Source: Chromatiales bacterium (GTDB lineage Bacteria > Pseudomonadota > Gammaproteobacteria > Thiohalomonadales > Thiohalomonadaceae). From it: DNA of 64,000 bases. Each line of letters starts with the position of its first letter. Within the stretch, counting starts at the first letter, position 1. Made by a program: the position numbers and the translations under genes. The stretch is taken from NCBI GenBank assembly GCA_003251535.1, contig QKFD01000024.1, positions 1 to 64,000 on the forward strand. The letters run 5' to 3'. Positions 1-64,000 of this stretch are shown piece by piece. The notes beneath the pieces are model-generated. The model worked only from the letters and a program-made list of their open reading frames with translations, did no database searches and was not told where the DNA came from.

Positions 1-20
1 GAAACCTTGCTGGATGAGAT

Positions 21-60
21 GGGTATCGATGGCCACTGCTAGCAGTGGCCATCGATACCC
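21..60. repeat. Perfect 40-bp palindrome
   Basis: Positions 21-40 are the exact reverse complement of 41-60, with centre GCTAGC and no unpaired loop. It sits 9 bp beyond the stop codon of the minus-strand hydrolase gene. No T-tract follows on either strand, so it is not a canonical intrinsic terminator, although the RNA hairpin could stabilise a 3' end. It could also be a protein-binding site or a replication or recombination product. Confidence 0.85.
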
Positions 61-69
61 TGGGAGCCA

Positions 70-813
70 CTAGCGCAGACGCCCCACCACCAGGTGGCGG
101 ATCGACTGCGGGTAGTAGACCGAGGTGCTGTACCGACTCCAGGTATAGCCGGTGATGGTGCCATTCTCATCGGCATAGAGCCGCATCACACCGATGCCCG
201 CCCCACTATCCCAGGAGCCGTCCACCATCTTGCGGGTATCGTTGGGACCATGCCCAGATTTGGAGGAGTCGATCACCTCTAGATCGTACTGGTAGGTCCC
301 CTCCACCAGCGGCGCCTTCGTGGCGCCGAGTGTGGCGGGACCGTGGGCCAGCATGACGTGGCCGGTGCTCTCCTCCTCTTCGGGATATTTGACCGCCAAG
401 ATATCCCCCGCCTGGATGTCGTAGACCGAATAGAGCTGCTCGAAACTGGGGTGCGTCTCGATCAGGTCGTGATACTTGGCAGCGGTGGGGCTGGTGGAGC
501 CGAAGGTGGCGCTGAGGTAGCTGTTGTTCCAACCATAGGCCTGCTTGAACACCTGGGTGAGGAAAGTGGCGCACTTGGTGTGGTTGCTATAGGCGGTTGC
601 GCCATTAATCCCAGGCCAGGTGATGACGGAGGGGTTGCTGCCATATTCGTTGTTCTCCGGCTGGACATTGCTGGCCACTGCCTCGGCCCACAGCAGGTGA
701 TCATTGGCGGCATAGGCGCTCCCCAGCGGCAGCAACAGCGCGGCGCCGAGCAGCACGGCACGGCCCAGAGAACGGCGATCGGCAGAGCAGGAACGGGTAT
801 TGGAAGTAGACAT
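70..813 (-). CDS. Exported NlpC/CHAP-like cysteine hydrolase (putative)
   Basis: The encoded protein has about 247 residues. It starts with a clear Sec signal peptide: charged n-region, a hydrophobic stretch AVLLGAALLLPLG, then AYA before the mature part. The mature part has a Cys in TKCATFLTQVF followed some 70 residues later by an aspartate/glycine turn and GHVMLAHG. This Cys...His arrangement resembles the NlpC/P60 and CHAP amidase/peptidase folds, which usually cleave peptidoglycan or peptides outside the cytoplasm. The ATG at 811-813 is preceded by GAGGAG at good spacing. A longer in-frame reading to 900 lacks such a site and would bury the signal peptide, so it was not used. The gene stands alone, with a 449-bp upstream region. 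The family call rests on motif order only; the real substrate is unknown. Confidence 0.6.
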   Translation of the reverse strand: MSTSNTRSCSADRRSLGRAVLLGAALLLPLGSAYAANDHLLWAEAVASNVQPENNEYGSNPSVITWPGINGATAYSNHTKCATFLTQVFKQAYGWNNSYLSATFGSTSPTAAKYHDLIETHPSFEQLYSVYDIQAGDILAVKYPEEEESTGHVMLAHGPATLGATKAPLVEGTYQYDLEVIDSSKSGHGPNDTRKMVDGSWDSGAGIGVMRLYADENGTITGYTWSRYSTSVYYPQSIRHLVVGRLR

Positions 814-1180
814 TTCGATTCTCCTCGTGGTGGTGACGCCGGGTGTCGGCGTTGAGTCCACTCTACTGGAGCCACACGGGATGTCTGTTTCCTTGGCCAC
901 CCGGGATCAGTGACAGGCGCAACAAGCAAAGTGCGCAGCAGGCCACTTCAAGATGAGCGGGAGGGGTGGAGAAGAGCGGCCCACGCCGCGGTAGTGTTGC
1001 GGCGTTTTCGTGGGTGGTGCGTATGCCCACTTAGAGGGTTTATACGCCGCGATCCAGCGGCGGCGCATGGGTTTTTAACGCCACCAGCAGGCGGTGCCGA
1101 TCCACCTCAACGTAAGCCATGGCCCCACCATTTGGCGGCGGTGGCCACGATAGCAGCGAGCGCTGGAGGGGATGGATGCA
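814..1180. other. Non-coding stretch without recognised gene
   Basis: This region lies between the exported hydrolase and cbbO. Open frames here have no ribosome-binding site and no family resemblance. It presumably carries the promoter of the minus-strand hydrolase gene, but no convincing -35/-10 pair was found. Confidence 0.4.
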
Positions 1181-1258
1181 GATGCGGCAGAGTTCCCCAC
1201 CGCCGCATCACTGAGGTGTAGGCACCTCGCTCGCGCTGGGCCAGCGAGATGCCTTTTT
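1181..1258. terminator. Consecutive hairpins ending in a terminator-like stem
   Basis: Three inverted repeats follow one another: GATGCGGC (1181-1188) with GCCGCATC (1202-1209), GAGGTG (1213-1218) with CACCTC (1223-1228), and a larger stem (1221-1253) followed on the plus strand by TTTTT (1254-1258). The second and third stems overlap and would exclude each other. On the plus strand this resembles the 3' end of a structured RNA with an intrinsic terminator. On the minus strand the large stem lies just after the cbbO stop and pairs better (a G-U where the plus strand has C-A), but lacks a U-tract. Which strand uses it is not decided. Confidence 0.45.
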
Positions 1259-1262
1259 GCCA

Positions 1263-3515
1263 TCACCGGGTCAAGGCCATGAACAGGCCCGGCAGTCGCT
1301 CCGGTAGATGCTCGACTCGATCGATGACGGTGAAACGGCTCTTACCAAAGAGATCGGCCACATACTCATCGGCCCGCGGATCGAGGGTGATGCAGTAGGT
1401 ATCGATCCCCTGGTTTGCCAGCTCCTCCACCGCCCGTTTGGTGTCGTGGCGCAGATACTCAGGGTCGGGCACATCGACGTCATGGGGTTCGCCATCGGTC
1501 AGCAGCAACAGCAGCTTTTTCTGATTCTGGCGCCGTCCCAAATAGAGACCCGCGGTACGCAGCGCCGCCCCCATGCGGGTGGAGAGCCCCCCCTCCATCG
1601 CCGCCAAACGCCCCTTCACCTCCTCACCCCACGGCTCAGAGAAGCCTTTGAAGTGGAGGTAGTGGACCTCATGGCGGGTGTTGGAGGCGAAACCGGCGAT
1701 GGCCAGGGGATCACCCAAGGCATCCACTGCCACCGCCAACAGCGCCACCGCCTCTTGCGACAGGGCGCGGATGGAGCTATCCAGACCAGGGGGGATCTGG
1801 TTGATCGACTGCGAGAGATCGAGCAGTAGCATCACGGCGATATCGCGGCCAGCTGTGACCCGGCTCTGATGGATGCGGGGATCGGGGGTGGCGCCGGAAC
1901 GGTGGTCAATGAGGGCGCGCAGGGCGATATCGAGATCCAGCTCATCCCCCTCCTCCTGGTAACGCACCCGCACCTGCTGCTGCGGCTTCAGCAGATCCAC
2001 CACACGCTTCAGCTGTTTTACCAGTACGGCGTGCTTCTCCAACACCCCATCAATCAGCGCCGCATCGGTCGCTGGGGCGATGGTCTCATGTACCGTCACC
2101 CAGTCGGGTCGATAGCGGTGCTCGTCCTGGCTCCACTCCCGCAGGTGGCGAATAAAGAGGGGCGCCTCCTCGTCATCTTGCTGCGGGTTGCTGACGGAGT
2201 GGTCCGAGTGGAAGTCATCTTCGTCATCGGTATCCTCAACGAAGATCCACATGTAGCGGTTGTCATCCCGATAACTCACCTCCGTATCTTTGAACCACAC
2301 CTTGGGTGAGCGGAAGTCGGTCTCATGCACCGCCACTAGGTAGGCGACGCCGAGATCGGTGGCGATGGTGGTATCGAATGGATCCTGGGCGAGGCGCGCC
2401 TCAAAGCGCTGGATGAAATCGAGCAGTATCGGATCGCGGTAGGGGTGGTCGTGCGGATCCAGCAAGGCGCGGGAGAGCACGGCCGCTTTGTGGCGGATAC
2501 AGGAGTGGCCTGGGGGGCAACTCCCCTCCACCGGCAGCGGGTGGAGGGTTTTGAAGATCCGCCGCAGTCCGGGGTAGCGGGCCATGGCGATGCGATCGAT
2601 ACGGGAGTCCTCAAACGCCTCGATGAAGAGGTGTTGGAAGCGATTGAAGTTATCGGCAATGAACGGCTCGGTGAAGCGCCGGTGGGCACTCAGATGGGCC
2701 AGCAGGGCACGGTAGCGATCGATACCACGCAACGCTCCCCAGTCATCATAGACATCGGGCAGGTGGAACCCCTCGTGGTCGAGATGGGGTACCGATCGAC
2801 GCAGCTCGGAGAAGGCGGTGGAGTAAGGATGGAGCGTGATCTCCTCCAAGCCCCAGAAGGCGCGCAGATACTGCTCCAGGCGCCGTTCGTGGTCCACAAA
2901 CAGGGTGCCGTGGCGCTCGCGCATCAGGGCGGCGCGGGAGTCCTGGGTCTGGAGAGAGAAGTAGTCGGCCTGCCGTGGCGGATGGTTGCGGTAGGCCTCG
3001 ATACCGGTCTCGATCCAACTCTTCAAACCACCGAGGCAGACCTCCCCCAGGATGAAATCTACCTGCCGTAACATCGGCACCAACCCAGCCGGCGCCTGTT
3101 CGGTCATGCGGGTGATGAGGCTGAAATAGCAGTCGAGCATCCGCCCCTCTTCTAACCGATGGGTCACCGCCGGCAGAGTGCTGAGGAAGGGGTTGATCGC
3201 CTTGGCGCTACCACTGCGGGAGAGGGTACGGGTCAACTCCACGGTGCGCGGGATGATCGCCTCGCCGGCAATCCGCGCGACATCGGGCATCCCCTCCAGG
3301 AACAGCAGCACCAGCTCCTGGCCGCGCCCCAGATTGCACACCGCCGAGGCACCATCGAGATAGGCAGCCACCCCAGCCGCGGAGAGCTGGCGCAGGGCTG
3401 CCTGGATGCAGACCTCAAAGATATCGTCCACCTGCGCCACGCTACAGTTGAGCTGGGCACGGTAGTCGATGGGTGAGAGGGGGGCTTGCGCTACGAGGGA
3501 GAGAGAGGAGATCAC
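1263..3515 (-). CDS. cbbO: CbbO-type VWA-domain RuBisCO activase adaptor
   Basis: About 750 residues, normal for CbbO. The C-terminal third is a von Willebrand A domain with the MIDAS motif DLSQS after a hydrophobic strand (AVMLLLDLSQS) and later LLLLTDGEPHD. The long N-terminal part is the CbbO-specific region; a very acidic stretch (DTDDEDD, QQDDEEAP) precedes the VWA domain. In known systems CbbO is the adaptor that brings the CbbQ hexamer to RuBisCO and helps remove inhibitory sugar phosphates. It follows cbbQ on the same strand. The open frame continues upstream to a TTG at 3632 overlapping the cbbQ stop, but that leader is Arg/Pro/Gly-rich. A GTG at 3515 with GGCGGAG seven bases before it begins the family-like part and was chosen; ATG 3623 is an alternative. 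No RuBisCO gene is next to it. Confidence 0.85.
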   Translation of the reverse strand: MISSLSLVAQAPLSPIDYRAQLNCSVAQVDDIFEVCIQAALRQLSAAGVAAYLDGASAVCNLGRGQELVLLFLEGMPDVARIAGEAIIPRTVELTRTLSRSGSAKAINPFLSTLPAVTHRLEEGRMLDCYFSLITRMTEQAPAGLVPMLRQVDFILGEVCLGGLKSWIETGIEAYRNHPPRQADYFSLQTQDSRAALMRERHGTLFVDHERRLEQYLRAFWGLEEITLHPYSTAFSELRRSVPHLDHEGFHLPDVYDDWGALRGIDRYRALLAHLSAHRRFTEPFIADNFNRFQHLFIEAFEDSRIDRIAMARYPGLRRIFKTLHPLPVEGSCPPGHSCIRHKAAVLSRALLDPHDHPYRDPILLDFIQRFEARLAQDPFDTTIATDLGVAYLVAVHETDFRSPKVWFKDTEVSYRDDNRYMWIFVEDTDDEDDFHSDHSVSNPQQDDEEAPLFIRHLREWSQDEHRYRPDWVTVHETIAPATDAALIDGVLEKHAVLVKQLKRVVDLLKPQQQVRVRYQEEGDELDLDIALRALIDHRSGATPDPRIHQSRVTAGRDIAVMLLLDLSQSINQIPPGLDSSIRALSQEAVALLAVAVDALGDPLAIAGFASNTRHEVHYLHFKGFSEPWGEEVKGRLAAMEGGLSTRMGAALRTAGLYLGRRQNQKKLLLLLTDGEPHDVDVPDPEYLRHDTKRAVEELANQGIDTYCITLDPRADEYVADLFGKSRFTVIDRVEHLPERLPGLFMALTR

Positions 3516-3628
3516 GATAGGGCTCCGCCTGGTTGGGTGGTTACGGCAGCCATAGCGGCCACCGACGGCCAAGGGTGGCCCCATGGACGGCCAGCGACGG
3601 CCGGCGCCATGGGCCACCCGCATCCGCC

Positions 3629-4438
3629 TCAATCGGCAAAGATAACGTCGATGGCGTGCTCTAGATTGTCGCGCACATCGGTATCGTCAGTGATAGGGCG
3701 GATGAGGGCGCTGCGACAGGCGGCCCGCGGCGCTACCCCACGTTTGATGAGACGGGCGGCGTAGACCAACAGGCGGGTGGAGATCCCTTCACTCAGTCCG
3801 TGGCCTTTCAGTGCCCGTGCCCGCTGACCGATCTCCACCAACTGCTCGGCTAAGGCGGGATCCACTGCGGTCTCTTGGGCCAGGATGGCGCACTCGGTGG
3901 CCTGGTCGGCGTAGTCGAACTCCAGGGCCGTGAAGCGCTGCTTGGTGGACTGTTTGAGGTCCTTCATCAAACTCTGGTAGCCCGGGTTATAGGAGATGAC
4001 CAGCTGAAAGTCGGGGTGGGCCTCCAGCAGCTCGCCTTTGCGATCGAGCGGTAGGGTGCGGCGGTAGTCGGTCAGGGGGTGGATCACCACCGTGGTGTCT
4101 TGGCGTGCCTCCACCACCTCATCTAGGTAGCAGATGGCGCCGATGCGGGCGGCCAGGGTCAACGGGCCATCCTGCCAACGGGTCCCCTCACTATCCAGCA
4201 GGAAACGCCCCACCAGATCAGAGGCGGTCATATCCTCATTACAGGCCACGGTGATGAGCGGCTTGCCCAGCCGCCAGGCCATATGTTCAACGAAACGGGA
4301 TTTACCGCAGCCGGTGGGGCCCTTCAACATCACCGGCAACCGCTCCGCGTAGGCCGCCTCGAACAGGGTCAGCTCGTCGGCCTGGGGCTGGTAATAGGGC
4401 TCCTGCTTGATGCGGTACTGATCGATCTCGGCGCTCAT
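3629..4438 (-). CDS. cbbQ: CbbQ-type AAA+ ATPase (RuBisCO activase motor)
   Basis: 269 residues, the usual size for the CbbQ/NirQ/NorQ family. Walker A is GPTGCGKS (about residues 40-47) and Walker B is [10 protein letters not shown] (about 103-112), followed by the family signature ISYNPGYQS and a C-terminal lid with [11 protein letters not shown]. In characterised pairs the ATPase forms hexamers that remodel RuBisCO together with CbbO. The start is an ATG with an upstream GAGGAGAG. The downstream partner is cbbO. The family also contains NorQ and GvpN, so the CbbQ name depends mainly on the CbbO-like partner. A very similar paralogue lies at 49968-50780. Confidence 0.88.
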
Positions 4439-4559
4439 GGGGCTCTCCTCGGCGACTCGTAGGGGCGGTGTATCTTCACCGCTTGCGTTGGGCCGTTATG
4501 CTACCCGCTTTCAACATAAGGTTCATTCAGGCATAGTTATGAAATAAATAAGCTATTCC
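4439..4559 (-). promoter_or_regulatory. AT-rich leader of cbbQ with LysR-type box-like inverted repeat
   Basis: The spacer upstream of cbbQ is much richer in A/T than its surroundings. It contains TTAT-N7-ATAA at 4537-4551, which looks like the dyad bound by LysR-type regulators such as CbbR. No cbbR gene is in the window and no strong -35/-10 pair is visible, so operator function is an inference. Confidence 0.3.
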
Positions 4560-7500
4560 TTATCCCTCTGGCTGCTCGGCCGCCTCGCTCCAGCGACTCT
4601 GGGGGAACTCCTCGCGCAGACGCCGCCGCAGTGCTGCCGCCTCTGCCGTCTGCCCCGCCGCCGCCAAGAGACGCATCCGACGGTAGAGGGACTCCGCCAG
4701 CCAGTAGCTGCCCGGGTAGCGCTCAATCAACTCCCCCCACCAAGCCATTGCCTGCTGGTTCAATCCTGCCCGTTCCGCCGCCCGCGCTGCCCAGAACAGC
4801 GCCTCGGCCTGTGCTGCTGGGACATGGCGCTGGTGGTAGGCGGTGAGAAAACGGCCGCTGGCCGCCTGAAACTCACCGGCATCAAACAGCTCGTGGCCAC
4901 GGCGATAGGCGCGCTCCGCACTGCTGAGTAGACCCCAGCTGGCCCCCCCCAAGAGTAGTACCGCCAACAAGAGGATATGCCATGCCGCCACGGGGGTCGC
5001 GTTAGGTAGCAAAGTGGCACCGCGACGCCAGCCCCACACCAAACCGACCAGGCCCAGTAGCGAGAACCCCGCCCCCAGACGGTCCCCCCAGCTAGGGGCA
5101 AACTCCAACACCACATGCTCACTCTGGGGGAATAGCAGGATGAAGGCCGGTTCGATTAAGTAGAGCGGTTCGCCGGTCACTGCGCGCCATTTAGGGTGAT
5201 AGGCCATGCGCAGCAGATGGGGGCGACCGACGGCATGGGTCTTAAACTCGATCCGCTCGGGCTGGAAATCGACCAGTTCTACCGCTGGCGCCGCCGTGGT
5301 AGCCCCCGGCAGGGGCGGCAACTGCTGATTATTGGCGAGATAGACCTCACGCTCGTGGTAGGGGTGAGGCGCCCGGAAGCGGGTAAAGGCGCGCTCCAGC
5401 CAACCCGCCCGCGCCTGCGGGACGAGGGGGAGATCCAGGACCTCAATAAACTGGCTGCGCAGCTCCGGGCGTAACCGCAGCAGAAGAAAGGGATCCGGGG
5501 CGGCCAACGGTTCAAACCGGGGATCACTCCCGAAACGCGACTTCATCTCGCTGGAGCGTAGCCAAAGGGTGTCGGCATAAAGCTCCTGCATATGACGCAC
5601 CGCCGCATCGGCATCCCCCCCCGTAGAGGGGAAGCGGGCCAGCGGTGATGAAGGGCGAGCGGAGATCTCTGACTGGAGTTGGTAGATAAAGGGGCCGGTA
5701 ATCGCCGCCTCCATATAGAGCCCCTCCAATACCGGCCGACTCCCCCAGAGGGGCAGCGCCTCTAAGGCGCGAGTGGAGCCCACATCGTTATTGGCCGGGT
5801 CGTGTTCAAAGGCGATACGTGGCTCGGCCAGGGTTCCCGCAGTCGCCGCCGCCACTGCCTGGTACTGCGGCCAAAGAGGCTTGGCTTGATAGCCCTCCAG
5901 GTTCCACCGCGCCCAATCGGTAGCCGGCCCTGGCACGGCGCTCCACCACGCCAGTAGTAGGGCGATAAGCGCCAGACTGAAGGCCGTCCCCCCCGACCAA
6001 CGACTCAACAACCAACCCATGCTACCGGCAGCGGCAAAGGCGAAGGCCCACTGGGCATAGGGAAAGAAGCGGATGTCGGCCAAGCCAAGACGCCCGCCGC
6101 TGGCAAAGCCCACCAGCGCCAGACAGCCCAATAGTAGAGGGAAGGCGAGGGCAACCCGAGCTGTCGGCACTCGCACTATCCACCAGGGGAGTAGTAAGCC
6201 CCCCAAGGCGATGGGCCAGAGCGAACGGGGCCACAGGGTGCGCCAGTCATCCACCCAGACGGTGGCGTCGTTGGGGATGGTCCAGGGTAGATTCTGAATG
6301 AGGGGAATCATCCAGAAACCGATGAGCAGAAAGGCAAGGGTGTGGGTCTTAAGCACCCACCCGATACCGCGCCATCCCATCCCCTGTACCAGAGGCAGTA
6401 AGAAGGCGCCAAAACCGGCGACCAAAATGGCGTAGCCGTGGGAGAGCGCCACCGCGGCCTCCAGCAGGGCGGCCAATAACCACCAGCGTCCACCCCGTTG
6501 TAGGGTGGTAGCCAGTGCCGCCCAAAACAGCAGGGTCAAGACCACTCCCCAGCCATAGGCAAACTCGCCTGCCAGGGTGGCCAACATGTTGCCCCCCCAG
6601 ATGCTGGTGCCATCGGTGAGCAGGAAACCCACACTGGCCGCGACCCCCAAGAGGGCCGCCGGCTGCGCCCAGCGCAGCGAACGGGCGAGGGTGTAGGCCG
6701 CCAAAGGGGTAACCACCGGCGGCAACACTGTGACCAATTTGAAGGCCACCGGGAGACCCAGGCTAGGGGCGCCCAACGCCGCCAGCACAAAGGGTAGCGG
6801 GAAGTAAAAGTGGAAGGCGGCAAATCCCCCAAACACCTCGGGCATCCAACCGCTCACCCGCCCCTGCCAGATCCAGTCGGCCATACGGGCGGCATAGAGT
6901 AGATGAGAGGCCACATCTCCCCCGGTCACCCAGCTATCGGTAAACCAGAGATCGGGGCGCAGCCAACTGGCTACCCAGAGGGAGAGTAGCAGTACGATCC
7001 CCCACCCCACCGGCACGGGTAACTCCCTCGCCCCACCCCTTGGTTGCCATCGCCCCTGCAACCCACCCATCAAGGCGATAATGGCCGCCAGATAGAGCCA
7101 GCGACTGGCGGGCCAGGTGGATAACCAGGATTTGAAGTGGCTTACTTGCACCTGCCCCTTTCTCTGGACAGATACCGTGCTAGAGGGGTCGTATGACCAG
7201 GCAACGGTCTGACTTTGGTGCAGCTCCCCCTCTAGCCAATCGACACGTGCTAGCTGCGCATAGCCCTTCGACTCCAACGCTGCGGCACCGGGTAGACGCT
7301 GCATCCGCAGAGGAGCGCTGGCAGCAAGGCCGATGCGAGGAGTCCAATAGGGTGCCCCTGTGGTAGAGATGGCCAGCTGCTCGGCCCGCCGCGCCCCCTT
7401 CAGCGTGATCTCACCGCTCGTTGAGATCTCCACCATAGGTTTTGCTGCCGGCAGAGGCGCCGCACCGCCCACCCCATACTCAAACCCCATCGTGACCGCA

Positions 7501-7880
7501 TTGGCCACACCGGGTTGGTCTAGAAAGCGAACGGCAACGAGGAGTTGATAGCGCCCTGGGCGCGAATGGCGAGAGGGCATTTTGAAGTCAAAGACACGCT
7601 CCTCGCCCGGCAACCACACCGCGGGCCCCTGCAACTGTATGGTTGCCGACTGACCAGTCACCTCCAGCGTGCTGCTGTAGATGGCCTCTTGGCTGTGGAG
7701 CACAAGATGCAGCTCGCCCACCAACGTCGCCTCTGCGGCTGACAAGCTGGCACGCCCGGTAAGGGTCACATCACCGGCCGTGGCCGTCGTCCCCCCCAGC
7801 AGGAGCAGCAACCACAGCAGGCAGCACAAGGGCCATAAAAAAGGCCGGGGAACCCCGGCCTTATAAACAACATCATTCAC
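4560..7880 (-). CDS. Very large multi-pass membrane protein with TPR tail (PTPS-related/YfhO-like)
   Basis: About 1106 residues. An N-terminal hydrophobic signal (about 15-36) leads into a beta-rich extracytoplasmic domain (to about 145). Some 10-12 membrane segments follow between about 262 and 650, with GDVASHLLYAARMADWIWQG and FHFYFPLPF motifs that recall bacterial 6-pyruvoyl-tetrahydropterin-synthase-related and YfhO-type membrane proteins, which resemble GT-C glycosyltransferases. A large soluble domain (about 655-930) is followed by two more membrane helices and a C-terminal TPR-like region (about 990-1106; GEFQAASGRF, YPGSYWLAESLYRRM). The start is a GTG (7878-7880) preceded by GAGGT; the next usable in-frame start is a TTG at codon 18. 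The first codons contain a complete intrinsic terminator of the upstream pilin operon (7837-7862), which makes both start and expression uncertain. No substrate can be named. Confidence 0.6.
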   Translation of the reverse strand: MNDVVYKAGVPRPFLWPLCCLLWLLLLLGGTTATAGDVTLTGRASLSAAEATLVGELHLVLHSQEAIYSSTLEVTGQSATIQLQGPAVWLPGEERVFDFKMPSRHSRPGRYQLLVAVRFLDQPGVANAVTMGFEYGVGGAAPLPAAKPMVEISTSGEITLKGARRAEQLAISTTGAPYWTPRIGLAASAPLRMQRLPGAAALESKGYAQLARVDWLEGELHQSQTVAWSYDPSSTVSVQRKGQVQVSHFKSWLSTWPASRWLYLAAIIALMGGLQGRWQPRGGARELPVPVGWGIVLLLSLWVASWLRPDLWFTDSWVTGGDVASHLLYAARMADWIWQGRVSGWMPEVFGGFAAFHFYFPLPFVLAALGAPSLGLPVAFKLVTVLPPVVTPLAAYTLARSLRWAQPAALLGVAASVGFLLTDGTSIWGGNMLATLAGEFAYGWGVVLTLLFWAALATTLQRGGRWWLLAALLEAAVALSHGYAILVAGFGAFLLPLVQGMGWRGIGWVLKTHTLAFLLIGFWMIPLIQNLPWTIPNDATVWVDDWRTLWPRSLWPIALGGLLLPWWIVRVPTARVALAFPLLLGCLALVGFASGGRLGLADIRFFPYAQWAFAFAAAGSMGWLLSRWSGGTAFSLALIALLLAWWSAVPGPATDWARWNLEGYQAKPLWPQYQAVAAATAGTLAEPRIAFEHDPANNDVGSTRALEALPLWGSRPVLEGLYMEAAITGPFIYQLQSEISARPSSPLARFPSTGGDADAAVRHMQELYADTLWLRSSEMKSRFGSDPRFEPLAAPDPFLLLRLRPELRSQFIEVLDLPLVPQARAGWLERAFTRFRAPHPYHEREVYLANNQQLPPLPGATTAAPAVELVDFQPERIEFKTHAVGRPHLLRMAYHPKWRAVTGEPLYLIEPAFILLFPQSEHVVLEFAPSWGDRLGAGFSLLGLVGLVWGWRRGATLLPNATPVAAWHILLLAVLLLGGASWGLLSSAERAYRRGHELFDAGEFQAASGRFLTAYHQRHVPAAQAEALFWAARAAERAGLNQQAMAWWGELIERYPGSYWLAESLYRRMRLLAAAGQTAEAAALRRRLREEFPQSRWSEAAEQPEG
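7837..7862 (-). terminator. Intrinsic terminator of the minor pilin operon, inside the next ORF
   Basis: On the minus strand AAGGCCGGGG pairs with CCCCGGCCTT (ten base pairs, tiny loop) followed by a run of six T. It lies about 70 bases after the stop of the PilV-like gene and within the first codons of the following membrane-protein ORF. Confidence 0.85.
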
Positions 7881-7932
7881 GCGTTGACTACCTCTATAGC
7901 GCGCGGGCGTCCCTGCCCTTTGCCATCTGCTA

Positions 7933-9816
7933 CTAGTGGCAGGAGGTGGTCCAGCTCTGATTATTCTTCACCGGGCTCGGGGTAGACGCGATACAAGCCG
8001 CCTGACAACAGTCCCCACCGCTATACTCCACGCCATTCTTGTTGCTGTAACTGCACGCACAAGCGGTCAGTGTTGTAGTAGTGGTCGTAGTCGTGGTCGT
8101 AGAGGCGGTACTACTCGTTGTCGTACTGATATCCGTCGTCGAGGTCGTGCTGACCCCAGTGGTGGTGGTCGTCGTCGAGGTCGTCGTCGTGGTTGGACAG
8201 GCGGCCACTGACGATGCAATGGTCAGGTCATAACGCTCCGATTCAGCCAAACCAGAAGCGCCAATCACATAAGAGTGATTTCCCGATTGGCAGAATATTC
8301 CTGAGGTCGTAAGGGTAATGGCTCCGGTCCACGGGGCCTCGGCGATATCGCACACATAGGCCAGCGAGTTGATCCGGCACACCGCGCCCACCGTTGAAGT
8401 GATGGTAGGCAAGGTCGTCTGGACAGGGGTGAAATGGCCAGAGATCGTGATAATGGGCTCGTCTGGACAGGTGTCAGTCAAGCACACCATGCCATCCAGA
8501 TTGTATTCAAAGGTCGCTGGGGCCCCGACAATCTGCGTGGTACATTTAGCCGTCGCCGCATCCCCCACCTTATCGTTTCCGAGGTTCATGAGCAGGAAGT
8601 CATGGTGACGGTCATCTGCCGTCCCTAATATCCCGTCCACACCGGCATTCACTCTATCGATGATGTCTGGAGTGATACCCGTAGAGTACTCCACATCACT
8701 ACCATCCATATTCTCGCGGATGGCGATACCGCGATAGGTCCGCAAACGGGCTGCCGTCGTATCGATCCAGTAGCCATCGCCGATGCAGGAGCCATATTTC
8801 GCGGCCGTACCCACGAGTTCACCACAAGGGGTCGGATTGGGATCGGTCACATCGATCTCGGTACTACAACCATCGAGGTCTGCATAGATGAGGCCGATAT
8901 TCCCGTGCCAGCTCTCGCCAACATAGCAGACATAATTGAAATAGGCGTAGATACCCCCCACATCAGCGCTCTCCCAACTCCGCTTGCCACTAGGAGAGAT
9001 TGGGGTAGTGCTACAGTAGGAGGCATCACTCGCAATCACATGCACATCATCCGCAGGAATCGCCGTTTTACTCGTGGTATAGACCCGTCCGTCGATGACA
9101 ACCAACCGATAGCCCTCGCGGATAATGAGGCGGACAACACCATCAGCATCGATAATCTCCGTGCCGTTATCCGTATCGTTGATCTTTACTCCATCGCCGT
9201 AACCCGAATCATCGCCAGGCACACTACCTGTCTTATATTCCTTGCCGTTGGTATCTACGGTGGCGTTACCCACTGGACTCGGTAGCAGGTTCTCACTACC
9301 TTCATCTTCTTTTTCTGGGTCCTTTGTTACATTGGCCGTATGCACCGGGTCGATGTATGCCACCTGGCTAGATAGAGTGACTTGCTCGTTATCACCTCCA
9401 GGCGCAACCCAAGAAACGGTGACAGAGATCATCTTGTTGTGATCCGGCTCGGGGGTAGCTGGATCATCTGGCGCATCCTGTACCCTCCAGTCCTCAGTAA
9501 AGCTGGCCACCACCTTACCGTCTGCCAATACGGCCTCAACATCGGTGTTGGTCTGTTCCACCACCGGACCATCCTCAACACCATCGCGGTCCAGATCCTT
9601 AAATTGCTCCTGCGCAATGTTATTACGCAGCGACTCGATGCGCTCTTGGGCGAGGTTGATGGCCGCACTCCGCATCTTGCTATAGCCGCTCTCCTGCATC
9701 ATGTCCGACTGAAAGCGCGCGAGGGCCACCAGGCCAAGGGCCAATACCACTAAGGCCACCAACACCTCAATGATCGAGAGGCCTTGTTGGTGAGGTAAGC
9801 CAGATTTGAGTTTCAT
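7933..9816 (-). CDS. Oversized PilV-like minor pilin with Thr-rich linker and Cys-rich tip
   Basis: 627 residues, about three times the usual PilV length. The prepilin signal is QQG/LSIIEVLVALVVLALGLVAL: Gly before the cleavage site, Glu at mature position 5 and a hydrophobic helix. After a PilV-like segment to about residue 170 comes a long extension rich in Asp, Gly and Thr with several Cys. Residues about 542-582 are almost only Thr and Ser. The last 45 residues contain eight Cys-region positions arranged as CAC, DCC, AAC and a final SC, suggesting a disulfide-bonded cap. Type IV minor pilins prime and tip the pilus; this design suggests an adhesin carried on a pseudopilin. The ATG at 9816 has AAGGAG eight bases upstream; a GTG three codons earlier was rejected because it overlaps that site. 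It is the last gene of the pilin operon. Confidence 0.8.
   Translation of the reverse strand: MKLKSGLPHQQGLSIIEVLVALVVLALGLVALARFQSDMMQESGYSKMRSAAINLAQERIESLRNNIAQEQFKDLDRDGVEDGPVVEQTNTDVEAVLADGKVVASFTEDWRVQDAPDDPATPEPDHNKMISVTVSWVAPGGDNEQVTLSSQVAYIDPVHTANVTKDPEKEDEGSENLLPSPVGNATVDTNGKEYKTGSVPGDDSGYGDGVKINDTDNGTEIIDADGVVRLIIREGYRLVVIDGRVYTTSKTAIPADDVHVIASDASYCSTTPISPSGKRSWESADVGGIYAYFNYVCYVGESWHGNIGLIYADLDGCSTEIDVTDPNPTPCGELVGTAAKYGSCIGDGYWIDTTAARLRTYRGIAIRENMDGSDVEYSTGITPDIIDRVNAGVDGILGTADDRHHDFLLMNLGNDKVGDAATAKCTTQIVGAPATFEYNLDGMVCLTDTCPDEPIITISGHFTPVQTTLPTITSTVGAVCRINSLAYVCDIAEAPWTGAITLTTSGIFCQSGNHSYVIGASGLAESERYDLTIASSVAACPTTTTTSTTTTTTGVSTTSTTDISTTTSSTASTTTTTTTTTTLTACACSYSNKNGVEYSGGDCCQAACIASTPSPVKNNQSWTTSCH
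8071..8193 (-). repeat. Low-complexity ACN/TCN codon repeat (Thr/Ser linker)
   Basis: About 41 consecutive codons encode Thr or Ser with very few exceptions (GV, DI, A). On the plus strand the DNA reads as irregular GTC/GTG/GTA triplets. Such tracts can change length by slippage, which would vary the linker between the pilin body and the Cys-rich tip. Confidence 0.85.
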
Positions 9817-9847
9817 GATTTCCACTCCTTACACTTGTGGACCCAGG

Positions 9848-11029
9848 CTATAGGCAGTCAGGGTTGCCGTCATAATTTGTATCGGGACAGTAGTCAATCC
9901 AGCCGCCAGAGATGGCCCCCACGGCATTGAGGACACCATCCTCCCCCAACTGATCGAGTGGCGCATAATCCACGACGAAACTACCAGTTCCCAGATCCAC
10001 ATCGCCCTCCACGACCATGGAACCATGGACAAGCACGTTGCCGGCCCCTTTATTGAGGTCACCAGTCACATAGATAACGCCCCAGACCACCGTATTCCCG
10101 GTGAGATCAAGCGACCCATTGACCACCATCACCACAGGCGCTTCTGGTGTCCCGATATCGGTCCCAAGGCTATAGTCACCCTCTACCCAAATGCGCTTAC
10201 CCGATGCCTCATCGAGAGCGGCGTCCCCATCCGCCGGCAGATGAATATCGGCTTGGGCCTCGACCACTGCTTTAGGTTCATTAAAGAAGTTTTGAAAAAA
10301 CTCTTCAGAGGTCGCATTGGCCAAAGTGGGGTCATTTTGTACTACGTCAGGGCCCACATCGGTCCCCTCGGAACTGACCACATAAGGGACACCATTCACC
10401 TGGATGAGGGTTTGTGACGAACCGCCAGAAGCGCTGGCATTGCCGATGACACTAGCACCACTCCAGATAGTGATATTGCTGTAGTGGTTGATGATGGTGA
10501 GGTTGCCAGAGAGCGTCATATTGCCGCGCGTGATGATGGGCTGCTTCGGCGCATTGGCGATGGGTGGGTCATCCCCAATCAATTGGGTGATAATGCGCGT
10601 AGCCGAACTGTCATCACTAAAACCCGTCGCCCTCACACTGATCAATGGGCGCTCATCCTCTGCTAGACAGAGTTTGGCTGCATCGTAACAGGCATCCCCT
10701 GGTTCACAGCGATTCAGAAGATGGAGGACAACCCGGTATGCCGGGCAGGTCGCCTCACCACACCAGTCATCGGTGGAGTTTAAGACCACATCGCCGCCGG
10801 TTGCTGCATCGCAAAAGGGACCTTTAGCATTCAGGTAGGCAAAGGTCTGCTGTAAACCGGCCTCTGCCGTCTCCATTGCCTGTCGGGCACGGGATTCGTT
10901 ACCAGAGATACGCTGCTCAAACAACGAAGAGCGAGCGGTAAATAGCGTGATGAGCGTAATAGCTGCCAACAAGACAACTGCCACCAACAGCGTTGCTGCA
11001 CCACGTTGTGCCTCTTTTCGGATGGCCAT
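9848..11029 (-). CDS. pilX: PilX-like minor pilin with beta-rich C-terminal domain
   Basis: 393 residues. The start MAIRKEAQRG/AATLLVAVVLLAA is a type III prepilin signal without Glu at position 5, as is usual for PilX/GspK-like tip pilins; FEQRISGNESRARQAMETAEAGL is the typical PilX sequence after the helix. From about residue 165 the protein shows regularly spaced short strands (NMTLSGNLTI, VNGSLDLTGNTVV, VHGSMVVEGDVDLGTG) like right-handed beta-helix or bactofilin folds. The ATG at 11029 has AGGGAG upstream. It lies 23 bp after pilW in the same operon. PilX usually joins PilV, PilW and PilE in the tip complex; the beta domain may be a surface module. Confidence 0.8.
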   Translation of the reverse strand: MAIRKEAQRGAATLLVAVVLLAAITLITLFTARSSLFEQRISGNESRARQAMETAEAGLQQTFAYLNAKGPFCDAATGGDVVLNSTDDWCGEATCPAYRVVLHLLNRCEPGDACYDAAKLCLAEDERPLISVRATGFSDDSSATRIITQLIGDDPPIANAPKQPIITRGNMTLSGNLTIINHYSNITIWSGASVIGNASASGGSSQTLIQVNGVPYVVSSEGTDVGPDVVQNDPTLANATSEEFFQNFFNEPKAVVEAQADIHLPADGDAALDEASGKRIWVEGDYSLGTDIGTPEAPVVMVVNGSLDLTGNTVVWGVIYVTGDLNKGAGNVLVHGSMVVEGDVDLGTGSFVVDYAPLDQLGEDGVLNAVGAISGGWIDYCPDTNYDGNPDCL

Positions 11030-11052
11030 AACCGTACTCCCTCTATCGCTTA

Positions 11053-11937
11053 TTACGGATTGCCACACATGTCAGCCATACCATTCGGTCGGTAGCAAAG
11101 CCGATCATTTCGGACCCGAACCTGTCCCTCAACTACCTTGTTCACCGCCCCATCACTCGCCAACTGGCCATCCAGCAAAACATAGATCTGCCGTGTCTCG
11201 GCCAAGGTCTGACCATCGGCTGAGGCGACATAGCCGGCGGATCCCTGCTCACAGGGATTGTTCGTACTACCATCGGGATTGGTCCAAATAACGCCTACGT
11301 CAGTGGGGTCAAGGAACAGATTACGACACTGACTACCACGAGTATCAAATTCCAAGCGATTAATTGTCACCACATTGGGATTCGTTAATGCTTGCCAAAC
11401 ACCGGCATCACAGTTGTTGGTGACAGTGGTCCCGCCCGTCAACATCTCAACTGCACCATTGTTAAGCCGAAAGCCAAACACTTCGCTATCGGGCGGGGTC
11501 GCGCCCCATACCGATAGAGGTAGGTTTTGCGGCGCATCGTAGAAGCGATCGTAGCTATACATGATGCAGCTGGCCGGAACCCCTCCATAGGTCAGGACTC
11601 TCAGCGTCGTTGTTGCCCGCATGAAGGGACTGATATCTTTCTTATCCTCTGCGGCAGCCACAGGGTTCAGTGCTTTGTTCGGGCGCGTTTGAGCATCGAG
11701 ATCCGCACCAGCTCGCCGCACATCGCTCAACATGACGTCCATCACTGCGCGTAACTCTTGATTGAGCTTGGTCACGGCAAGGTTATCTGCATTGGTGCGC
11801 AGGGTATCGGTAAAAACCGCCAGCGCACCGCCTATCAGCACTAGGCCAGCCACCATCGCAACCATCAGCTCGATGAGGGAAAAACCGGCACAGTGCCTGG
11901 AGAGAGGTCTATTCAGCATTTTTCCGTACCCCGCCAT
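11053..11937 (-). CDS. pilW: PilW-like minor pilin
   Basis: 294 residues. The prepilin signal is RHCAG/FSLIELMVAMVAGLVLIGGAL with Glu5, followed by TDTLRTNADNLAVTKLNQELRAVMDVMLSDVRRAG, the usual PilW pattern. The body contains several Cys (ASCIMY, NNCDAG, SQCRNL, NNPCEQ, DRLCYR, DMCGN), probably paired in the periplasm. The ATG at 11937 was taken; ATG at 11919 with GGGG upstream gives the shorter leader MLNRPLSRHCAG and may be the true start. It lies between fimT and pilX. Confidence 0.82.
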   Translation of the reverse strand: MAGYGKMLNRPLSRHCAGFSLIELMVAMVAGLVLIGGALAVFTDTLRTNADNLAVTKLNQELRAVMDVMLSDVRRAGADLDAQTRPNKALNPVAAAEDKKDISPFMRATTTLRVLTYGGVPASCIMYSYDRFYDAPQNLPLSVWGATPPDSEVFGFRLNNGAVEMLTGGTTVTNNCDAGVWQALTNPNVVTINRLEFDTRGSQCRNLFLDPTDVGVIWTNPDGSTNNPCEQGSAGYVASADGQTLAETRQIYVLLDGQLASDGAVNKVVEGQVRVRNDRLCYRPNGMADMCGNP

Positions 11938-11982
11938 CTCGCCATTCAGAAATTCTAAAAGAGAGTCCTGTTACCCATTCCA

Positions 11983-12639
11983 TCAAGGACACTCGTCATA
12001 TCCCGCCAAGTAGGTGGCACCCGCAGGAGAACAGAGACTGACTTGGCCAAGCAGGCTCAAGTCCAAACGGAGTTCATAGTTATCGGAAGTGAACCGAACA
12101 AAACCGTTTTTGTTTATCGCAGCGCCTGGTGTGGGTGCTTGGGCCAGTCCACGCATGGGTTCAAAACTGGTCTCCGCTAACGGGTCATTCGTGAAATTTG
12201 CCTGCGCAAGAGTGATTCCCGGATAATCATTCGCAGTGACCCGTACCAAACGCTCGCTGTCTACCACGGCCACCAGATTCCCCGCACCATCCGGCTCGTA
12301 ATCCACCAATCTGCAAGCCGTTGCATCGGCGGGATTCGTTTCCGCCGTATCACACCCCGAGCCCTCACTGCTGATCCCGTACACCCAATCCGGACCCACC
12401 GTGAAATTGACGTAGATACCGCCATTGAGATTGACTGGATTGCTATTGGCGGGGCGTTTGAGGGCCTCCGTTCTAGCGAACTGTAGCTGCGTGTAGAGCA
12501 GCTCAGCGGCACCGATCATCCGCCGCCGTTCAATCATGCTGCTGAAGGCGGGCGCTGCCAACGTGGCGACCAGAGCGACTATAGCCAGGGTCACGACGAG
12601 CTCTACCAAGGTAAATCCGCGTTGCGCTCGGTTATTCAT
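11983..12639 (-). CDS. fimT: FimT/GspH-type pseudopilin
   Basis: 218 residues. The start MNNRAQRG/FTLVELVVTLAIVALVATLAAPAF has Gly before the cleavage site and Glu5. The sequence RRRMIGAAELLYTQLQFARTEALKR is typical of FimT/GspH proteins. The ATG is preceded by a strong AGGAGGAG. It is the first gene of the minus-strand minor pilin operon fimT-pilW-pilX-pilV-like. A pilY1 gene, common in such operons, is absent. Confidence 0.88.
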   Translation of the reverse strand: MNNRAQRGFTLVELVVTLAIVALVATLAAPAFSSMIERRRMIGAAELLYTQLQFARTEALKRPANSNPVNLNGGIYVNFTVGPDWVYGISSEGSGCDTAETNPADATACRLVDYEPDGAGNLVAVVDSERLVRVTANDYPGITLAQANFTNDPLAETSFEPMRGLAQAPTPGAAINKNGFVRFTSDNYELRLDLSLLGQVSLCSPAGATYLAGYDECP

Positions 12640-12812
12640 GGGACTCCTCCTACGCTTGCGGTCATTATACGGCCCCCCCTCCATGGGCTACTCATGCCTT
12701 ACGGGCCGCTTATCCCGCGAAATCCGCCGCCGGTCGCTTCCACCCAAAAAACAGCGGTACCAACCTACGGGCACGGTATGATAGCGACCAACCCGTTCTA
12801 AGGAGGTGTCAT
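12640..12812. promoter_or_regulatory. Divergent control region between fimT and pilE
   Basis: This spacer must carry promoters for both directions. For pilE a good -10 hexamer TATGAT is at 12777-12782 but no matching -35 was found; an activator-dependent promoter is possible. The ribosome-binding site of pilE (AAGGAGGT, about 12800) is near consensus. Confidence 0.4.
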
Positions 12813-13247
12813 ATGGGTCGCTATACGCGCGGTTTCTCGTTAATTGAACTGTTGATGGTGACCACCGCCATCGCTATCCTTGCCGGCCTCGCCTTCCCTG
12901 CCTATATGGACTACACCCAACGCGCCCGCCGTTCCGACGCAATGACCGCATTGCTGCGAGTTCAGCAGGCCGAAGAGAAGTGGCGGGCCAATAATCCTCA
13001 GTATTCCGCCGATCTGACTGAGCTGGGTTTTACCGCAAATGGCTCCGGCGATTTTGCCTCACCCGATGGGTACTATCTGCTCAATGTGGATGCGGCTGAT
13101 GCAGGTAGTTACCGGGCAACGGCAACCCCTGATGCATCGGGGCCTCAGGCGGGTGACAGCGACTGTGGCACCTTCGCGGTCAATCAAGATGGCGCGATTA
13201 TTGATGATGGTTCCTATGCGGGTGCTTCGTGCTGGAAAAAGCACTAA
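12813..13247 (+). CDS. pilE: PilE-like type IV minor pilin
   Basis: 144 residues. The short leader MGRYTRG is cut before FSLIELLMVTTAIAILAGLAFPAY, with Glu5 and the conserved Pro kink. Near the C-terminus DCGTFAV and ASCWKKH place two Cys as a probable disulfide loop, and QRARRSDAMTALLRVQQAEEKW is typical of PilE. PilE-type proteins are minor subunits that help start pilus assembly; it is small for a major pilin but that role cannot be excluded. AAGGAGGTGTCAT immediately precedes the ATG. It is divergent from the other minor pilins. Confidence 0.88.
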   Translation: MGRYTRGFSLIELLMVTTAIAILAGLAFPAYMDYTQRARRSDAMTALLRVQQAEEKWRANNPQYSADLTELGFTANGSGDFASPDGYYLLNVDAADAGSYRATATPDASGPQAGDSDCGTFAVNQDGAIIDDGSYAGASCWKKH

Positions 13248-13282
13248 CCCATCTCTGGTACCGTCCCTTTAAGCCGTGGCCT

Positions 13283-13834
13283 CTACCGCACGCACTCCTC
13301 ACCCGAAGTCGCCGTACGAATCCGCCCAATCGCGCTGAGCACGACCACCCGGGCCTCCACCCCGGGGCGGTCTGCGCAAGCGGTTAGAGTCCCCGCCTGG
13401 AACCCTCCTCCGAGTAGCAAGGCCCTGCCGAATGGGACAAATGAGACATAGCTCCGCACCGGAGCATTCCCCGTCAAGACCACCCCACTCAACGCCTCCT
13501 GACGCATCAGCACAACCTCACCCGGATCAATGACACCGTTGCTGTTCGGATCCACGAAGCCCAGCCACCCCTGCTCCCATCCCCCGCTGTCACGGCACTG
13601 CCCACCACTGGCCTTGCACAGCGTGACCCGCACACTGCGCTTGGCCGCCTCTGAGCGCGTCAGGACCATGGCGGAGTAGAGCAGTTCTGCCGCCCCTCGC
13701 ACCCGCTGCCGAGCGATGAATTCGGCATAGGAGGGAATGGCTAAAGTGACCACTAGAGAGAGAATGGCGAGGGTAACGAGGAGTTCCGCTAGGGTGATCC
13801 CCCGCGAGCGGGACCCAGTAGGTAGCTGTTCCAT
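13283..13834 (-). CDS. Second FimT/GspH-type pseudopilin
   Basis: 183 residues. The leader MEQLPTGSRSRG precedes ITLAELLVTLAILSLVVTLAIPSYAEF (Glu5 present), then RQRVRGAAELLYSAMVLTRSEAAKRSVRVTLC, the GspH/FimT domain. The body contains DPNSNGVIDPGE, frequent in FimT. The ATG at 13834 has AAAAGGA upstream; the longer frame to 13978 has no site. It is convergent with pilE and divergent from thiO, so it is probably transcribed alone. It is clearly related to, but different from, the FimT at 11983-12639. Confidence 0.85.
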   Translation of the reverse strand: MEQLPTGSRSRGITLAELLVTLAILSLVVTLAIPSYAEFIARQRVRGAAELLYSAMVLTRSEAAKRSVRVTLCKASGGQCRDSGGWEQGWLGFVDPNSNGVIDPGEVVLMRQEALSGVVLTGNAPVRSYVSFVPFGRALLLGGGFQAGTLTACADRPGVEARVVVLSAIGRIRTATSGEECVR

Positions 13835-14004
13835 GCAACGTCCTTTTCCATGATTGGCCTGTGGTACGCTCCCCGCCCATCCAGCAACAAAAGCGGTGGG
13901 TAGCGGCACGATGAGTGGGTGCGCAACGGTATCCCTGATAGGTATTGGCCCACGCTCTCCAGCGCCCTCACCGGGCACTAGAAAAATATTCTATTGAGGA
14001 TAGT

Positions 14005-15096
14005 ATGGAAACACAACGCTACATTGTCATCGGCGGCGGCCTGCTTGGCCTATTGTCAGCGTTAGAGTTGGCTCAGATGGGTCACCACGTGATGCTGCTG
14101 GAGCGGCAAGCGGTCGGCCGCGAGTCCACCTGGGCCGGCGGCGGTATCCTTTCACCACTCCACCCATGGCGCTATCCAGATCCAGTGACGCGATTGGCGC
14201 AGGCGAGCCAAAGTGGCTACCCCGCCTTGTGTGCCGAACTGGCCGCCACCACCGGCATCGATCCAGAGTGGACCCAGAGCGGTCTCATGTTGCTTGATCC
14301 AGGAGATGAGGTAACCGCCCGTCACTGGGCAGACCAACACGGCTACCGACTGGAGGAGATAACACGCCGAGCGGTGGAGCCTGCCTTGGCCCACGATGGC
14401 CCCGCCCTGTGGCTGCCCGATGTCGCCCAGGTGCGTAACCCACGCCTGGCCCAGGCACTACGGGCGCGCCTACCGCAGCTGGGGGTGGAAATCCGAGAGC
14501 AGTGCCAAGTCACGGGGATCATCCACCACAACGGGGTGGTGACCGGCCTGGAGAGCAGTCAGGGCACCCTCACCGCCCAGGGGGTGATAGTCGCCGCCGG
14601 TGCCTGGAGCGGTGAGCTGCTCTCCGCCCTGCCCCATCCGCCTCAAGTCGCCCCCGTGAAGGGACAGATGTTGCTCTTCCAGGCGGAGCCTGGGGTGCTT
14701 AACCATATGGTGCTGGCCGGCGATCGCTATCTCATCCCCCGCCGAGATGGTCGAATCCTCGCCGGTAGCACCCTGGAACCGGGGGCCGGTTTCGACAAGA
14801 CCACGACCCAAGAGGCCCATGACTCCCTACGGGAGGCGGCGATTAGGTTGGTACCTGCCTTGGCGGATTACCCGCTAGAGCGGCAGTGGGCGGGGTTGCG
14901 GCCCGGTTCGCCCGCTGGGGTGCCTTATATAGGTGAGCACCCCGCTGTCCGGGGGTTATTTATCAATAGTGGCCACTTCCGCAATGGCGTAGTGCTGGGC
15001 TTGGCCTCCGCCCGTCTCCTCACGGATTTGATAGTGGGGAGCGCTCCGCGGATCGACCCCACGCCTTACGCCCTCACAACCCCGCGGGGCGCGTAG
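14005..15096 (+). CDS. thiO: Glycine oxidase ThiO (FAD-dependent)
   Basis: 363 residues. The N-terminal Rossmann motif is IVIGGGLLGLLSALELAQMGHHVMLLER, followed by the DAO-family ESTWAGGGILSPLHPWRY. The C-terminus has GLRPGSPAGVPYIGEHP and the FAD-contacting INSGHFRNGVVLGLASA typical of ThiO. It oxidises glycine to the iminoacetate used for the thiazole ring of thiamine. TGAGGA precedes the ATG at 14005. Other thi genes are not in the window and no TPP riboswitch was seen upstream. Confidence 0.88.
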   Translation: METQRYIVIGGGLLGLLSALELAQMGHHVMLLERQAVGRESTWAGGGILSPLHPWRYPDPVTRLAQASQSGYPALCAELAATTGIDPEWTQSGLMLLDPGDEVTARHWADQHGYRLEEITRRAVEPALAHDGPALWLPDVAQVRNPRLAQALRARLPQLGVEIREQCQVTGIIHHNGVVTGLESSQGTLTAQGVIVAAGAWSGELLSALPHPPQVAPVKGQMLLFQAEPGVLNHMVLAGDRYLIPRRDGRILAGSTLEPGAGFDKTTTQEAHDSLREAAIRLVPALADYPLERQWAGLRPGSPAGVPYIGEHPAVRGLFINSGHFRNGVVLGLASARLLTDLIVGSAPRIDPTPYALTTPRGA

Positions 15097-15129
15097 ACGG
15101 ATCGGAAATATTTGGCTTATACTCCGCCG

Positions 15130-15567
15130 ATGGATCGTGAAACGTCAGATAAACGCCTTACTGTTCAGCAGGTTGTTGATCTGCTGAAAGGACACGGGGT
15201 GACCCCGACCCAACAGCGGGTCGAGATCGCCCAGATCCTCTTCGCCCGACCGCAGCACCTCTCTGCCGAGCAGGTGCTCTCGCTGGTCAACGCTGAGCAC
15301 ACCGCGGCCTCCAAGGCCACCGTCTACAACACCCTCAACCTGTTTGCCCAGAAGGGGCTGGTGAGGGAGGTGATTGTGGACCCGAGTAAGGTGTTTTACG
15401 ACTCCACCACCCACGAGCACCACCACTTCTTCAACATCGACACCTGCGAGCTTACCGATGTCCCGGTCGGTTTGATGCCAGTGGGCGAGCTACCTGCCGT
15501 CCCACCGGGGACTGAAGCGGTTGCCGTAGACGTCATCATCCGCATCCGCAATACCGAACGCAGCTAA
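15130..15567 (+). CDS. Fur-family metalloregulator (PerR/Irr-like)
   Basis: 145 residues. The winged helix contains GVTPTQQRVEIAQILF and the recognition segment KATVYNTLNLFAQKGLVREV. The metal-binding region is STTHEHHHFFN. The two C-terminal CXXC motifs that hold structural zinc in many Fur proteins are missing; only one Cys (IDTCEL) is present, which is closer to Irr-type members. It probably senses iron, haem or peroxide, but the ligand cannot be told. The ATG at 15130 was preferred over a TTG at 15112. It lies 33 bp after thiO. Confidence 0.85.
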   Translation: MDRETSDKRLTVQQVVDLLKGHGVTPTQQRVEIAQILFARPQHLSAEQVLSLVNAEHTAASKATVYNTLNLFAQKGLVREVIVDPSKVFYDSTTHEHHHFFNIDTCELTDVPVGLMPVGELPAVPPGTEAVAVDVIIRIRNTERS

Positions 15568-15585
15568 ACCGCACCCGCCTTGCCA

Positions 15586-15614
15586 TTGACAAGAAGCGGC
15601 CAAATGCGCATAGT
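15586..15614 (+). promoter_or_regulatory. Sigma-70 promoter of rpsT
   Basis: TTGACA (15586-15591), a 17-bp spacer and CATAGT (15609-15614). The -35 is a perfect match. It lies about 45 bp before the rpsT start codon. Confidence 0.7.
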
Positions 15615-15658
15615 ATGCGGCCTTCTCGTATTCATGACCTTTTTCTGGGAGTAGGACC

Positions 15659-15919
15659 TTGGCGAACACCGCACAAGCTAAGAAGCGCGCCCGTCAGGCG
15701 GAAGACCATCGGCAGCTCAACGCCAGTCACCGCTCGCGTATGCGCACCTTCGTCAAGAAGGTGGTAAAGGCTATCACTGCTGGCGATAAGGGCGGGGCCG
15801 AAACCGCTTATAAAGAGGCCGTGCCGGTCCTGGACAAGATGGTGGGCAAGGGCATCATTCATGCCAACAAAGCTGCTCGCCATAAGAGCCGCCTGAACGC
15901 TCGCATCCGCGCCATGTAG
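15659..15919 (+). CDS. rpsT: 30S ribosomal protein S20
   Basis: 86 residues, the normal length. The sequence [18 protein letters not shown]...[15 protein letters not shown]...[22 protein letters not shown] is typical of S20, which binds 16S rRNA in the small subunit. The start codon is TTG, preceded by GGGAGTAGGA; rpsT of Escherichia coli also starts with UUG, which is linked to its autoregulation. It has its own promoter upstream and a bidirectional terminator after it. Confidence 0.97.
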
Positions 15920-15945
15920 TCAGCCTGCATGGAGCGCAAAAAAAA

Positions 15946-15971
15946 GGCCGGTCTTCACCGGCCTTTTTTTT
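15946..15971. terminator. Bidirectional intrinsic terminator between rpsT and proB
   Basis: GGCCGGT pairs with ACCGGCC around a short loop, with eight T after it on the plus strand and eight A before it, so it works in both directions for the convergent rpsT and proB genes. Confidence 0.92.
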
Positions 15972-15981
15972 CGCCTCCCCT

Positions 15982-18172
<2,191 letters not shown>

Positions 18173-18198
18173 TCAAGCCCTTTTCTACCGCTGCATAA

Positions 18199-18223
18199 CA
18201 AAAAGCCCCGTCGATGACGGGGC
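18199..18223 (-). terminator. Intrinsic terminator after rpmA
   Basis: On the minus strand GCCCCGTC-ATC-GACGGGGC is followed by a run of T. It lies between rpmA and obgE, so it probably reduces rather than abolishes read-through from the ribosomal protein genes into obgE-proB. Confidence 0.8.
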
Positions 18224-18249
18224 CTTTGTGACGCGAGCAAACCGCCCAA

Positions 18250-18507
18250 TCACTCAGTGACGATGCTCACATACTTGCGGTTTTTCGGGCCCTTGGTCTC
18301 AAACAACACCCGTCCATCCGCCTTGGCGAACAGGGTGTGGTCCGTGCCAATGCCTACATTGACACCCGGGTGAAACTGGGTGCCGCGCTGCCGGACGATG
18401 ATGTTGCCGGCGCTGACAAGCTGGCCACCGAAGCGCTTCACGCCAAGGCGTTTAGACTCGGAATCACGACCGTTGCGGCTACTACCCGCAGCTTTTTTGT
18501 GTGCCAT
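18250..18507 (-). CDS. rpmA: 50S ribosomal protein L27
   Basis: 85 residues beginning [19 protein letters not shown] with the L27 core [25 protein letters not shown] and [12 protein letters not shown]. The N-terminal tail reaches the peptidyl transferase centre. It directly follows rplU. Confidence 0.98.
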
Positions 18508-18525
18508 GGTTGGATACTCCCGAAA

Positions 18526-18834
18526 TTAGCCAGAGATGCCGGTGATCTGCAGCTCAGTGAAGTGCTGCCGATGCCCCTGGGTCTTCTGGAAGTGCTTACG
18601 ACGACGGAACTTGATGATCCGCACCTTCTCGCCACGACCGTGGGACTTGACGGTGGCAACCACCTTGCCGCCCTGGACGTAGGGGGCGCCGATCTTGACG
18701 GAATCGCCATCGGCCACCATCAGCACCTCGAACTCCACGGAGCCACCCACATCAATGGGGAGCTTCTCGACCTTGAGGGTCTGCCCCTCGATCACCCGGT
18801 ACTGCTTGCCGCCGGTTGCGATTACCGCGTACAT
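18526..18834 (-). CDS. rplU: 50S ribosomal protein L21
   Basis: 102 residues, [14 protein letters not shown] at the start and [21 protein letters not shown] as the conserved rRNA-binding part. It is the first gene of the rplU-rpmA-obgE-proB group and is preceded by a strong promoter. Confidence 0.98.
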
Positions 18835-18905
18835 AACGCCGCTTCTCCATCAGGTGCTCGTATTCTGGCCCGAGCACAAATAAGACCAACAAGGAAAGAC
18901 CGGCA

Positions 18906-18934
18906 ATTCTAGCGGCGAAAACAGCCGTGGTCAA
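18906..18934 (-). promoter_or_regulatory. Sigma-70 promoter of rplU
   Basis: On the minus strand TTGACC (18929-18934), 17 bp, TAGAAT (18906-18911). It lies about 75 bp before the rplU start, in the divergent spacer shared with ispB. Confidence 0.75.
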
Positions 18935-19044
18935 ACCAAGTTACGCCTAATAACCTCAACGCCCTGCCCGATAGGACGATTGACAGTCTAGCGGGCGATT
19001 CCTAGCATTCACCTTCCCGCAGAAGACCCCAAACACCCCGCCCC

Positions 19045-20013
19045 ATGGAAATCCAGGAAGTCTACCAGCTCATCGACGACGACCGGGAGGCCGTCGACGC
19101 CCTCATTCAGCGTCAGCTCCACTCCAACATCGTCCTCATCAACCAGATCGGCCACTACATCATCAATAGTGGCGGCAAGCGGCTGCGCCCGATGCTCCAC
19201 TTGCTGGTGGCCCGCGCCTGCGGCTACCAAGGAGACCAGCATCTCACCCTGGCCGCCGTGGTGGAGTTCATCCACACCGCCACCCTCCTCCATGACGATG
19301 TGGTAGATGCCTCTGAACTCCGCCGCGGCCAACAGAGCGCCAATGCGGTGTGGGGCAATGAGGCGAGCGTATTAGTGGGTGACTTTCTCTACTCCCGCGC
19401 CTTCCAGATGATGGTGAACATAGGCCAGATGCGGGTGATGGAGATCCTCGCCGACGCCACCAACACCATCGCCGAGGGCGAGGTGTTGCAGCTGCTCAAC
19501 TGCCACGACGCCGACACCACGGAAGAGCGCTATCTCGACGTGATCCGCTACAAGACCGCCAAGCTGTTTGAGGCGGCCGCGCAGCTGGGGGCCGTGCTGG
19601 CCAATCGCTCCCCAGAGGAGGAGGCGGCCATGGTGCGCTATGGCATCCACCTAGGCACGGCCTTTCAGCTCATCGATGATGTGCTCGACTACAGCGCCGA
19701 CAGCGCCGAGATCGGCAAGAACATCGGCGATGATCTGGCCGAAGGCAAGCCGACCCTACCGCTCATCTACGCCATGCGCACCGGCACCGCAGAGCAGGCG
19801 GCGGCGGTGCGCGAGGCCATCGAAAACGGTGGCCGCGAGCGGATCAAAGAGATCATGACGGCCATTGAATCGACCGGAGCAATCGCGTACACTTCGCGCT
19901 CCGCTGAGGTTGAGGCCCAAAAAGCCCTTGAAGCGCTGGCGATTCTCCCGGATTCGCCGTACAAAGAAGCGCTTGCGGTGCTGGCTAAATTTGCAGTGGA
20001 ACGGAGTTACTAA
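19045..20013 (+). CDS. ispB: Octaprenyl (polyprenyl) diphosphate synthase
   Basis: 322 residues. Both Asp-rich motifs are present: LLHDDVVDAS (first) and QLIDDVLDYSAD (second), plus GGKRLRPML and GDFLYSRAF. It elongates isoprenyl diphosphates to make the ubiquinone side chain; the exact chain length is not predictable. The gene is divergent from rplU, as in many gammaproteobacteria. The tRNA-Pro gene begins 10 bp after its stop. Confidence 0.95.
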   Translation: MEIQEVYQLIDDDREAVDALIQRQLHSNIVLINQIGHYIINSGGKRLRPMLHLLVARACGYQGDQHLTLAAVVEFIHTATLLHDDVVDASELRRGQQSANAVWGNEASVLVGDFLYSRAFQMMVNIGQMRVMEILADATNTIAEGEVLQLLNCHDADTTEERYLDVIRYKTAKLFEAAAQLGAVLANRSPEEEAAMVRYGIHLGTAFQLIDDVLDYSADSAEIGKNIGDDLAEGKPTLPLIYAMRTGTAEQAAAVREAIENGGRERIKEIMTAIESTGAIAYTSRSAEVEAQKALEALAILPDSPYKEALAVLAKFAVERSY

Positions 20014-20023
20014 TACACCGCTT

Positions 20024-20100
20024 CGGGGTGTAGCTCAGCCTGGTAGAGCACCGTCTTCGGGAGGCGGGTGTCGCAGGTTCAAATCCTGTCTCCCCGACCA
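20024..20100 (+). tRNA. tRNA-Pro (anticodon CGG)
   Basis: A 77-nt cloverleaf with encoded CCA. The anticodon stem is CCGTC/GGCGG around TTCGGGA, giving anticodon CGG, and the T loop is TTCAAAT. The acceptor stem has one U-U opposition (positions 6 and 67). It starts 10 bp after ispB and is followed by a terminator, so it may be processed from an ispB transcript. Confidence 0.95.
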
Positions 20101-20110
20101 ATCATCAGAA

Positions 20111-20138
20111 AAGGGCGCCCCTCAAGGCGCCCTTTTTC
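20111..20138 (+). terminator. Intrinsic terminator after tRNA-Pro
   Basis: AAGGGCGCC pairs with GGCGCCCTT around a six-base loop and is followed by a T-rich tract. Confidence 0.9.
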
Positions 20139-20259
20139 TTTTCTATCCCCGCCCCACCCCCGCGACTCCGGTATCATCACCCAAGGCGGAGTGGTTCAAG
20201 CCCCTCCCGCCACCGCCGATACAATAGCTACCGGAAACCAGAGATCACGGGAGAGCGAC

Positions 20260-20748
20260 ATGCGCTTATTGGTTGCGATAGTCCTCGCTTCACTGCTGAG
20301 CGGCTGCCTAACCTACGTCGATCCCAATCCTCCCCCACAGCTGCTCAAGGCCGTGGGCTATGGCGCTGTCAGTGATGACCTCAGCCAATCTCCAGCCCAA
20401 CGCCGTCTGCTGGGGATGAGGGCGGCCAAGTTAGACGCCTACCGTAATCTGGCGGAACAGGTCTACGGACTCCAGGTGACCGGACAGAGCACGGTATCTG
20501 ACGTCATGGTGCGCAACGACCGCTTCCACGCCCTGGTCGATACCTATCTGCGCGGCGCCCGGGTGGTGACCACCACGGCCGTGGATGAGGCGACCTACGA
20601 GGTGATAGTGGAGTTGGAGCTATCCCCCGACTTCTACGACTGTGTGCACTACCCCAACCGCTGTACCGCACCCGCCTACCAACCCGCCCGCACCTGCAAC
20701 GGTTGCGACAGCAACTTCAGCGCCCCTGATGTCCAATACTCACCATGA
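20260..20748 (+). CDS. flgP: LPP20-family outer membrane lipoprotein, FlgP-like
   Basis: 162 residues. The signal peptide ends in the lipobox LLSGC, so the mature protein starts with a lipidated Cys. The segment QRRLLGMRAAKLDAYRNLAEQVYG is the typical LPP20/FlgP motif, followed by VDTYLRGARVV. The C-terminus adds five Cys (CVH, RCT, RTCNGC), which is unusual. FlgP is part of the outer-membrane disk around the flagellar basal body in Vibrio and Campylobacter. The ATG has GGGAGAG upstream. The stop overlaps the start of flgT (ATGA), which supports the FlgP reading. Confidence 0.75.
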   Translation: MRLLVAIVLASLLSGCLTYVDPNPPPQLLKAVGYGAVSDDLSQSPAQRRLLGMRAAKLDAYRNLAEQVYGLQVTGQSTVSDVMVRNDRFHALVDTYLRGARVVTTTAVDEATYEVIVELELSPDFYDCVHYPNRCTAPAYQPARTCNGCDSNFSAPDVQYSP

Positions 20749-21887
20749 ACGCCCGCTACGCCCTACCCGTGCTCCTACTGATCTGCGGCCTGGCGCAGGG
20801 GGCGGATAACTATGTGGGCACCGCCGCCATCGATGCGGAGATCGCCCAGGCGCGACAAGCGGCCCTGGCCGATGCCGAGGCCCAGGCAGCAGAGCAGGAG
20901 GGGATGCAGATCCGCTCTGATACCACCCAAGAGGGCGATCAGATCACCCTCCACACCGGCCCCACCCCCCGCCTGAGGGTGATCGAAGAGTGGCGTGATG
21001 GCGATCTCTACCACGTACGGGCCGAGCGGGATGGGGCTAACGGTGGCTGCGGCCCCCAATACCGCAAACGGATCGCCGCCACCGCCTTTCCCCTCCTCCA
21101 TCCGGATCAGGTCTATAGCAACGGGATCCACGGTTTCGAAGTGGGGATCCCCCATGAACTGCTCCACCGCCTGGCGGCCAGTGGCAACTTCCTTAGCCGC
21201 GGGGTGGAGGCGATCACCCTCTACGACGCCAACGCCCTCGCACCAGAGGGGATCAGCCAGGGGAGTTACGGCCGCTCACGGCTCCTAGAGCACGCCGATC
21301 GGGTGGGGGCCGATCTCATCCTCTCCGGGGTAGTGCGGGACCTGGGTCTGGAGGTATCCCGTTTTCAGCTCCCCTACGTAGGTCGCATCGGTAGCTCCGA
21401 CCGGCGGGTGGAGATCGATCTCTTTATCCATGATGGCCATACCGGGGCGCTGCTGCTGCGCCACCACTACGCCGAAGAGGCGTCAGGTGAGGTGATGCTA
21501 GATCGCCAAATCCCATTTGCCAGTGCCGCCTTCTACCGCACCGACCTCGGCCACAGCTTCGATGCCATCTTCGACCGCGCCGTCCAAGAGGTGCAGGAGC
21601 GGCTGCACTGCCTCCCCTTCACCGCCCGAGTCCTGCGTGTCAGCGGCGACGAGGTGGTGATCGATGCCGGCGCCGATACCCGTATCCAGGTGGGCGATGA
21701 GCTGATTGCCCACGCCACCCGCCGCGATCAGCTGTTCGACAGCGGTGCCCGCAGCCGTGGCCCGGAGCGGGAGCCGCAGGGCTCGGTGCAGGTGGTGGAT
21801 GTGCAGGCCGACTACTCGGTGGCACAGCTAAATGGCGCCACGGCCCTAAACCGACTCCAAGCGGGCGATCTGGTCTCCACCCGCTAA
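20745..21887 (+). CDS. flgT: Flagellar assembly protein FlgT-like
   Basis: 380 residues with a signal peptide ending GLAQGA. An N-terminal domain contains the ALADAEAQAAEQEG segment and a Cys near position 100; a middle TolB-like part (LLEHADRVGADLILSGVVRDL) and a C-terminal SH3-like part (RVLRVSGDEVVIDAGADTRIQVGDELIAH) follow. This three-domain order matches Vibrio FlgT, which forms the H ring around the flagellar basal body. Translation is coupled to flgP by a 4-bp overlap. Its 3' end overlaps the convergent methyltransferase gene by 42 bp. No other flagellar genes are in the window. Confidence 0.75.
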   Translation: MNARYALPVLLLICGLAQGADNYVGTAAIDAEIAQARQAALADAEAQAAEQEGMQIRSDTTQEGDQITLHTGPTPRLRVIEEWRDGDLYHVRAERDGANGGCGPQYRKRIAATAFPLLHPDQVYSNGIHGFEVGIPHELLHRLAASGNFLSRGVEAITLYDANALAPEGISQGSYGRSRLLEHADRVGADLILSGVVRDLGLEVSRFQLPYVGRIGSSDRRVEIDLFIHDGHTGALLLRHHYAEEASGEVMLDRQIPFASAAFYRTDLGHSFDAIFDRAVQEVQERLHCLPFTARVLRVSGDEVVIDAGADTRIQVGDELIAHATRRDQLFDSGARSRGPEREPQGSVQVVDVQADYSVAQLNGATALNRLQAGDLVSTR

Positions 21888-22580
21888 CCCCGCCTCTGCC
21901 AGACGGCAGAGGCGATAGATGAAGTGCCACTCCAGCATCCGCCGGCGCCTTGCCACCATCTCTAGCCGCAGACCAGAGGCGGTGGCGAGGCGGTGGATCT
22001 CAGCGAGGGCACACTCCTCCGACAAGATCATCACCACCTCCGGTAGCCGCCCTGCCGCCGCTAGTTGTGGGAACAGGGCGCGGAAATAGTCGAAGTGGGC
22101 GCCGCAGAACCAGGCCCGCTCCGCCGGGGAGAGGGGATCACGCGGATAGTAGGGGGGGTTGATCACCACGAGATCAAACTCAGCCGGGTCAAGTTCGGCG
22201 AAGAGATCCGACTGGACTGTGCGCAGCCTCAAGCCATTGGCGGCGGCGTTGGCGGCGGCGTTGGCCAGGGCCGCCGGATTGATATCGGAGGCGGTGGCGT
22301 GGGCGCCTTTGCCAGCCAGTAGCAGGGCCACCAGGCCGGTGCCACACCCCAACTCCAACACCGCTTGGCCGGCCACCTGCCGTGGACGGAGGTAGTCGAG
22401 CAGGATACGGGTGCTGAGGGTGAGGCCAGGGGGAAAGACGCCGGGGGCCACCTGGATGCGCAGCGTCCCGTAGCGATAGGGGCGGGGGCGCAGGTGGTAA
22501 CGCCGCACCCAAGGGATGAGGATCGGCTCCAAGGCCCGCTTTAAAACGCGCCGCGCCAGCAGCCGCAACCTATTCGGCAC
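21846..22580 (-). CDS. Class I methyltransferase with NPPY motif
   Basis: 244 residues. The SAM-binding motif is VLELGCGTGLVALLLAGKG, the acidic residue is in ASDINPAAL and the catalytic-type motif is NPPYYP, as in HemK/PrmC-like and related N-methyltransferases. The basic N-terminus (RRVLKRALEPILIPWVRRYHLRPRPYR) may touch nucleic acid or membrane. GTG start at 22580 overlapping the upstream radical SAM gene by 11 bp, so it is the last gene of that operon. The substrate could be a protein Gln, a nucleotide or the product of the cluster. Confidence 0.75.
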   Translation of the reverse strand: MPNRLRLLARRVLKRALEPILIPWVRRYHLRPRPYRYGTLRIQVAPGVFPPGLTLSTRILLDYLRPRQVAGQAVLELGCGTGLVALLLAGKGAHATASDINPAALANAAANAAANGLRLRTVQSDLFAELDPAEFDLVVINPPYYPRDPLSPAERAWFCGAHFDYFRALFPQLAAAGRLPEVVMILSEECALAEIHRLATASGLRLEMVARRRRMLEWHFIYRLCRLAEAGLAGGDQIARLESV

Positions 22581-24087
22581 GGAACCCCTCCTGCTCCGGT
22601 CGACGGTAGCGCCACCAACGCAGCAGGGCCTTCAGCTCCAGAGGATAACGGTAGGCCCGCATTCGGTAGCGGGGCGTCGCCAGCAGCCGCAGCAGACGCC
22701 GCTGCCAGGGTCGCAGGGTGAAGTCGGAGACACTGGGGGCGTAGGCGTTGAGCACCGTCTCGAAGTTGCGCACCCGATCCACCATGGCCGGCGTCAACCA
22801 GGGGGTGAGCGGATTACGCCGCAGATCGAACTGCTCCCAGCGGGGGGAGAGCCAGTCGTCGAGGGTGCGGGGAAAGTGGAAACCGTCCGCCTCGATCTGG
22901 CGATAGAGTTCGGAACCCTCGGTGGGTACCGGGCTATAGAGATAGACGATGATCTCGGTCTGCGGATTGATCGCCTTAATCTCCTCAATGAAGCGGATGT
23001 CCCGCTCTATCTGCCCCGCCACCGCCGCCGCATTGGGCCCCGGCAGGCCGAGCACAAAGGAGTACTCCGGGATGATATCGAACCGTCCAAGGCGGGCGCA
23101 GAGGCGTTTGATCTGCTCACCGCTTTGGGTACCGCCTTTATTCATCTGCCGCAACACCGCCTCGTCGCCGCTCTCGGCGCCGAGAAAGATCATGCGGCAG
23201 CCCGCCGCCCGCATCTGCTCCAGCGTGGCGTCGGCATAGCGATCCAGGGTATCGATCCGCCCCTCGCCCCACCAGATCAGCCCAGCCCCCCGCAACAGTG
23301 CCGATAGCTCCGCGACCCGCCGTTCAGAGACGAAGAAATTGTTGTCGTGGAACTCCACCGCATCCACCCCCCAACGCCCCTTCAGCTCCAGTAGATTGGC
23401 GGCGATACGCGCCGCACTCTCACCGCGCCAGCGGGCGTTGTAGATGGGCACCACACCGCAGAAGGCGCAGCTAAAGGGGCAACCGACACTGGAGTGGTAG
23501 GCCTGGGTACGGCGACCGAGAAAGGTACGACCGAGGTAGCCCTCCATGGGGTAGTGCTGGTGCAGCCACTCATAGGGCAGCGGTGGCAGTGCATCCTGAT
23601 CCAGCAGCGGCGCCGTGGGGGTGGTGACGGGCTCACCATCCTCCCCCTGCCAGGCGAGATTGGGGATAGCGGTCAGGGGGGAGCCGCTCGCCAAGGCGTC
23701 GAGCAGTGCGGGAAAGGCCGCGTCGCCCGGGCCACAGACGACGAAATCGACATAGGGGGCGCTCAAGGTGGCGGCCAGCTGGTTGGAGGGGAAGTAACCT
23801 CCCCAGATGGTCCGCACCGCGGGAAACGCCTGGCGCACTCGGCGTGTCACCGGGATTGCCTGTTTCAGCTGCGGTCCCGGCATGACGGTGCAGCCGAAGT
23901 AGCCATACTCGCCACTGGCCAGGTAGGCGGCCAGCTTGGGCCAGGGATCCCCCTCCCGGTTACCATCCACCAGCGCCACCTCGCGCCGGCCCTGCACCGA
24001 GGCGGCGATCTGTAGGATGGAGAGAGGGACCCGACACTTACCCTCGGCACTGCGCGGATTGAACAGCAACACCTTACTCATCGACAT
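22570..24087 (-). CDS. B12-binding-type radical SAM enzyme
   Basis: About 505 residues. The N-terminal 150 residues resemble a cobalamin-binding Rossmann domain (KVLLFNPRS, ALVDGN, IWGGYFPS, FVVCGPGD) but the classical DXHXXG cobalt-ligand motif was not found. The radical SAM core carries CPFSCAFC (SSVGCPFSCAFCGVVP), then VEFHDNNFF and a GAESGDEAVL motif. Such enzymes often methylate unreactive carbons or rearrange skeletons. It starts at ATG 24087, two bases before the glycosyltransferase stop, or at ATG 24081. The longer frame upstream is a shadow of that glycosyltransferase. The C-terminus is strongly basic. Confidence 0.85.
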   Translation of the reverse strand: MSMSKVLLFNPRSAEGKCRVPLSILQIAASVQGRREVALVDGNREGDPWPKLAAYLASGEYGYFGCTVMPGPQLKQAIPVTRRVRQAFPAVRTIWGGYFPSNQLAATLSAPYVDFVVCGPGDAAFPALLDALASGSPLTAIPNLAWQGEDGEPVTTPTAPLLDQDALPPLPYEWLHQHYPMEGYLGRTFLGRRTQAYHSSVGCPFSCAFCGVVPIYNARWRGESAARIAANLLELKGRWGVDAVEFHDNNFFVSERRVAELSALLRGAGLIWWGEGRIDTLDRYADATLEQMRAAGCRMIFLGAESGDEAVLRQMNKGGTQSGEQIKRLCARLGRFDIIPEYSFVLGLPGPNAAAVAGQIERDIRFIEEIKAINPQTEIIVYLYSPVPTEGSELYRQIEADGFHFPRTLDDWLSPRWEQFDLRRNPLTPWLTPAMVDRVRNFETVLNAYAPSVSDFTLRPWQRRLLRLLATPRYRMRAYRYPLELKALLRWWRYRRPEQEGFRAE

Positions 24088-24088
24088 C

Positions 24089-25168
24089 TCACACCCCACC
24101 CCAACCACTGCGCCCACTGGCACCATAGAGCTGGCGGTAAGCGGCCACCGTAGCGGCGAGAGGAAAGCGGGGTGCCACCTCTGCCGCTGGCCTGGCGAGC
24201 AGTCGGCCAACGGCGGCGGCCATGGCCCGCGGCTCCTCTGCCAACTCCCAGCCAGGTCCCACCGCAGCGATGCCAACCGCCCTTGATACCACCCCCAATC
24301 CCAACGCCTGCGCCTCGGCCATGGCCAAGCCAAATGACTCAAAACGCGCGGGATGGAGCAGCACCCGGGCGCGTCGCATCAACGCAATCACCTGCTCCCG
24401 CGGCACTCCACCGGCAAAGGTGACCGCCGCGCTGATCCCCAACTGCTCGGCGCGCCGCTCCAGGAGTGGTCGCTGCGGCCCCTCCCCCACCAGTAGGCAG
24501 CGGAGTTGGGGGTGGGCCGGCAGCAGCTCGGCCACCACCTCCAGAAATAGCGCGTACTCCTTCACGGCGCTGAGGGCGCCAACCCCCAAGAGATCGATCT
24601 CCGGCTCCGTTACCGAGTGCCGCCCCTCCGCCTCTGGAACGCCCCATGGGATGAGTTGATCGGCATGTCGGCCGTAGCTACGGGCGAACCACTCATCCTG
24701 AAAGGCGGAGAGCGCCACCACCCGACTACGGCGGCGATCAATCCGCCCCAACCAGGGCTGACGACGGCACACCTCCTGCCCCATCAGGGTGAGTAGGTGG
24801 GGAATAGCCAACCGCCCCGCCCACCACTCACCGAGACGGCTGCACTCCCCCAACCAGAAGCTGTGGATCAACGTGATGGGTTGCCGCCGCTGGAGTGCCC
24901 TCAGCCGCTGAACGGCCCGCAGCCAAGCCAGCCAACGCCACGGTTGGCGCCGATTGGCGCCACCGCAGGGGAGCACCTCCAGGCCATGCCAACGGTAGGG
25001 GGTGGTGCGGTAGGGGTAGTGGAGAGGGAGCAGCGAGATCCGCCAGCCCGGCTGCTGCTGCGCCAGGGCGCGCACATAGAGCTGTAGTGCCGGGATACAG
25101 GCGGTGTCCGCCTCAGCGGCGGGAAAACCGGGGGTGATGAGGAGGAGGTGGTGTGGCCCATCAGCCAT
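24089..25168 (-). CDS. Glycosyltransferase family 4 (GT-B fold)
   Basis: About 359 residues. The N-terminal half has LLLITPGFPAAEADT; the C-terminal half has LLGVGALSAVKEYALFLEVV, LLVGEGPQRPLLE and the nucleotide-sugar motif FESFGLAMAEAQALG with the EX7E pattern. It transfers a sugar from a nucleotide donor to an unknown acceptor in the cytoplasm. ATG at 25168 overlaps the upstream membrane protein gene by 8 bp, indicating one operon. Confidence 0.85.
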   Translation of the reverse strand: MADGPHHLLLITPGFPAAEADTACIPALQLYVRALAQQQPGWRISLLPLHYPYRTTPYRWHGLEVLPCGGANRRQPWRWLAWLRAVQRLRALQRRQPITLIHSFWLGECSRLGEWWAGRLAIPHLLTLMGQEVCRRQPWLGRIDRRRSRVVALSAFQDEWFARSYGRHADQLIPWGVPEAEGRHSVTEPEIDLLGVGALSAVKEYALFLEVVAELLPAHPQLRCLLVGEGPQRPLLERRAEQLGISAAVTFAGGVPREQVIALMRRARVLLHPARFESFGLAMAEAQALGLGVVSRAVGIAAVGPGWELAEEPRAMAAAVGRLLARPAAEVAPRFPLAATVAAYRQLYGASGRSGWGGV

Positions 25169-26606
25169 CGTGCCGCACCCCGGTGATACGGTAGAGGGTC
25201 CAACCATCCCCGTGCTGGAACAGCGTCTCCAGCTGGTAGCCCCGCTGCAAGCGATCCCAGTTCTGCATCAGCCGATGGCCCTGCCACTGCCGGGCGAAGC
25301 GGGGGGCGTTGAACAGCACATAGGCCCCCGTGGGATAGTGCTCGATGGGCGCCAGCCAGAGATCGATCACCGGCTCAGGCACGCCGCGTGCCCGCAGCGC
25401 CATGGTGACATCGAAGGTGTAGAGCGGGGCCGCCGGATAGCTCGCCACCTCTGCCGCCAAGGCCCGCTCCCAACGGTTGCGCTCCAGCAGCGGTACCATC
25501 TCGCGGGCGGTCAACCCCAGCTGAAACAGCAGCGCCGTCGCCACCGCCCCGAGGCGTGCCCAGCGCGGCAGGAGATACCACAGACGGAGGGCGGCCGGCA
25601 GCAGCAGCAACAGCACCAGCGGCACCGCCAGGATCAAAAAGCGCTGGTTTTGAAGCGGGATCCCGGCGATGAAGGCGAGGTAGAGCAGCAGCCCGGCCAG
25701 CAGCAGACGGGCCAGTGGATCGGCCAGATCCCCCCGGCGCCACCCCAGCAGCAGTAGCGGCCCACCCAGTAGCAGAGCGGGGTGGTAGAGCGGGTAGAGG
25801 GCGTAGAGCAGATTGGGCAGACGATAGCTCTGGTAACCATCGCCGGTGACGAAGGCCCGTTCAAACCAGTGGTGGAGCGACCAGAGGGTGAGCGAGTAGT
25901 GGTGGAACAGCTCCCCAGCCGCCCCCTGTTTCAATAGCAGATGGGGTATCCAGGTGACGGCGACGATGGCCAGCACCGCCAGCAGCCAGCCGCTACGACG
26001 CGCCCGCCCCAACTGCCACCCCAAGTAGAGGCCAGCGGGCAGCAGCGGTAACAAGGTGGCGTAGCGGGTGTTCATGGCCAGACCGGCACAGAGGGCGAAT
26101 AGCGCCACCCAACGCCCCTGCTGTGCTTCGCGGTAGCGGGCCAGGCAGAGCAGTGCTGCCATCATCCAGCCGAGCGCCAACAGATCGGACATCACCAGCA
26201 CATCGGCACGTAGCAGCAGCGGCGCCAGCGCCAAGCCGAGTAGCAGGTAGAGATCGAGCACCGCCCGCTCCACCTGCGGCTGGAGGAGAAGGGCGAGCTG
26301 GCGCGTGGCGTAGAGGGTGGCCACCAACGCCAGCGCCGAGATCCCCTGCATGGCCAAGGCGCCCTCCCACCCCGCTAGCGATAGCAGGGCGCCCGTGAGG
26401 CCATACCCCACCGGCCAGGCGTGCCAACCGGGATCGGCCCCCCCTAACCACCATTGGCGCAGGGCCGTGGCGTAGCGCAGATATTCGAAACTATCCTGGC
26501 CATATAGCCCATCAAAGCCGATCCCCCAGCGCACCCAGCCCCACGCCAGCAGCGGCACTAGCAGCAGCAGAGGGGTGCGCCAACGGCCAACCCAAGACCA
26601 CGCCAT
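25161..26606 (-). CDS. Multi-pass GT-C/ArnT-like membrane glycosyltransferase (putative)
   Basis: 481 residues with about ten hydrophobic helices. The first luminal loop holds DGLYGQDSFEYLRYATALRQWW, where the acidic QDSFEY resembles the catalytic Asp of PMT/GT39-type enzymes. AMNTRYATLLPL and a short soluble C-terminal domain follow. Such proteins use polyprenyl-phosphate sugars on the outer face of the membrane. The ATG at 26606 has AAGGGG just before it, five bases after the stop of the preceding gene. Confidence 0.7.
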   Translation of the reverse strand: MAWSWVGRWRTPLLLLVPLLAWGWVRWGIGFDGLYGQDSFEYLRYATALRQWWLGGADPGWHAWPVGYGLTGALLSLAGWEGALAMQGISALALVATLYATRQLALLLQPQVERAVLDLYLLLGLALAPLLLRADVLVMSDLLALGWMMAALLCLARYREAQQGRWVALFALCAGLAMNTRYATLLPLLPAGLYLGWQLGRARRSGWLLAVLAIVAVTWIPHLLLKQGAAGELFHHYSLTLWSLHHWFERAFVTGDGYQSYRLPNLLYALYPLYHPALLLGGPLLLLGWRRGDLADPLARLLLAGLLLYLAFIAGIPLQNQRFLILAVPLVLLLLLPAALRLWYLLPRWARLGAVATALLFQLGLTAREMVPLLERNRWERALAAEVASYPAAPLYTFDVTMALRARGVPEPVIDLWLAPIEHYPTGAYVLFNAPRFARQWQGHRLMQNWDRLQRGYQLETLFQHGDGWTLYRITGVRHDG

Positions 26607-26611
26607 CCCCT

Positions 26612-29020
26612 TCACGCCTGCCGCGCCATCCCATAGCGCTCCAAGCGCAGCAACCGCTGCCACTCCCACCCCGCCCGCAAGAGATGGAGCGCCCCCCCGG
26701 CAGCAAGCCGCAGATCCCCCAGCCGCCAGAGACTCGGCTGCTGCAACCGGGCCCGCAGCCGGCGGGCGGCGGTGCGGGCGCGGAAGCGGTTATGGACATA
26801 GCGGTGCAGGGCGCGGTAGTAGTCGGTGCGGTAGGTACCGTTGAACATCATGGCGAGATCACTGGAGTCAGACCAATGGGTCTTGCCACCGAGCGCCTCC
26901 CGCACTTGATCGAAGAAGGGGGTACCGGGCAGCGGATAGGAGACCGAGATGCCAAGATCGTCTGGCATCAGCTCAAACAGCATGGCCAAGGTCTGATCGA
27001 TATCCTCCCGCAGCTCGCCTAGGTAACCGAACTGGAGGAAGAGGGCAACCTTTATCCCGTGGGCCCGTAGCCGATGGGTGGCGGCGTGGATCTGCTCCAC
27101 GCGGATCCCCTTATTCATGGCATCGAGGATCTTCTGGGAGCCCGACTCCGCCCCCAGCCAGACCAGCTCCGCCCCAGAGGCCGCCAGCGCCTCCACCACC
27201 CCCTCCTCCAGCAGCAGATCGGCCCGCGACTGGATGGTGTAGCGGAAGCGCAGCCCCTGCGCCGCCACCAGTTGGGCAAAGCGGGGGAGCCAACCCGGTT
27301 TGAGACCAAAGATATCGTCACAGATCCAGAAGTGCTGCGGACCGTAGTGCTCCAGCAGCAGGGCGATCTCCGCCACCACCGCCTCCGGGGAGCGGGCGTT
27401 GTAGCGCCGTCCCCAGAGTGGCTTGGCGCACCAGCTGCATTGGTAGGGGCAACCGCGGGTGGTGGCGAGGTTGAGGGAGAAGTAGCCGTGGTGCTGGAGC
27501 CAGATGGCGCGGTAGGCGGTCAGATCCACCAGGTCCCAGGCCGGTGGCGGTAGGGCATCGAGATCGCGCAGTACCGGCCGCTTGGCGTTGACCGAGATCC
27601 CCCCGGCCTCGTTGCGGTAGGCCACCCCCACCACCTCGGCCATCGGCCGCCCCTGACGCAGCCGCTCCAGCAGCTCCCCAAGGGTCTCCTCCCCCTCCCC
27701 CAGGATCACCGCATCGGCCCCTTGGTCGAGGTAGATCTGCGGGTGGTCGGTGGCATCGGAGCTACAGACAATGACCCGGCAGCCGCGCTCCCGCGCCCGC
27801 TGGATCATGCGCAGCGCCGCGGCGCGCATGGTGGAGAGGCACATCTTGGTGAGGTAGTTAAAACCGTCGTCGTAGAACACCACGATATCGGGCCGCTCCC
27901 GCTCCAACACCGGCACGATCTCCAGATCGCTCTCCGCCAGGTTGGTATCAAACAGCGCCACCGGGTAGCCCTGCTCCCGCGCCGCCGCCGCGGCGTAGAG
28001 GGTACCGAGTGGGGGGTAGGGGCGCGCCATCGCCCACTGCTTGGCATCTAGGCGGTAGAAATAGGAGTGGCTGAAGAGCAGCCTCGGCATCCCCTCCCCT
28101 GCCCTGATCCCGCTGGCCTGCTCCAAGCCGCGGACCCGGGTCGCATACTGGGCCAGAATGCGGTTTTGCCAATCGCTAAAGTGGCTCTTGACGATACCGG
28201 CCCGCACCCGCACCGCGCCGCACCCCTCCAGCTCACGACAGCGCCGATCTCGACGCCGCCAGCGCCGCCAGGTGAGACACATCAGCCCGTGGTTCAACAG
28301 ATCCCCCCCGCGGCCAGCCAAGCCCCCCTCCACTACCCGCGCCCACCAGGGGCGTCTTGGAACGGAGAGGAGATCCTGACGGACGGGTGGATGGTTGGGC
28401 AGAAACGCCTGCACCCAGGGGTTGGCCGCCAGCAGCGCCGCGTGGGCCTGGGGATCACACACCGGCAAGAGCGTAGCCAGCTCCATGGCGGTGAAGAGAT
28501 TGCGCTCTAAGGAGCCAAACTGCTCGCTATCGACATAGTAGTTAGGGCAGAGATCGGCCCCTCGCTGGGCAGGCAGCTTGGTGTAGAGATAGACCACACT
28601 ACGGGCGAGCCAAGCCCGCCGCGGCGGGGTGGTGATGAAGAGATCGAGATCCGACTGTGCCGTCATCACCTGTTTAGAGATGGAGCCGGAGAGGCAGACT
28701 CCACGCACAAACGGCAGCCGCGCCACCCGCTGCGCCCACCCCACGGCGACAGGGAGCAGCCGCTCCGCCGCGGCGTTGTGCTCGCGCCGCGCGGCCACCA
28801 CCTGGGCCACCTCCTGTAGGGCGTAGAACCCCTCAAAAGACTCCGCCAGGGCGTTGGCCACACACCACTCCAGCGCCACCTCCACCGCCTCCAGCGAGGC
28901 CTGCGCATCGTCGCAGAAACAGCGCACCTCGGTGCTGGCGAGGGGGTAGTGGAAGATATCGAAATAGGCCAAGACCCGTAGCACAAGGCCGGTCAGCGGA
29001 GGGGGCATAGCGGGTAACAT
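26612..29020 (-). CDS. Fusion: winged-helix/nucleotidyltransferase domain plus B12-type radical SAM enzyme
   Basis: 802 residues. Residues about 10-70 look like a winged helix (LVLRVLAYFDIFHYPL). At 111-128 the motif SGSISKQVMTAQSDLDLFI has the GS...DXD pattern of the nucleotidyltransferase fold. From about 311 a complete second protein begins: MPRLLFSHSYF, KPYPPLG-like RPYPPLGTLY, a B12-binding-type Rossmann domain (to about 455) with VILGEGEETL, then the radical SAM motif CPYQCSWC (524-531), a GAESGSQKILDAM motif and a basic tail. No stop or frameshift separates the halves. The reaction is unknown; NTase and radical SAM activities would work on one pathway. It begins a five-gene run down to 21846. 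Confidence 0.85.
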   Translation of the reverse strand: MLPAMPPPLTGLVLRVLAYFDIFHYPLASTEVRCFCDDAQASLEAVEVALEWCVANALAESFEGFYALQEVAQVVAARREHNAAAERLLPVAVGWAQRVARLPFVRGVCLSGSISKQVMTAQSDLDLFITTPPRRAWLARSVVYLYTKLPAQRGADLCPNYYVDSEQFGSLERNLFTAMELATLLPVCDPQAHAALLAANPWVQAFLPNHPPVRQDLLSVPRRPWWARVVEGGLAGRGGDLLNHGLMCLTWRRWRRRDRRCRELEGCGAVRVRAGIVKSHFSDWQNRILAQYATRVRGLEQASGIRAGEGMPRLLFSHSYFYRLDAKQWAMARPYPPLGTLYAAAAAREQGYPVALFDTNLAESDLEIVPVLERERPDIVVFYDDGFNYLTKMCLSTMRAAALRMIQRARERGCRVIVCSSDATDHPQIYLDQGADAVILGEGEETLGELLERLRQGRPMAEVVGVAYRNEAGGISVNAKRPVLRDLDALPPPAWDLVDLTAYRAIWLQHHGYFSLNLATTRGCPYQCSWCAKPLWGRRYNARSPEAVVAEIALLLEHYGPQHFWICDDIFGLKPGWLPRFAQLVAAQGLRFRYTIQSRADLLLEEGVVEALAASGAELVWLGAESGSQKILDAMNKGIRVEQIHAATHRLRAHGIKVALFLQFGYLGELREDIDQTLAMLFELMPDDLGISVSYPLPGTPFFDQVREALGGKTHWSDSSDLAMMFNGTYRTDYYRALHRYVHNRFRARTAARRLRARLQQPSLWRLGDLRLAAGGALHLLRAGWEWQRLLRLERYGMARQA

Positions 29021-29175
29021 CAGCTCTCCGAACGACGAGTGGTGACACAGTGCCGGAGCTAAGCAGGATTGGACGCTCCGGGGCTATCCAGGGTGAGATA
29101 CAACCATTCCGCCGGGCCAAGATAACTTAGCGGGTGTAATGAGGAAAAGGGACAAACGCCTCCCTTACCGCCCGC

Positions 29176-30579
29176 TTACGACCGCCACCGCGCCCACCAC
29201 ATGCCCCAACGCCCCCGCCAGGCGCTCAGCTTGCAGCGCAGGCCGCGTAAGCTGCGGTGCCCCCGCTGTTGATAAAGCCGATGCCACGCCATCTCCCCCT
29301 GGAGCCAACGGAGGGCGTGCTGGTAGTAGGCCTGGCTGTAGGTGCGGACAAAGCCCTGGTCCCGCTCTGTACCACTGGCCCAGTTGTGCCCCTCCAGGAG
29401 CCCGGCACCCTGAAGTTGCTCGTGCAGCGGGGTGCCGGTGATGGGGTAGGTCAGGGTCACGGTCCAGTGGTCTGGGGCCGTGGCCTTGAGGTGGTGCAGT
29501 GTCGCCTCGATATCCGCCTCCCGCTCCCCCGGATAGCCCAGCATCACAAAGGTACCCACCTCGATCCCCGCGCGCCGGGCGGCTGCCATCATCGCCTGCA
29601 CCTGGGCCACCGTCACCCGCCGCTCCATGGCGTCGAGGATAGCCTGAGAGCCGCTCTCGGCGCCGATCCAGACCCGGTAGCAGCCCGACCGCTTGAGAAG
29701 GGCCACCACCGGCTCATCGAGCCGATCGGCGCGGGTGATGCACTCATAGGCGATGACCAGTCCGCGCCGCTCCAACTCATCCGCAAACGCCGCCAACCAG
29801 CCCCAATGGATGGTAAATACATCGTCCACAAACCAGATGCTGTCGGGGGCGTAACGCCGTTGTAGCGCCTCCAGCTCGGCCACCACCGCCGTGGGGGAGC
29901 GGCGCCGATAGCTACGGCCGTAGACGGCGCGGCTGCACCAGCGACAGCTATAGGGGCAGCCGCGCATGGTGCTCACGGTCATGGCACTCATGCCGTGGTG
30001 CTGGCGCCAGAGGGTGGCGTAGCGCTCGATATCGATCCGCTCGCGGGCCGGCTCCGGCAGGCTATCCAGGGGGCGGATCGCCTCCCGCTCGGCGGTAATG
30101 ACCGGCCCCCCATCCACCCCGCGGTAGGCCAACCCGGCGACGGTGGCGAGATCACCGCCCCGTTTTAGGGTCGTCACCAGCTCCAGCAGGGTCTGCTCCC
30201 CCTCGCCGAGTACCAATACATCGGCGCCATGTTGTAGCCACTGGTCGATGTGGTAACGCACCTCTGGCCCCCCCAGCACGATACGGGTAGCCCGCAGCGC
30301 CGGCTGGGAGCGGACAAAGGCGATGAGGGCGAGGAGATTGGGCCGAGTCAGTAGATTGGCATAGATGCCGAGTAGCGGGGGACGCAGATCTAGTAGCCGG
30401 CGGTGCAGCGCCGCCATGGAGGAGAAGGTGGTATCGAACAGCTCGTGATCGATCCCATGCTGCTCTAAGTAGGCGGAGAGGTAGAGCAACCCGAGTGGCG
30501 GGTAGGGCTTCATGATCCGCTGCTCAACGGGATCATCCGCCAGAAAGTAGCCGTGGGTCAGCAGCAGCTCAGCCATCAT
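29176..30579 (-). CDS. B12-binding-type radical SAM enzyme
   Basis: About 467 residues. The start MMAELLLTHGYFLADDPVEQ and KPYPPLGLLYLSAYLEQHG begin a B12-binding-type domain with VLGGPEVRY and VLVLGEGEQTLLE. The cluster motif is CPYSCRWC, followed by WFVDDVFTIHWGW and GAESGSQAILDAM. The sequence parallels the C-terminal half of the fusion protein at 26612-29020, so the two are probably paralogues with related reactions. The ATG at 30579 shares its T with the TGA of the methyltransferase gene before it, so they are coupled. Confidence 0.88.
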   Translation of the reverse strand: MMAELLLTHGYFLADDPVEQRIMKPYPPLGLLYLSAYLEQHGIDHELFDTTFSSMAALHRRLLDLRPPLLGIYANLLTRPNLLALIAFVRSQPALRATRIVLGGPEVRYHIDQWLQHGADVLVLGEGEQTLLELVTTLKRGGDLATVAGLAYRGVDGGPVITAEREAIRPLDSLPEPARERIDIERYATLWRQHHGMSAMTVSTMRGCPYSCRWCSRAVYGRSYRRRSPTAVVAELEALQRRYAPDSIWFVDDVFTIHWGWLAAFADELERRGLVIAYECITRADRLDEPVVALLKRSGCYRVWIGAESGSQAILDAMERRVTVAQVQAMMAAARRAGIEVGTFVMLGYPGEREADIEATLHHLKATAPDHWTVTLTYPITGTPLHEQLQGAGLLEGHNWASGTERDQGFVRTYSQAYYQHALRWLQGEMAWHRLYQQRGHRSLRGLRCKLSAWRGRWGMWWARWRS

Positions 30580-31382
30580 CAACCACTCAGGGTGAGCTGG
30601 ATCAGATAGTGGTCTGACCAGTCAGCCAAGATGGCCTGCCCCCCCAACAGCTGCTCTAACCCCTGCCACAGCCGCAGTGCTGCCGGCTGCGCCAGGCGGT
30701 GACCATGGAAGTAAGAGGGGGGCAGGGCGATGCCGATGGGGTGGCGGCGGCGCAACTCAAAACGTGCTGCCAGGGCACGGGCCAGCCAAGCGGAGTCGTG
30801 GTACCAGGTGCGCACCTGCGCCCCCTCCCCCAGCTGCGCCGCTAGCGGCCCTTGATCGCGCCGGAACGGCCGCCGCTGTTGGCCGCGCAGAGTGAAGTAG
30901 AGGCCCTCCCAGAGACAGTGGCGCGGCATGATGACCGCCACCATGCTCCCCCCCGGCCGCAACAGCTGCGGCAGCACCTCTAGTGACCAGGCCACCAGCG
31001 CCTCGCCCGCGATGCAGTTGAGGCCACCGAAGTTAGAGAATACGAGGTCAAACGGCTCCGGGAAGGTGGTGGGGTCGATGGCCAGGGTATCGATGCAGGT
31101 GGTGCGCACCCGTTCAGCAAGGCCGGACCGGATCACCCGCTCCTGGGTCTTCGCCACCATCGCCGAGGAGATATCGGTCGCCTGCACGGTGTGGCCCTGT
31201 TGGGCCAGCCAGAGCGCATCGACACCGGTGCCACAGTTAAGCTCCAACAGCGAACGGGGGCCAGCCCCCGCCAACAGCCTGGTCAATGAGCGCCACACCC
31301 GCGCCCGCTGGGCGCGACCAATGGGGGTATCGGTGAAGCTGGCGTCGTAGTTTGCGGCAACGGCGTCGAAGGCGGCGCTCAT
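30579..31382 (-). CDS. Class I SAM-dependent methyltransferase
   Basis: 267 residues. It begins FDAVAANYDASFTDTPIGRAQR, as in UbiE/BioC-like enzymes, with motif I LLELNCGTGVDALWLAQQG and VQATDISSAMV. FSNFGGLNCI and LRPGGSMVAVIMP follow. It methylates a small molecule or lipid-linked intermediate of unknown kind. It precedes and is coupled to the radical SAM gene at 29176-30579. Confidence 0.85.
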   Translation of the reverse strand: MSAAFDAVAANYDASFTDTPIGRAQRARVWRSLTRLLAGAGPRSLLELNCGTGVDALWLAQQGHTVQATDISSAMVAKTQERVIRSGLAERVRTTCIDTLAIDPTTFPEPFDLVFSNFGGLNCIAGEALVAWSLEVLPQLLRPGGSMVAVIMPRHCLWEGLYFTLRGQQRRPFRRDQGPLAAQLGEGAQVRTWYHDSAWLARALAARFELRRRHPIGIALPPSYFHGHRLAQPAALRLWQGLEQLLGGQAILADWSDHYLIQLTLSG

Positions 31383-31496
31383 GGGGTAGTAGCGGGCGAG
31401 AGCTGGCCGGCGAGTGGCGATGGCTTACAATGCCCTACCCCTCTGCCCGCCGTCCAGTCGAGACCCCCTCTATGGCTCACCGCCCCTATCGCTGCC

Positions 31497-32582
31497 ATGT
31501 CACTGGCTGATCGGCTGCGCCGCGCCAATGAACGCTGGCTGCCGGGGCGCCTGCTGGCTGGGCCGCAGTGGCTGGTGCTGGGGGTCAATAACTTCTGCAA
31601 TCTGCGCTGCCGCATGTGCGATGTCGGCACGGGCCACGACACCACCAATTTTGGCGCCAATCTCACCGGCGCCCACAACCGCTCGCTGCCCATCGAGCTA
31701 TTTACCCGCATCGTGGATCAGCTGGCGACCCACTACCCTCACACCAAACTGGGCTACGCCTATACCGAGCCGCTCGCCTGGGCGCCCCTCGGCCACTCCC
31801 TGCAACTGGCCCGCGAGCGGGGGATCACCACCACCATTACCACTAACGGCCTGCTGTTGGCGCGCCGGGCAGCGGAGATCGTGGCGGGGGGTTGCAGCCA
31901 GCTGTTTGTCTCCCTCGACGGCCCAGCCGCCATCCACGACCAGATCCGCGGCCGCCAGGGCAGTTATGCCCGCGCCGTGGAGGGGATCGAGCGGGTGGCG
32001 GCGCTGGCGGGGGCGCCACCCATTAGTGTGGTCTGCGCCATCACACCCTGGAACGTCGGCCAGCTGGAGGCGCTGCTGGAGGCGCTCACACCGCTGCCGC
32101 TCACCACGGTGGTGATCGCCCATAACAACTTCATCAGTGACACCATGGCCGCGCAGCACAACGGGCACTACGGTGATCGCTACCCGGTGACCGCCTCCAA
32201 TGTCCACGCCACCGATCTCGATGCCATTGATCCCCAGCAGTTGGCGACGGAGCTGACGGCGCTGCGCCGCCGACCCTGGCCCTTCCAGCTCACGCTGCAA
32301 CCGGAGTGCAGCGGTGTCGCCGAGCTGACCCGCTACTACCGGCAGCCGGAGCAGGCCATCGGCAGCGGCTGCGGGGATCTGTTCCGCATCCTGATGATCG
32401 ATCCCGACGGCGAGGCGATCCCCGCCCACGGCCGCTGCTTCCGCCTGCCCATCGGCAATATCAGCACACAGACGCTCCCGGCCCTCTGGAACGCCGCCCC
32501 CCTCGCCGCCCTGCGCCGGGAGCTGGTGGCGGCGGGCGGCCTACTACCGGCCTGCCACCGCTGCTGTGGCGGAGTGGGGTGA
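31497..32582 (+). CDS. Radical SAM protein with SPASM-like C-terminus
   Basis: 361 residues. The cluster motif is CNLRCRMC (34-41), followed by TEPLAWAPLG, a TTNGLLL strand and FVSLDG, as in AstB/MoaA-like enzymes. The C-terminal quarter has SGCGDLF, GRCFRLPIGNI and ACHRCCGG, which resemble the extra iron-sulfur ligands of SPASM/twitch domains. It is the only plus-strand gene in the cluster and ends two bases before the convergent GNAT gene. SPASM enzymes often modify peptides or sugars; no precursor peptide was recognised beside it. Confidence 0.85.
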   Translation: MSLADRLRRANERWLPGRLLAGPQWLVLGVNNFCNLRCRMCDVGTGHDTTNFGANLTGAHNRSLPIELFTRIVDQLATHYPHTKLGYAYTEPLAWAPLGHSLQLARERGITTTITTNGLLLARRAAEIVAGGCSQLFVSLDGPAAIHDQIRGRQGSYARAVEGIERVAALAGAPPISVVCAITPWNVGQLEALLEALTPLPLTTVVIAHNNFISDTMAAQHNGHYGDRYPVTASNVHATDLDAIDPQQLATELTALRRRPWPFQLTLQPECSGVAELTRYYRQPEQAIGSGCGDLFRILMIDPDGEAIPAHGRCFRLPIGNISTQTLPALWNAAPLAALRRELVAAGGLLPACHRCCGGVG

Positions 32583-32584
32583 GG

Positions 32585-33484
32585 CTAGATATTTTCATAG
32601 TCGGCATAGAGCAGCTGGAGCGTGTCGAACGGTAGCTCCGGCCCGCGCAGGGTGCGAACACCAATCCCCCAACCGGGGATGGCCGACCCCAAGAGGGTGG
32701 TGAGGGCGGCGTGGAGTGGATCACCCGTCTGCACCATAAAGCGGAGGGTGCGTGATCCACTGCGCTGGCCCAGCGCCACCAGCTCCGCCAAACGCTCTAC
32801 CAACGGCACCGGCGTATCGCCCCGGAGGGCGGCGACCCGCAGGATATCACCGGGGATCAGCGCAACCCCACCAGCCAAAGTGAGGTGGTGGATGGTCGGC
32901 TTGGCGCGCCAGTAGTCGGCATCCCTGAGCGGCCCCCAGCCGGTGGTGTCACTCACCCACGCCCTCCCATCCCGCGGTAGACGCCGCCAGAGCAGCGGCG
33001 CCACCAGGCGCCGACGCCAGTGACGGCGCACGCCCGCCAGCGGGGCCAAGGGGATCTCAAAGCAGTCCATGCGGCCGATGTTGCGCATCGCCAACCGATT
33101 TTGTGAAATGGGACCGGAGACATCACTGGAAAAACCAAAGAGAAAATGACAGCCTAGCGCCTCTGCCGCCGCCAGACTGGCGTCACAAACCAGTTTGAAG
33201 GCACGGGTGTGGCGGTATGCGGGCAGGGCCACCCAATCGCCCAACTGCCCCCCCAATAGCAGCTCGCCAGCCAGCTCAAAGCGGTAGGGAAAGAGACTGG
33301 CGCAGGCCACCGGCAGCGAGCCGTGGTAGGCCAAAAAGCCGTGGTTGCGACCACCAATGGCACTCTGGCGATACTTGCGGCGCCACCACCCCACCCTGGC
33401 CCGGCTCCCCATACCGAGGCGCATCAGCTGCGCCAAATCCGCCGCCCGCCGCTCATCCAGGGGCTCGATGTGATAGCGACTCAC
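32585..33484 (-). CDS. GNAT-like N-acyltransferase
   Basis: 299 residues. The early part (RYHIEPLDERRAADLAQLM, HGFLAYHGSLPVACASLFPYRF, LGDWVALPAYRHTRAFKLVCDASLAAAEALGCHFLFGF) has the layout of the GNAT acetyl-CoA fold as found in polysaccharide-locus acyltransferases. The C-terminal half is a second domain of similar size. It probably N-acylates an amino sugar or amine. Its GTG start overlaps the TGA of the deacetylase gene (GTGA), so both are translated together. Confidence 0.65.
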   Translation of the reverse strand: MSRYHIEPLDERRAADLAQLMRLGMGSRARVGWWRRKYRQSAIGGRNHGFLAYHGSLPVACASLFPYRFELAGELLLGGQLGDWVALPAYRHTRAFKLVCDASLAAAEALGCHFLFGFSSDVSGPISQNRLAMRNIGRMDCFEIPLAPLAGVRRHWRRRLVAPLLWRRLPRDGRAWVSDTTGWGPLRDADYWRAKPTIHHLTLAGGVALIPGDILRVAALRGDTPVPLVERLAELVALGQRSGSRTLRFMVQTGDPLHAALTTLLGSAIPGWGIGVRTLRGPELPFDTLQLLYADYENI

Positions 33485-34455
33485 CGGCGGCCATATCCCC
33501 CGGCAGCGATGGCATTGAGTTGGCCGCGACTCGTTAGATAGGGGTGGATACCGAGCCGAACGATGGTTGAATCTCGCAGGCCCCCCTCTCCGGCGTTCTC
33601 ATCCACCAGCGCCTGGAGCCGGTAGCCCGTGGCGGCAGCCATCCGCAGCAGAGCGGGCGAGTAGGCCCCCCTCGGGTAGGCCCACTGGGTCACCTCCCGC
33701 CCACTTACCAGCTCTAGCCAGCGTTTGGCATTGCGCAGCTCCCAACGGGCATCGGCGCTGGAGAGGGCTGGCAGATCGATGTGGGTAACGCCGTGCGCCC
33801 CCAGCTCAATGAGGGGGTGGTGGGCGAGCCGCTGTAGCTCCTCCTCGTTGAGCAGCCGCCAATAGGGCTCCAGCTCTGGCCGCTCAGCCAGCGGCGCCTC
33901 CATAGGCAGCGCCTGCGCCAACTCGCAGAGGAACAGATTATCCCGCTCCCGACAGAGCTGTTTGAGCGCCACGCCATCCCCCTCCCGCCGCCACTGTCGA
34001 TGCCGATCTTGGACAAACCGCTCCTCCCCCAGGTGCAGCGGTCCCGGCTGTAACTGGGCCGCTAGGTCGATGCGATCGGCCCATAGCAGCGGCTCGCCCC
34101 CCCCACCCGGTAGCACCCGAGCGGTGGTGATGAAGAAGGTGGCGGGGACCTCGGCCGCCTCCAGGACCGGCAGGGCGTGGTGCAGCAGGTTGCAGTAGCC
34201 GTCGTCGAAGGTGAGGGCGACCCGGAACCCCTCCCCCTCCGTCAGGAGATCGGCCAGTGGTACAAAGCGGACCTGGGGCTGGGCCGCCAGCAGGGCGATA
34301 TCACCCGCCAACCGCTGGGCGGAGACGAAGCGACTATTGAAACGGAGGTTGGCGCCAAACGCCTGCTCACCGGTCACGCCGTGATAGAGCAGCGCACAAC
34401 GCCCCTGCGACGGCAGCGGGCGCGGAGGTGACGTGAGGGCGTGGGTTAGACGCAT
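33481..34455 (-). CDS. Polysaccharide deacetylase (NodB fold)
   Basis: 324 residues. NodB motifs are visible: LTFDDGY (motif 1), ELGAHGVTHIDL (motif 2 with His pair), WAYPRGAYSP and ATGYRLQALVDEN. These enzymes remove N-acetyl groups from GlcNAc-type sugars using a metal. The deacetylase and the following GNAT gene could exchange one acyl group for another on the same amino sugar. ATG at 34455 was chosen; a TTG at 34488 with AGGT upstream is possible. Confidence 0.88.
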   Translation of the reverse strand: MRLTHALTSPPRPLPSQGRCALLYHGVTGEQAFGANLRFNSRFVSAQRLAGDIALLAAQPQVRFVPLADLLTEGEGFRVALTFDDGYCNLLHHALPVLEAAEVPATFFITTARVLPGGGGEPLLWADRIDLAAQLQPGPLHLGEERFVQDRHRQWRREGDGVALKQLCRERDNLFLCELAQALPMEAPLAERPELEPYWRLLNEEELQRLAHHPLIELGAHGVTHIDLPALSSADARWELRNAKRWLELVSGREVTQWAYPRGAYSPALLRMAAATGYRLQALVDENAGEGGLRDSTIVRLGIHPYLTSRGQLNAIAAGGYGRR

Positions 34456-34546
34456 CCGACCAATTTGCAACCAGGTGGGTAGAGTCAAATAGGGCTACCT
34501 GAAAGAGGGGCTGGTGAGATGAGCCGTAGACCGCCCCAACCAGAGG

Positions 34547-35344
34547 CTACTCCTCCCCTCGCCCTTGATAGCGTGCCTTGCACCAGGCCACGTCGATCTC
34601 CGGCTGGCCGTCACGCAGGGCGATCCAGTCCAACAGCGGCCCCTGCTTGTTGATCAAGGCGGCAAATAGATTGCCCTGCCGCGGTAGGACCCCAAAGACC
34701 AGCGGCGCCAATCCCTGGAGCAGCAGCGCGAGAAGATACTTCAACTTGCTACGCGCCATCTTCAGCCGCTCAATAGGGAGCAGGTAGCCGTAAAAAAAGC
34801 GGAGGTTTGGCCGGTGAGAGGCGTCAAAACAGGCCACCGTCTTCTCCAACTCCCGCTCGGTCCAGCGATAGACAAAGTTGGGGATGGGCGAGTTGCGCAC
34901 CCCACCGTAGCGGTAGCTGTTCGCCACCACCGCCTCGATCTCGTAGGCATCGGCAAAGCCGAGGCGGGTGGCAAGCCGCATCACCAGGCTGTCACGGCTC
35001 TCGAACATCAACACCCCCTTACGCGCTACCCGTAACATCTCCAGTAGCGCCCGGTGGGGCGAGGCGCAGTGGTGTAGGCCGGCGTGGGTCACCACCAGAT
35101 CAAAGCTCTCGTCCTCAAAGGTGAGGTTCTCCGCATCCTGGTAAGACCACTCAAACGGGGCATAGAGCGCCGCGTTCATGCGATCATCGATATTGGAGAT
35201 CACCACATTGCTGAAACCCAGTTCAGCCCATACCCCCTTGTCGAGGGTACCGCCACAGACCACTAGCACCCTATCTTGCAGAGTGATACCACCGGACTGC
35301 ACGATGCTAGAGACCGTCTTGGAGTAGAAACTGTTTGTTGTCAT
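34547..35344 (-). CDS. SAM-dependent methyltransferase (UbiE-like)
   Basis: 265 residues starting MTTNSFYSKTVSSIVQSGGI. The SAM motif is degenerate (VLVVCGGTLDKGVWAELGF) but SNIDDRMN, YQDAENLTFEDESFDLVVTHAGLHHCASPHRALLEMLRVARKGVLMFES is clearly of the methyltransferase 11 type. The ATG at 35344 was used because the longer frame (to 35434) is poor in family-like sequence. It closes the cluster on the minus strand, 92 bp upstream of the deacetylase gene. Confidence 0.8.
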   Translation of the reverse strand: MTTNSFYSKTVSSIVQSGGITLQDRVLVVCGGTLDKGVWAELGFSNVVISNIDDRMNAALYAPFEWSYQDAENLTFEDESFDLVVTHAGLHHCASPHRALLEMLRVARKGVLMFESRDSLVMRLATRLGFADAYEIEAVVANSYRYGGVRNSPIPNFVYRWTERELEKTVACFDASHRPNLRFFYGYLLPIERLKMARSKLKYLLALLLQGLAPLVFGVLPRQGNLFAALINKQGPLLDWIALRDGQPEIDVAWCKARYQGRGEE

Positions 35345-35804
35345 AGCGCTCGTTGGCTGCGGGTGGCGCACAATGCCCCCGGTTAGTTGGCACCACGGCG
35401 GATGGGGTGCGGCGGCCGCACTCACCACGGCCAACAGCGCCAGAGATGCGCGGTACCCAGAGGCGCCTGCCTAAGGATAGAGTGAGAACTGGGTAGCGGG
35501 TCGCTGTGGGGCGACTAAACGCGGTTTAGCCCTCTCAGAGGCGGGGAATTATACATGAGATCCCCCCCCACTCACCGGCTGCCACAGCACAGAGCGGGGC
35601 GCCTGATACCGACCACCACACAGATCGATTGCCAACGGCTGCCGTACAATGCCGCCACCGCGTCTTAAGTGAGATCCACCCCGGATATCTGCCCCCCTGT
35701 TGAGGCTGAGGTCACCCCCACGGCGATAACGCAGCGACACCGCGCGGGGAATAAACAGATGGGATGCCCTCGGCCCAGGCGGCCGGTCGAGAGAGGAGAG
35801 CGCC
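35345..35804. promoter_or_regulatory. Divergent non-coding region with inverted repeat
   Basis: 460 bp separate the methyltransferase from the small MreB-like gene. CTAAAC-GCG-GTTTAG at 35515-35529 is a perfect short dyad and could be an operator. A TACAAT hexamer is at about 35646 but no good -35 is at the right distance. Nothing else recognisable was seen. Confidence 0.3.
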
Positions 35805-36197
35805 ATGCAACTGTTTTCCCAGAGTGTCTATATCCAGATCTATGCCAATCGCTTCGTCCTCAAACTGCTCGAAGAGGGCGCCGCCCCCGTCACCATTACT
35901 GCCGATGAGCCGTTTACCACCCAACGCCTGCTGGTGGGACAGTTTGCCGTAGCCGAACGGACCCTCAAACAGGGGCTCAAGCGTCTCTTCCAGGGCCGCT
36001 GGTTTGCTCCCAGTCCCAGGGCTGTCATTCACCCAATGGAGATGGTAGAGGGGGGTCTATCAGAGATTGAGATGCGGGTATTTAACGAGTTGGCCGCCGG
36101 CGCCGGCGCCCACAAGGTGGTGGTCTGGATCGGCCCCGAACTGTCCAACAGTGAGGCAAAGCAGCAGGCCATGGGACGGGATCGCCCACCCCTGTAA
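35805..36197 (+). CDS. Small protein resembling an MreB/actin-type fragment
   Basis: 130 residues, starting MQLFSQSVYIQIYANRF with GAGAGGAGAG upstream of the ATG. The middle part (LLVGQFAVAERTLKQGLKRL) and APSPRAVIHPMEMVEGGLSEIEMRVFNELAAGAGAHKVVVWIG have the rhythm of the MreB/actin N-terminal subdomain, where ...E.RA..E.A..AGA..V recurs. It lacks the nucleotide-binding second half. The function is unknown; a role in cell shape or pilus/secretion scaffolding is only a guess. Confidence 0.6.
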   Translation: MQLFSQSVYIQIYANRFVLKLLEEGAAPVTITADEPFTTQRLLVGQFAVAERTLKQGLKRLFQGRWFAPSPRAVIHPMEMVEGGLSEIEMRVFNELAAGAGAHKVVVWIGPELSNSEAKQQAMGRDRPPL

Positions 36198-36254
36198 CAG
36201 CGCCTGCCAAACGACACCCCGGCGGAGCAGGTGGTCAGCACACCCCGCACCCCA

Positions 36255-37289
36255 TCAAGCCCCTTCCAAGGAGAAACCTTGCTGCTGGAATATCCGCAGT
36301 GCGGCATCCACCACCGCGGCATCAAACTGCACCCCACGCTTGGCCTCGATCTCGGCCAGCGCTTTGGCAATGCCCAAACCGGGTCGATAGGGGCGGTGTG
36401 AAGCCATGGCCTCGATCACATCGGCCACCGCAATAATACGCGCCTCCAGGAGGATGGCTGATCCCTGCAATCCACTGGGATATCCGCTGCCATCTAGGCG
36501 CTCGTGGTGTTGCAGTACCGCCTGCGCAATGGGCCAAGGGAAATCGATGCCTTTGAGGACCTCATAACCAGCGCTGGGGTGTTGTTTGATCAAACCGAAT
36601 TCAGGCTCAGTGAGCTTACCAGGGCGACTGAGGATCTCGGCAGGCACTTTGATCTTGCCAACATCATGGACCGTGCAGGCAAGCTCCAACCCCTCTATCT
36701 GTGCCGGCTCTAGCTGCAACTCATGGGCGATGGCCACAGCGATACGCGCCACATTGCGCTGATGACCTGCGGTATAGGGATCTCGCATCTCCACCATGGC
36801 CGCGACAGCAGATACCGTATCGAGCAGGTGACGCCGCAACCGTAATTCGCTTTCACTCAGTGAGCGGGTACGCTCCACCACCAGCGTCTCCAGCTGGTGA
36901 CGCAGCCGGTTAAGTTCCAGATGGGTACGGACCCGCGCCAGCAGCTCTTCGCTCTGAAAAGGTTTGGTGACGTAATCGACGGCACCGATATCAAACCCCA
37001 AGAGCTTGTCTGTCGTCTCAGACATGGCACTGACGAAGATCACCGGAATGGCCCGCAACTGGGGCTCCCGCTTCAGGCGCCGACACACCTCAAAGCCATC
37101 CGGGTCCGGCATATTCACATCCAGCAGGATCAACTCGGGTGGTTGGGCGATGGCGGCCCGCAGCGCTAACTCACCATTGATCGCCGAACGCACCTTATAA
37201 CCTTCGGCGGTCAAGAGATCGGTCAGGAGCCGGAGCGAGGCCGGCGTATCATCCACAGCCAGGATGTCACCTCTATTGGCAGGGATCAT
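36255..37289 (-). CDS. Response regulator with HD-GYP domain (c-di-GMP phosphodiesterase)
   Basis: 344 residues. The REC domain (about 8-125) has DDTPAS, the phosphoacceptor in LILLDVNMPDPDG and the Lys of VTKPF. A coiled-coil linker (LRHQLETLVVERTRSLSESE) leads to the HD-GYP domain with AGHQRNVARIA, VHDVGKI and HHERLDGSGYP. It should hydrolyse c-di-GMP when phosphorylated. The ATG at 37289 overlaps the end of the hybrid kinase gene by 17 bp; ATG 37304 is also possible. This overlap and the shared strand make the kinase its probable partner. Confidence 0.9.
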   Translation of the reverse strand: MIPANRGDILAVDDTPASLRLLTDLLTAEGYKVRSAINGELALRAAIAQPPELILLDVNMPDPDGFEVCRRLKREPQLRAIPVIFVSAMSETTDKLLGFDIGAVDYVTKPFQSEELLARVRTHLELNRLRHQLETLVVERTRSLSESELRLRRHLLDTVSAVAAMVEMRDPYTAGHQRNVARIAVAIAHELQLEPAQIEGLELACTVHDVGKIKVPAEILSRPGKLTEPEFGLIKQHPSAGYEVLKGIDFPWPIAQAVLQHHERLDGSGYPSGLQGSAILLEARIIAVADVIEAMASHRPYRPGLGIAKALAEIEAKRGVQFDAAVVDAALRIFQQQGFSLEGA

Positions 37290-40200
37290 GGCAGTTAATC
37301 TCATGTTCGGCTGATCCAGGCTCACCCCTCTCAGCTGCCGCTTCGAGGCTTGCCAGGATCGCAGGATAGTTGAATTGTTCAGCCAGTTGAGAGAGAGACT
37401 TCCCCAACCCACTGTCGATGGTGGCAATGGCATCAATGGCAATATTGATGCGCTCACGATCCAGGGACTCTACTGCAACCATGAGCTGATCACGCAACGC
37501 TGCATCGATCCCTGTCCAGCTCTGCGGCGAGAGCGGCGGGCGCTCGACCTCGGCCTCGTGGGCAGCGGTTTGATAGAGGAACTGCAAGCCCAACTGCTGG
37601 GCGAGACAGTCATATATCTCATCGAATTGATATGGCTTGCGTATCACACCATCCATACCCGACGCCAACATCTCTGGCTGCTCCTCATCAAAGGCCGAGG
37701 CAGTCACCGCAATAATCTTGACCGGTTTTCCCGTGCGCAACTGCCGTATGCGACGTGTCGCCTCCACGCCGTCCATCACCGGCATCCGCCGATCCATCCA
37801 GATCAGATCTGGCTGCCAGGCCTCGAAGATACGCAGACACTCCTCACCATTGTTTGCCACGCGCGTCTCTAGACCCAACTCCACCATCAGGCGTGTCAGC
37901 AGTAGCTGATTGTCCTGTTGATCTTCGGCAATCAAAATTCGGTAGGTTGGCTGCCCTGGGAGCACGCCCAGGACGACAGGGTGGGCAATCGGGCCCACCT
38001 TAGACACCGCCCAGGCCTTGGCAACGGTCAAGGGCAGTTGGATACGGAAACACGAGCCTTTGCCAGGGGTACTCTCAACACCGATATGTCCCCCCATCAG
38101 CTGCACAAACTGCCTGGTCACCGCGAGCCCTAAGCCGGTCCCCCCCGCTGCCCGCCCCTCTGCCGCCTGCACGAAGGGCTGAAATAGCTGCTGCTGCTCC
38201 TGGGGTTCGATGCCAGGGCCAGTATCTTCCACCTCTATCAACAGGCGCGGCGTCGCCTCCGTCTCGCTCCCTAGGCGAATGGTGACCTGCCCTTCACGAC
38301 TGAACTTGATCCCGTTCTCGACCAGATTGACCAACACCTGACGCAGCCGCGCCTCGTCGCCTTCAATGTATTGGGGGAGTTCGGAGGCTGACTCCAGCAC
38401 CAGCTGCAATCCCTTCTGCTGGGCGCGCAACTGCATCATGTGGCTGACGTCCTGCACCATATGCGCTAAATCAAAAGGTGCGATATCCAGCTGTAGCTTG
38501 CCCGACTCTATCTTGGCGAGTTCCAGGACGTCATTGATAAGTGTCAAAAGATGCGCCCCACTGCGATTGATGATCTCCAAATTCTGATACTGGATCGGAC
38601 TCAATCCTGCGGTGTGCTGCATCATGTGGGAGAAGCCGAGGATGGCATTGAGTGGTGTGCGTAGCTCATGGCTCATATTGGCCAAAAACATGCTCTTTGC
38701 CCGATTGGCGGCCTCTGCGGCATCCCGCGCCAAACGCAGTTCAGCCGTGCGCTGCTCCACGGTCTCTTCAAGTTGTTCACGGTAGTGGCGCAGCTCCTCC
38801 TCTGCCCGTTTCTGCGCGTCGATATCCATGCGCAGCCCCAACATCCGGCCCACCTTGCCGTGGCCATCACGCTCAACGCCGTAGCCGATCACCCGCATCC
38901 AGCGGTAGCGACCATCGGCGTGGAGGAAACGGGCATCGTAGAGATAGTGATCCTGTTGATGGCGCAATACTCCCTGCACCTTCTCCATCACCAGCGATCG
39001 GTCGTCAGGGTGGAGGCGCTCAAGCCACTCATGCCGATTGGCCAGCCCTTCGTGCGGCGGGTAACCCAACATGGTGTAGTAGATGGGGGAGGCATAGTAG
39101 TAATCGCCCGCCACATCCCAATCCCATACCCCAACGTTCACCGCCTCCAAGGTGAGACGGAAGCGCGCCTCTGAAAACTTAAGCTGCTCTTCGGTCCGTT
39201 TACGCTCAGTGATATCGGTGAGCATGGCGAAGGCACCCTGAAACTCTCCGGCCTCATTGGTAATGGCCGCCGCCGAGACCCACGCCCATAGCAGGGTGCC
39301 ATTTCTGCGGCGAAAGCGCCGCTCGTAGTGCTCGGAAAGGAGATGCCGACGCCGCTCCATGCGGTAGCGGTGATCCGCCGCATCGGCGTCATCCATAAAA
39401 TCGGTAGCGGGCCGCCCCATCATCTCGGCACAGGTATAGCCTAACCATGCAGCCAACTGTGCATTGACGAAGTTAATGCGCAGATCGACGCCCAATGCGA
39501 GGATGCCTTCGCCCGCCGTATCGACAAAACGCCGATACTTCTCCTCGCTTGCCCGCAGCTCACGCTGCACCAACAGGCTATTCAAGCTATCGGTGACGCG
39601 CCAACCCACCTCCTGGAAGAGCAACTGCTCCTCCACCGTCCAGACGCGCGCAGAGGCACATTGATGGATGCCCAATACCCACGCCTTCCCCACCTTCGGA
39701 TAGAGGGCAATGGCCATGTAGGACTTGATGCCAAAGCGCGCCTCGAATGCCTCTGGCAGGGGTTGCTCCAACCTTGGCCCAAAGGTCACAACCCCCCGGC
39801 GCGCCAAGACCAGACTCAGCGACGCTGCCACCTGTGGGTCCATCGGAATGGGACTCCCTACGCCCCCGGCCCCGGGATACTCTGGTTTATAACGCTCCAT
39901 GGCGATGGTCCATGAAGGGGCGCCAGGATCACAGGGGTGGAGCAAGAAGGCGCGGTCGCCATCGAAGATGGTCAATACAGAGGCGAGCACCTCGCCCATC
40001 ATGGTGTCTAAATCGGTTGCGCGCTGAATGGCGCGATTGATCTTGTCCATGTGGGCAAGAAACTCGGTATGCGCCTGACGCTCCTGCTCCGCGTGCTTGC
40101 GTCCAGTAATATCAACCAGCGAAACAAAAATCTTAGAGAGTGATGCCTCATAACCTGGGCAGACGGCAAAATAGACCGTGACATCACGCCGCTCGCCGGC

Positions 40201-40857
40201 CAGTGTTCGCACCACGGCATCGCACACCATCTCCGTCTGCCCATGCCAGAGATAGATCAGCCCTTGCCGAAAGGTAGTGATCGATTCGGCGACGAAGGTA
40301 CTTCCCAAGCCGGCTAACAGCGCCTCCCGACTCGGGGCCCCATGTAACCCCAGTGCGGCTCGATTCACATCCACCACCTGGATGAGAGCAACACACTGCT
40401 GTAGCACCTCAGGGTAGCGCGCAAAATAGTCTTCGATATCGCTCACCCCCTCGCCCCGCAACTTATCGAACAGCGCCTTAACCTGGGAGAAATCCTCCTC
40501 CCAAATGGAGATCGGTGAGTTCTCAAAGGTCATTCGGTAACGCGCCTGACTCTGCTGCAACTGCTCGGTCACCGCGCGCTGTTCGCGGAAAATAGGGGTG
40601 ATACGACTGATCCCCCACGCCATCAGGAGAGAGATGGCTAAGGCCATCAGTTCGACCAGCCAGTGGGGTTGCTCTGCAAAGTCGGAGCTGATGAGTCGCT
40701 CCAAACTGAAAAGACGGCGTAGCGCCATCAGTGCAATGGCGGCGGCCACCAGACCCCACGCCAAATAGGCACCCGTGATCTTGATCAGGCGCAGGGCGAG
40801 AAAGGCGGCCACAAACTGCACGGCCAAAGAGGCCACCAACACCGTGATGAGCAGCAT
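37273..40857 (-). CDS. Hybrid sensor histidine kinase (PAS-GAF-PAS-PAS-HisKA-HATPase-REC)
   Basis: 1194 residues. Two or three N-terminal membrane helices (1-85) are followed by PAS (about 105-260), GAF (about 275-425) and two PAS/PAC domains (about 430-690). The kinase core has the H box [22 protein letters not shown], the N box [15 protein letters not shown] and [10 protein letters not shown] receiver domain follows with [21 protein letters not shown] and IRKPYQ, then a 90-residue helical tail. The GAF part suggests a small ligand or light signal, which cannot be identified. AAGGCG precedes the ATG. It is followed by the HD-GYP regulator. Confidence 0.93.
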
Positions 40858-41316
40858 GATTCGCCTTCTATTGTCTTAACCGCTGGGGCCGCCTCCGTGC
40901 GGCCGAACGGCCTTATTTACATGCAGCGGAGCCGGCCCCTTCAGACCGATCCCGGGCGGTAGGAACGACCCCTTCCTATGCCATAAGCACCTATCACCCA
41001 TGGTGTGGTTATACCGCATCCCGTCCATGGGAAGGCACTCGGTCAATCCCCAGTGGAGGCAGCTCTACCTAGTGCTGGAAGTGCGTCGCAGGAGCCGAAG
41101 GCGATCGCCCTCGCCGATGCCCACGGATGGCGGCCCCCCGCCCCAGGGGTGGCCTGGGTCGGCGCCACGCCACCTCATGCGGCACACCCTGGAGAACCGG
41201 CCTCCAGCGGCGCCCATCGATGGTCATCGCGCCGCGCCAGGCGGACTTGAACAGACAGGCGGCAATGACAGCCGCAAAGGTGGTGGGATGCCCCCCAGCA
41301 GGGGGCGGATGGGGGG
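40858..41316. other. Non-coding region, nothing recognised
   Basis: 459 bp upstream of the kinase gene and downstream of the Kef-type gene, both on the minus strand. It must contain the kinase promoter. CCCATGG (40997-41003) and CCATGGG (41025-41031) form a weak dyad, and GC-rich stems lie near 41290-41310, but no clear promoter, terminator or RNA was found. Confidence 0.4.
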
Positions 41317-43044
41317 TTAGTGCCTCGCGCTGCCGGAGACGGCCTGCGCTGCTGGATCAAAACGCGCCAACACGTGGCTGGTCATCCCTTTGGCCAGCTC
41401 CTCCTCGCCGAAAAAGACCGCCCCCAACCCCTCACCGCGCAACAGCTCCGACTCCTCCTCGGAGTGGGTCCTGAGCACAATCTCAATGGTGGGATTGAGG
41501 GTGCGCGCCGTCTCGGTCATCTGGCGGATGTGGAGTGCGTCTGGCACCGCGACCACCAACATGGCGGCCTCGGCAATATGTGCCTGGATCAAGACAGCGG
41601 GATCCGCCGCATTCCCTGATACCGCCGCCTTACCCTGTTGGCGTAGGTCTTCAACCAGCTCTCGATTGGCATCGGCCACCACATAGGGGATAGCGCGCTC
41701 ATCCAAGGTCTTGGCGATACGCCGTCCGACCCGCCCATAACCCACCAGTACCACCTGGCCGGCGAGATAGCGACGCTCCGTGCTCATCGGCAGCTCGGCA
41801 TAGGGGTCATCCCGCTGCTCCAGACGGCGGGCCCGCGCCGAACGCCCCAGTAGCCAGCGCCGCACCGGCTCAACCGCCGCGAAGAGAAATGGATTCAGGG
41901 CAATGGAGATGAGCGCACCCGCCAGTACCAGGCTCATACCACTGGTGGGTAGTAGGCCCAAAGAGACGCCCAGCCCCGCCAAGATGAAGGAGAACTCGCC
42001 AATTTGGGCCAAGCTGGCGGCCACCATCAGCGCCGTGCTGAGGGGGTAGCGGAAGGCCAACACCAAGAGCAGGGCGGCGATGGATTTACCCAACATGATA
42101 ATGGCCACGACGCCGAACACATGCAGCGGCTGCTGCACCAGGATCGCCGGCTCAAACAACATGCCAACCGAAACAAAGAAGAGGACTGAAAAGGCGTCCC
42201 GCAGGGGTAGCGACTGCTCTGCTGCCCGGTGACTGAATTCAGACTCCCGCATCACCATGCCGGCGAAGAAGGCCCCCAGCGCGAACGAAACACTAAACAG
42301 GGCCGCCGCCCCATAGGCGATACCGATGGCGGCGGCCACCACCGCCAGGGTGAACAGCTCCCGTGAACCGGTTTTGGCCACCTGCCACAACAGCCAAGGC
42401 AGTAACCGTTGACCGAAGATCAACATCAACGCAATGAATGCCGCCACCTGTAGTAGCGTCTGCCCGATCTCCAACCAGAGGGGATTGGCCCCCTCCAGCG
42501 CGCTGCTGGGATGGCCGCCCAACACCCCTGCCAGGGGGGGTAACAGCACCAACATCAGTACCGTGGCCAGGTCCTCCACCACCAACCAGCCGACCGCGAT
42601 GCGGCCATTCATGGAGTCCAGCACACCGTGGACCTCCAACGCCTTCAACAACACGACGGTACTGGCACAGGAGAGTGAGAGGCCAAAGACAAACCCGTGG
42701 CCCGGGCTCCAGCCCCAACCCCAGGCCAATAACATGCCGAGCAGGGTGGCCAAGCCCATCTGCACCACCGCCCCTGGGATGGCAATGCGCCGCACGGCCA
42801 AGAGGTCCTTTAGGGAGAAGTGCAATCCCACCCCAAACATGAGCAGCATGACGCCGATCTCGGCCAACTGAGCGGCGATATGTAGATCGGCCACGAAGCC
42901 CGGTGTGCTAGGACCGATGGCGATCCCGGCGGCTAGATAGCCCACCAGGGCCGGCAGTTTCAGACGCTCAGCAATGAAACCGAGCACCAAGGCGATGCCA
43001 AAGCCGGCGGCCAGGGTGGTGATGAGGGAGATGTTGTGTTCCAT
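41317..43044 (-). CDS. Kef/YbaL-type cation:proton antiporter (CPA2) with RCK domain
   Basis: 575 residues. About 12 membrane helices of the Na+/H+ exchanger fold start MEHNISLITTLAAGFGIALVLGF, with LVGYLAAGIAIGP, VGWLVVEDLATVLMLVLLPPL and GAFFAGMVMRESEFSHRAAEQSLPLRDAFSVLFFVSVGML. The cytoplasmic TrkA-N/RCK domain has VLVGYGRVGRRIAKTL and VADANRELVEDLRQQG. YbaL-like proteins move K+ or Na+ against protons under NAD(H)-linked control. The ATG at 43044 has GAGAG upstream. It is divergent from the universal stress protein gene. Confidence 0.9.
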   Translation of the reverse strand: MEHNISLITTLAAGFGIALVLGFIAERLKLPALVGYLAAGIAIGPSTPGFVADLHIAAQLAEIGVMLLMFGVGLHFSLKDLLAVRRIAIPGAVVQMGLATLLGMLLAWGWGWSPGHGFVFGLSLSCASTVVLLKALEVHGVLDSMNGRIAVGWLVVEDLATVLMLVLLPPLAGVLGGHPSSALEGANPLWLEIGQTLLQVAAFIALMLIFGQRLLPWLLWQVAKTGSRELFTLAVVAAAIGIAYGAAALFSVSFALGAFFAGMVMRESEFSHRAAEQSLPLRDAFSVLFFVSVGMLFEPAILVQQPLHVFGVVAIIMLGKSIAALLLVLAFRYPLSTALMVAASLAQIGEFSFILAGLGVSLGLLPTSGMSLVLAGALISIALNPFLFAAVEPVRRWLLGRSARARRLEQRDDPYAELPMSTERRYLAGQVVLVGYGRVGRRIAKTLDERAIPYVVADANRELVEDLRQQGKAAVSGNAADPAVLIQAHIAEAAMLVVAVPDALHIRQMTETARTLNPTIEIVLRTHSEEESELLRGEGLGAVFFGEEELAKGMTSHVLARFDPAAQAVSGSARH

Positions 43045-43513
43045 AGGTTGGCTCTCTGGATGACCGGTACAGATAACGGGGGCGCGCAAGCGCTACGAGG
43101 TCCCCGGATCAACCCGCGCCATGCGCCGTGCCGATCCGCCCCCGCACACCCCAGCGCCGCACTTTATCAGCACCACCGGTTCAGCGCGGCAACATCCCCC
43201 TCAAGACAGCTGGCGGAGGCTTCTGTTCGATAGCGGCGCGAGGAGCGATGCAGCACCCAGGGAGGATGGCGTGACCGCCGACCGAAGGGCACGGCACTAG
43301 GGGAGACGCGCCGCCGACACGCGACCGAGAGGGTTGTGAAATTGCCGCCATAGTGTGCCGGGTCCCGGCAAGCAACAGTAGCATTGGCCAAAGCCACTGA
43401 CACACCTCAAATAGGTCACGCTTTGGCCGCCCGCGATGCCCTGGCCCAGACGATGTGGTGGCCAGCAGGCCGCTTTGGGCGGGGGTCTATCTCACTCAAT
43501 CGAGGAGGCGAGA
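43045..43513. other. Divergent intergenic region, nothing recognised
   Basis: 469 bp between the antiporter and universal stress protein genes. It must hold the start signals of both, but no good -35/-10 pair, dyad operator or structured RNA was recognised. Short open frames on both strands have no family resemblance. Confidence 0.4.
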
Positions 43514-44488
43514 GTGAAGCTATTCAACAATATCCTGTTCTTGGCCGACTCCACAGGGGATCTACAACCCGGATTTGAACGCGCCCTCTCGCTGGCCCAG
43601 AGCAACCAGGCGCAACTGACGGTGTTATCGGTACTCCAGCCACTGCCGCCCAGTGTGGTGCAGGCCTATGGCTACGGCCTGCCTACCGATCTGGCGCTAC
43701 GCCTCCAGCAAGAGCGGATGGCCGCCCTGGAGGCGCTGGTTGCCCCCGCCCGCCAGCAGGTAGCGCTGGAGCTTAAGGTGCTCCAAGGGGAGATGCTGAT
43801 AGAGGTCGTCCGCTTGGTGTTGAGCCACGGCCACGACCTGCTGCTCAAGACCGCCACAGAGGAGACCACCCTCACCCATCGGCTGCTGGGCAGCGCCGAT
43901 ATGCAGTTGCTGCGCAAATGTCCCTGCCCGGTGTGGCTGCTAAAACCCAGTGCCCCACGCAACCATCGTCGCGTCCTGGCAGCGGTGGAGTTTGAACCCG
44001 CCGCCCACCGACCGGAGGCCGTGCTCCTCAACCGAGAGATCTTGACCCTAGCCGCCTCCATCGCCATGGCCGAATTTGCCGAGCTGCATGTCGTGCATGT
44101 CTGGGACGCCATCGCCGAATCGCTACTGCGGGTCTGGGGCTCAGATCCCACACCCGCCAACCTCGCCGCCTATGTGAATGGCGAGCGCAAACTGCACGAG
44201 GCCGGGTTACAGCACCTGATGGGCGATCTGAGAGGGCACATCGGCCCCGAGGCGTTTGACTACCTGGCCCCCCGTCTCCACCTTCCCCGCGGCGCGGCGC
44301 GCAGCACGGTGCCCAGCTTGGCGCAGGAGCTGGCGGTCGATCTCATTGTGATGGGAACCGTGGGTCGCACCGGTATCCCTGGTCTGCTGATCGGCAACAC
44401 CGCGGAGACCATATTGGAGCAGATCGACTGCTCCGTCCTGGCCATCAAGCCACCGGGCTTCATCTCTCCGGTGACCCCGTTTGAGTAA
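43514..44488 (+). CDS. Tandem universal stress protein
   Basis: 324 residues with two Usp-type domains (about 1-145 and 150-310). The second has the ATP-binding pattern MGTVGRTGIPGLLIGNTAETIL; in the first, LLKTATEETTLTHRLLGSADMQLLRKCPCPVWLLKP is close to it. Usp proteins help survival under stress. GTG start at 43514 after a strong GAGGAGGCG. A bidirectional terminator separates it from hdrB. Confidence 0.9.
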   Translation: MKLFNNILFLADSTGDLQPGFERALSLAQSNQAQLTVLSVLQPLPPSVVQAYGYGLPTDLALRLQQERMAALEALVAPARQQVALELKVLQGEMLIEVVRLVLSHGHDLLLKTATEETTLTHRLLGSADMQLLRKCPCPVWLLKPSAPRNHRRVLAAVEFEPAAHRPEAVLLNREILTLAASIAMAEFAELHVVHVWDAIAESLLRVWGSDPTPANLAAYVNGERKLHEAGLQHLMGDLRGHIGPEAFDYLAPRLHLPRGAARSTVPSLAQELAVDLIVMGTVGRTGIPGLLIGNTAETILEQIDCSVLAIKPPGFISPVTPFE

Positions 44489-44525
44489 CTGACTCAACCC
44501 CGCGCCGCCTTGCCCCAAAAAAAAA

Positions 44526-44550
44526 AGCCCCTCCGAAGAGGGGCTTTTTT
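44526..44550. terminator. Bidirectional terminator between usp and hdrB
   Basis: AGCCCCTC-CGAA-GAGGGGCT with A-run before and T-run after; it ends transcripts from both the plus-strand Usp gene and the minus-strand qmo-hdr operon. Confidence 0.92.
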
Positions 44551-44585
44551 CTCAGTAATTCAGCTCCGTGGCTACGCCATGGGGC

Positions 44586-45491
44586 CTACTTACCGGCCAG
44601 TGCCTCTAGCTTGGTCGCCTTGATGATCTGTCCATCCAGGCCCGCCTCTTCCGCCGACTTGCCATAGGCAACGGCGATGAGCTGGGTGTAATAGACCACC
44701 GGGATGTTGAACTTGGTGCCAAACCGCTTGTTGATGTCGGTCTGGTAGGACTCCACGTTCATCTGGCAGAGCTGGCATGGGGTGACGATCATATCGGCAC
44801 CGCCGTCATAGGCGGCCTCGATGATATCTCTCACCAGGGCCTGACCCTTCTCCGGCTCGGAGAACATCAGGGCGCCAGAGCAGCAGGCCACCTTCTTGGC
44901 GTAGCGATCCACCGCCTTGGCGCCAACCGCCTCCACCATGTTGTCGAGATACTTCGGGTTCTCGAACGACTCGCCGGCGATGCCGAACGGACGGTTGGTT
45001 TGGCAGCCGACATAGCCGGCGATGGTGAGCCCCTCCAGCCCCTTCTTCTTGCCATTGGCGATGGTGTCGAGGCCGATATCCTCCACCAGCATCTCCACCA
45101 TATGGCGGGTCTTAGGCATCTGCGCCGGTTCGACCTTGAGGCCGATCTCAGCCAGGGCGGCGTTGATCCCCTCGCGCACCCGCGGGTTGTGCTCCACCCG
45201 CTCCTCTGCCTCCTTGGTGGCAATCCAGCAGGCGGCACAGGGGGCGATGATGTCGGCGTCGCCATGCTGCTGCTTGGAGAGGGCGATGTTGCGAGCGGAG
45301 AGGGAGAGCCGGGGGATCTCACCACCGCCAGCGTAGCCGATGGAGGCGCCGCAGCAGTTCCAGTCGTCGATCTCCTTCAGCGTGATGTCGAGGGCGTCGC
45401 ACATCGCGTTGGCGGAACGCATAAAGTTGTCCGCGGAGGCCTTCTTCTGGGACGAACAGCCGGGATAGTAGGAATACTCTCTCTTGGCCAT
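44586..45491 (-). CDS. hdrB: HdrB-like heterodisulfide reductase subunit B
   Basis: 301 residues. Two complete CCG motifs are present: C12...C46C47...C85xxC88 and C163...C203C204...C239xxC242. In methanogen HdrB such motifs bind two noncubane [4Fe-4S] clusters. In Gram-positive sulfate reducers HdrB with HdrC takes the place of the membrane subunit QmoC. It is the last gene of qmoA-qmoB-hdrC-hdrB. The ATG at 45491 has AAGGAG nine bases before it; ATG eleven codons upstream lacks this. Confidence 0.93.
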   Translation of the reverse strand: MAKREYSYYPGCSSQKKASADNFMRSANAMCDALDITLKEIDDWNCCGASIGYAGGGEIPRLSLSARNIALSKQQHGDADIIAPCAACWIATKEAEERVEHNPRVREGINAALAEIGLKVEPAQMPKTRHMVEMLVEDIGLDTIANGKKKGLEGLTIAGYVGCQTNRPFGIAGESFENPKYLDNMVEAVGAKAVDRYAKKVACCSGALMFSEPEKGQALVRDIIEAAYDGGADMIVTPCQLCQMNVESYQTDINKRFGTKFNIPVVYYTQLIAVAYGKSAEEAGLDGQIIKATKLEALAGK

Positions 45492-45504
45492 GGAAATGGG
45501 CTCC

Positions 45505-46137
45505 TTACTTGCCGGCGCCATAGTTGGCGATGTGCTGGTCTTCGACCTCTTGGGCCTTCTTCAGCATCCGGGCGATGCCGGACTTGTCCTTGCAGGTGTG
45601 GCCGCCGAAGAACTCCATCGGGTTCATGCGTTTGGTCTTCATCATCGCCATCCCGAGATCCTTCTGGGCCATGGCGTTCTTCACGCCCTGACCGAAGCCA
45701 TCCTTGAATTGCAGCGCAAGACCAATCTTTAGCTCATTGACCCGCCCATTGCTGGCAATGGAGTTCCAGAAGATCTGGCCGAAGGACTCGGTGGGCTGGC
45801 TCTTGGGCGCCAGGCCCAGCTTCTTCGAGTAACTGGCCAGCCCATGCATGATGTGGGTGATGGGCAGACCACGCGGACAACGGGCAATACAGTTGTAGCA
45901 GGAGGTGCAGAACCACATGGAGCTGGACTTCAGCACCTCATCGCGCTTGTTGGCGCGAATCATCATGAAGATCTCCTGGGGCGGATGCTCCCAGTGGGGT
46001 CCGAGCGGGCAGGAGCCCGAGCAGACGCCGCACTGCATACACATCTTTACCCAGTGCCCCTCCTCGACATTGGTCTCGACCTCTTTGAGGAAAGAGCTGC
46101 GGTATTTTTCGATCATCGCCTGGTTCATCTGGGTCAT
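45505..46137 (-). CDS. hdrC: HdrC-like iron-sulfur subunit
   Basis: 210 residues. Two classical [4Fe-4S] motifs are present, CMQCGVCSGSCP and CTSCYNCIARCP. No membrane helix is seen, so it resembles soluble HdrC rather than QmoC, whose C-terminal half is membrane-bound haem b. It probably links the flavoprotein QmoB to HdrB. GGGAG precedes the ATG. The operon position between qmoB and hdrB fits this. Confidence 0.92.
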   Translation of the reverse strand: MTQMNQAMIEKYRSSFLKEVETNVEEGHWVKMCMQCGVCSGSCPLGPHWEHPPQEIFMMIRANKRDEVLKSSSMWFCTSCYNCIARCPRGLPITHIMHGLASYSKKLGLAPKSQPTESFGQIFWNSIASNGRVNELKIGLALQFKDGFGQGVKNAMAQKDLGMAMMKTKRMNPMEFFGGHTCKDKSGIARMLKKAQEVEDQHIANYGAGK

Positions 46138-46149
46138 GGTCTCGCTCCC

Positions 46150-48402
46150 TTAGAACTTGAACGGGCTCATGCCGATTTGACCGATCAACTCTGCCATGTC
46201 GTTGATGATCTTCGGAATGCGCTCGATGTCGGTGATGGAGACTTCGAAGGTCTGCACCCGCTCCTTCTCCAAGTTGAGCTGACTTAGGGTGTCGTCGATC
46301 TTGCTCATACGGTAGTGAGCCATCTCAGAACCCTTGACGAAGTGGCACTGATAGTTGTCGCCCTTCTGGCAACCCATCAGCATCACACCGTCATAGCCGC
46401 TATTCAGGGCGTCGGTGATCCAGATGGTGTTGACTGAACCCAGGCAACGCACCGGGATAACACGCACATAGGCGCTGTACTCCTGGTGGGTCATACCGGC
46501 CATATCGAGCGCCGGATAGGCGTCGTTCTCGCAAGCCAACACCAGCAGGCGCGGCTTCTCGGAGAACTCGTCCGGCATATCCACTGCCTTGAGCTGCTGG
46601 CCGACCGTCTCCACCGAGTAGTTCTCGAAGGAGATGACGCGCACCGGGCAGGCCCCCATGCAGGTACCGCAACGACGGCAGCGCGCCTCATTGAATAGAG
46701 GATAGCGCTTCTCATCCTCATTGATAGCGCCGAACGGACACTCCACGGTGCAGCGTTTGCACTGGGTACACCCTTCCATGCGGAACTTAGGGAAGGAGAG
46801 GTCACCGGAGCGCGGATGGGCAGCACGACCGAGGGCGGCGTTTTCACACGCCTGGATCGCCTTCAGGGCGGCGCCGGTGGCATCTTCCATCGCCTGGGCC
46901 ATGTCCATAGGACGGCGCACCGGACCGGCGGTGTAGACACCCGTACGACGGCTCTCATACGGGAAGCAGATGAAGTGGGAGTCGGTGAAGCCGTGCTTCA
47001 GGTGCGGCACGTCGGTGCCCTGGCGGTAGTCCAGGTTGAGCACCGAGGGGAAGCCCCCCTCCAGCTGCGCCTCCAGATCGGCGACACGAGCGGTGTCGTT
47101 CTGGCCGCGGGCAGACTCCAGATCCAGCATCAGGTAGGGATCCGGGCCGCTCATCGGCACCATGCCGGTGGCCAGTACCACCATATCGGCGTTATCGACC
47201 GCCTCTTCGTTGAGGATCAGGTCCTTGAAGCTGACCTTCACCTCACCGCCGGCCACCTCAACGGAGCTTACCTGGCCCTTGGAGAAGGTGACACCCGCCT
47301 CTTGCCCAGCGCGGTAGAAATCCTCACCGGTGGCACCCGGGGTGCGCAGGTCGTCGAACAGCACGGTGGCATCGCCGCCGGCCGCCTTCACATACATCGC
47401 CTGCTTGATGGAGGTGGTGCAGCAGTGACCCGAGCAGTAGGGCAGGTGACCCGGCGCCTCAGAGCGCTGACCGGCGCACTGCACAAAGACCACATTGCCC
47501 ACCTCTTTACCATCGGAGGGGCGCTTGATGGGGCCGCCGTTGGCGGCCTTGGCCAGCATCTCAAAACCGAGCTGATCTACCACATCCGGGCTCTTGCCCC
47601 CTCCCAGTTCAGGGAGTTTGTTGATGTCGTAGGGGACAAAGCCGGTGGCCTGGACGATGGCACCCACTTCGGCCTCGCTGCTGCTACCGCTCTCGGTGGC
47701 CAGCTCGACCTTGAAGCGGCCAGGGGCGCCGGAGGTCTTGGCGACGGTGGTGTTGAGGTGGACCTTGATGCTGGGCAGGGACTCGATGGCGTGGACCATC
47801 TTCTCCACTTCAGGATCCACCGGACCCTGGCGGCCATTCTTGGCGGGCACCCGCTTGTACATCTGCGCAGCGACACCACCGAGCTGGCCGGCCTTCTCCA
47901 CCAGCACCACCTCATAGCCGGCCTTGGCCGCTTCCAGTGCGGCGGTCATGCCGGAGACGCCACCGCCCACCACCATGATGCGCCGCAGCAGCCCCTGCTC
48001 ACCGGAGGACTCCGGCACCTTCAGGAACTTGGCCTCGGCACAGGCCATGCGGACGTAGTCCTCGGCCATCTCCTGGGTGGTCTCGCGGGCCTCGTCGGTA
48101 TCCGGGCGGACCCAGATGACCCCCTCGCGCAGATTGGCGCGGGAGAGAGTAACCCCCTCGAAGCTGAAGGCCTCGGTCTTGGCGCGCCGCGAACAGCCGA
48201 CGATCACCACTCGATTGACCCCCTCGCCGTCGATGTCCTGCTGGATCATCGCCACGCCGTCGGCGTTGCAGAGGAAGTCATGTTCGCGGCCGATGGCGGC
48301 CTTGCCATCGCGGGTGGCCACGCTCACCAGCGATTTGGTGTCGAGCCGCTCGGCGATGCCGCAGCCCTTACAGATGTAGGCACCGATCTTCATGTCAGCC
48401 AC
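46150..48402 (-). CDS. qmoB: QmoB (HdrA-like flavoprotein with MvhD domain)
   Basis: 750 residues. The N-terminus has CKGCG, then an HdrA-type FAD domain VVGGGVSGMTAALEAAKAGYEVVLVEK. A second part has GHCCTTSIKQAMYV. Two ferredoxin motifs, CTQCKRCTVECP and CRRCGTCMGACP, follow, and the C-terminal about 140 residues are MvhD-like (VRCLGSVNTIWITDALNSGYDGVMLMGCQKGDNYQCHF). QmoB is the interaction partner of APS reductase in the Qmo complex. It follows qmoA by three bases. Confidence 0.95.
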   Translation of the reverse strand: MADMKIGAYICKGCGIAERLDTKSLVSVATRDGKAAIGREHDFLCNADGVAMIQQDIDGEGVNRVVIVGCSRRAKTEAFSFEGVTLSRANLREGVIWVRPDTDEARETTQEMAEDYVRMACAEAKFLKVPESSGEQGLLRRIMVVGGGVSGMTAALEAAKAGYEVVLVEKAGQLGGVAAQMYKRVPAKNGRQGPVDPEVEKMVHAIESLPSIKVHLNTTVAKTSGAPGRFKVELATESGSSSEAEVGAIVQATGFVPYDINKLPELGGGKSPDVVDQLGFEMLAKAANGGPIKRPSDGKEVGNVVFVQCAGQRSEAPGHLPYCSGHCCTTSIKQAMYVKAAGGDATVLFDDLRTPGATGEDFYRAGQEAGVTFSKGQVSSVEVAGGEVKVSFKDLILNEEAVDNADMVVLATGMVPMSGPDPYLMLDLESARGQNDTARVADLEAQLEGGFPSVLNLDYRQGTDVPHLKHGFTDSHFICFPYESRRTGVYTAGPVRRPMDMAQAMEDATGAALKAIQACENAALGRAAHPRSGDLSFPKFRMEGCTQCKRCTVECPFGAINEDEKRYPLFNEARCRRCGTCMGACPVRVISFENYSVETVGQQLKAVDMPDEFSEKPRLLVLACENDAYPALDMAGMTHQEYSAYVRVIPVRCLGSVNTIWITDALNSGYDGVMLMGCQKGDNYQCHFVKGSEMAHYRMSKIDDTLSQLNLEKERVQTFEVSITDIERIPKIINDMAELIGQIGMSPFKF

Positions 48403-48405
48403 TGC

Positions 48406-49692
48406 TTAACCCTCCTGACCCGCAACCCGATTGATCACCTGGATGGCACGCAGGGCGCTCGCGGTGGCGTTCTGCGCCGCCCGATTGACGTCCAAGGCAT
48501 CCGAGGAGCAACCGGCGCCGTAGATGGCACCGTTGGCGGGGTCGAGTTCGATGAAATTGTGCTCGTTGATCTTGAACCCTTCCGGGAAGACACCGGCCGG
48601 CACGGTGGACTCCATGCCTACGGCCAGCACCACCAGGTCGTGCTCGTTGGCGTAGCGGTTGTAACCCTCGGTGTCCACGCCGTGGAGCACCAGGTTGCCA
48701 TTGGCCTTGTTCTCGGCGATGTTGGCCACCTTGGACTTGGTGAAGCTGACGTTGGCGTCTGCCTTCACCTTGCGGTGGAAGTCGTCGATGCGGTCGATGG
48801 CGCGGATGTCGATGTAGTAGACGGTGCTCTTGGCGGCATCGCCCAGGTTCTCGCGCACGTAGTTGGTCTGCTTGAGGGTGGCCATGCAGCAGATACGCGA
48901 GCAGTGCAGCAGGTGGTTGCGGTCACGGGAGCCGGCGCACTGGATGAAGGCGATGTTGCTCGGTGCCTGACCATCGGAGGGGCGGACAATCTTGCCGCCA
49001 GTGGGACCAAACGGGTCGAGCATCCGCTCGAACTCGACGTTGGTGATGACGTTGGCGAAGCGATCGTAGCCGTAGGGCTGGATCTTCGCGGCGTCATAGG
49101 GGGTCCAACCGGTGGCCCAGATGATGGCACCCACCTTGAGATTGAGACTCTGCGCCTGCATGTCGAGATCCACGGCGCCGGCCTTGCAGGCCCCTTTAGC
49201 GGCCTCGGCGTCGGCCGTACCGATGATGCGCGGGTCGATCACATAGCGCTGCGGGTAGGCCATCATGCTGGGGAGATAGGCCCCCTTGCGCTGTTTCAGG
49301 CCGTAGTTGTGCTCGTCGTCAAACTCCGCGGCCACGGCCTTTTCGCAGTCGCCACAGGCGGTGCAGTTTTCGGTGACGTAGCGGGGGGAGAGGGCCACGG
49401 TGACGTCGTAGTCACCTTCCGAGCCGGTCACCTGGGTCACTTCGGCCAGGGTCAACAGTCGGATGTTCTTGTTGGCCTTCAGGCGGCGGTACTGAATTTC
49501 GAGACCGCACGTAGGGAAGCAGAGTTTGGGGAAGTATTTATAGAGCTGGGCGACACGGCCGCCCACGGTGGGGCTTTTCTCCAGCAGGATCACTTGCTTC
49601 CCGCACTCGGCCGCCTCTAAAGCCGCCGTGAGGCCGCTGATGCCGCCACCCACGACCAGGATGGTCTGGTTGGTTGCGATTACCTCGGACAT
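48406..49692 (-). CDS. qmoA: QmoA (HdrA-like flavoprotein)
   Basis: 428 residues. The FAD motif is ILVVGGGISGLTAALEAAECGKQVILLEKSPTVGGRVAQ, then LCFPTCGLEI, CTACGDC, and CAGSRDRNHLLHCSRICCMATLKQ with conserved Cys. QmoA and QmoB exchange electrons between APS reductase and the quinone pool or Hdr subunits. GGAGGAAATT precedes the ATG. It is the first gene of the operon. An aprBA pair, usual upstream, is replaced here by a divergent AAA+ gene. Confidence 0.95.
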   Translation of the reverse strand: MSEVIATNQTILVVGGGISGLTAALEAAECGKQVILLEKSPTVGGRVAQLYKYFPKLCFPTCGLEIQYRRLKANKNIRLLTLAEVTQVTGSEGDYDVTVALSPRYVTENCTACGDCEKAVAAEFDDEHNYGLKQRKGAYLPSMMAYPQRYVIDPRIIGTADAEAAKGACKAGAVDLDMQAQSLNLKVGAIIWATGWTPYDAAKIQPYGYDRFANVITNVEFERMLDPFGPTGGKIVRPSDGQAPSNIAFIQCAGSRDRNHLLHCSRICCMATLKQTNYVRENLGDAAKSTVYYIDIRAIDRIDDFHRKVKADANVSFTKSKVANIAENKANGNLVLHGVDTEGYNRYANEHDLVVLAVGMESTVPAGVFPEGFKINEHNFIELDPANGAIYGAGCSSDALDVNRAAQNATASALRAIQVINRVAGQEG

Positions 49693-49967
49693 CGAATTTC
49701 CTCCGCAGAAGGATGAACGCTGTTTCTCCCCGCGGAATCCCTGACTTTTTCCATAAGGATCCTATGGATGCAGGTGCGCGAGACGAAAAGATTGAAAACG
49801 ATACTCGTCCGGCCCTTGAATGCCTATATCAAGAGCATCGAATTTTCCAATAAGCTGATAGATTGTATGTATTTGTGCCGCCGCTTCCTTGCGGGTTGCC
49901 AGCAGGCCGCCAATTACTTAATTTTCCTCTCGGGAATTGCCCCGTCAGCCCCCCAAGGATCCATGCA
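49693..49967. promoter_or_regulatory. Divergent control region between qmoA and the second AAA+ gene
   Basis: The AT content rises in 49800-49880, as expected for promoters. CTTGA-N9-TCAAG (49815-49833) is a perfect dyad. AAGGATCC occurs twice (49757 and 49954), the second acting as ribosome-binding site of the AAA+ gene. No near-consensus sigma-70 promoter is obvious for either direction. Confidence 0.4.
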
Positions 49968-50780
49968 GTGAGTGCGCACGTCTCTAGGCCGGAAGAGTTT
50001 TTTATCACCACCGAGCCCTACTACCAGCCGGTGGCCGACGAGGTGGCCCTCTTTGAGGCGGCCTATCATAACCAGTTGCCCCTCCTGCTCAAAGGGCCGA
50101 CCGGCTGCGGCAAGACCCGCTTCATGGAGTACATGGCCTGGCGGCTACAGCGTCCGCTCATCACCGTCTCCTGCCACGATGACCTCACCGCCTCCGATCT
50201 AGTGGGGCGTTACCTCATCTCCGGCGGGGAGACCGTCTGGGTGGATGGCCCCCTGGCGCGGGCCGTGCGGGCCGGCGCCATCTGCTATCTGGACGAGGTG
50301 GTGGAGGCGCGCAAGGACACCACCGTGGTGATCCACCCCCTGGCGGATGACCGCCGCATCCTGCCTCTGGAGAAGCGGGGCGAGCAGCTGGCGGCCGGCC
50401 CGGAGTTCTGCCTCACTATCTCCTATAACCCGGGCTATCAGAGCGTCTTAAAGTCACTCAAACCCTCCACCCGCCAGCGCTTTGTGGCGCTGGAGTTCGA
50501 CTACCCCGAACCGGAGCTGGAGGCGCGCATCATCGTCCACGAGTCGGGGCTGACAGCGGAGTTGGCGCGCCAACTGGTGAAGTTCGCCGGCATGACCCGC
50601 AACCTCAAGGGCAACGGCCTGGAGGAGGGCGCCAGCACCCGGCTGCTGGTCCATGGCGCCAAACTGATGGCCGCCGGGATCCCGGCGGTGGGTGCCTGTC
50701 GCGCCGCCATCGCCCAATCCCTCACCGACGATCCAGAGATGCTGGCGGCCATCGACGAACTCTCCTCCTCGCTCTTCTGA
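49968..50780 (+). CDS. CbbQ/NorQ-family AAA+ ATPase, second copy
   Basis: 270 residues. Walker A GPTGCGKT, Walker [11 protein letters not shown] and ISYNPGYQS as in the first copy at 3629-4438, which it resembles over its whole length. The GTG at 49968, after AAGGA, was chosen because it begins the family-like part; the frame upstream has no family resemblance. The partner gene downstream is closer to NorD than to CbbO, so this pair may activate a different enzyme (nitric oxide reductase in known norQD) or RuBisCO of another form. No norCB or RuBisCO gene is adjacent. Confidence 0.85.
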
Positions 50781-50782
50781 CC

Positions 50783-52888
50783 GTGGCCACTCCCCCACTC
50801 ACCCAGCCCCAGCTGGAGGCGATCCTCGACCAGGCGCTGGATGTGGAGCTGTCGTTCCGCAACACCGAGGGACCGGCCCAGCGACTCGCCCGACTACCGC
50901 GGACTGAGCAGGAGCTGGTGCTGGAGCTGGTACGCCGCCTCGCCTCTACCCATGTGGAGTTGGGTTACCAGATCGCCGAGCAGGCGCCACAGGCGCTCGC
51001 CGCCATGGATGAGCGCGGCCTCACCTCCTGGGCACTACACGCCGCCGATGTCTACGACCGGGTGGGGCTACGCCCGGCGCTGCTGGCCATCCGTGAGGTG
51101 GAGCGGTTCCTGCGCGAGGGGGCAGAGCGGGCCGCTGGCGTGGTGCTGGAGGAGGAGGGGCGGGTACTACTACCGTTCCTTAACGGGCTGGAGGGGCGGC
51201 GCCTCCAGATCGAGCAGGGGGAGGAGCCGTGGACCGATACCGAGGTGCTCTACCTCCCGGCAGTGGTGGCCCACCTGCCGAGTCGGGAGGAGAACTTCCT
51301 TATATATAAGGTGATGGTGACCCAACTCTGGGCCCAGGTGCGGTACGGCACCTTCCGCGCCGCGCTGCCAACCGCCTTGGCAGCCAGCCCGACACCGGAG
51401 CGGCTGCTAGGGCTGTTCCAGGCCTGTGAGGAGACGCGCCTCGGCGCCCGCCTCGCCCGCGAACTACCAGGGCTACAACGCGATCTCACCCACCTCCGCC
51501 AACGCCTGGCAGTGGCCCCGCCCAGTGCCGCCTGGCAGACCTTTACCGCCCCGCTACAGCAGGCCGATGCCAGCGCGGAGGATTCGCTACTGCTGGCCTG
51601 TAGCGCCGCCCTCCACCTCGTCCCTCCAGCGCCTGCGGTGTGGTGCGGCCGGCTCCAGTTTGATGCCGCCCGTGATCGGATGGCGGCGCGCGTAGAGCGG
51701 GAGAAGGCGCTCTTTCGCCTCCACCTGGCCAACCTGCTGGAAGAGATGCGCCAGAAGGGGGCCCTGCTGGAGCATGAGCCCCGTTTCACCACCCGCCAGC
51801 GCGATGACACCCCCGAGTCACTGGAGCTGATCCTCGATGAGATCGCGGTGCCCCTCCCCGCTGGGGTGCGCCGTCTGGCCAGCTCTATCTTGCTGGACCT
51901 CTCCGCCATCCCACCGGACTACCTAGTACCCGCCGGCCCCGGCGAGTACGACCCCAAGCTCTACCGTGAGGAGCAGCCCGATCTCGATAACCTCTGGGAG
52001 GGGACCTACCACGAGATCGGCGCCCATCTTTATGACGAGTGGGACTACCAGCGCCGCCACTACCGCAAACGCTGGTGCGCGGTGCGCGAACGCACCCTCA
52101 ATCCGGTACACAACGATTTTGTGGCGCTGACCCTCGCCCGCCATGGCCCCTTGATCCGCCAGCTGCGGCGCACCTTTGAGGGGCTGCGGGGCGAGGACAA
52201 GGTGCTCAAACGCCAGGCGGAGGGGGAGGAGATCGACTTCGACGCCCTGGTGGAGTCACTGGCCGACCACCACGACGGCCGCGAACTCTCTGACCGCCTC
52301 TACGCCCATCGCCAGCGGCTTGAGCGCAATATTGCCGTCGCCTTCCTGGTCGATATGAGCGGCTCCACCCGCGGCTGGATCAACGATGCCGAGCGCGAGG
52401 CGCTGCTGCTGCTGTGCGAGGCGTTGGAGTCACTGGGAGACCGCTACGCCGTCTACGGCTTCTCAGGACAGACCCGCAAACGCTGCGAGATCTACCCGGT
52501 CAAGCGGTTCGATGAGCCCTATGACGCAGCGGTGCAGGGACGGATCAGCGCCATTGCCCCCCAGGACTACACCCGCATGGGCTTTGCCATCCGCCATATG
52601 ATCCAACTGCTGCGCCAACAGGAGGTGCGCACCCGCCTGCTGGTGACCCTCTCCGACGGCAAGCCCGATGACTACAGCGACTACCGCGGTGAATACGGCA
52701 TTGAAGACACCCGCCAGGCACTGATTGAGGCCAAGCGGGCCGGGATCCACCCCTTCTGCATCACCCTGGACCGAGAGGGATCGGAGTACCTCTCCCACAT
52801 GTATGGCGCGGTCAACTGGGTACTGGTGGATGAGGTGCGCAAACTACCGCTCAAGGTGGCCGATATCTACCGCCGGCTGACCACTTGA
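50783..52888 (+). CDS. NorD/CbbO-like VWA-domain protein
   Basis: 701 residues, GTG start two bases after the AAA+ stop. The C-terminal VWA domain has MIDAS DMSGS (VAFLVDMSGSTRGWINDAEREALLLLCEALESLGDRYAVYGFSG), TRMGFAIRHM and TLSDGKPDDY followed by YRGEYGIEDTR and PFCITLDREGSEYL. This wording is the NorD-type signature. The N-terminal 450 residues are helical and less conserved. It should form a metal-dependent adaptor for the ATPase before it. It differs clearly from the CbbO at 1263-3515, although the ATPases are close. Confidence 0.85.
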   Translation: MATPPLTQPQLEAILDQALDVELSFRNTEGPAQRLARLPRTEQELVLELVRRLASTHVELGYQIAEQAPQALAAMDERGLTSWALHAADVYDRVGLRPALLAIREVERFLREGAERAAGVVLEEEGRVLLPFLNGLEGRRLQIEQGEEPWTDTEVLYLPAVVAHLPSREENFLIYKVMVTQLWAQVRYGTFRAALPTALAASPTPERLLGLFQACEETRLGARLARELPGLQRDLTHLRQRLAVAPPSAAWQTFTAPLQQADASAEDSLLLACSAALHLVPPAPAVWCGRLQFDAARDRMAARVEREKALFRLHLANLLEEMRQKGALLEHEPRFTTRQRDDTPESLELILDEIAVPLPAGVRRLASSILLDLSAIPPDYLVPAGPGEYDPKLYREEQPDLDNLWEGTYHEIGAHLYDEWDYQRRHYRKRWCAVRERTLNPVHNDFVALTLARHGPLIRQLRRTFEGLRGEDKVLKRQAEGEEIDFDALVESLADHHDGRELSDRLYAHRQRLERNIAVAFLVDMSGSTRGWINDAEREALLLLCEALESLGDRYAVYGFSGQTRKRCEIYPVKRFDEPYDAAVQGRISAIAPQDYTRMGFAIRHMIQLLRQQEVRTRLLVTLSDGKPDDYSDYRGEYGIEDTRQALIEAKRAGIHPFCITLDREGSEYLSHMYGAVNWVLVDEVRKLPLKVADIYRRLTT

Positions 52889-53053
52889 AGTGGCGGCCGC
52901 AACAGCGGGTCTGCCGCCGTTATCCAAGCGCTGCGCTAGGGTGATCCGCAGATACCACCCCATGTTGGATCCATTGGAACCCAAGGCGCTCTATGGAACG
53001 CGCCATGGCGCCCGATCAAACAGCGGTAGTAGATCCAGGTTAACCTTGGCTCC

Positions 53054-54247
53054 ATGCCACGCCACAACCGACCCACCCTAGGGCCCCGCCGCCACTACCG
53101 CTTCCCCTGGCGCAGTGGCAACCAGATTGAACTCCTGGTGGATGGTAACCGCTACTTCCCCGCGATGTTGGCGGCCATCGATACGGCCCGTCGCTATGTG
53201 CTGCTGGAGATCTATCTATGCGATGCCGGCCGCATCGCCACCCTCTTTGTGGAGGCGTTCCTCCGCGCCGCCGGGCGCGGGGTGGCGGTCCACCTGCTGC
53301 TGGATGACTACGGCTCCAGCGCCCTACTGCGCCAATACCGCTCCCGCTTGGAGCAGGCGGGGGTGGAGGTTATCGCCTACAACCCGATGCGCTGGTTCCA
53401 CCTGCGCCACAACCTGCTGCGCGACCATCGCAAGCTGTTGCTGGTGGATGGCCAGGTGGCCTTTATCGGTGGCACAGGGATTACCGACGCCTTTGATCCG
53501 CAGACCACCCCGCACCACTTTTGGCGGGAGAATATGGCGCGCATCGAGGGGCCCTGCGTGGCCGATTGGCAGACCGGCTTCACCTCGGTCTGGAACGCCT
53601 GGAGCCCCGCCCCGCTGCCCATTGCCACACCGCCACCGAAGGGGTTCAGCGGTGGCAGTCACGGCCGCGTGGTGTTGGGGGATCGCTCCCATCGGGCCGA
53701 TCTCAAGCGCTCGATCCTCAGCCATGTGCGCCGTGCCCGGCGCCGGGTCTGGATCGCCACCGCCTACTTTATCCCTTCATGGAAGCTCCGCCGTGCCCTG
53801 CGCCGGGCGGCCGGCCAGGGGATTGATGTGCGGCTGCTGGTACCGGGGCGAGAGGTGGATGTCCCCGGCGTGCGCCACGCCAGCCGCCGCTACTACGGCA
53901 AGCTGCTACGCCAGGGGGTACGCATCTTCGAGTACCAACCACGCTTCCTGCATGAAAAGTTGGTGGTCTGTGACGGTTGGGTCTCATTGGGCTCTAGCAA
54001 CCTCGATCGCTGGAACCTGACGTGGAATCTGGACGCCAATCAGGAGGTGGATGATCCCCGCTTCTTGGCCAAGGTGGAGGCGACTTTCCTCGCCGATCTG
54101 GCAGAGGCGCGGGAGTACACCTACGCCGAGTGGCAGATCCGTCCGTTAGGTCGGCGGTTGGCCGAATGGTTCTGGGGGGGGATCGATCTCGCCCTGGCCC
54201 GTCTTGGACAGGTGCCGCAGGAGGGCGAGGGGCAGGAACCGCGGTGA
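53054..54247 (+). CDS. Phospholipase D family enzyme, cardiolipin synthase-like
   Basis: 397 residues. Two HKD motifs are visible: HRKLLLVD followed by GGTGI and, in the second half, HEKLVVCDGWVSLGSSNLDRWN. This is the length and layout of ClsB-type cardiolipin synthases without N-terminal membrane helices. It likely joins phosphatidyl groups at the inner membrane. Start ATG at 53054; the sequence upstream has no clear Shine-Dalgarno site. The following phosphoesterase gene begins 32 bp after its stop. Confidence 0.88.
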   Translation: MPRHNRPTLGPRRHYRFPWRSGNQIELLVDGNRYFPAMLAAIDTARRYVLLEIYLCDAGRIATLFVEAFLRAAGRGVAVHLLLDDYGSSALLRQYRSRLEQAGVEVIAYNPMRWFHLRHNLLRDHRKLLLVDGQVAFIGGTGITDAFDPQTTPHHFWRENMARIEGPCVADWQTGFTSVWNAWSPAPLPIATPPPKGFSGGSHGRVVLGDRSHRADLKRSILSHVRRARRRVWIATAYFIPSWKLRRALRRAAGQGIDVRLLVPGREVDVPGVRHASRRYYGKLLRQGVRIFEYQPRFLHEKLVVCDGWVSLGSSNLDRWNLTWNLDANQEVDDPRFLAKVEATFLADLAEAREYTYAEWQIRPLGRRLAEWFWGGIDLALARLGQVPQEGEGQEPR

Positions 54248-54279
54248 CAGCGCCGCCCACCCGTGGCACCATGCGCGCC

Positions 54280-54801
54280 ATGAAGATCTGCATCGTCTCC
54301 GACAGCCACGACAACCGCCCGATGCTGGCCACCGCCGTCACCGCCGCCAAGGCGTGGGGGGCGCGCATGGTGTTCCACTGCGGGGATGTGGTCGCCCCAA
54401 CCTGCCTGCGGGTGCTACAACCCCTAGGGCTGCCAGTCCACGTCATCCACGGCAACAACATGGGGGATACCTACGCCACCCTCATGCTCGCCCAAGAGCC
54501 GGAGAGCGTGGTCCACTACCACGGCCAGGATGCGGGGCTGGAGATCGCCGGACGCCGCATCTTTCTGGTCCACTACCCCCACTATGCCCAGGCCATGGCC
54601 CTCACCGGTGATTGGGATCTGGTCTGCTGTGGCCACGACCACCGCCCCGCCATCGAACGCAAACGCAACATCCAAGGGGGCGAGACGGTGATAGTCAATC
54701 CGGGGACGGTGGCCGGGGTGGGACCGCGGGCCACCTATGTGGTGGGTGACCTCGAAACCCTGGAGTTTGAGATCATCGAGCTGCCGAAACCGACCAGCTG
54801 A
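54280..54801 (+). CDS. YfcE/MJ0936-type metallophosphoesterase
   Basis: 173 residues. The metal-site motifs are SDSHDN, CGDVV, HGNNMG, HYPHYAQ, CGHDHRP and NPGTVAG, as in the calcineurin-like YfcE family, which cleaves phosphodiesters. The ATG at 54280 starts directly with MKICIVSDSHDN; ATG 54271 is an alternative. It follows the phospholipase D family gene closely and may be co-transcribed with it. Confidence 0.88.
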   Translation: MKICIVSDSHDNRPMLATAVTAAKAWGARMVFHCGDVVAPTCLRVLQPLGLPVHVIHGNNMGDTYATLMLAQEPESVVHYHGQDAGLEIAGRRIFLVHYPHYAQAMALTGDWDLVCCGHDHRPAIERKRNIQGGETVIVNPGTVAGVGPRATYVVGDLETLEFEIIELPKPTS

Positions 54802-54834
54802 TCGGCCACGCAGAGCTACGCAGCGGGTGCGTGA

Positions 54835-55278
54835 TCAGTAACCCGCGGTGTTCTTCTCCACCCACCGCTCCCCGCCGACCGTGCGCTCTCGCTTCCAGAA
54901 GGGGGCCCGCGCCTTCAGTGCCTCCATGATGGCCCGGCACCCCTCAAACCCCTCGCGGCGGTGACCAGACCAGACCGCCACCAATACGATGGGATCCCCC
55001 GGCGCTAAGGCACCCACCCGATGGACTACCAGCGCATCGATCAACTGGAAGCGCGCCACCTCTGCCGCCACCAGGGCGCTCAACTCCCGCTCGGCCATGC
55101 CGGGGTAGTGCTCCAGGTACATCCCGAGCACCGGCTCCCCCTCGTTGTAGTCACGCATGGTGCCCACAAAGGTGGCGGTCGCCCCCACCCCAGTGCCGAG
55201 TTGGGCGGCACGCTCATACTCCGCCAACTCCGCCCACGGTTGGAAGGCGCCGCTACGCAGCTCTACCCGCACTACCAC
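54835..55278 (-). CDS. moaE: Molybdopterin synthase catalytic subunit MoaE
   Basis: 147 residues. Typical stretches are GATATFVGTMRDYNEG, LEHYPGMAERELSALVAAE, VHRVGALAPGDPIVLVAVWSGHRREGFEGCRAIMEALKARAPFWKRE. It transfers sulfur from MoaD to the pterin precursor. The GTG start overlaps the last codons of moaD, showing coupled translation. Confidence 0.95.
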   Translation of the reverse strand: MVVRVELRSGAFQPWAELAEYERAAQLGTGVGATATFVGTMRDYNEGEPVLGMYLEHYPGMAERELSALVAAEVARFQLIDALVVHRVGALAPGDPIVLVAVWSGHRREGFEGCRAIMEALKARAPFWKRERTVGGERWVEKNTAGY

Positions 55279-55511
55279 CGCCCCCCGGTCACCGGCGGGA
55301 AAAAGGCCACCTCATCACCATCTTTCACCGCTTGAGCGGCGTCGGTGTACTCCATATTGATGGCCACCAGCACATTGCTGGGGAGGGATTTGCCGCCTGT
55401 GGCCTGCAACCAGACATCGGCGGCGGTGGCCACCTCGCCGATCTCCACCTTGGCGCCGTCACAACCGAGACGCTCCTTCAGGCTGGCGAAGAACTTCACT
55501 TCGACTGTCAT
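55272..55511 (-). CDS. moaD: Molybdopterin synthase sulfur carrier MoaD
   Basis: 79 residues. The beta-grasp body is MTVEVKFFASLKERLG...VLVAINMEYTDAAQAVKDGDEVAFFPPVTGG. The normal C-terminal GG that is adenylated and thiocarboxylated is followed here by Arg-Trp before the stop. ATG at 55511 with GGAGCACGGGG upstream; the longer frame to 55559 was not used. It precedes moaE with a 7-bp overlap and is divergent from moaC. Confidence 0.9.
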   Translation of the reverse strand: MTVEVKFFASLKERLGCDGAKVEIGEVATAADVWLQATGGKSLPSNVLVAINMEYTDAAQAVKDGDEVAFFPPVTGGRW

Positions 55512-55591
55512 CGTACCCCGTGCTCCGTTTTGCCCCCGTTCCGGCGCTGAGCCTATCATGAAGCCCCTGCCGCACCAATTTGAGCCGATCC

Positions 55592-56074
55592 ATGAGTGAA
55601 CTGACCCATTTTAATGAAGCGGGCGAGGCCCATATGGTGGATGTCGGCGACAAGGCCGTCACCCACCGCCGTGCCGTTGCCGAGGGGGAGATCCAGCTAG
55701 AGGCGACCACCCTTGCCCTGATCGAGGCAGGTGGCCACCGCAAGGGGGATGTGCTCGGTGTCGCCCGTATCGCCGGCATCATGGCCGCCAAGCGCACGGC
55801 CGATCTCATCCCCCTCTGTCACCCCCTCGCCCTCTCCCGCGTCCAGCTTGATCTCCTGCCTCGCAGCGAGCCGCCGGCCATCATCTGTCGCGCCGTGGTT
55901 GAGACCAGCGGCCAGACCGGGGTGGAGATGGAGGCACTCACCGCCGTCCAGATCGCCCTGCTGACGGTCTATGACATGTGCAAAGCGGTGGACCGGGGGA
56001 TGACCATCACCCAAGTGCGGCTGTTGGAGAAGGCGGGGGGACGCTCGGGGCACTGGCAGCGGGAGGGGTCATAA
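55592..56074 (+). CDS. moaC: Cyclic pyranopterin monophosphate synthase MoaC
   Basis: 160 residues. Diagnostic motifs are [32 protein letters not shown] and [29 protein letters not shown]. It makes cPMP together with MoaA, which is not in the window. ATG at 55592; short divergent spacer to moaD. Confidence 0.96.
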
Positions 56075-56130
56075 CGCCACCGGCCCCCTTAACCCGGGGC
56101 CGGCGGGTTCACCAGCCGTGGCTCAGTGAC

Positions 56131-56949
56131 TCAGCGCGCATAGGTGAAGGTGAGCCGGGCCGAGTGGCGGACATTACCCACGAATTGGCTCTCGAACTCC
56201 TCCGCGGTCAGCGGTTGGCTGGGGAGGGGATCGATGGGCTCGGTGAGCGCGAATAGGGTCAAGCGGTAGGTGTGGGCGCCACCCCCCTCTGGGGGGCAAG
56301 GACCACCATAATCCGCCGTGCCGAAGTCATTGGGGCCCTGCTGTGCCTCGGCCGGCAGCGCGGCGATGGTGGGTAGCGAGTGCGCGCTTGCGGGGAGGTT
56401 ATAGAGGTTCCAGTGGACCCAGGTCATCCCGGTTGCTGGGTCATCGAGTACCACGGCATAGGCGGTGGTCCCGTTCGGCGCCCCATTCCAATACAGCGGT
56501 GGCGGCAGGTCCTCTCCTTCACAGGTGTAGTTGCTGGGGATCGGGGTGCCACTGCTCAGCACGGTGGAGACCACAGAGAAATCGGCACAGCCCTGGCAGA
56601 TGGGGGTCACGCTGGCGGCCTGAAATAACAGGTTGCCGTTGCTATCGACGGTCATGGTGGCCTGATAGCGATCATAGCCATACTCCACCACCGGTAGCGT
56701 AACCAGCGCGTTGGCGGTGTCGTACTGCACCAGCCCGGATGAGTCAGTGGGGGCCGCAACCGGGCCGGCCGTATTGAGTTGGAAGAGCAGCTGGTCGGCA
56801 TCGATGAGGTCGAGACTGGCCCCATAGAGCGCACCATCCACTGCTGCTGTAGGAACCGCCAATTCTGCGCCGGTAAACAGGACCGGATCAGCATAGAGCG
56901 GTGCGGAGAGGGTGGCCCCCAGGGCCACCAGGAACCAGCGCTTGACCAT
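56131..56949 (-). CDS. Exported PEBP/YbhB-family protein with extra N-terminal domain
   Basis: 272 residues with a signal peptide (MVKRWFLVALGATLSAPLYA). Residues about 130-272 match the phosphatidylethanolamine-binding protein family: YTCEGEDLPPPLYWNG, VLDDPATGMTWVHWNLYNLPA, NDFGTADYGGPCPPEGGGAHTYRLTLFAL. The first 110 mature residues are an extra domain of unknown kind, ending with ICQGCADF. PEBP proteins bind small anionic ligands, and some act as inhibitors. GAGGGAG precedes the ATG. No operon partner. Confidence 0.88.
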   Translation of the reverse strand: MVKRWFLVALGATLSAPLYADPVLFTGAELAVPTAAVDGALYGASLDLIDADQLLFQLNTAGPVAAPTDSSGLVQYDTANALVTLPVVEYGYDRYQATMTVDSNGNLLFQAASVTPICQGCADFSVVSTVLSSGTPIPSNYTCEGEDLPPPLYWNGAPNGTTAYAVVLDDPATGMTWVHWNLYNLPASAHSLPTIAALPAEAQQGPNDFGTADYGGPCPPEGGGAHTYRLTLFALTEPIDPLPSQPLTAEEFESQFVGNVRHSARLTFTYAR

Positions 56950-57269
56950 TGAAACGCTCCCTCAATAGTTATGTCTTTTTAGTTGGTACCGCCCACTGTC
57001 CATCACGGCAAAGGAGCACTACGTCGTAGTTTGGCCAGTGGCAGACAAGATCCTGCCACATTAATTCACCATTCCGCCACGTCTAATCGGTAGTGACGGA
57101 TAGGCGGCAAATAGAGCCTCGCCGCCATGGCTCGGCCACCTGACCTGGGATAACCCACCGCAACTCCCCCTCTGCACCCTTCCTTACTCCCCGCGAAGAC
57201 GGCATCCTTAGCGTCGTGCTCGCATGGGCTCGCCGGATGGGCCGGCGGCGGCGGGCAGACGAGAGCACT
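56950..57269. other. Divergent non-coding region
   Basis: 320 bp between the PEBP and RDD genes. ACTACG-T-CGTAGT (57018-57030) and TGGCAG/CTGCCA (57039-57058) are neighbouring dyads, perhaps operator or RNA stems. No clear promoter or gene was recognised. Confidence 0.35.
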
Positions 57270-58007
57270 ATGGAGACCGCGCAAGATAATCGGATCATGC
57301 TGCGCACTGCGGCAGGCGTTGAGGTGGGCGTCACTATTGCTGGCCTTGGGGGGCGCTCGTTTGCCTTTCTCATCGACTGGCATATCCGCCTCCTACTCGC
57401 CCTCACCTGGCTACTAGCGGCCGGCATCATCCTGGGGGGAGGGGAGCTGAGGGGAGAGTGGATGGAGAGTGATGAACTCGGTCTCGGCTTCTACCTCGCC
57501 GTCCTCCCGCCCCTCCTCATCTACCTCTTCTACCACCCGGTCCTGGAGATCGCCATGCAGGGGCGCACCCCTGGCAAGCGGATGGCCGGGATCCGTATCG
57601 TCGATCGCTCTGGCCACACCCCAACCGTAGGCGCTTTGCTGCTGCGCAACGTGCTACGACTGGTTGACTCACTACCGGCCTACTACCTGCTCGGCATCGG
57701 CGTGGTACTGGCCAGCCGGGATACTGTCCGTATCGGTGATATGGCCGCCGGTACCGTGCTGGTGTACGAGGAGCGCCCCAAGCTGGATGTCCTGGCACAG
57801 CACAATCCGCGGCTCCACCCGTTATGGCAGGAGATGTTGGCGGACCTCCTGGAGCGTTGGCGCACGCTGGATCCTAATGTGCGCACCGAACTGGCCGAGC
57901 GGCTCCTGGCAGGGGCCGGCCGCGAGATACCACAAGGGAAAGGCAAGGAGAATAGCGATCTCCGCTTGCGGGTGGCGCTGTCACAGCTGCTCAATGGTGA
58001 GCACTGA
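57270..58007 (+). CDS. RDD-family membrane protein
   Basis: 245 residues. GGRSFAFLIDWHIRLLLALTWLLAAG is the first RDD helix region, YHPVLEIAMQGRTPGKRMAGIRIVD the conserved core, and RIGDMAAGTVLV closes the domain. About three membrane helices; the C-terminal 80 residues are soluble. The ATG is at 57270. Its stop overlaps the start of the SpoIIM-like gene by one base (TGATG), so the pair is one unit. Confidence 0.88.
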   Translation: METAQDNRIMLRTAAGVEVGVTIAGLGGRSFAFLIDWHIRLLLALTWLLAAGIILGGGELRGEWMESDELGLGFYLAVLPPLLIYLFYHPVLEIAMQGRTPGKRMAGIRIVDRSGHTPTVGALLLRNVLRLVDSLPAYYLLGIGVVLASRDTVRIGDMAAGTVLVYEERPKLDVLAQHNPRLHPLWQEMLADLLERWRTLDPNVRTELAERLLAGAGREIPQGKGKENSDLRLRVALSQLLNGEH

Positions 58008-59002
58008 TGGTGGGTCAAGGGGAGGAGGCGCTGGGCCACTGGCTAGAGAGTCGTCGAGGCAGCTGGCAGGAGTTTGAGCGGCGGCTCGCCGCCCTGCGTG
58101 GCCCCGCGGGAGACGATGTAGAGACGGTGGTGGAGCTTATGGGCTCCTACCGCGCCCTTGGCCGCGATCTCAGCCTCGCCCGCCGCCTCTGGCCGGAGGG
58201 GCGTATCACCCGCTCCCTTGAGGCGCTCTTCACCCATGCCTACGACACCCTCCACCGCCCCCCCGCAGACGGTTTCCAGGCGCTGGTGGAGCTGTTCCGC
58301 GAGCAGGCGCCGGCCGATGTCCGCGCACTGCGTGGCCCCATCGCCATCAGCAGCCTTATCTTTGTCGTCACCGGCCTGATGGGGTGGTGGTTGATCTGGA
58401 ACTACCCCGAACTGGCCCGCCTGTTTGCCTCGGCCGAGATGATAGAGGAGGTGGAGCAGGGCCGGCTCTGGACCGATGGCCTGCTCAATGTGGTCCCCTC
58501 CTCGCTGCTCTCCATCGGCATCATGGCCAACAACATCACGGTCACCCTCACCGCCTTCGCCTTGGGGGCGCTCTACGGGGTAGGTACGCTCTACATGATC
58601 GGCCTGAATGGCTTGATGTTGGGGGGGATCTTCGCCTTCACCGCCCACCACGGCCTGGCCGGACGGCTATTCGAGTTCGTCGTGGCCCACGGCACGGTGG
58701 AGCTGTCGGTGATCGCCCTCGCCGGGGCGTGTGGTCTCAAACTGGGGGAGGCACTGGCCCGCCCCGGAGATCGTAGCCGCCGCGAGGCGTTCCAGGCGAG
58801 CGCCGCCCAGGCCGGACGGCTGGCCGTCGTGGGGGCCGTATTCCTCGTAGGCTGCGGTGTCATCGAGGGTTTTGTCTCCCCCGATGAGCGCTTTCCACTG
58901 GCGATACGGGTCACCATTGGCACCGCCTACTGGCTGGTATTTGCCGCCGTGCTTGGTGGCGGCCTCTCCAGGCATCGACGCTGGTCAGGCAAAACGCTAT
59001 AG
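58007..59002 (+). CDS. SpoIIM-family (stage II sporulation protein M-like) membrane protein
   Basis: 331 residues. A soluble N-terminal domain (about 1-105) with VELMGSYRALGRDLSLARRLWPEG leads to several helices; the motif ASAEMIEEVE...NNITVTLTAFALGALYGVGTLYMIGLNGLMLGGIFAFTAHHGLAGRLFEFVVAHGTVEL is typical of SpoIIM-type proteins in non-sporulating bacteria. In many gammaproteobacteria such genes sit with RDD, MoxR and DUF58 genes; here only RDD is present. Function unknown, probably envelope-related. Confidence 0.88.
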   Translation: MVGQGEEALGHWLESRRGSWQEFERRLAALRGPAGDDVETVVELMGSYRALGRDLSLARRLWPEGRITRSLEALFTHAYDTLHRPPADGFQALVELFREQAPADVRALRGPIAISSLIFVVTGLMGWWLIWNYPELARLFASAEMIEEVEQGRLWTDGLLNVVPSSLLSIGIMANNITVTLTAFALGALYGVGTLYMIGLNGLMLGGIFAFTAHHGLAGRLFEFVVAHGTVELSVIALAGACGLKLGEALARPGDRSRREAFQASAAQAGRLAVVGAVFLVGCGVIEGFVSPDERFPLAIRVTIGTAYWLVFAAVLGGGLSRHRRWSGKTL

Positions 59003-59302
59003 CATCCCCCCCGTGCTGCCAGTGGAAGGCGGCTATCTCCTCTCACCCACCGGCCAAGCCGCACCGTTCTAGAGCAGTCTCGCCCTATTTTTGGCTCCCA
59101 ACGTGGTGAGATATCTAGGTTGAGTCTATTTTGTGGCGGGCACACTCCGTCTCCAGAGGGACCGAGGCCCACTGCGGATCACATAACCCTACTTGACATA
59201 GGATATTCTTAGATCAATTCTAAATCCGCTGTACACCACAACTCGGTCCCGCTGTTACCGGACCTCAGACGACCCAATGACTACCACGCTTCGGGGGTAC
59301 CC
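59003..59302 (+). promoter_or_regulatory. Leader of the cytochrome c peroxidase gene
   Basis: 300 bp. TTGACA at 59193-59198 is a perfect -35, but the best -10 candidates at normal spacing are weak (AATTCT, ATTCTA). TTAGA-N5-TCTAA (59209-59223) overlaps the expected -10 and may be an operator. The region from 59190 is AT-rich. Promoter identity is probable, its regulator unknown. Confidence 0.4.
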
Positions 59303-60298
59303 ATGAAGATCAACACGCACGTCTCCAGTGCGGTTATTGCTGTCGCCATCCTCACCGCGGGCCAAGCGATGGCAGCTGAGCCTATCGAACCTATTCGGCC
59401 AGTCCAGACCGTCAACTTGGCCCAGGTAGAGCTAGGCAAGAAGCTCTACTTCGATCCCCGCCTCTCCAAGTCCGGCTTTATCTCTTGCAACTCCTGCCAC
59501 AACCTCAGCATGGGCGGGACCGATAACCTCACCACCTCCATCGGTCACAACTGGCAGCGCGGCCCCATCAATGCGCCGACGGTACTCAACTCCAGCATGA
59601 ACGTGGCCCAGTTCTGGGATGGCCGCGCCGCCGATCTCAAGGCCCAGGCCGGTGGCCCCATTGCCAACCCGAAAGAGATGGCCTTCAACCACACCCTGGC
59701 CATCGATGTGCTGGAGTCCATCCCGGGCTACGTGCATGATTTCAAGCTGGTATTCGGGAGCGACAAGATCGATATCGACATGGTGACCACCGCCATCGCC
59801 GAGTTCGAAAAGACCCTGGTGACCCCCAACTCCCGCTTTGACCAGTGGCTGCTAGGCGATGCCAACGCCCTGACCGCCGATGAACAGGCCGGCTACAAGC
59901 TCTTCAAAGAGAGTGGTTGCGTGGGTTGCCACAACGGCGCTGCCGTGGGCGGTAACTCGTTCCAGAAGATGGGCGTGATAGAGCCCTACCAGACCAGCAA
60001 CCCCGCTGAGGGGGTGTTTGGGGTGACCGGCAAAGATGCCGACCGCTTCCGCTTTAAGGTGCCCACCCTGCGCAATGTGGCCCTCACCTACCCCTACTTC
60101 CATGACGGTGGAGCAGCCACCCTCAGCGAGGCGGTAGAGACCATGGGGCGGTTGCAGCTAGGAAAGACCTTCACCCCGGAACAGAACGCCCTGATTGTGG
60201 CCTTCCTCAAATCTCTAACCGGCGACCAGCCCAACTTCCAACTGCCGCAGCTCCCCCCCTCTACCGAACAGACCCCGCGCCCCCAGCCGTTTGATTGA
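59303..60298 (+). CDS. Dihaem cytochrome c peroxidase (CcpA/MauG family)
   Basis: 331 residues with a signal peptide ending AMA. The two haem c sites are CNSCH (62-66) and CVGCH (206-210). ELGKKLYFDPRLSKSGFISCNSCHNL, GRAADLKAQAGGPIANPKEM and FRFKVPTLRNVALTYPYFHDG are family landmarks. It reduces hydrogen peroxide in the periplasm with electrons from c-type cytochromes. The ATG has GGGGGTACC before it. The gene is alone with a GC-rich hairpin after it. Confidence 0.93.
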   Translation: MKINTHVSSAVIAVAILTAGQAMAAEPIEPIRPVQTVNLAQVELGKKLYFDPRLSKSGFISCNSCHNLSMGGTDNLTTSIGHNWQRGPINAPTVLNSSMNVAQFWDGRAADLKAQAGGPIANPKEMAFNHTLAIDVLESIPGYVHDFKLVFGSDKIDIDMVTTAIAEFEKTLVTPNSRFDQWLLGDANALTADEQAGYKLFKESGCVGCHNGAAVGGNSFQKMGVIEPYQTSNPAEGVFGVTGKDADRFRFKVPTLRNVALTYPYFHDGGAATLSEAVETMGRLQLGKTFTPEQNALIVAFLKSLTGDQPNFQLPQLPPSTEQTPRPQPFD

Positions 60299-60309
60299 TG
60301 CGGCCACCC

Positions 60310-60336
60310 GGCGGCACCCCTCCTGGGGGTGCCGCC
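60310..60336 (+). terminator. Strong GC hairpin after the peroxidase gene
   Basis: GGCGGCACCCC pairs with GGGGTGCCGCC around a five-base loop, 12 bp after the stop. No T-run follows, so it is a 3'-end hairpin or weak terminator rather than a canonical one. Confidence 0.6.
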
Positions 60337-60460
60337 CCGCCAGCGGACAAACGGTATGGGGTAGCGCTATACGCCTTGCCTCGAAACGGGTGAGAATGGT
60401 GGTCCATGGGCATACCCCAGGGCCACCACACTCCCCCAGCCCCAGCCGGTGAACGCGACC

Positions 60461-61696
60461 ATGACCCCCTCTCTCGCCTTTCCCCGTTACGGCGATAAGC
60501 AGAACTCCCCACAGTTTGACGAGTACCTTCAGCTCATCTTGGAGGAGCGGGATAGCTGTGGACTCACCGAGGCCATCCGCCAGATCGACGCCCTGATGGT
60601 GACGGTAGAGCCGGGCCACTCCCGCGCCTATGTGGGAGAGCTCTGCCTGATGACCCCTTACCACTATCTGGTTACCCTGGAGTCGGAAGAGCACCTGACC
60701 CACATCCTGCGCATCGACATGAACGCGCCGGATATCCTGGTGCGCGAGGTCAAGAGCCCCAACACCCGCGGCATCTTCCGCAGCCTCAACGAGGTCTACC
60801 CCATTGGCGCCCACAAACCCAACTCGCGCTACATGGGTGAGGTGTTCCGGGTCACGGATGCCCACAGCGTCATCGAACTACAGAAGGGGCGCGATATGCG
60901 CTTCTTCAACCAGGAGCAGGTGCGGAAATTGGAGCTGCCGGGCAATATGGCGGTCCTCAAACCGAGCCCCTACACCCATAACATCGTTGCCTATTGGGAG
61001 CGACCAGAGGCGGAGATCCGCATCTACGCCCTCGGTTGGAGCGCCATTCGAGAAGACATGCAGGCCGCCTATCTGGAGGCCAAAGAGGTCCGTGAGCGGC
61101 TAGGGCTGGATCGGCTACTGCTACCCATCGATCACCTGGCCACCCGCATCTACAGCCAGAACCGGGAGGCGGCGATCCTCGAATACCTCACCCTCACCAG
61201 CTACTACTACTGGGGCTCTTACGACATTGTGAGCGAGAACTCCTCGACCAATGTCACCAAGAGCGTCCACTACAGCAATGAGCTGGAGTGTCCGGCCAAG
61301 GTGTTCACCGCAGCCAACCACCCCTACTTTGTCAGCCACCTGGTAAAGCGGGTCTCCCCCACTGAGCAGTTTGTGCGCAACTTTGGGCCACGCCTGCACC
61401 ACCTAGCGGTGGCGGTTGCTGACGGCGAGGTGGATGGGGTGCCCAACATCGATTATGTGGTCAACAGCCTGCGCAACTGCGGCCGCCACTTCCTGCTGGA
61501 TGTCATTGGCTCCAAGGAGGAGGGGTTGAAGCAGATATTCTCTAGCGCCTCGGAGTACTCCAGCCTCATCATCGAGTACGTCCAGCGCTTTGGCGACTTC
61601 CAGGGCTTCTTCACTAAATCCAACGTGGCGGATCTGACCCACGCCGCTGGGGTGGATGAGAGTCTGCGGGCACTGGAGGCGGAGTCACGGGAGTGA
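60461..61696 (+). CDS. VOC-superfamily protein related to 4-hydroxyphenylpyruvate dioxygenase
   Basis: 411 residues. The C-terminal half looks like the HPPD catalytic domain: PIDHLATRI, LHHLAVAV and IIEYVQRFGDFQGFFTKSNVADL suggest a 2-His-1-Glu iron site (about H225, H314, E372). GLKQIFSSAS also recalls HPPD. The N-terminal half is less clear. It is probably a metal-dependent oxygenase or a binding protein, with tyrosine breakdown unproven since no partner genes (HmgA, FahA) are near. ATG 60461 chosen; GTG 60449 is possible. Confidence 0.6.
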   Translation: MTPSLAFPRYGDKQNSPQFDEYLQLILEERDSCGLTEAIRQIDALMVTVEPGHSRAYVGELCLMTPYHYLVTLESEEHLTHILRIDMNAPDILVREVKSPNTRGIFRSLNEVYPIGAHKPNSRYMGEVFRVTDAHSVIELQKGRDMRFFNQEQVRKLELPGNMAVLKPSPYTHNIVAYWERPEAEIRIYALGWSAIREDMQAAYLEAKEVRERLGLDRLLLPIDHLATRIYSQNREAAILEYLTLTSYYYWGSYDIVSENSSTNVTKSVHYSNELECPAKVFTAANHPYFVSHLVKRVSPTEQFVRNFGPRLHHLAVAVADGEVDGVPNIDYVVNSLRNCGRHFLLDVIGSKEEGLKQIFSSASEYSSLIIEYVQRFGDFQGFFTKSNVADLTHAAGVDESLRALEAESRE

Positions 61697-61982
61697 GCCC
61701 GGCTGGCTTGTGATCGGATGGGGTGGAGCATCGCTGGAGCCCCCCCAACAAGGCCCAAACGGATCGAACGGTAGCGAATAGACGCAATATTGTCGGTGAT
61801 CAGCGCCCTGTGACGGTCTTAGCACACTGGAAATCAGGGGCGGTGCTAGACCTTAGCCACAAAAATATTACCGGATACCAATTTTCAGGAGTGTCCGGTG
61901 AGGCACTGAGTGATTTAATCTAAGCCGGCAGTAAGCCCACCGTGTTAGGTTTTAATCGCCCCTGAGAGAAGGGAACCCAAAG

Positions 61983-63854
61983 ATGGAGACAACCGAGGCC
62001 ACCGCGGATATGGAGGAGGACCGCCTGGAAGCGCTGGTGCGCCGGGCGGAAAGGATCAGCAAAGCCAACCCTCGGGACTATCGACAGCGTGTTGTCGCCC
62101 TAGCGATTCTTGGCCATCTGGTGCTCTACGGCACGGCGGTGGCACTGTTGGCCGTCATCGGCATCTATGTCTTTGCCGCCTATACCAACACCAACTTCCT
62201 TGAGTTGCTGTTCGGCAAGGCCCTCGTTTTCCCTATCGCGGTGCTCATCTTCGTGCTAGGGCGCGCCCTATGGGCCTCAGTGCCCATCCCACAGGGCACG
62301 ATAGTCACCCGTGCCGGCGCCCCTCGACTCTTCGATGAGCTAGACCGCCTCACCCGGGTCCTCAAGACCCCCGCCATTCATGAGGTGCGCCTCAGCGACG
62401 AGTTCAACGCAGCGCTGGTACAGGTACCGCGCCTAGGGCCCCTGGGCTGGCCGCGGCGCACCCTGGTGATTGGCCTCCAGCTCCTTATGGCGCTCACCCC
62501 CACCCAGGCGCGGGCCGTAGTGGCCCACGAACTGGGCCACCTCTCCCGCCGTCACGGCGTTGCCCGCCGCTGGGTCTACCAGGCGCGGGACAACTGGTGT
62601 CGCGTCTGGGAGGCCTACTCGCATGATCATAGTTGGGGTGGCGGCCTGATGCGCCGCTTCTTCGAGTGGTATGCCCCCTATTTTGGCGCCTATAGCTTCG
62701 TTCTGGCCCGCAGCTTCGAGTATGAGGCCGACCGAGTCGCCGCCAAGATCACCTCCCGCGAAGAGACCGGCGCCGCCCTCATTGCCACCTCGGTCAAGGC
62801 CGATGCCGTCAAGGAGGAGTTCTGGCCCCAGCTCCTTGGCCAGGCTGAGCGCCAAGCGCAGCCGGTGACTAATGCCTACCTACTGCTTGCCAAATACCTG
62901 CGTGCCCTACGGCTGGAGCCCCACACCCTAGCCACCCGCCTGCGGGCTGCGGTGGCGCCGAGAACCGCCATCCACGACAGCCATCCCGCGCTGGCCGATC
63001 GCCTCATGGCCCTCAAGGCACGCCCCATCCCTCCCCGACCGATGCGTCGCAGTGCCGCCCAACTCTGGCTGGGCGACCGCTATGAGCAGATCCTGGAAAA
63101 CTTTAGTAACCACTGGGCAGAACAGCACCTCAAAGAGTGGCATGCACGCTTCGACCAGGCACAGTCGGCCCGGGTCCGCCTCAGCCGGTTGGCCCAGCGG
63201 CCACAGGCGGAGTTGACCGATACCGAGCTGTGGATGCAGGCGGTACTCACTGAGCGGGTCCTGCCAGAGAAAGACCCACTCCCCCTCTACCTCGCCTATC
63301 TCAAGCGCCAGCGAGGCGATGCGGCGGCAGAGGTCGCCATCGGTAGGTTGCTACTACAGGTCCGCAAAGATCAGCGGGGGATAGTCTTTGTCCGACGGGC
63401 GGCGGAGCACCCGGAGTACCTCATCGAAGCGGCCACCATCGCAGAGAACTACTACACCCGTCTTGGCAATGAGACCCAGGCGCGTATTTGGCGTCGCCTA
63501 GGTGAGGATCGGCGTGAGTTGGAGTTGGCCTCCAGCCGCGAGCGGGCGACCGTACGTGCCACCGACCCGCTGGAGCCCGCAGACCTCCCTGATGAGTGGC
63601 GCGATCGCCTCCGCCGCCAGTTGAGCACACTCCAGGATGTCACGAATGCCCACGTAGCCCGGAAACGGCTCAATGTCATCCCTGACCCCCCCCTCTATGT
63701 ATTGGCCTGCCAGGTGAAGCACAAACATGCCGAGCTATCGCAGACCATCCGCGAACGGATCACAGTCCCTGGTGATCTCAAGGTGGTGTTGGCCTATGGC
63801 GAAGGGGCCCGCCTGGCGGAGAAGGTGGCGCGGGTGGGTGAGCGGGTAAAATAG
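61983..63854 (+). CDS. M48-family membrane metalloprotease
   Basis: 623 residues. Two membrane helices (about 38-70 and 80-100) are followed by the zinc motif HELGH (182-186; AVVAHELGHLSRRHG) and the third ligand in SFEYEADRVAAK. This is the Ste24/HtpX-like M48 arrangement. The C-terminal 300 residues are soluble and helical, with repeat-like alpha pairs, longer than in HtpX (about 290 residues in total). It may degrade misfolded membrane or envelope proteins. The ATG at 61983 has no strong Shine-Dalgarno site (GGGAACCCAAAG). Confidence 0.88.
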   Translation: METTEATADMEEDRLEALVRRAERISKANPRDYRQRVVALAILGHLVLYGTAVALLAVIGIYVFAAYTNTNFLELLFGKALVFPIAVLIFVLGRALWASVPIPQGTIVTRAGAPRLFDELDRLTRVLKTPAIHEVRLSDEFNAALVQVPRLGPLGWPRRTLVIGLQLLMALTPTQARAVVAHELGHLSRRHGVARRWVYQARDNWCRVWEAYSHDHSWGGGLMRRFFEWYAPYFGAYSFVLARSFEYEADRVAAKITSREETGAALIATSVKADAVKEEFWPQLLGQAERQAQPVTNAYLLLAKYLRALRLEPHTLATRLRAAVAPRTAIHDSHPALADRLMALKARPIPPRPMRRSAAQLWLGDRYEQILENFSNHWAEQHLKEWHARFDQAQSARVRLSRLAQRPQAELTDTELWMQAVLTERVLPEKDPLPLYLAYLKRQRGDAAAEVAIGRLLLQVRKDQRGIVFVRRAAEHPEYLIEAATIAENYYTRLGNETQARIWRRLGEDRRELELASSRERATVRATDPLEPADLPDEWRDRLRRQLSTLQDVTNAHVARKRLNVIPDPPLYVLACQVKHKHAELSQTIRERITVPGDLKVVLAYGEGARLAEKVARVGERVK

Positions 63855-64000
63855 CGTTAGTTTTAGGCTGGGGTGGGTACAAACGGTGCCCGCCCCTCTC
63901 CACCGCCATACACGGAGTCACCCGCCCCCAACATCCCATTACGGGCGTTGGGGATCTGGCGTCCGCCAACCCTCCTATGTCAGCGCTGGACCCCGCACGC
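63855..64000. other. Window end, non-coding
   Basis: 146 bp after the M48 gene with no gene or strong hairpin recognised; the window stops here. Confidence 0.4.

Follow-up and report, generated by a model that had tools for sequence, protein, structure and literature searches.

The window considered here is a stretch of 64,000 nucleotides from a Chromatiales bacterium, and eleven genes, whose ORFs and start codons were checked, lie between its positions 21846 and 35344. Domain calls follow Pfam gathering scores and subfamily calls follow curated NCBIfam cut-offs. In order of position, the genes are:

21846..22580, minus strand: MT1, a HemK/MTS-type methyltransferase with an NPPY motif (Pfam MTS, 66.1 bits)
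22570..24087, minus strand: RS1, a B12-binding-type radical SAM enzyme starting at ATG 24087 (Radical_SAM 46.5 bits, B12-binding 41.9 bits)
24089..25207, minus strand: GT4, a glycosyltransferase of family 4 (Glycos_transf_1, 85.1 bits against a cut-off of 26.4)
25161..26606, minus strand: GTC, a GT-C-like membrane glycosyltransferase (PMT_2, 22.2 bits where 26.1 is the cut-off)
26612..29020, minus strand: NT-RS2, a single ORF of 802 amino acids, with the nucleotidyltransferase NT at approximately residues 1-310 and a B12-binding-type radical SAM enzyme, RS2, at approximately residues 311-802
29176..30576, minus strand: RS3, a B12-binding-type radical SAM enzyme (Radical_SAM 80.9 bits, B12-binding 50.8 bits)
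30579..31382, minus strand: MT2, a class I SAM methyltransferase belonging to the core module (Pfam Methyltransf_25, 47.8 bits)
31497..32582, plus strand: a SPASM radical SAM enzyme (Radical_SAM 63.1 bits, SPASM 26.3 bits)
32585..33484, minus strand: a probable GNAT acyltransferase of 299 amino acids, assigned via a weak homologue
33481..34488, minus strand: a NodB-type polysaccharide deacetylase (PF01522, Polysacc_deac_1, 77.4 bits)
34547..35344, minus strand: MT3, a class I SAM methyltransferase of 265 amino acids starting at ATG 35344 (Pfam Methyltransf_11, 46.1 bits)

The genes form two minus-strand runs, MT3-NodB-GNAT and MT2-RS3-RS2-GTC-GT4-RS1-MT1, and the SPASM gene is the only one on the plus strand. 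RS1 and MT1 overlap by 11 bp, GNAT and NodB by 4 bp, and GTC and GT4 by up to ~50 bp, as set by the choice of GT4 start. The spacing is 1-2 bp each for MT2/RS3 and GT4/RS1, 5 bp for GTC/RS2, and 155 bp between RS3 and RS2. An earlier note on this DNA had described closely packed neighbours; the tight spacing holds, although the SPASM gene runs opposite to all others. Of the content that it listed, Pfam scores confirm three B12-binding-type radical SAM enzymes, a SPASM enzyme, three methyltransferases, one of the two glycosyltransferases and a NodB deacetylase; the list overlooked the nucleotidyltransferase domain of 26612-29020.

All four radical SAM enzymes score above the gathering score of Radical_SAM (PF04055), and the CxxxCxxC motif is kept in all four families. 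For B12-binding (PF02310), the N-terminal Rossmann domain that marks cobalamin-binding radical SAM enzymes of the class B type, the scores of RS1, RS2 and RS3 are 41.9, 36.4 and 50.8 bits against a gathering score of 32.1. The NPPY motif of MT1 is conserved among its homologues, and the NodB sequence carries the TFDDG and HxxxH motifs, as VALTFDDG and HGVTH. Two labels stand less directly. GTC misses the PMT_2 cut-off itself, but two homologues elsewhere, from loci L021 and L120, clear it. For the GNAT protein itself, Pfam, NCBIfam and PDB give no match; its weak homologue L121:5982-6905 from Roseivirga (21% identity, E 5e-6) does pass the cut-off of Pfam Acetyltransf_9 (PF13527), and on this sequence likeness the product of 32585..33484 is a probable GNAT acyltransferase.

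A domain search of the region's proteins found no PKS, NRPS or terpene-cyclase domains, in agreement with the earlier reading that no such core is present. None of the ten proteins scanned, a set that leaves MT3 aside, reaches a curated NCBIfam cut-off. Known equivalogs were also considered and rejected: the window proteins and their Bacteroidota homologues miss the NCBIfam cut-offs for HpnJ, HpnR, BchE, PhpK, AprD4, the ladderane B12 radical SAM enzyme and TIGR04295. A scan for sigma-70-like promoters returned none and is uninformative.

A conserved module in Bacteroidota

Homologues of these genes recur across Bacteroidota as abutting runs, NT-RS2-MT2-RS3 and (SPASM-)RS1-MT1. Where both members of a pair are present, they lie within 200 bp of each other in 47 of 56 loci for NT/RS2, 63 of 72 for RS2/MT2, 57 of 62 for MT2/RS3 and 32 of 34 for RS1/MT1; MT2 thus adjoins RS2 and RS3 in most loci. 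Seven loci have both RS1 and a SPASM homologue (39-46% identical), and in five of them the two are no more than 200 bp apart. RS1 and MT1 are often accompanied by GT4 and sometimes by SPASM or GTC; GT4 homologues lie near the module core in ~20 loci, the closer ones at 29-40% identity. The RS1 homologues in Bacteroidota are mostly 54-62% identical to the window protein. With RS3 as the query, named genomes yielded 80 loci at 47-56% identity, nearly all from Bacteroidota, the others being a few Ignavibacteria, one Thermoanaerobaculia-named record and one Rickettsiales-named record.

In addition, 326 Bacteroidota genomes were sampled, the seed genome included. RS1 is found in 15 of them, and eight have a match to the RS3 query (one being the seed genome and one an RS2-type match), all eight with MT2 and RS2 nearby. 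Some form of the module occurs in 19 genomes, ~6% or about one in 17. In all ten RS3-less loci examined, RS2, MT2 and NT lie within ~10 kb of RS1. This survey of RS3 and RS1 loci argues that the stable core is NT, RS2 and MT2 together with RS1 or RS3, whereas RS3, MT1, SPASM, GT4 and GTC come and go. GNAT and NodB are also grouped with the variable parts.

The fullest counterpart is in Roseivirga sp. 727-3Z, where one stretch of ~25 kb holds homologues of NT, RS2, MT2, RS3, GTC, GT4, SPASM, RS1, MT1, GNAT (weak) and NodB, matching 10 of the 11 window genes; MT3 is missing there, and no MT3 homologue is seen in the Bacteroidota loci examined. The NodB homologue of this locus is 33% identical over 310 amino acids, and that of locus L004 30%. 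Carriers of the module among named strains include Roseivirga seohaensis, Marinoscillum pacificum, Nubsella zeaxanthinifaciens and Foetidibacter luteolus. No published description of the module turned up in the open-access literature searched, which is weak evidence of absence.

These observations bear on whether the genes are unrelated and have become neighbours by chance, sharing no pathway. MT3, GNAT and NodB are indeed poorly conserved with the rest. However, order and spacing are kept across many distantly related loci, which rules out a chance neighbourhood for the core genes, and RS1 and RS3 are found together in genomes more often than expected (Fisher p 0.002, seed genome excluded). 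We therefore regard a chance collection as barely credible, since the genes co-occur as a conserved Bacteroidota module. The earlier proposal of one unassigned biosynthetic set is strengthened both by this module and by the failure of all ten scanned proteins to pass an NCBIfam cut-off.

The spacing also speaks to RiPP maturation, in which the SPASM enzyme would be the one that matures the peptide. RiPP clusters commonly encode SPASM as well as B12 radical SAM enzymes. Both kinds are present in the island, and weak scores against RiPP C-methyltransferase models are seen. Set against this, the core genes abut in Bacteroidota with median gaps near zero, the single larger gap in the window (29021-29175) yields only short, unconvincing ORFs, and neither a protease nor a peptide transporter was seen among the island genes. 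Maturation of a peptide by this gene set is accordingly very improbable.

Origin of the window copy

The earlier note had suggested looking for conserved co-occurrence in other sulfur-oxidising gammaproteobacteria, and here the outcome is the opposite of the expectation. RS3 is found in none of 143 other relatives and RS1 in none of 397 other Pseudomonadota sampled; GNAT and GT4 likewise have no match in the 143 relatives at the thresholds used. Together, these counts argue against vertical inheritance. In turn, the window RS1 and RS3 are nested inside Bacteroidota-dominated trees (that of RS3 being a quick tree), where they sit on long branches (1.1-1.2) adjoining weakly supported forks. The lack of matches in other Pseudomonadota, combined with this nesting, makes it likely that the window set was acquired horizontally. 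Judged by these sequences, the home of the gene set is Bacteroidota, and the transfer would have run from Bacteroidota to the gammaproteobacterium.

The GC content of the island is 66%, higher and not lower than that of the flanks (61-63%), which suggests that the transfer was not recent or that the donor was GC-rich; we read the acquisition as one or the other. At E 1e-15, none of 38 other relatives has a match to the FlgT-like flanking gene, and neither an empty site nor a flank sign of insertion was seen. Two further candidates were rejected. A plasmid origin was set aside because the listed tblastn matches of RS1 to plasmids were all class-level, at 23-30%. The Rickettsiales record (L011) is not considered a true carrier: in the trees, RS1 and RS3 alike place it with Cyclobacteriaceae, which we attribute to a binning error.

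The nucleotidyltransferase and the radical SAM enzymes

NT has a conserved GSxSK...DxD region in which G112, S115, K116, D124 and D126 are invariant in 13 sequences. The window protein scores 19.1 bits against Pfam PF01909 (Pol-beta/NTP_transf_2), just under the cut-off of 21, and 10 of the 13 family members match PF01909 at E <= 0.01. In VIA-align, 111-113 residues of the NT model align with ANT(4'), the kanamycin nucleotidyltransferase, at Z 8.6-8.8; Foldseek, given the same model, finds nothing below E 0.001. A winged helix precedes the nucleotidyltransferase fold, and as this part fits DNA-binding folds equally well, a regulatory role of NT is possible.

In Bacteroidota, NT and RS2 are separate, abutting genes with a median gap of 0.5 bp, and no fused copy is present among the Bacteroidota RS2 ORFs. 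Within the window ORF, a Shine-Dalgarno-like AGGGGAGGGG lies just before an ATG at 28090, and this ATG stands at the place where separate RS2 proteins start elsewhere. The NT-RS2 fusion may therefore have arisen by loss of a stop codon, and RS2 may also still be produced alone from ATG 28090. The adjacency of the two, fused here and abutting elsewhere, suggests that NT and RS2 act in succession.

The AlphaFold model of RS1 is nearest AprD4, followed by MgmA, TsrM and OxsB. As AprD4, MgmA, TsrM, TokK and OxsB score alike against it, deoxygenation, methylation and rearrangement are indistinguishable on this basis, and the C-methylation or rearrangement steps put forward in the earlier note are a fair guess from enzyme class. 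RS1-3 may use cobalamin, which a cobalamin-biosynthesis gene of the host scoring above its cut-off makes possible; the likeness to AprD4 would leave room for a B12-independent working. The class features of cobalamin-binding domains in these enzymes have been reviewed (PMC13331322).

The likeness of the RS1 model to AprD4, an enzyme of an aminoglycoside pathway, raises the question of whether NT, the radical SAM enzymes, GT4, NodB and GNAT make a diffusible small metabolite, aminoglycoside-like or phosphonate-like, instead of a cell-surface glycan. The fold of NT fits aminoglycoside nucleotidyltransferases, and RS3 scores 139 bits against the PhpK P-methyltransferase subfamily (cut-off 600). 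Aminoglycoside pathways typically combine a glycosyltransferase with a deacetylase, as the island does. On the other hand, the window proteins searched do not match 2-deoxystreptamine or phosphonate core enzymes, and many of the Bacteroidota loci lie amid GT2, GT9, GT87 and other surface-glycan genes. A product of this kind is unlikely, though it deserves more weight than any other alternative discussed here.

RS1-3 score up to 138 bits with the models of HpnJ, HpnR and the B12 radical SAM enzyme associated with ladderanes. Together with the glycosyltransferases of the island, these scores might instead suggest hopanoid- or ladderane-like modification of a membrane lipid followed by glycosylation. 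They fall well short of the equivalog cut-offs, however, which lie at 360-650 bits. As many models of B12 radical SAM enzymes give similar scores, the likeness is one of class, and the island is without a lipid-backbone gene. Lipid modification is thus quite unlikely.

Proposed pathway and comparison with known systems

Many Bacteroidota module loci contain glycan-type genes, including GT2, GT9, GT87, GT-C, Bac_transf, MBOAT, GDSL/SGNH, an ABC exporter and a carbamoyltransferase. Their presence may point to surface glycan assembly, and the modified surface glycan or glycolipid that the earlier note had envisaged is consistent with these neighbours. The glycan side of the window is reduced to GT4, GTC, NodB and GNAT; by Pfam families, no flippase, polymerase or ABC export gene is recognised in the island. 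Taken together, we think it reasonably probable that the region holds a form of the conserved Bacteroidota module gained by horizontal transfer, and that it makes an unusual modified sugar for a surface glycan or glycolipid.

In the working that we propose, the substrate, the product, the types and order of reactions, the nucleotidylation and the glycan destination are all what we infer from the gene set. The core would comprise NT, MT2, MT1, RS2 and RS1, often with RS3 as a third B12-binding-type radical SAM enzyme. NT would couple a nucleotide, as NMP, to a sugar-like precursor through a hydroxyl or phosphate group, after which RS2, RS3 and RS1 would alter unactivated carbons by radicals, through deoxygenation, C-methylation or ring rearrangement. 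Methylation of O or N atoms would fall to MT2 and MT1, a planar N being the more likely target of MT1 given its NPPY motif. The modified unit would pass by way of GT4 and GT-C to a glycan, either lipid-linked or on the cell surface, from which NodB would strip N-acetyl groups, with GNAT re-acylating the amine. Tentatively, and at clearly less than even confidence, we go further and suggest a new and widespread Bacteroidota pathway in which a small, nucleotidylated sugar-like precursor is remodelled by a pair of methyltransferases and two or three distinct radical SAM enzymes of the B12 type into a type of monosaccharide new to surface glycans, and which was passed to the gammaproteobacterium as a compact island.

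NT and its two or three accompanying B12-type radical SAM enzymes apparently form a set without an assigned pathway, though some version of it occurs in about one in 17 sampled Bacteroidota genomes. If a modified sugar is made, radical carbon chemistry would join the known means of surface-glycan diversification, and the carriers among named strains make the role of the module directly testable.

Of the characterized systems, AprD4, the radical SAM 1,2-diol dehydratase of apramycin biosynthesis, whose substrate is an aminosugar, is one of the closest comparisons. It is the best phmmer PDB match of both RS1 (E 4e-11) and RS3 (E 4e-20) and the best fold match of the RS1 model (TM 0.62-0.68). However, the identity is 18%, the NCBIfam AprD4 scores are 54-87 bits against a cut-off of 500, and we know of no NT-MT2-RS2 set in the apramycin pathway. 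MgmA, TsrM, TokK, CysS and OxsB share the layout of a B12-binding Rossmann domain with a radical SAM domain, as well as CxxxCxxC, and match the fold over most of the RS1 model, but at 14-19% identity and with no common subfamily. HpnJ, HpnR, BchE and the ladderane B12 radical SAM enzyme have the same domain layout and are among the top-scoring NCBIfam models, yet the scores do not exceed 144 bits, where the cut-offs are 360-650.

For NT, the kanamycin/aminoglycoside enzyme ANT(4') and the MNT-type nucleotidyltransferases have the GSxSK..DxD region and the NT-domain fold in common with it, whereas NT carries an extra N-terminal winged helix and is ~12-14% identical to them. Finally, in comparison with the Wzx/Wzy or ABC-type surface-polysaccharide loci of Bacteroidota, the window island is without a recognisable flippase, polymerase or exporter, but many of the module loci share GT2, GT9, GT87, Bac_transf, MBOAT and an ABC exporter with them.

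Genes flanking the island

The radical SAM island is flanked in the window by the following features:

20024-21887, plus strand: tRNA-Pro, a short ORF and a FlgT-like protein, immediately flanking the island
36255-40857, minus strand: a large ORF resembling hybrid sensor kinases, plus a response regulator that carries an HD-GYP-type domain

The short ORF has a lipoprotein-like start, and the FlgT-like protein shows Pfam matches to FlgT_M and FlgT_C. As no match to the FlgT-like gene was found among 38 other relatives at an E value of 1e-15, this gene too may be recent in this genome.

Relatives of the module in other genomes

A different, second SPASM radical SAM protein is located near the B12-binding-type enzymes RS1 and RS2 in the Bacteroidota loci L145 (12053-12982), L150, L152 and L153. 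These proteins are 22-24% identical to the SPASM enzyme of the window, and the one in L145 scores over the Pfam SPASM cut-off. The second protein may substitute for the window-type enzyme in those loci.

An amidohydrolase gene adjoins a methyltransferase-like gene at L152:7226-9134 and in comparable loci, and each of these families is seen again close to the conserved module in seven loci. Two carrier records, L025 (a Thermoanaerobaculia MAG) and L011 (a Rickettsiales MAG), are both placed within Bacteroidota in the tree of RS3, the third B12-binding-type enzyme, and may reflect binning errors rather than transfers.

Other genes of the window

Elsewhere, the window encodes:

4560-7880, minus strand: a protein of 1106 aa in which a PTPS_related membrane domain and TPR are recognised
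44586-49692, minus strand: four adjacent genes resembling heterodisulfide reductase (Hdr) subunits
49863-52888, plus strand: a CbbQ/NorQ-type AAA ATPase, then a VWA-domain protein, adjoining the Hdr-like genes

The Hdr-like set comprises two HdrA-like proteins, one HdrC-like and one HdrB-like protein, all scoring below the methanogen-type cut-offs, and might function in sulfur metabolism or in electron transfer.
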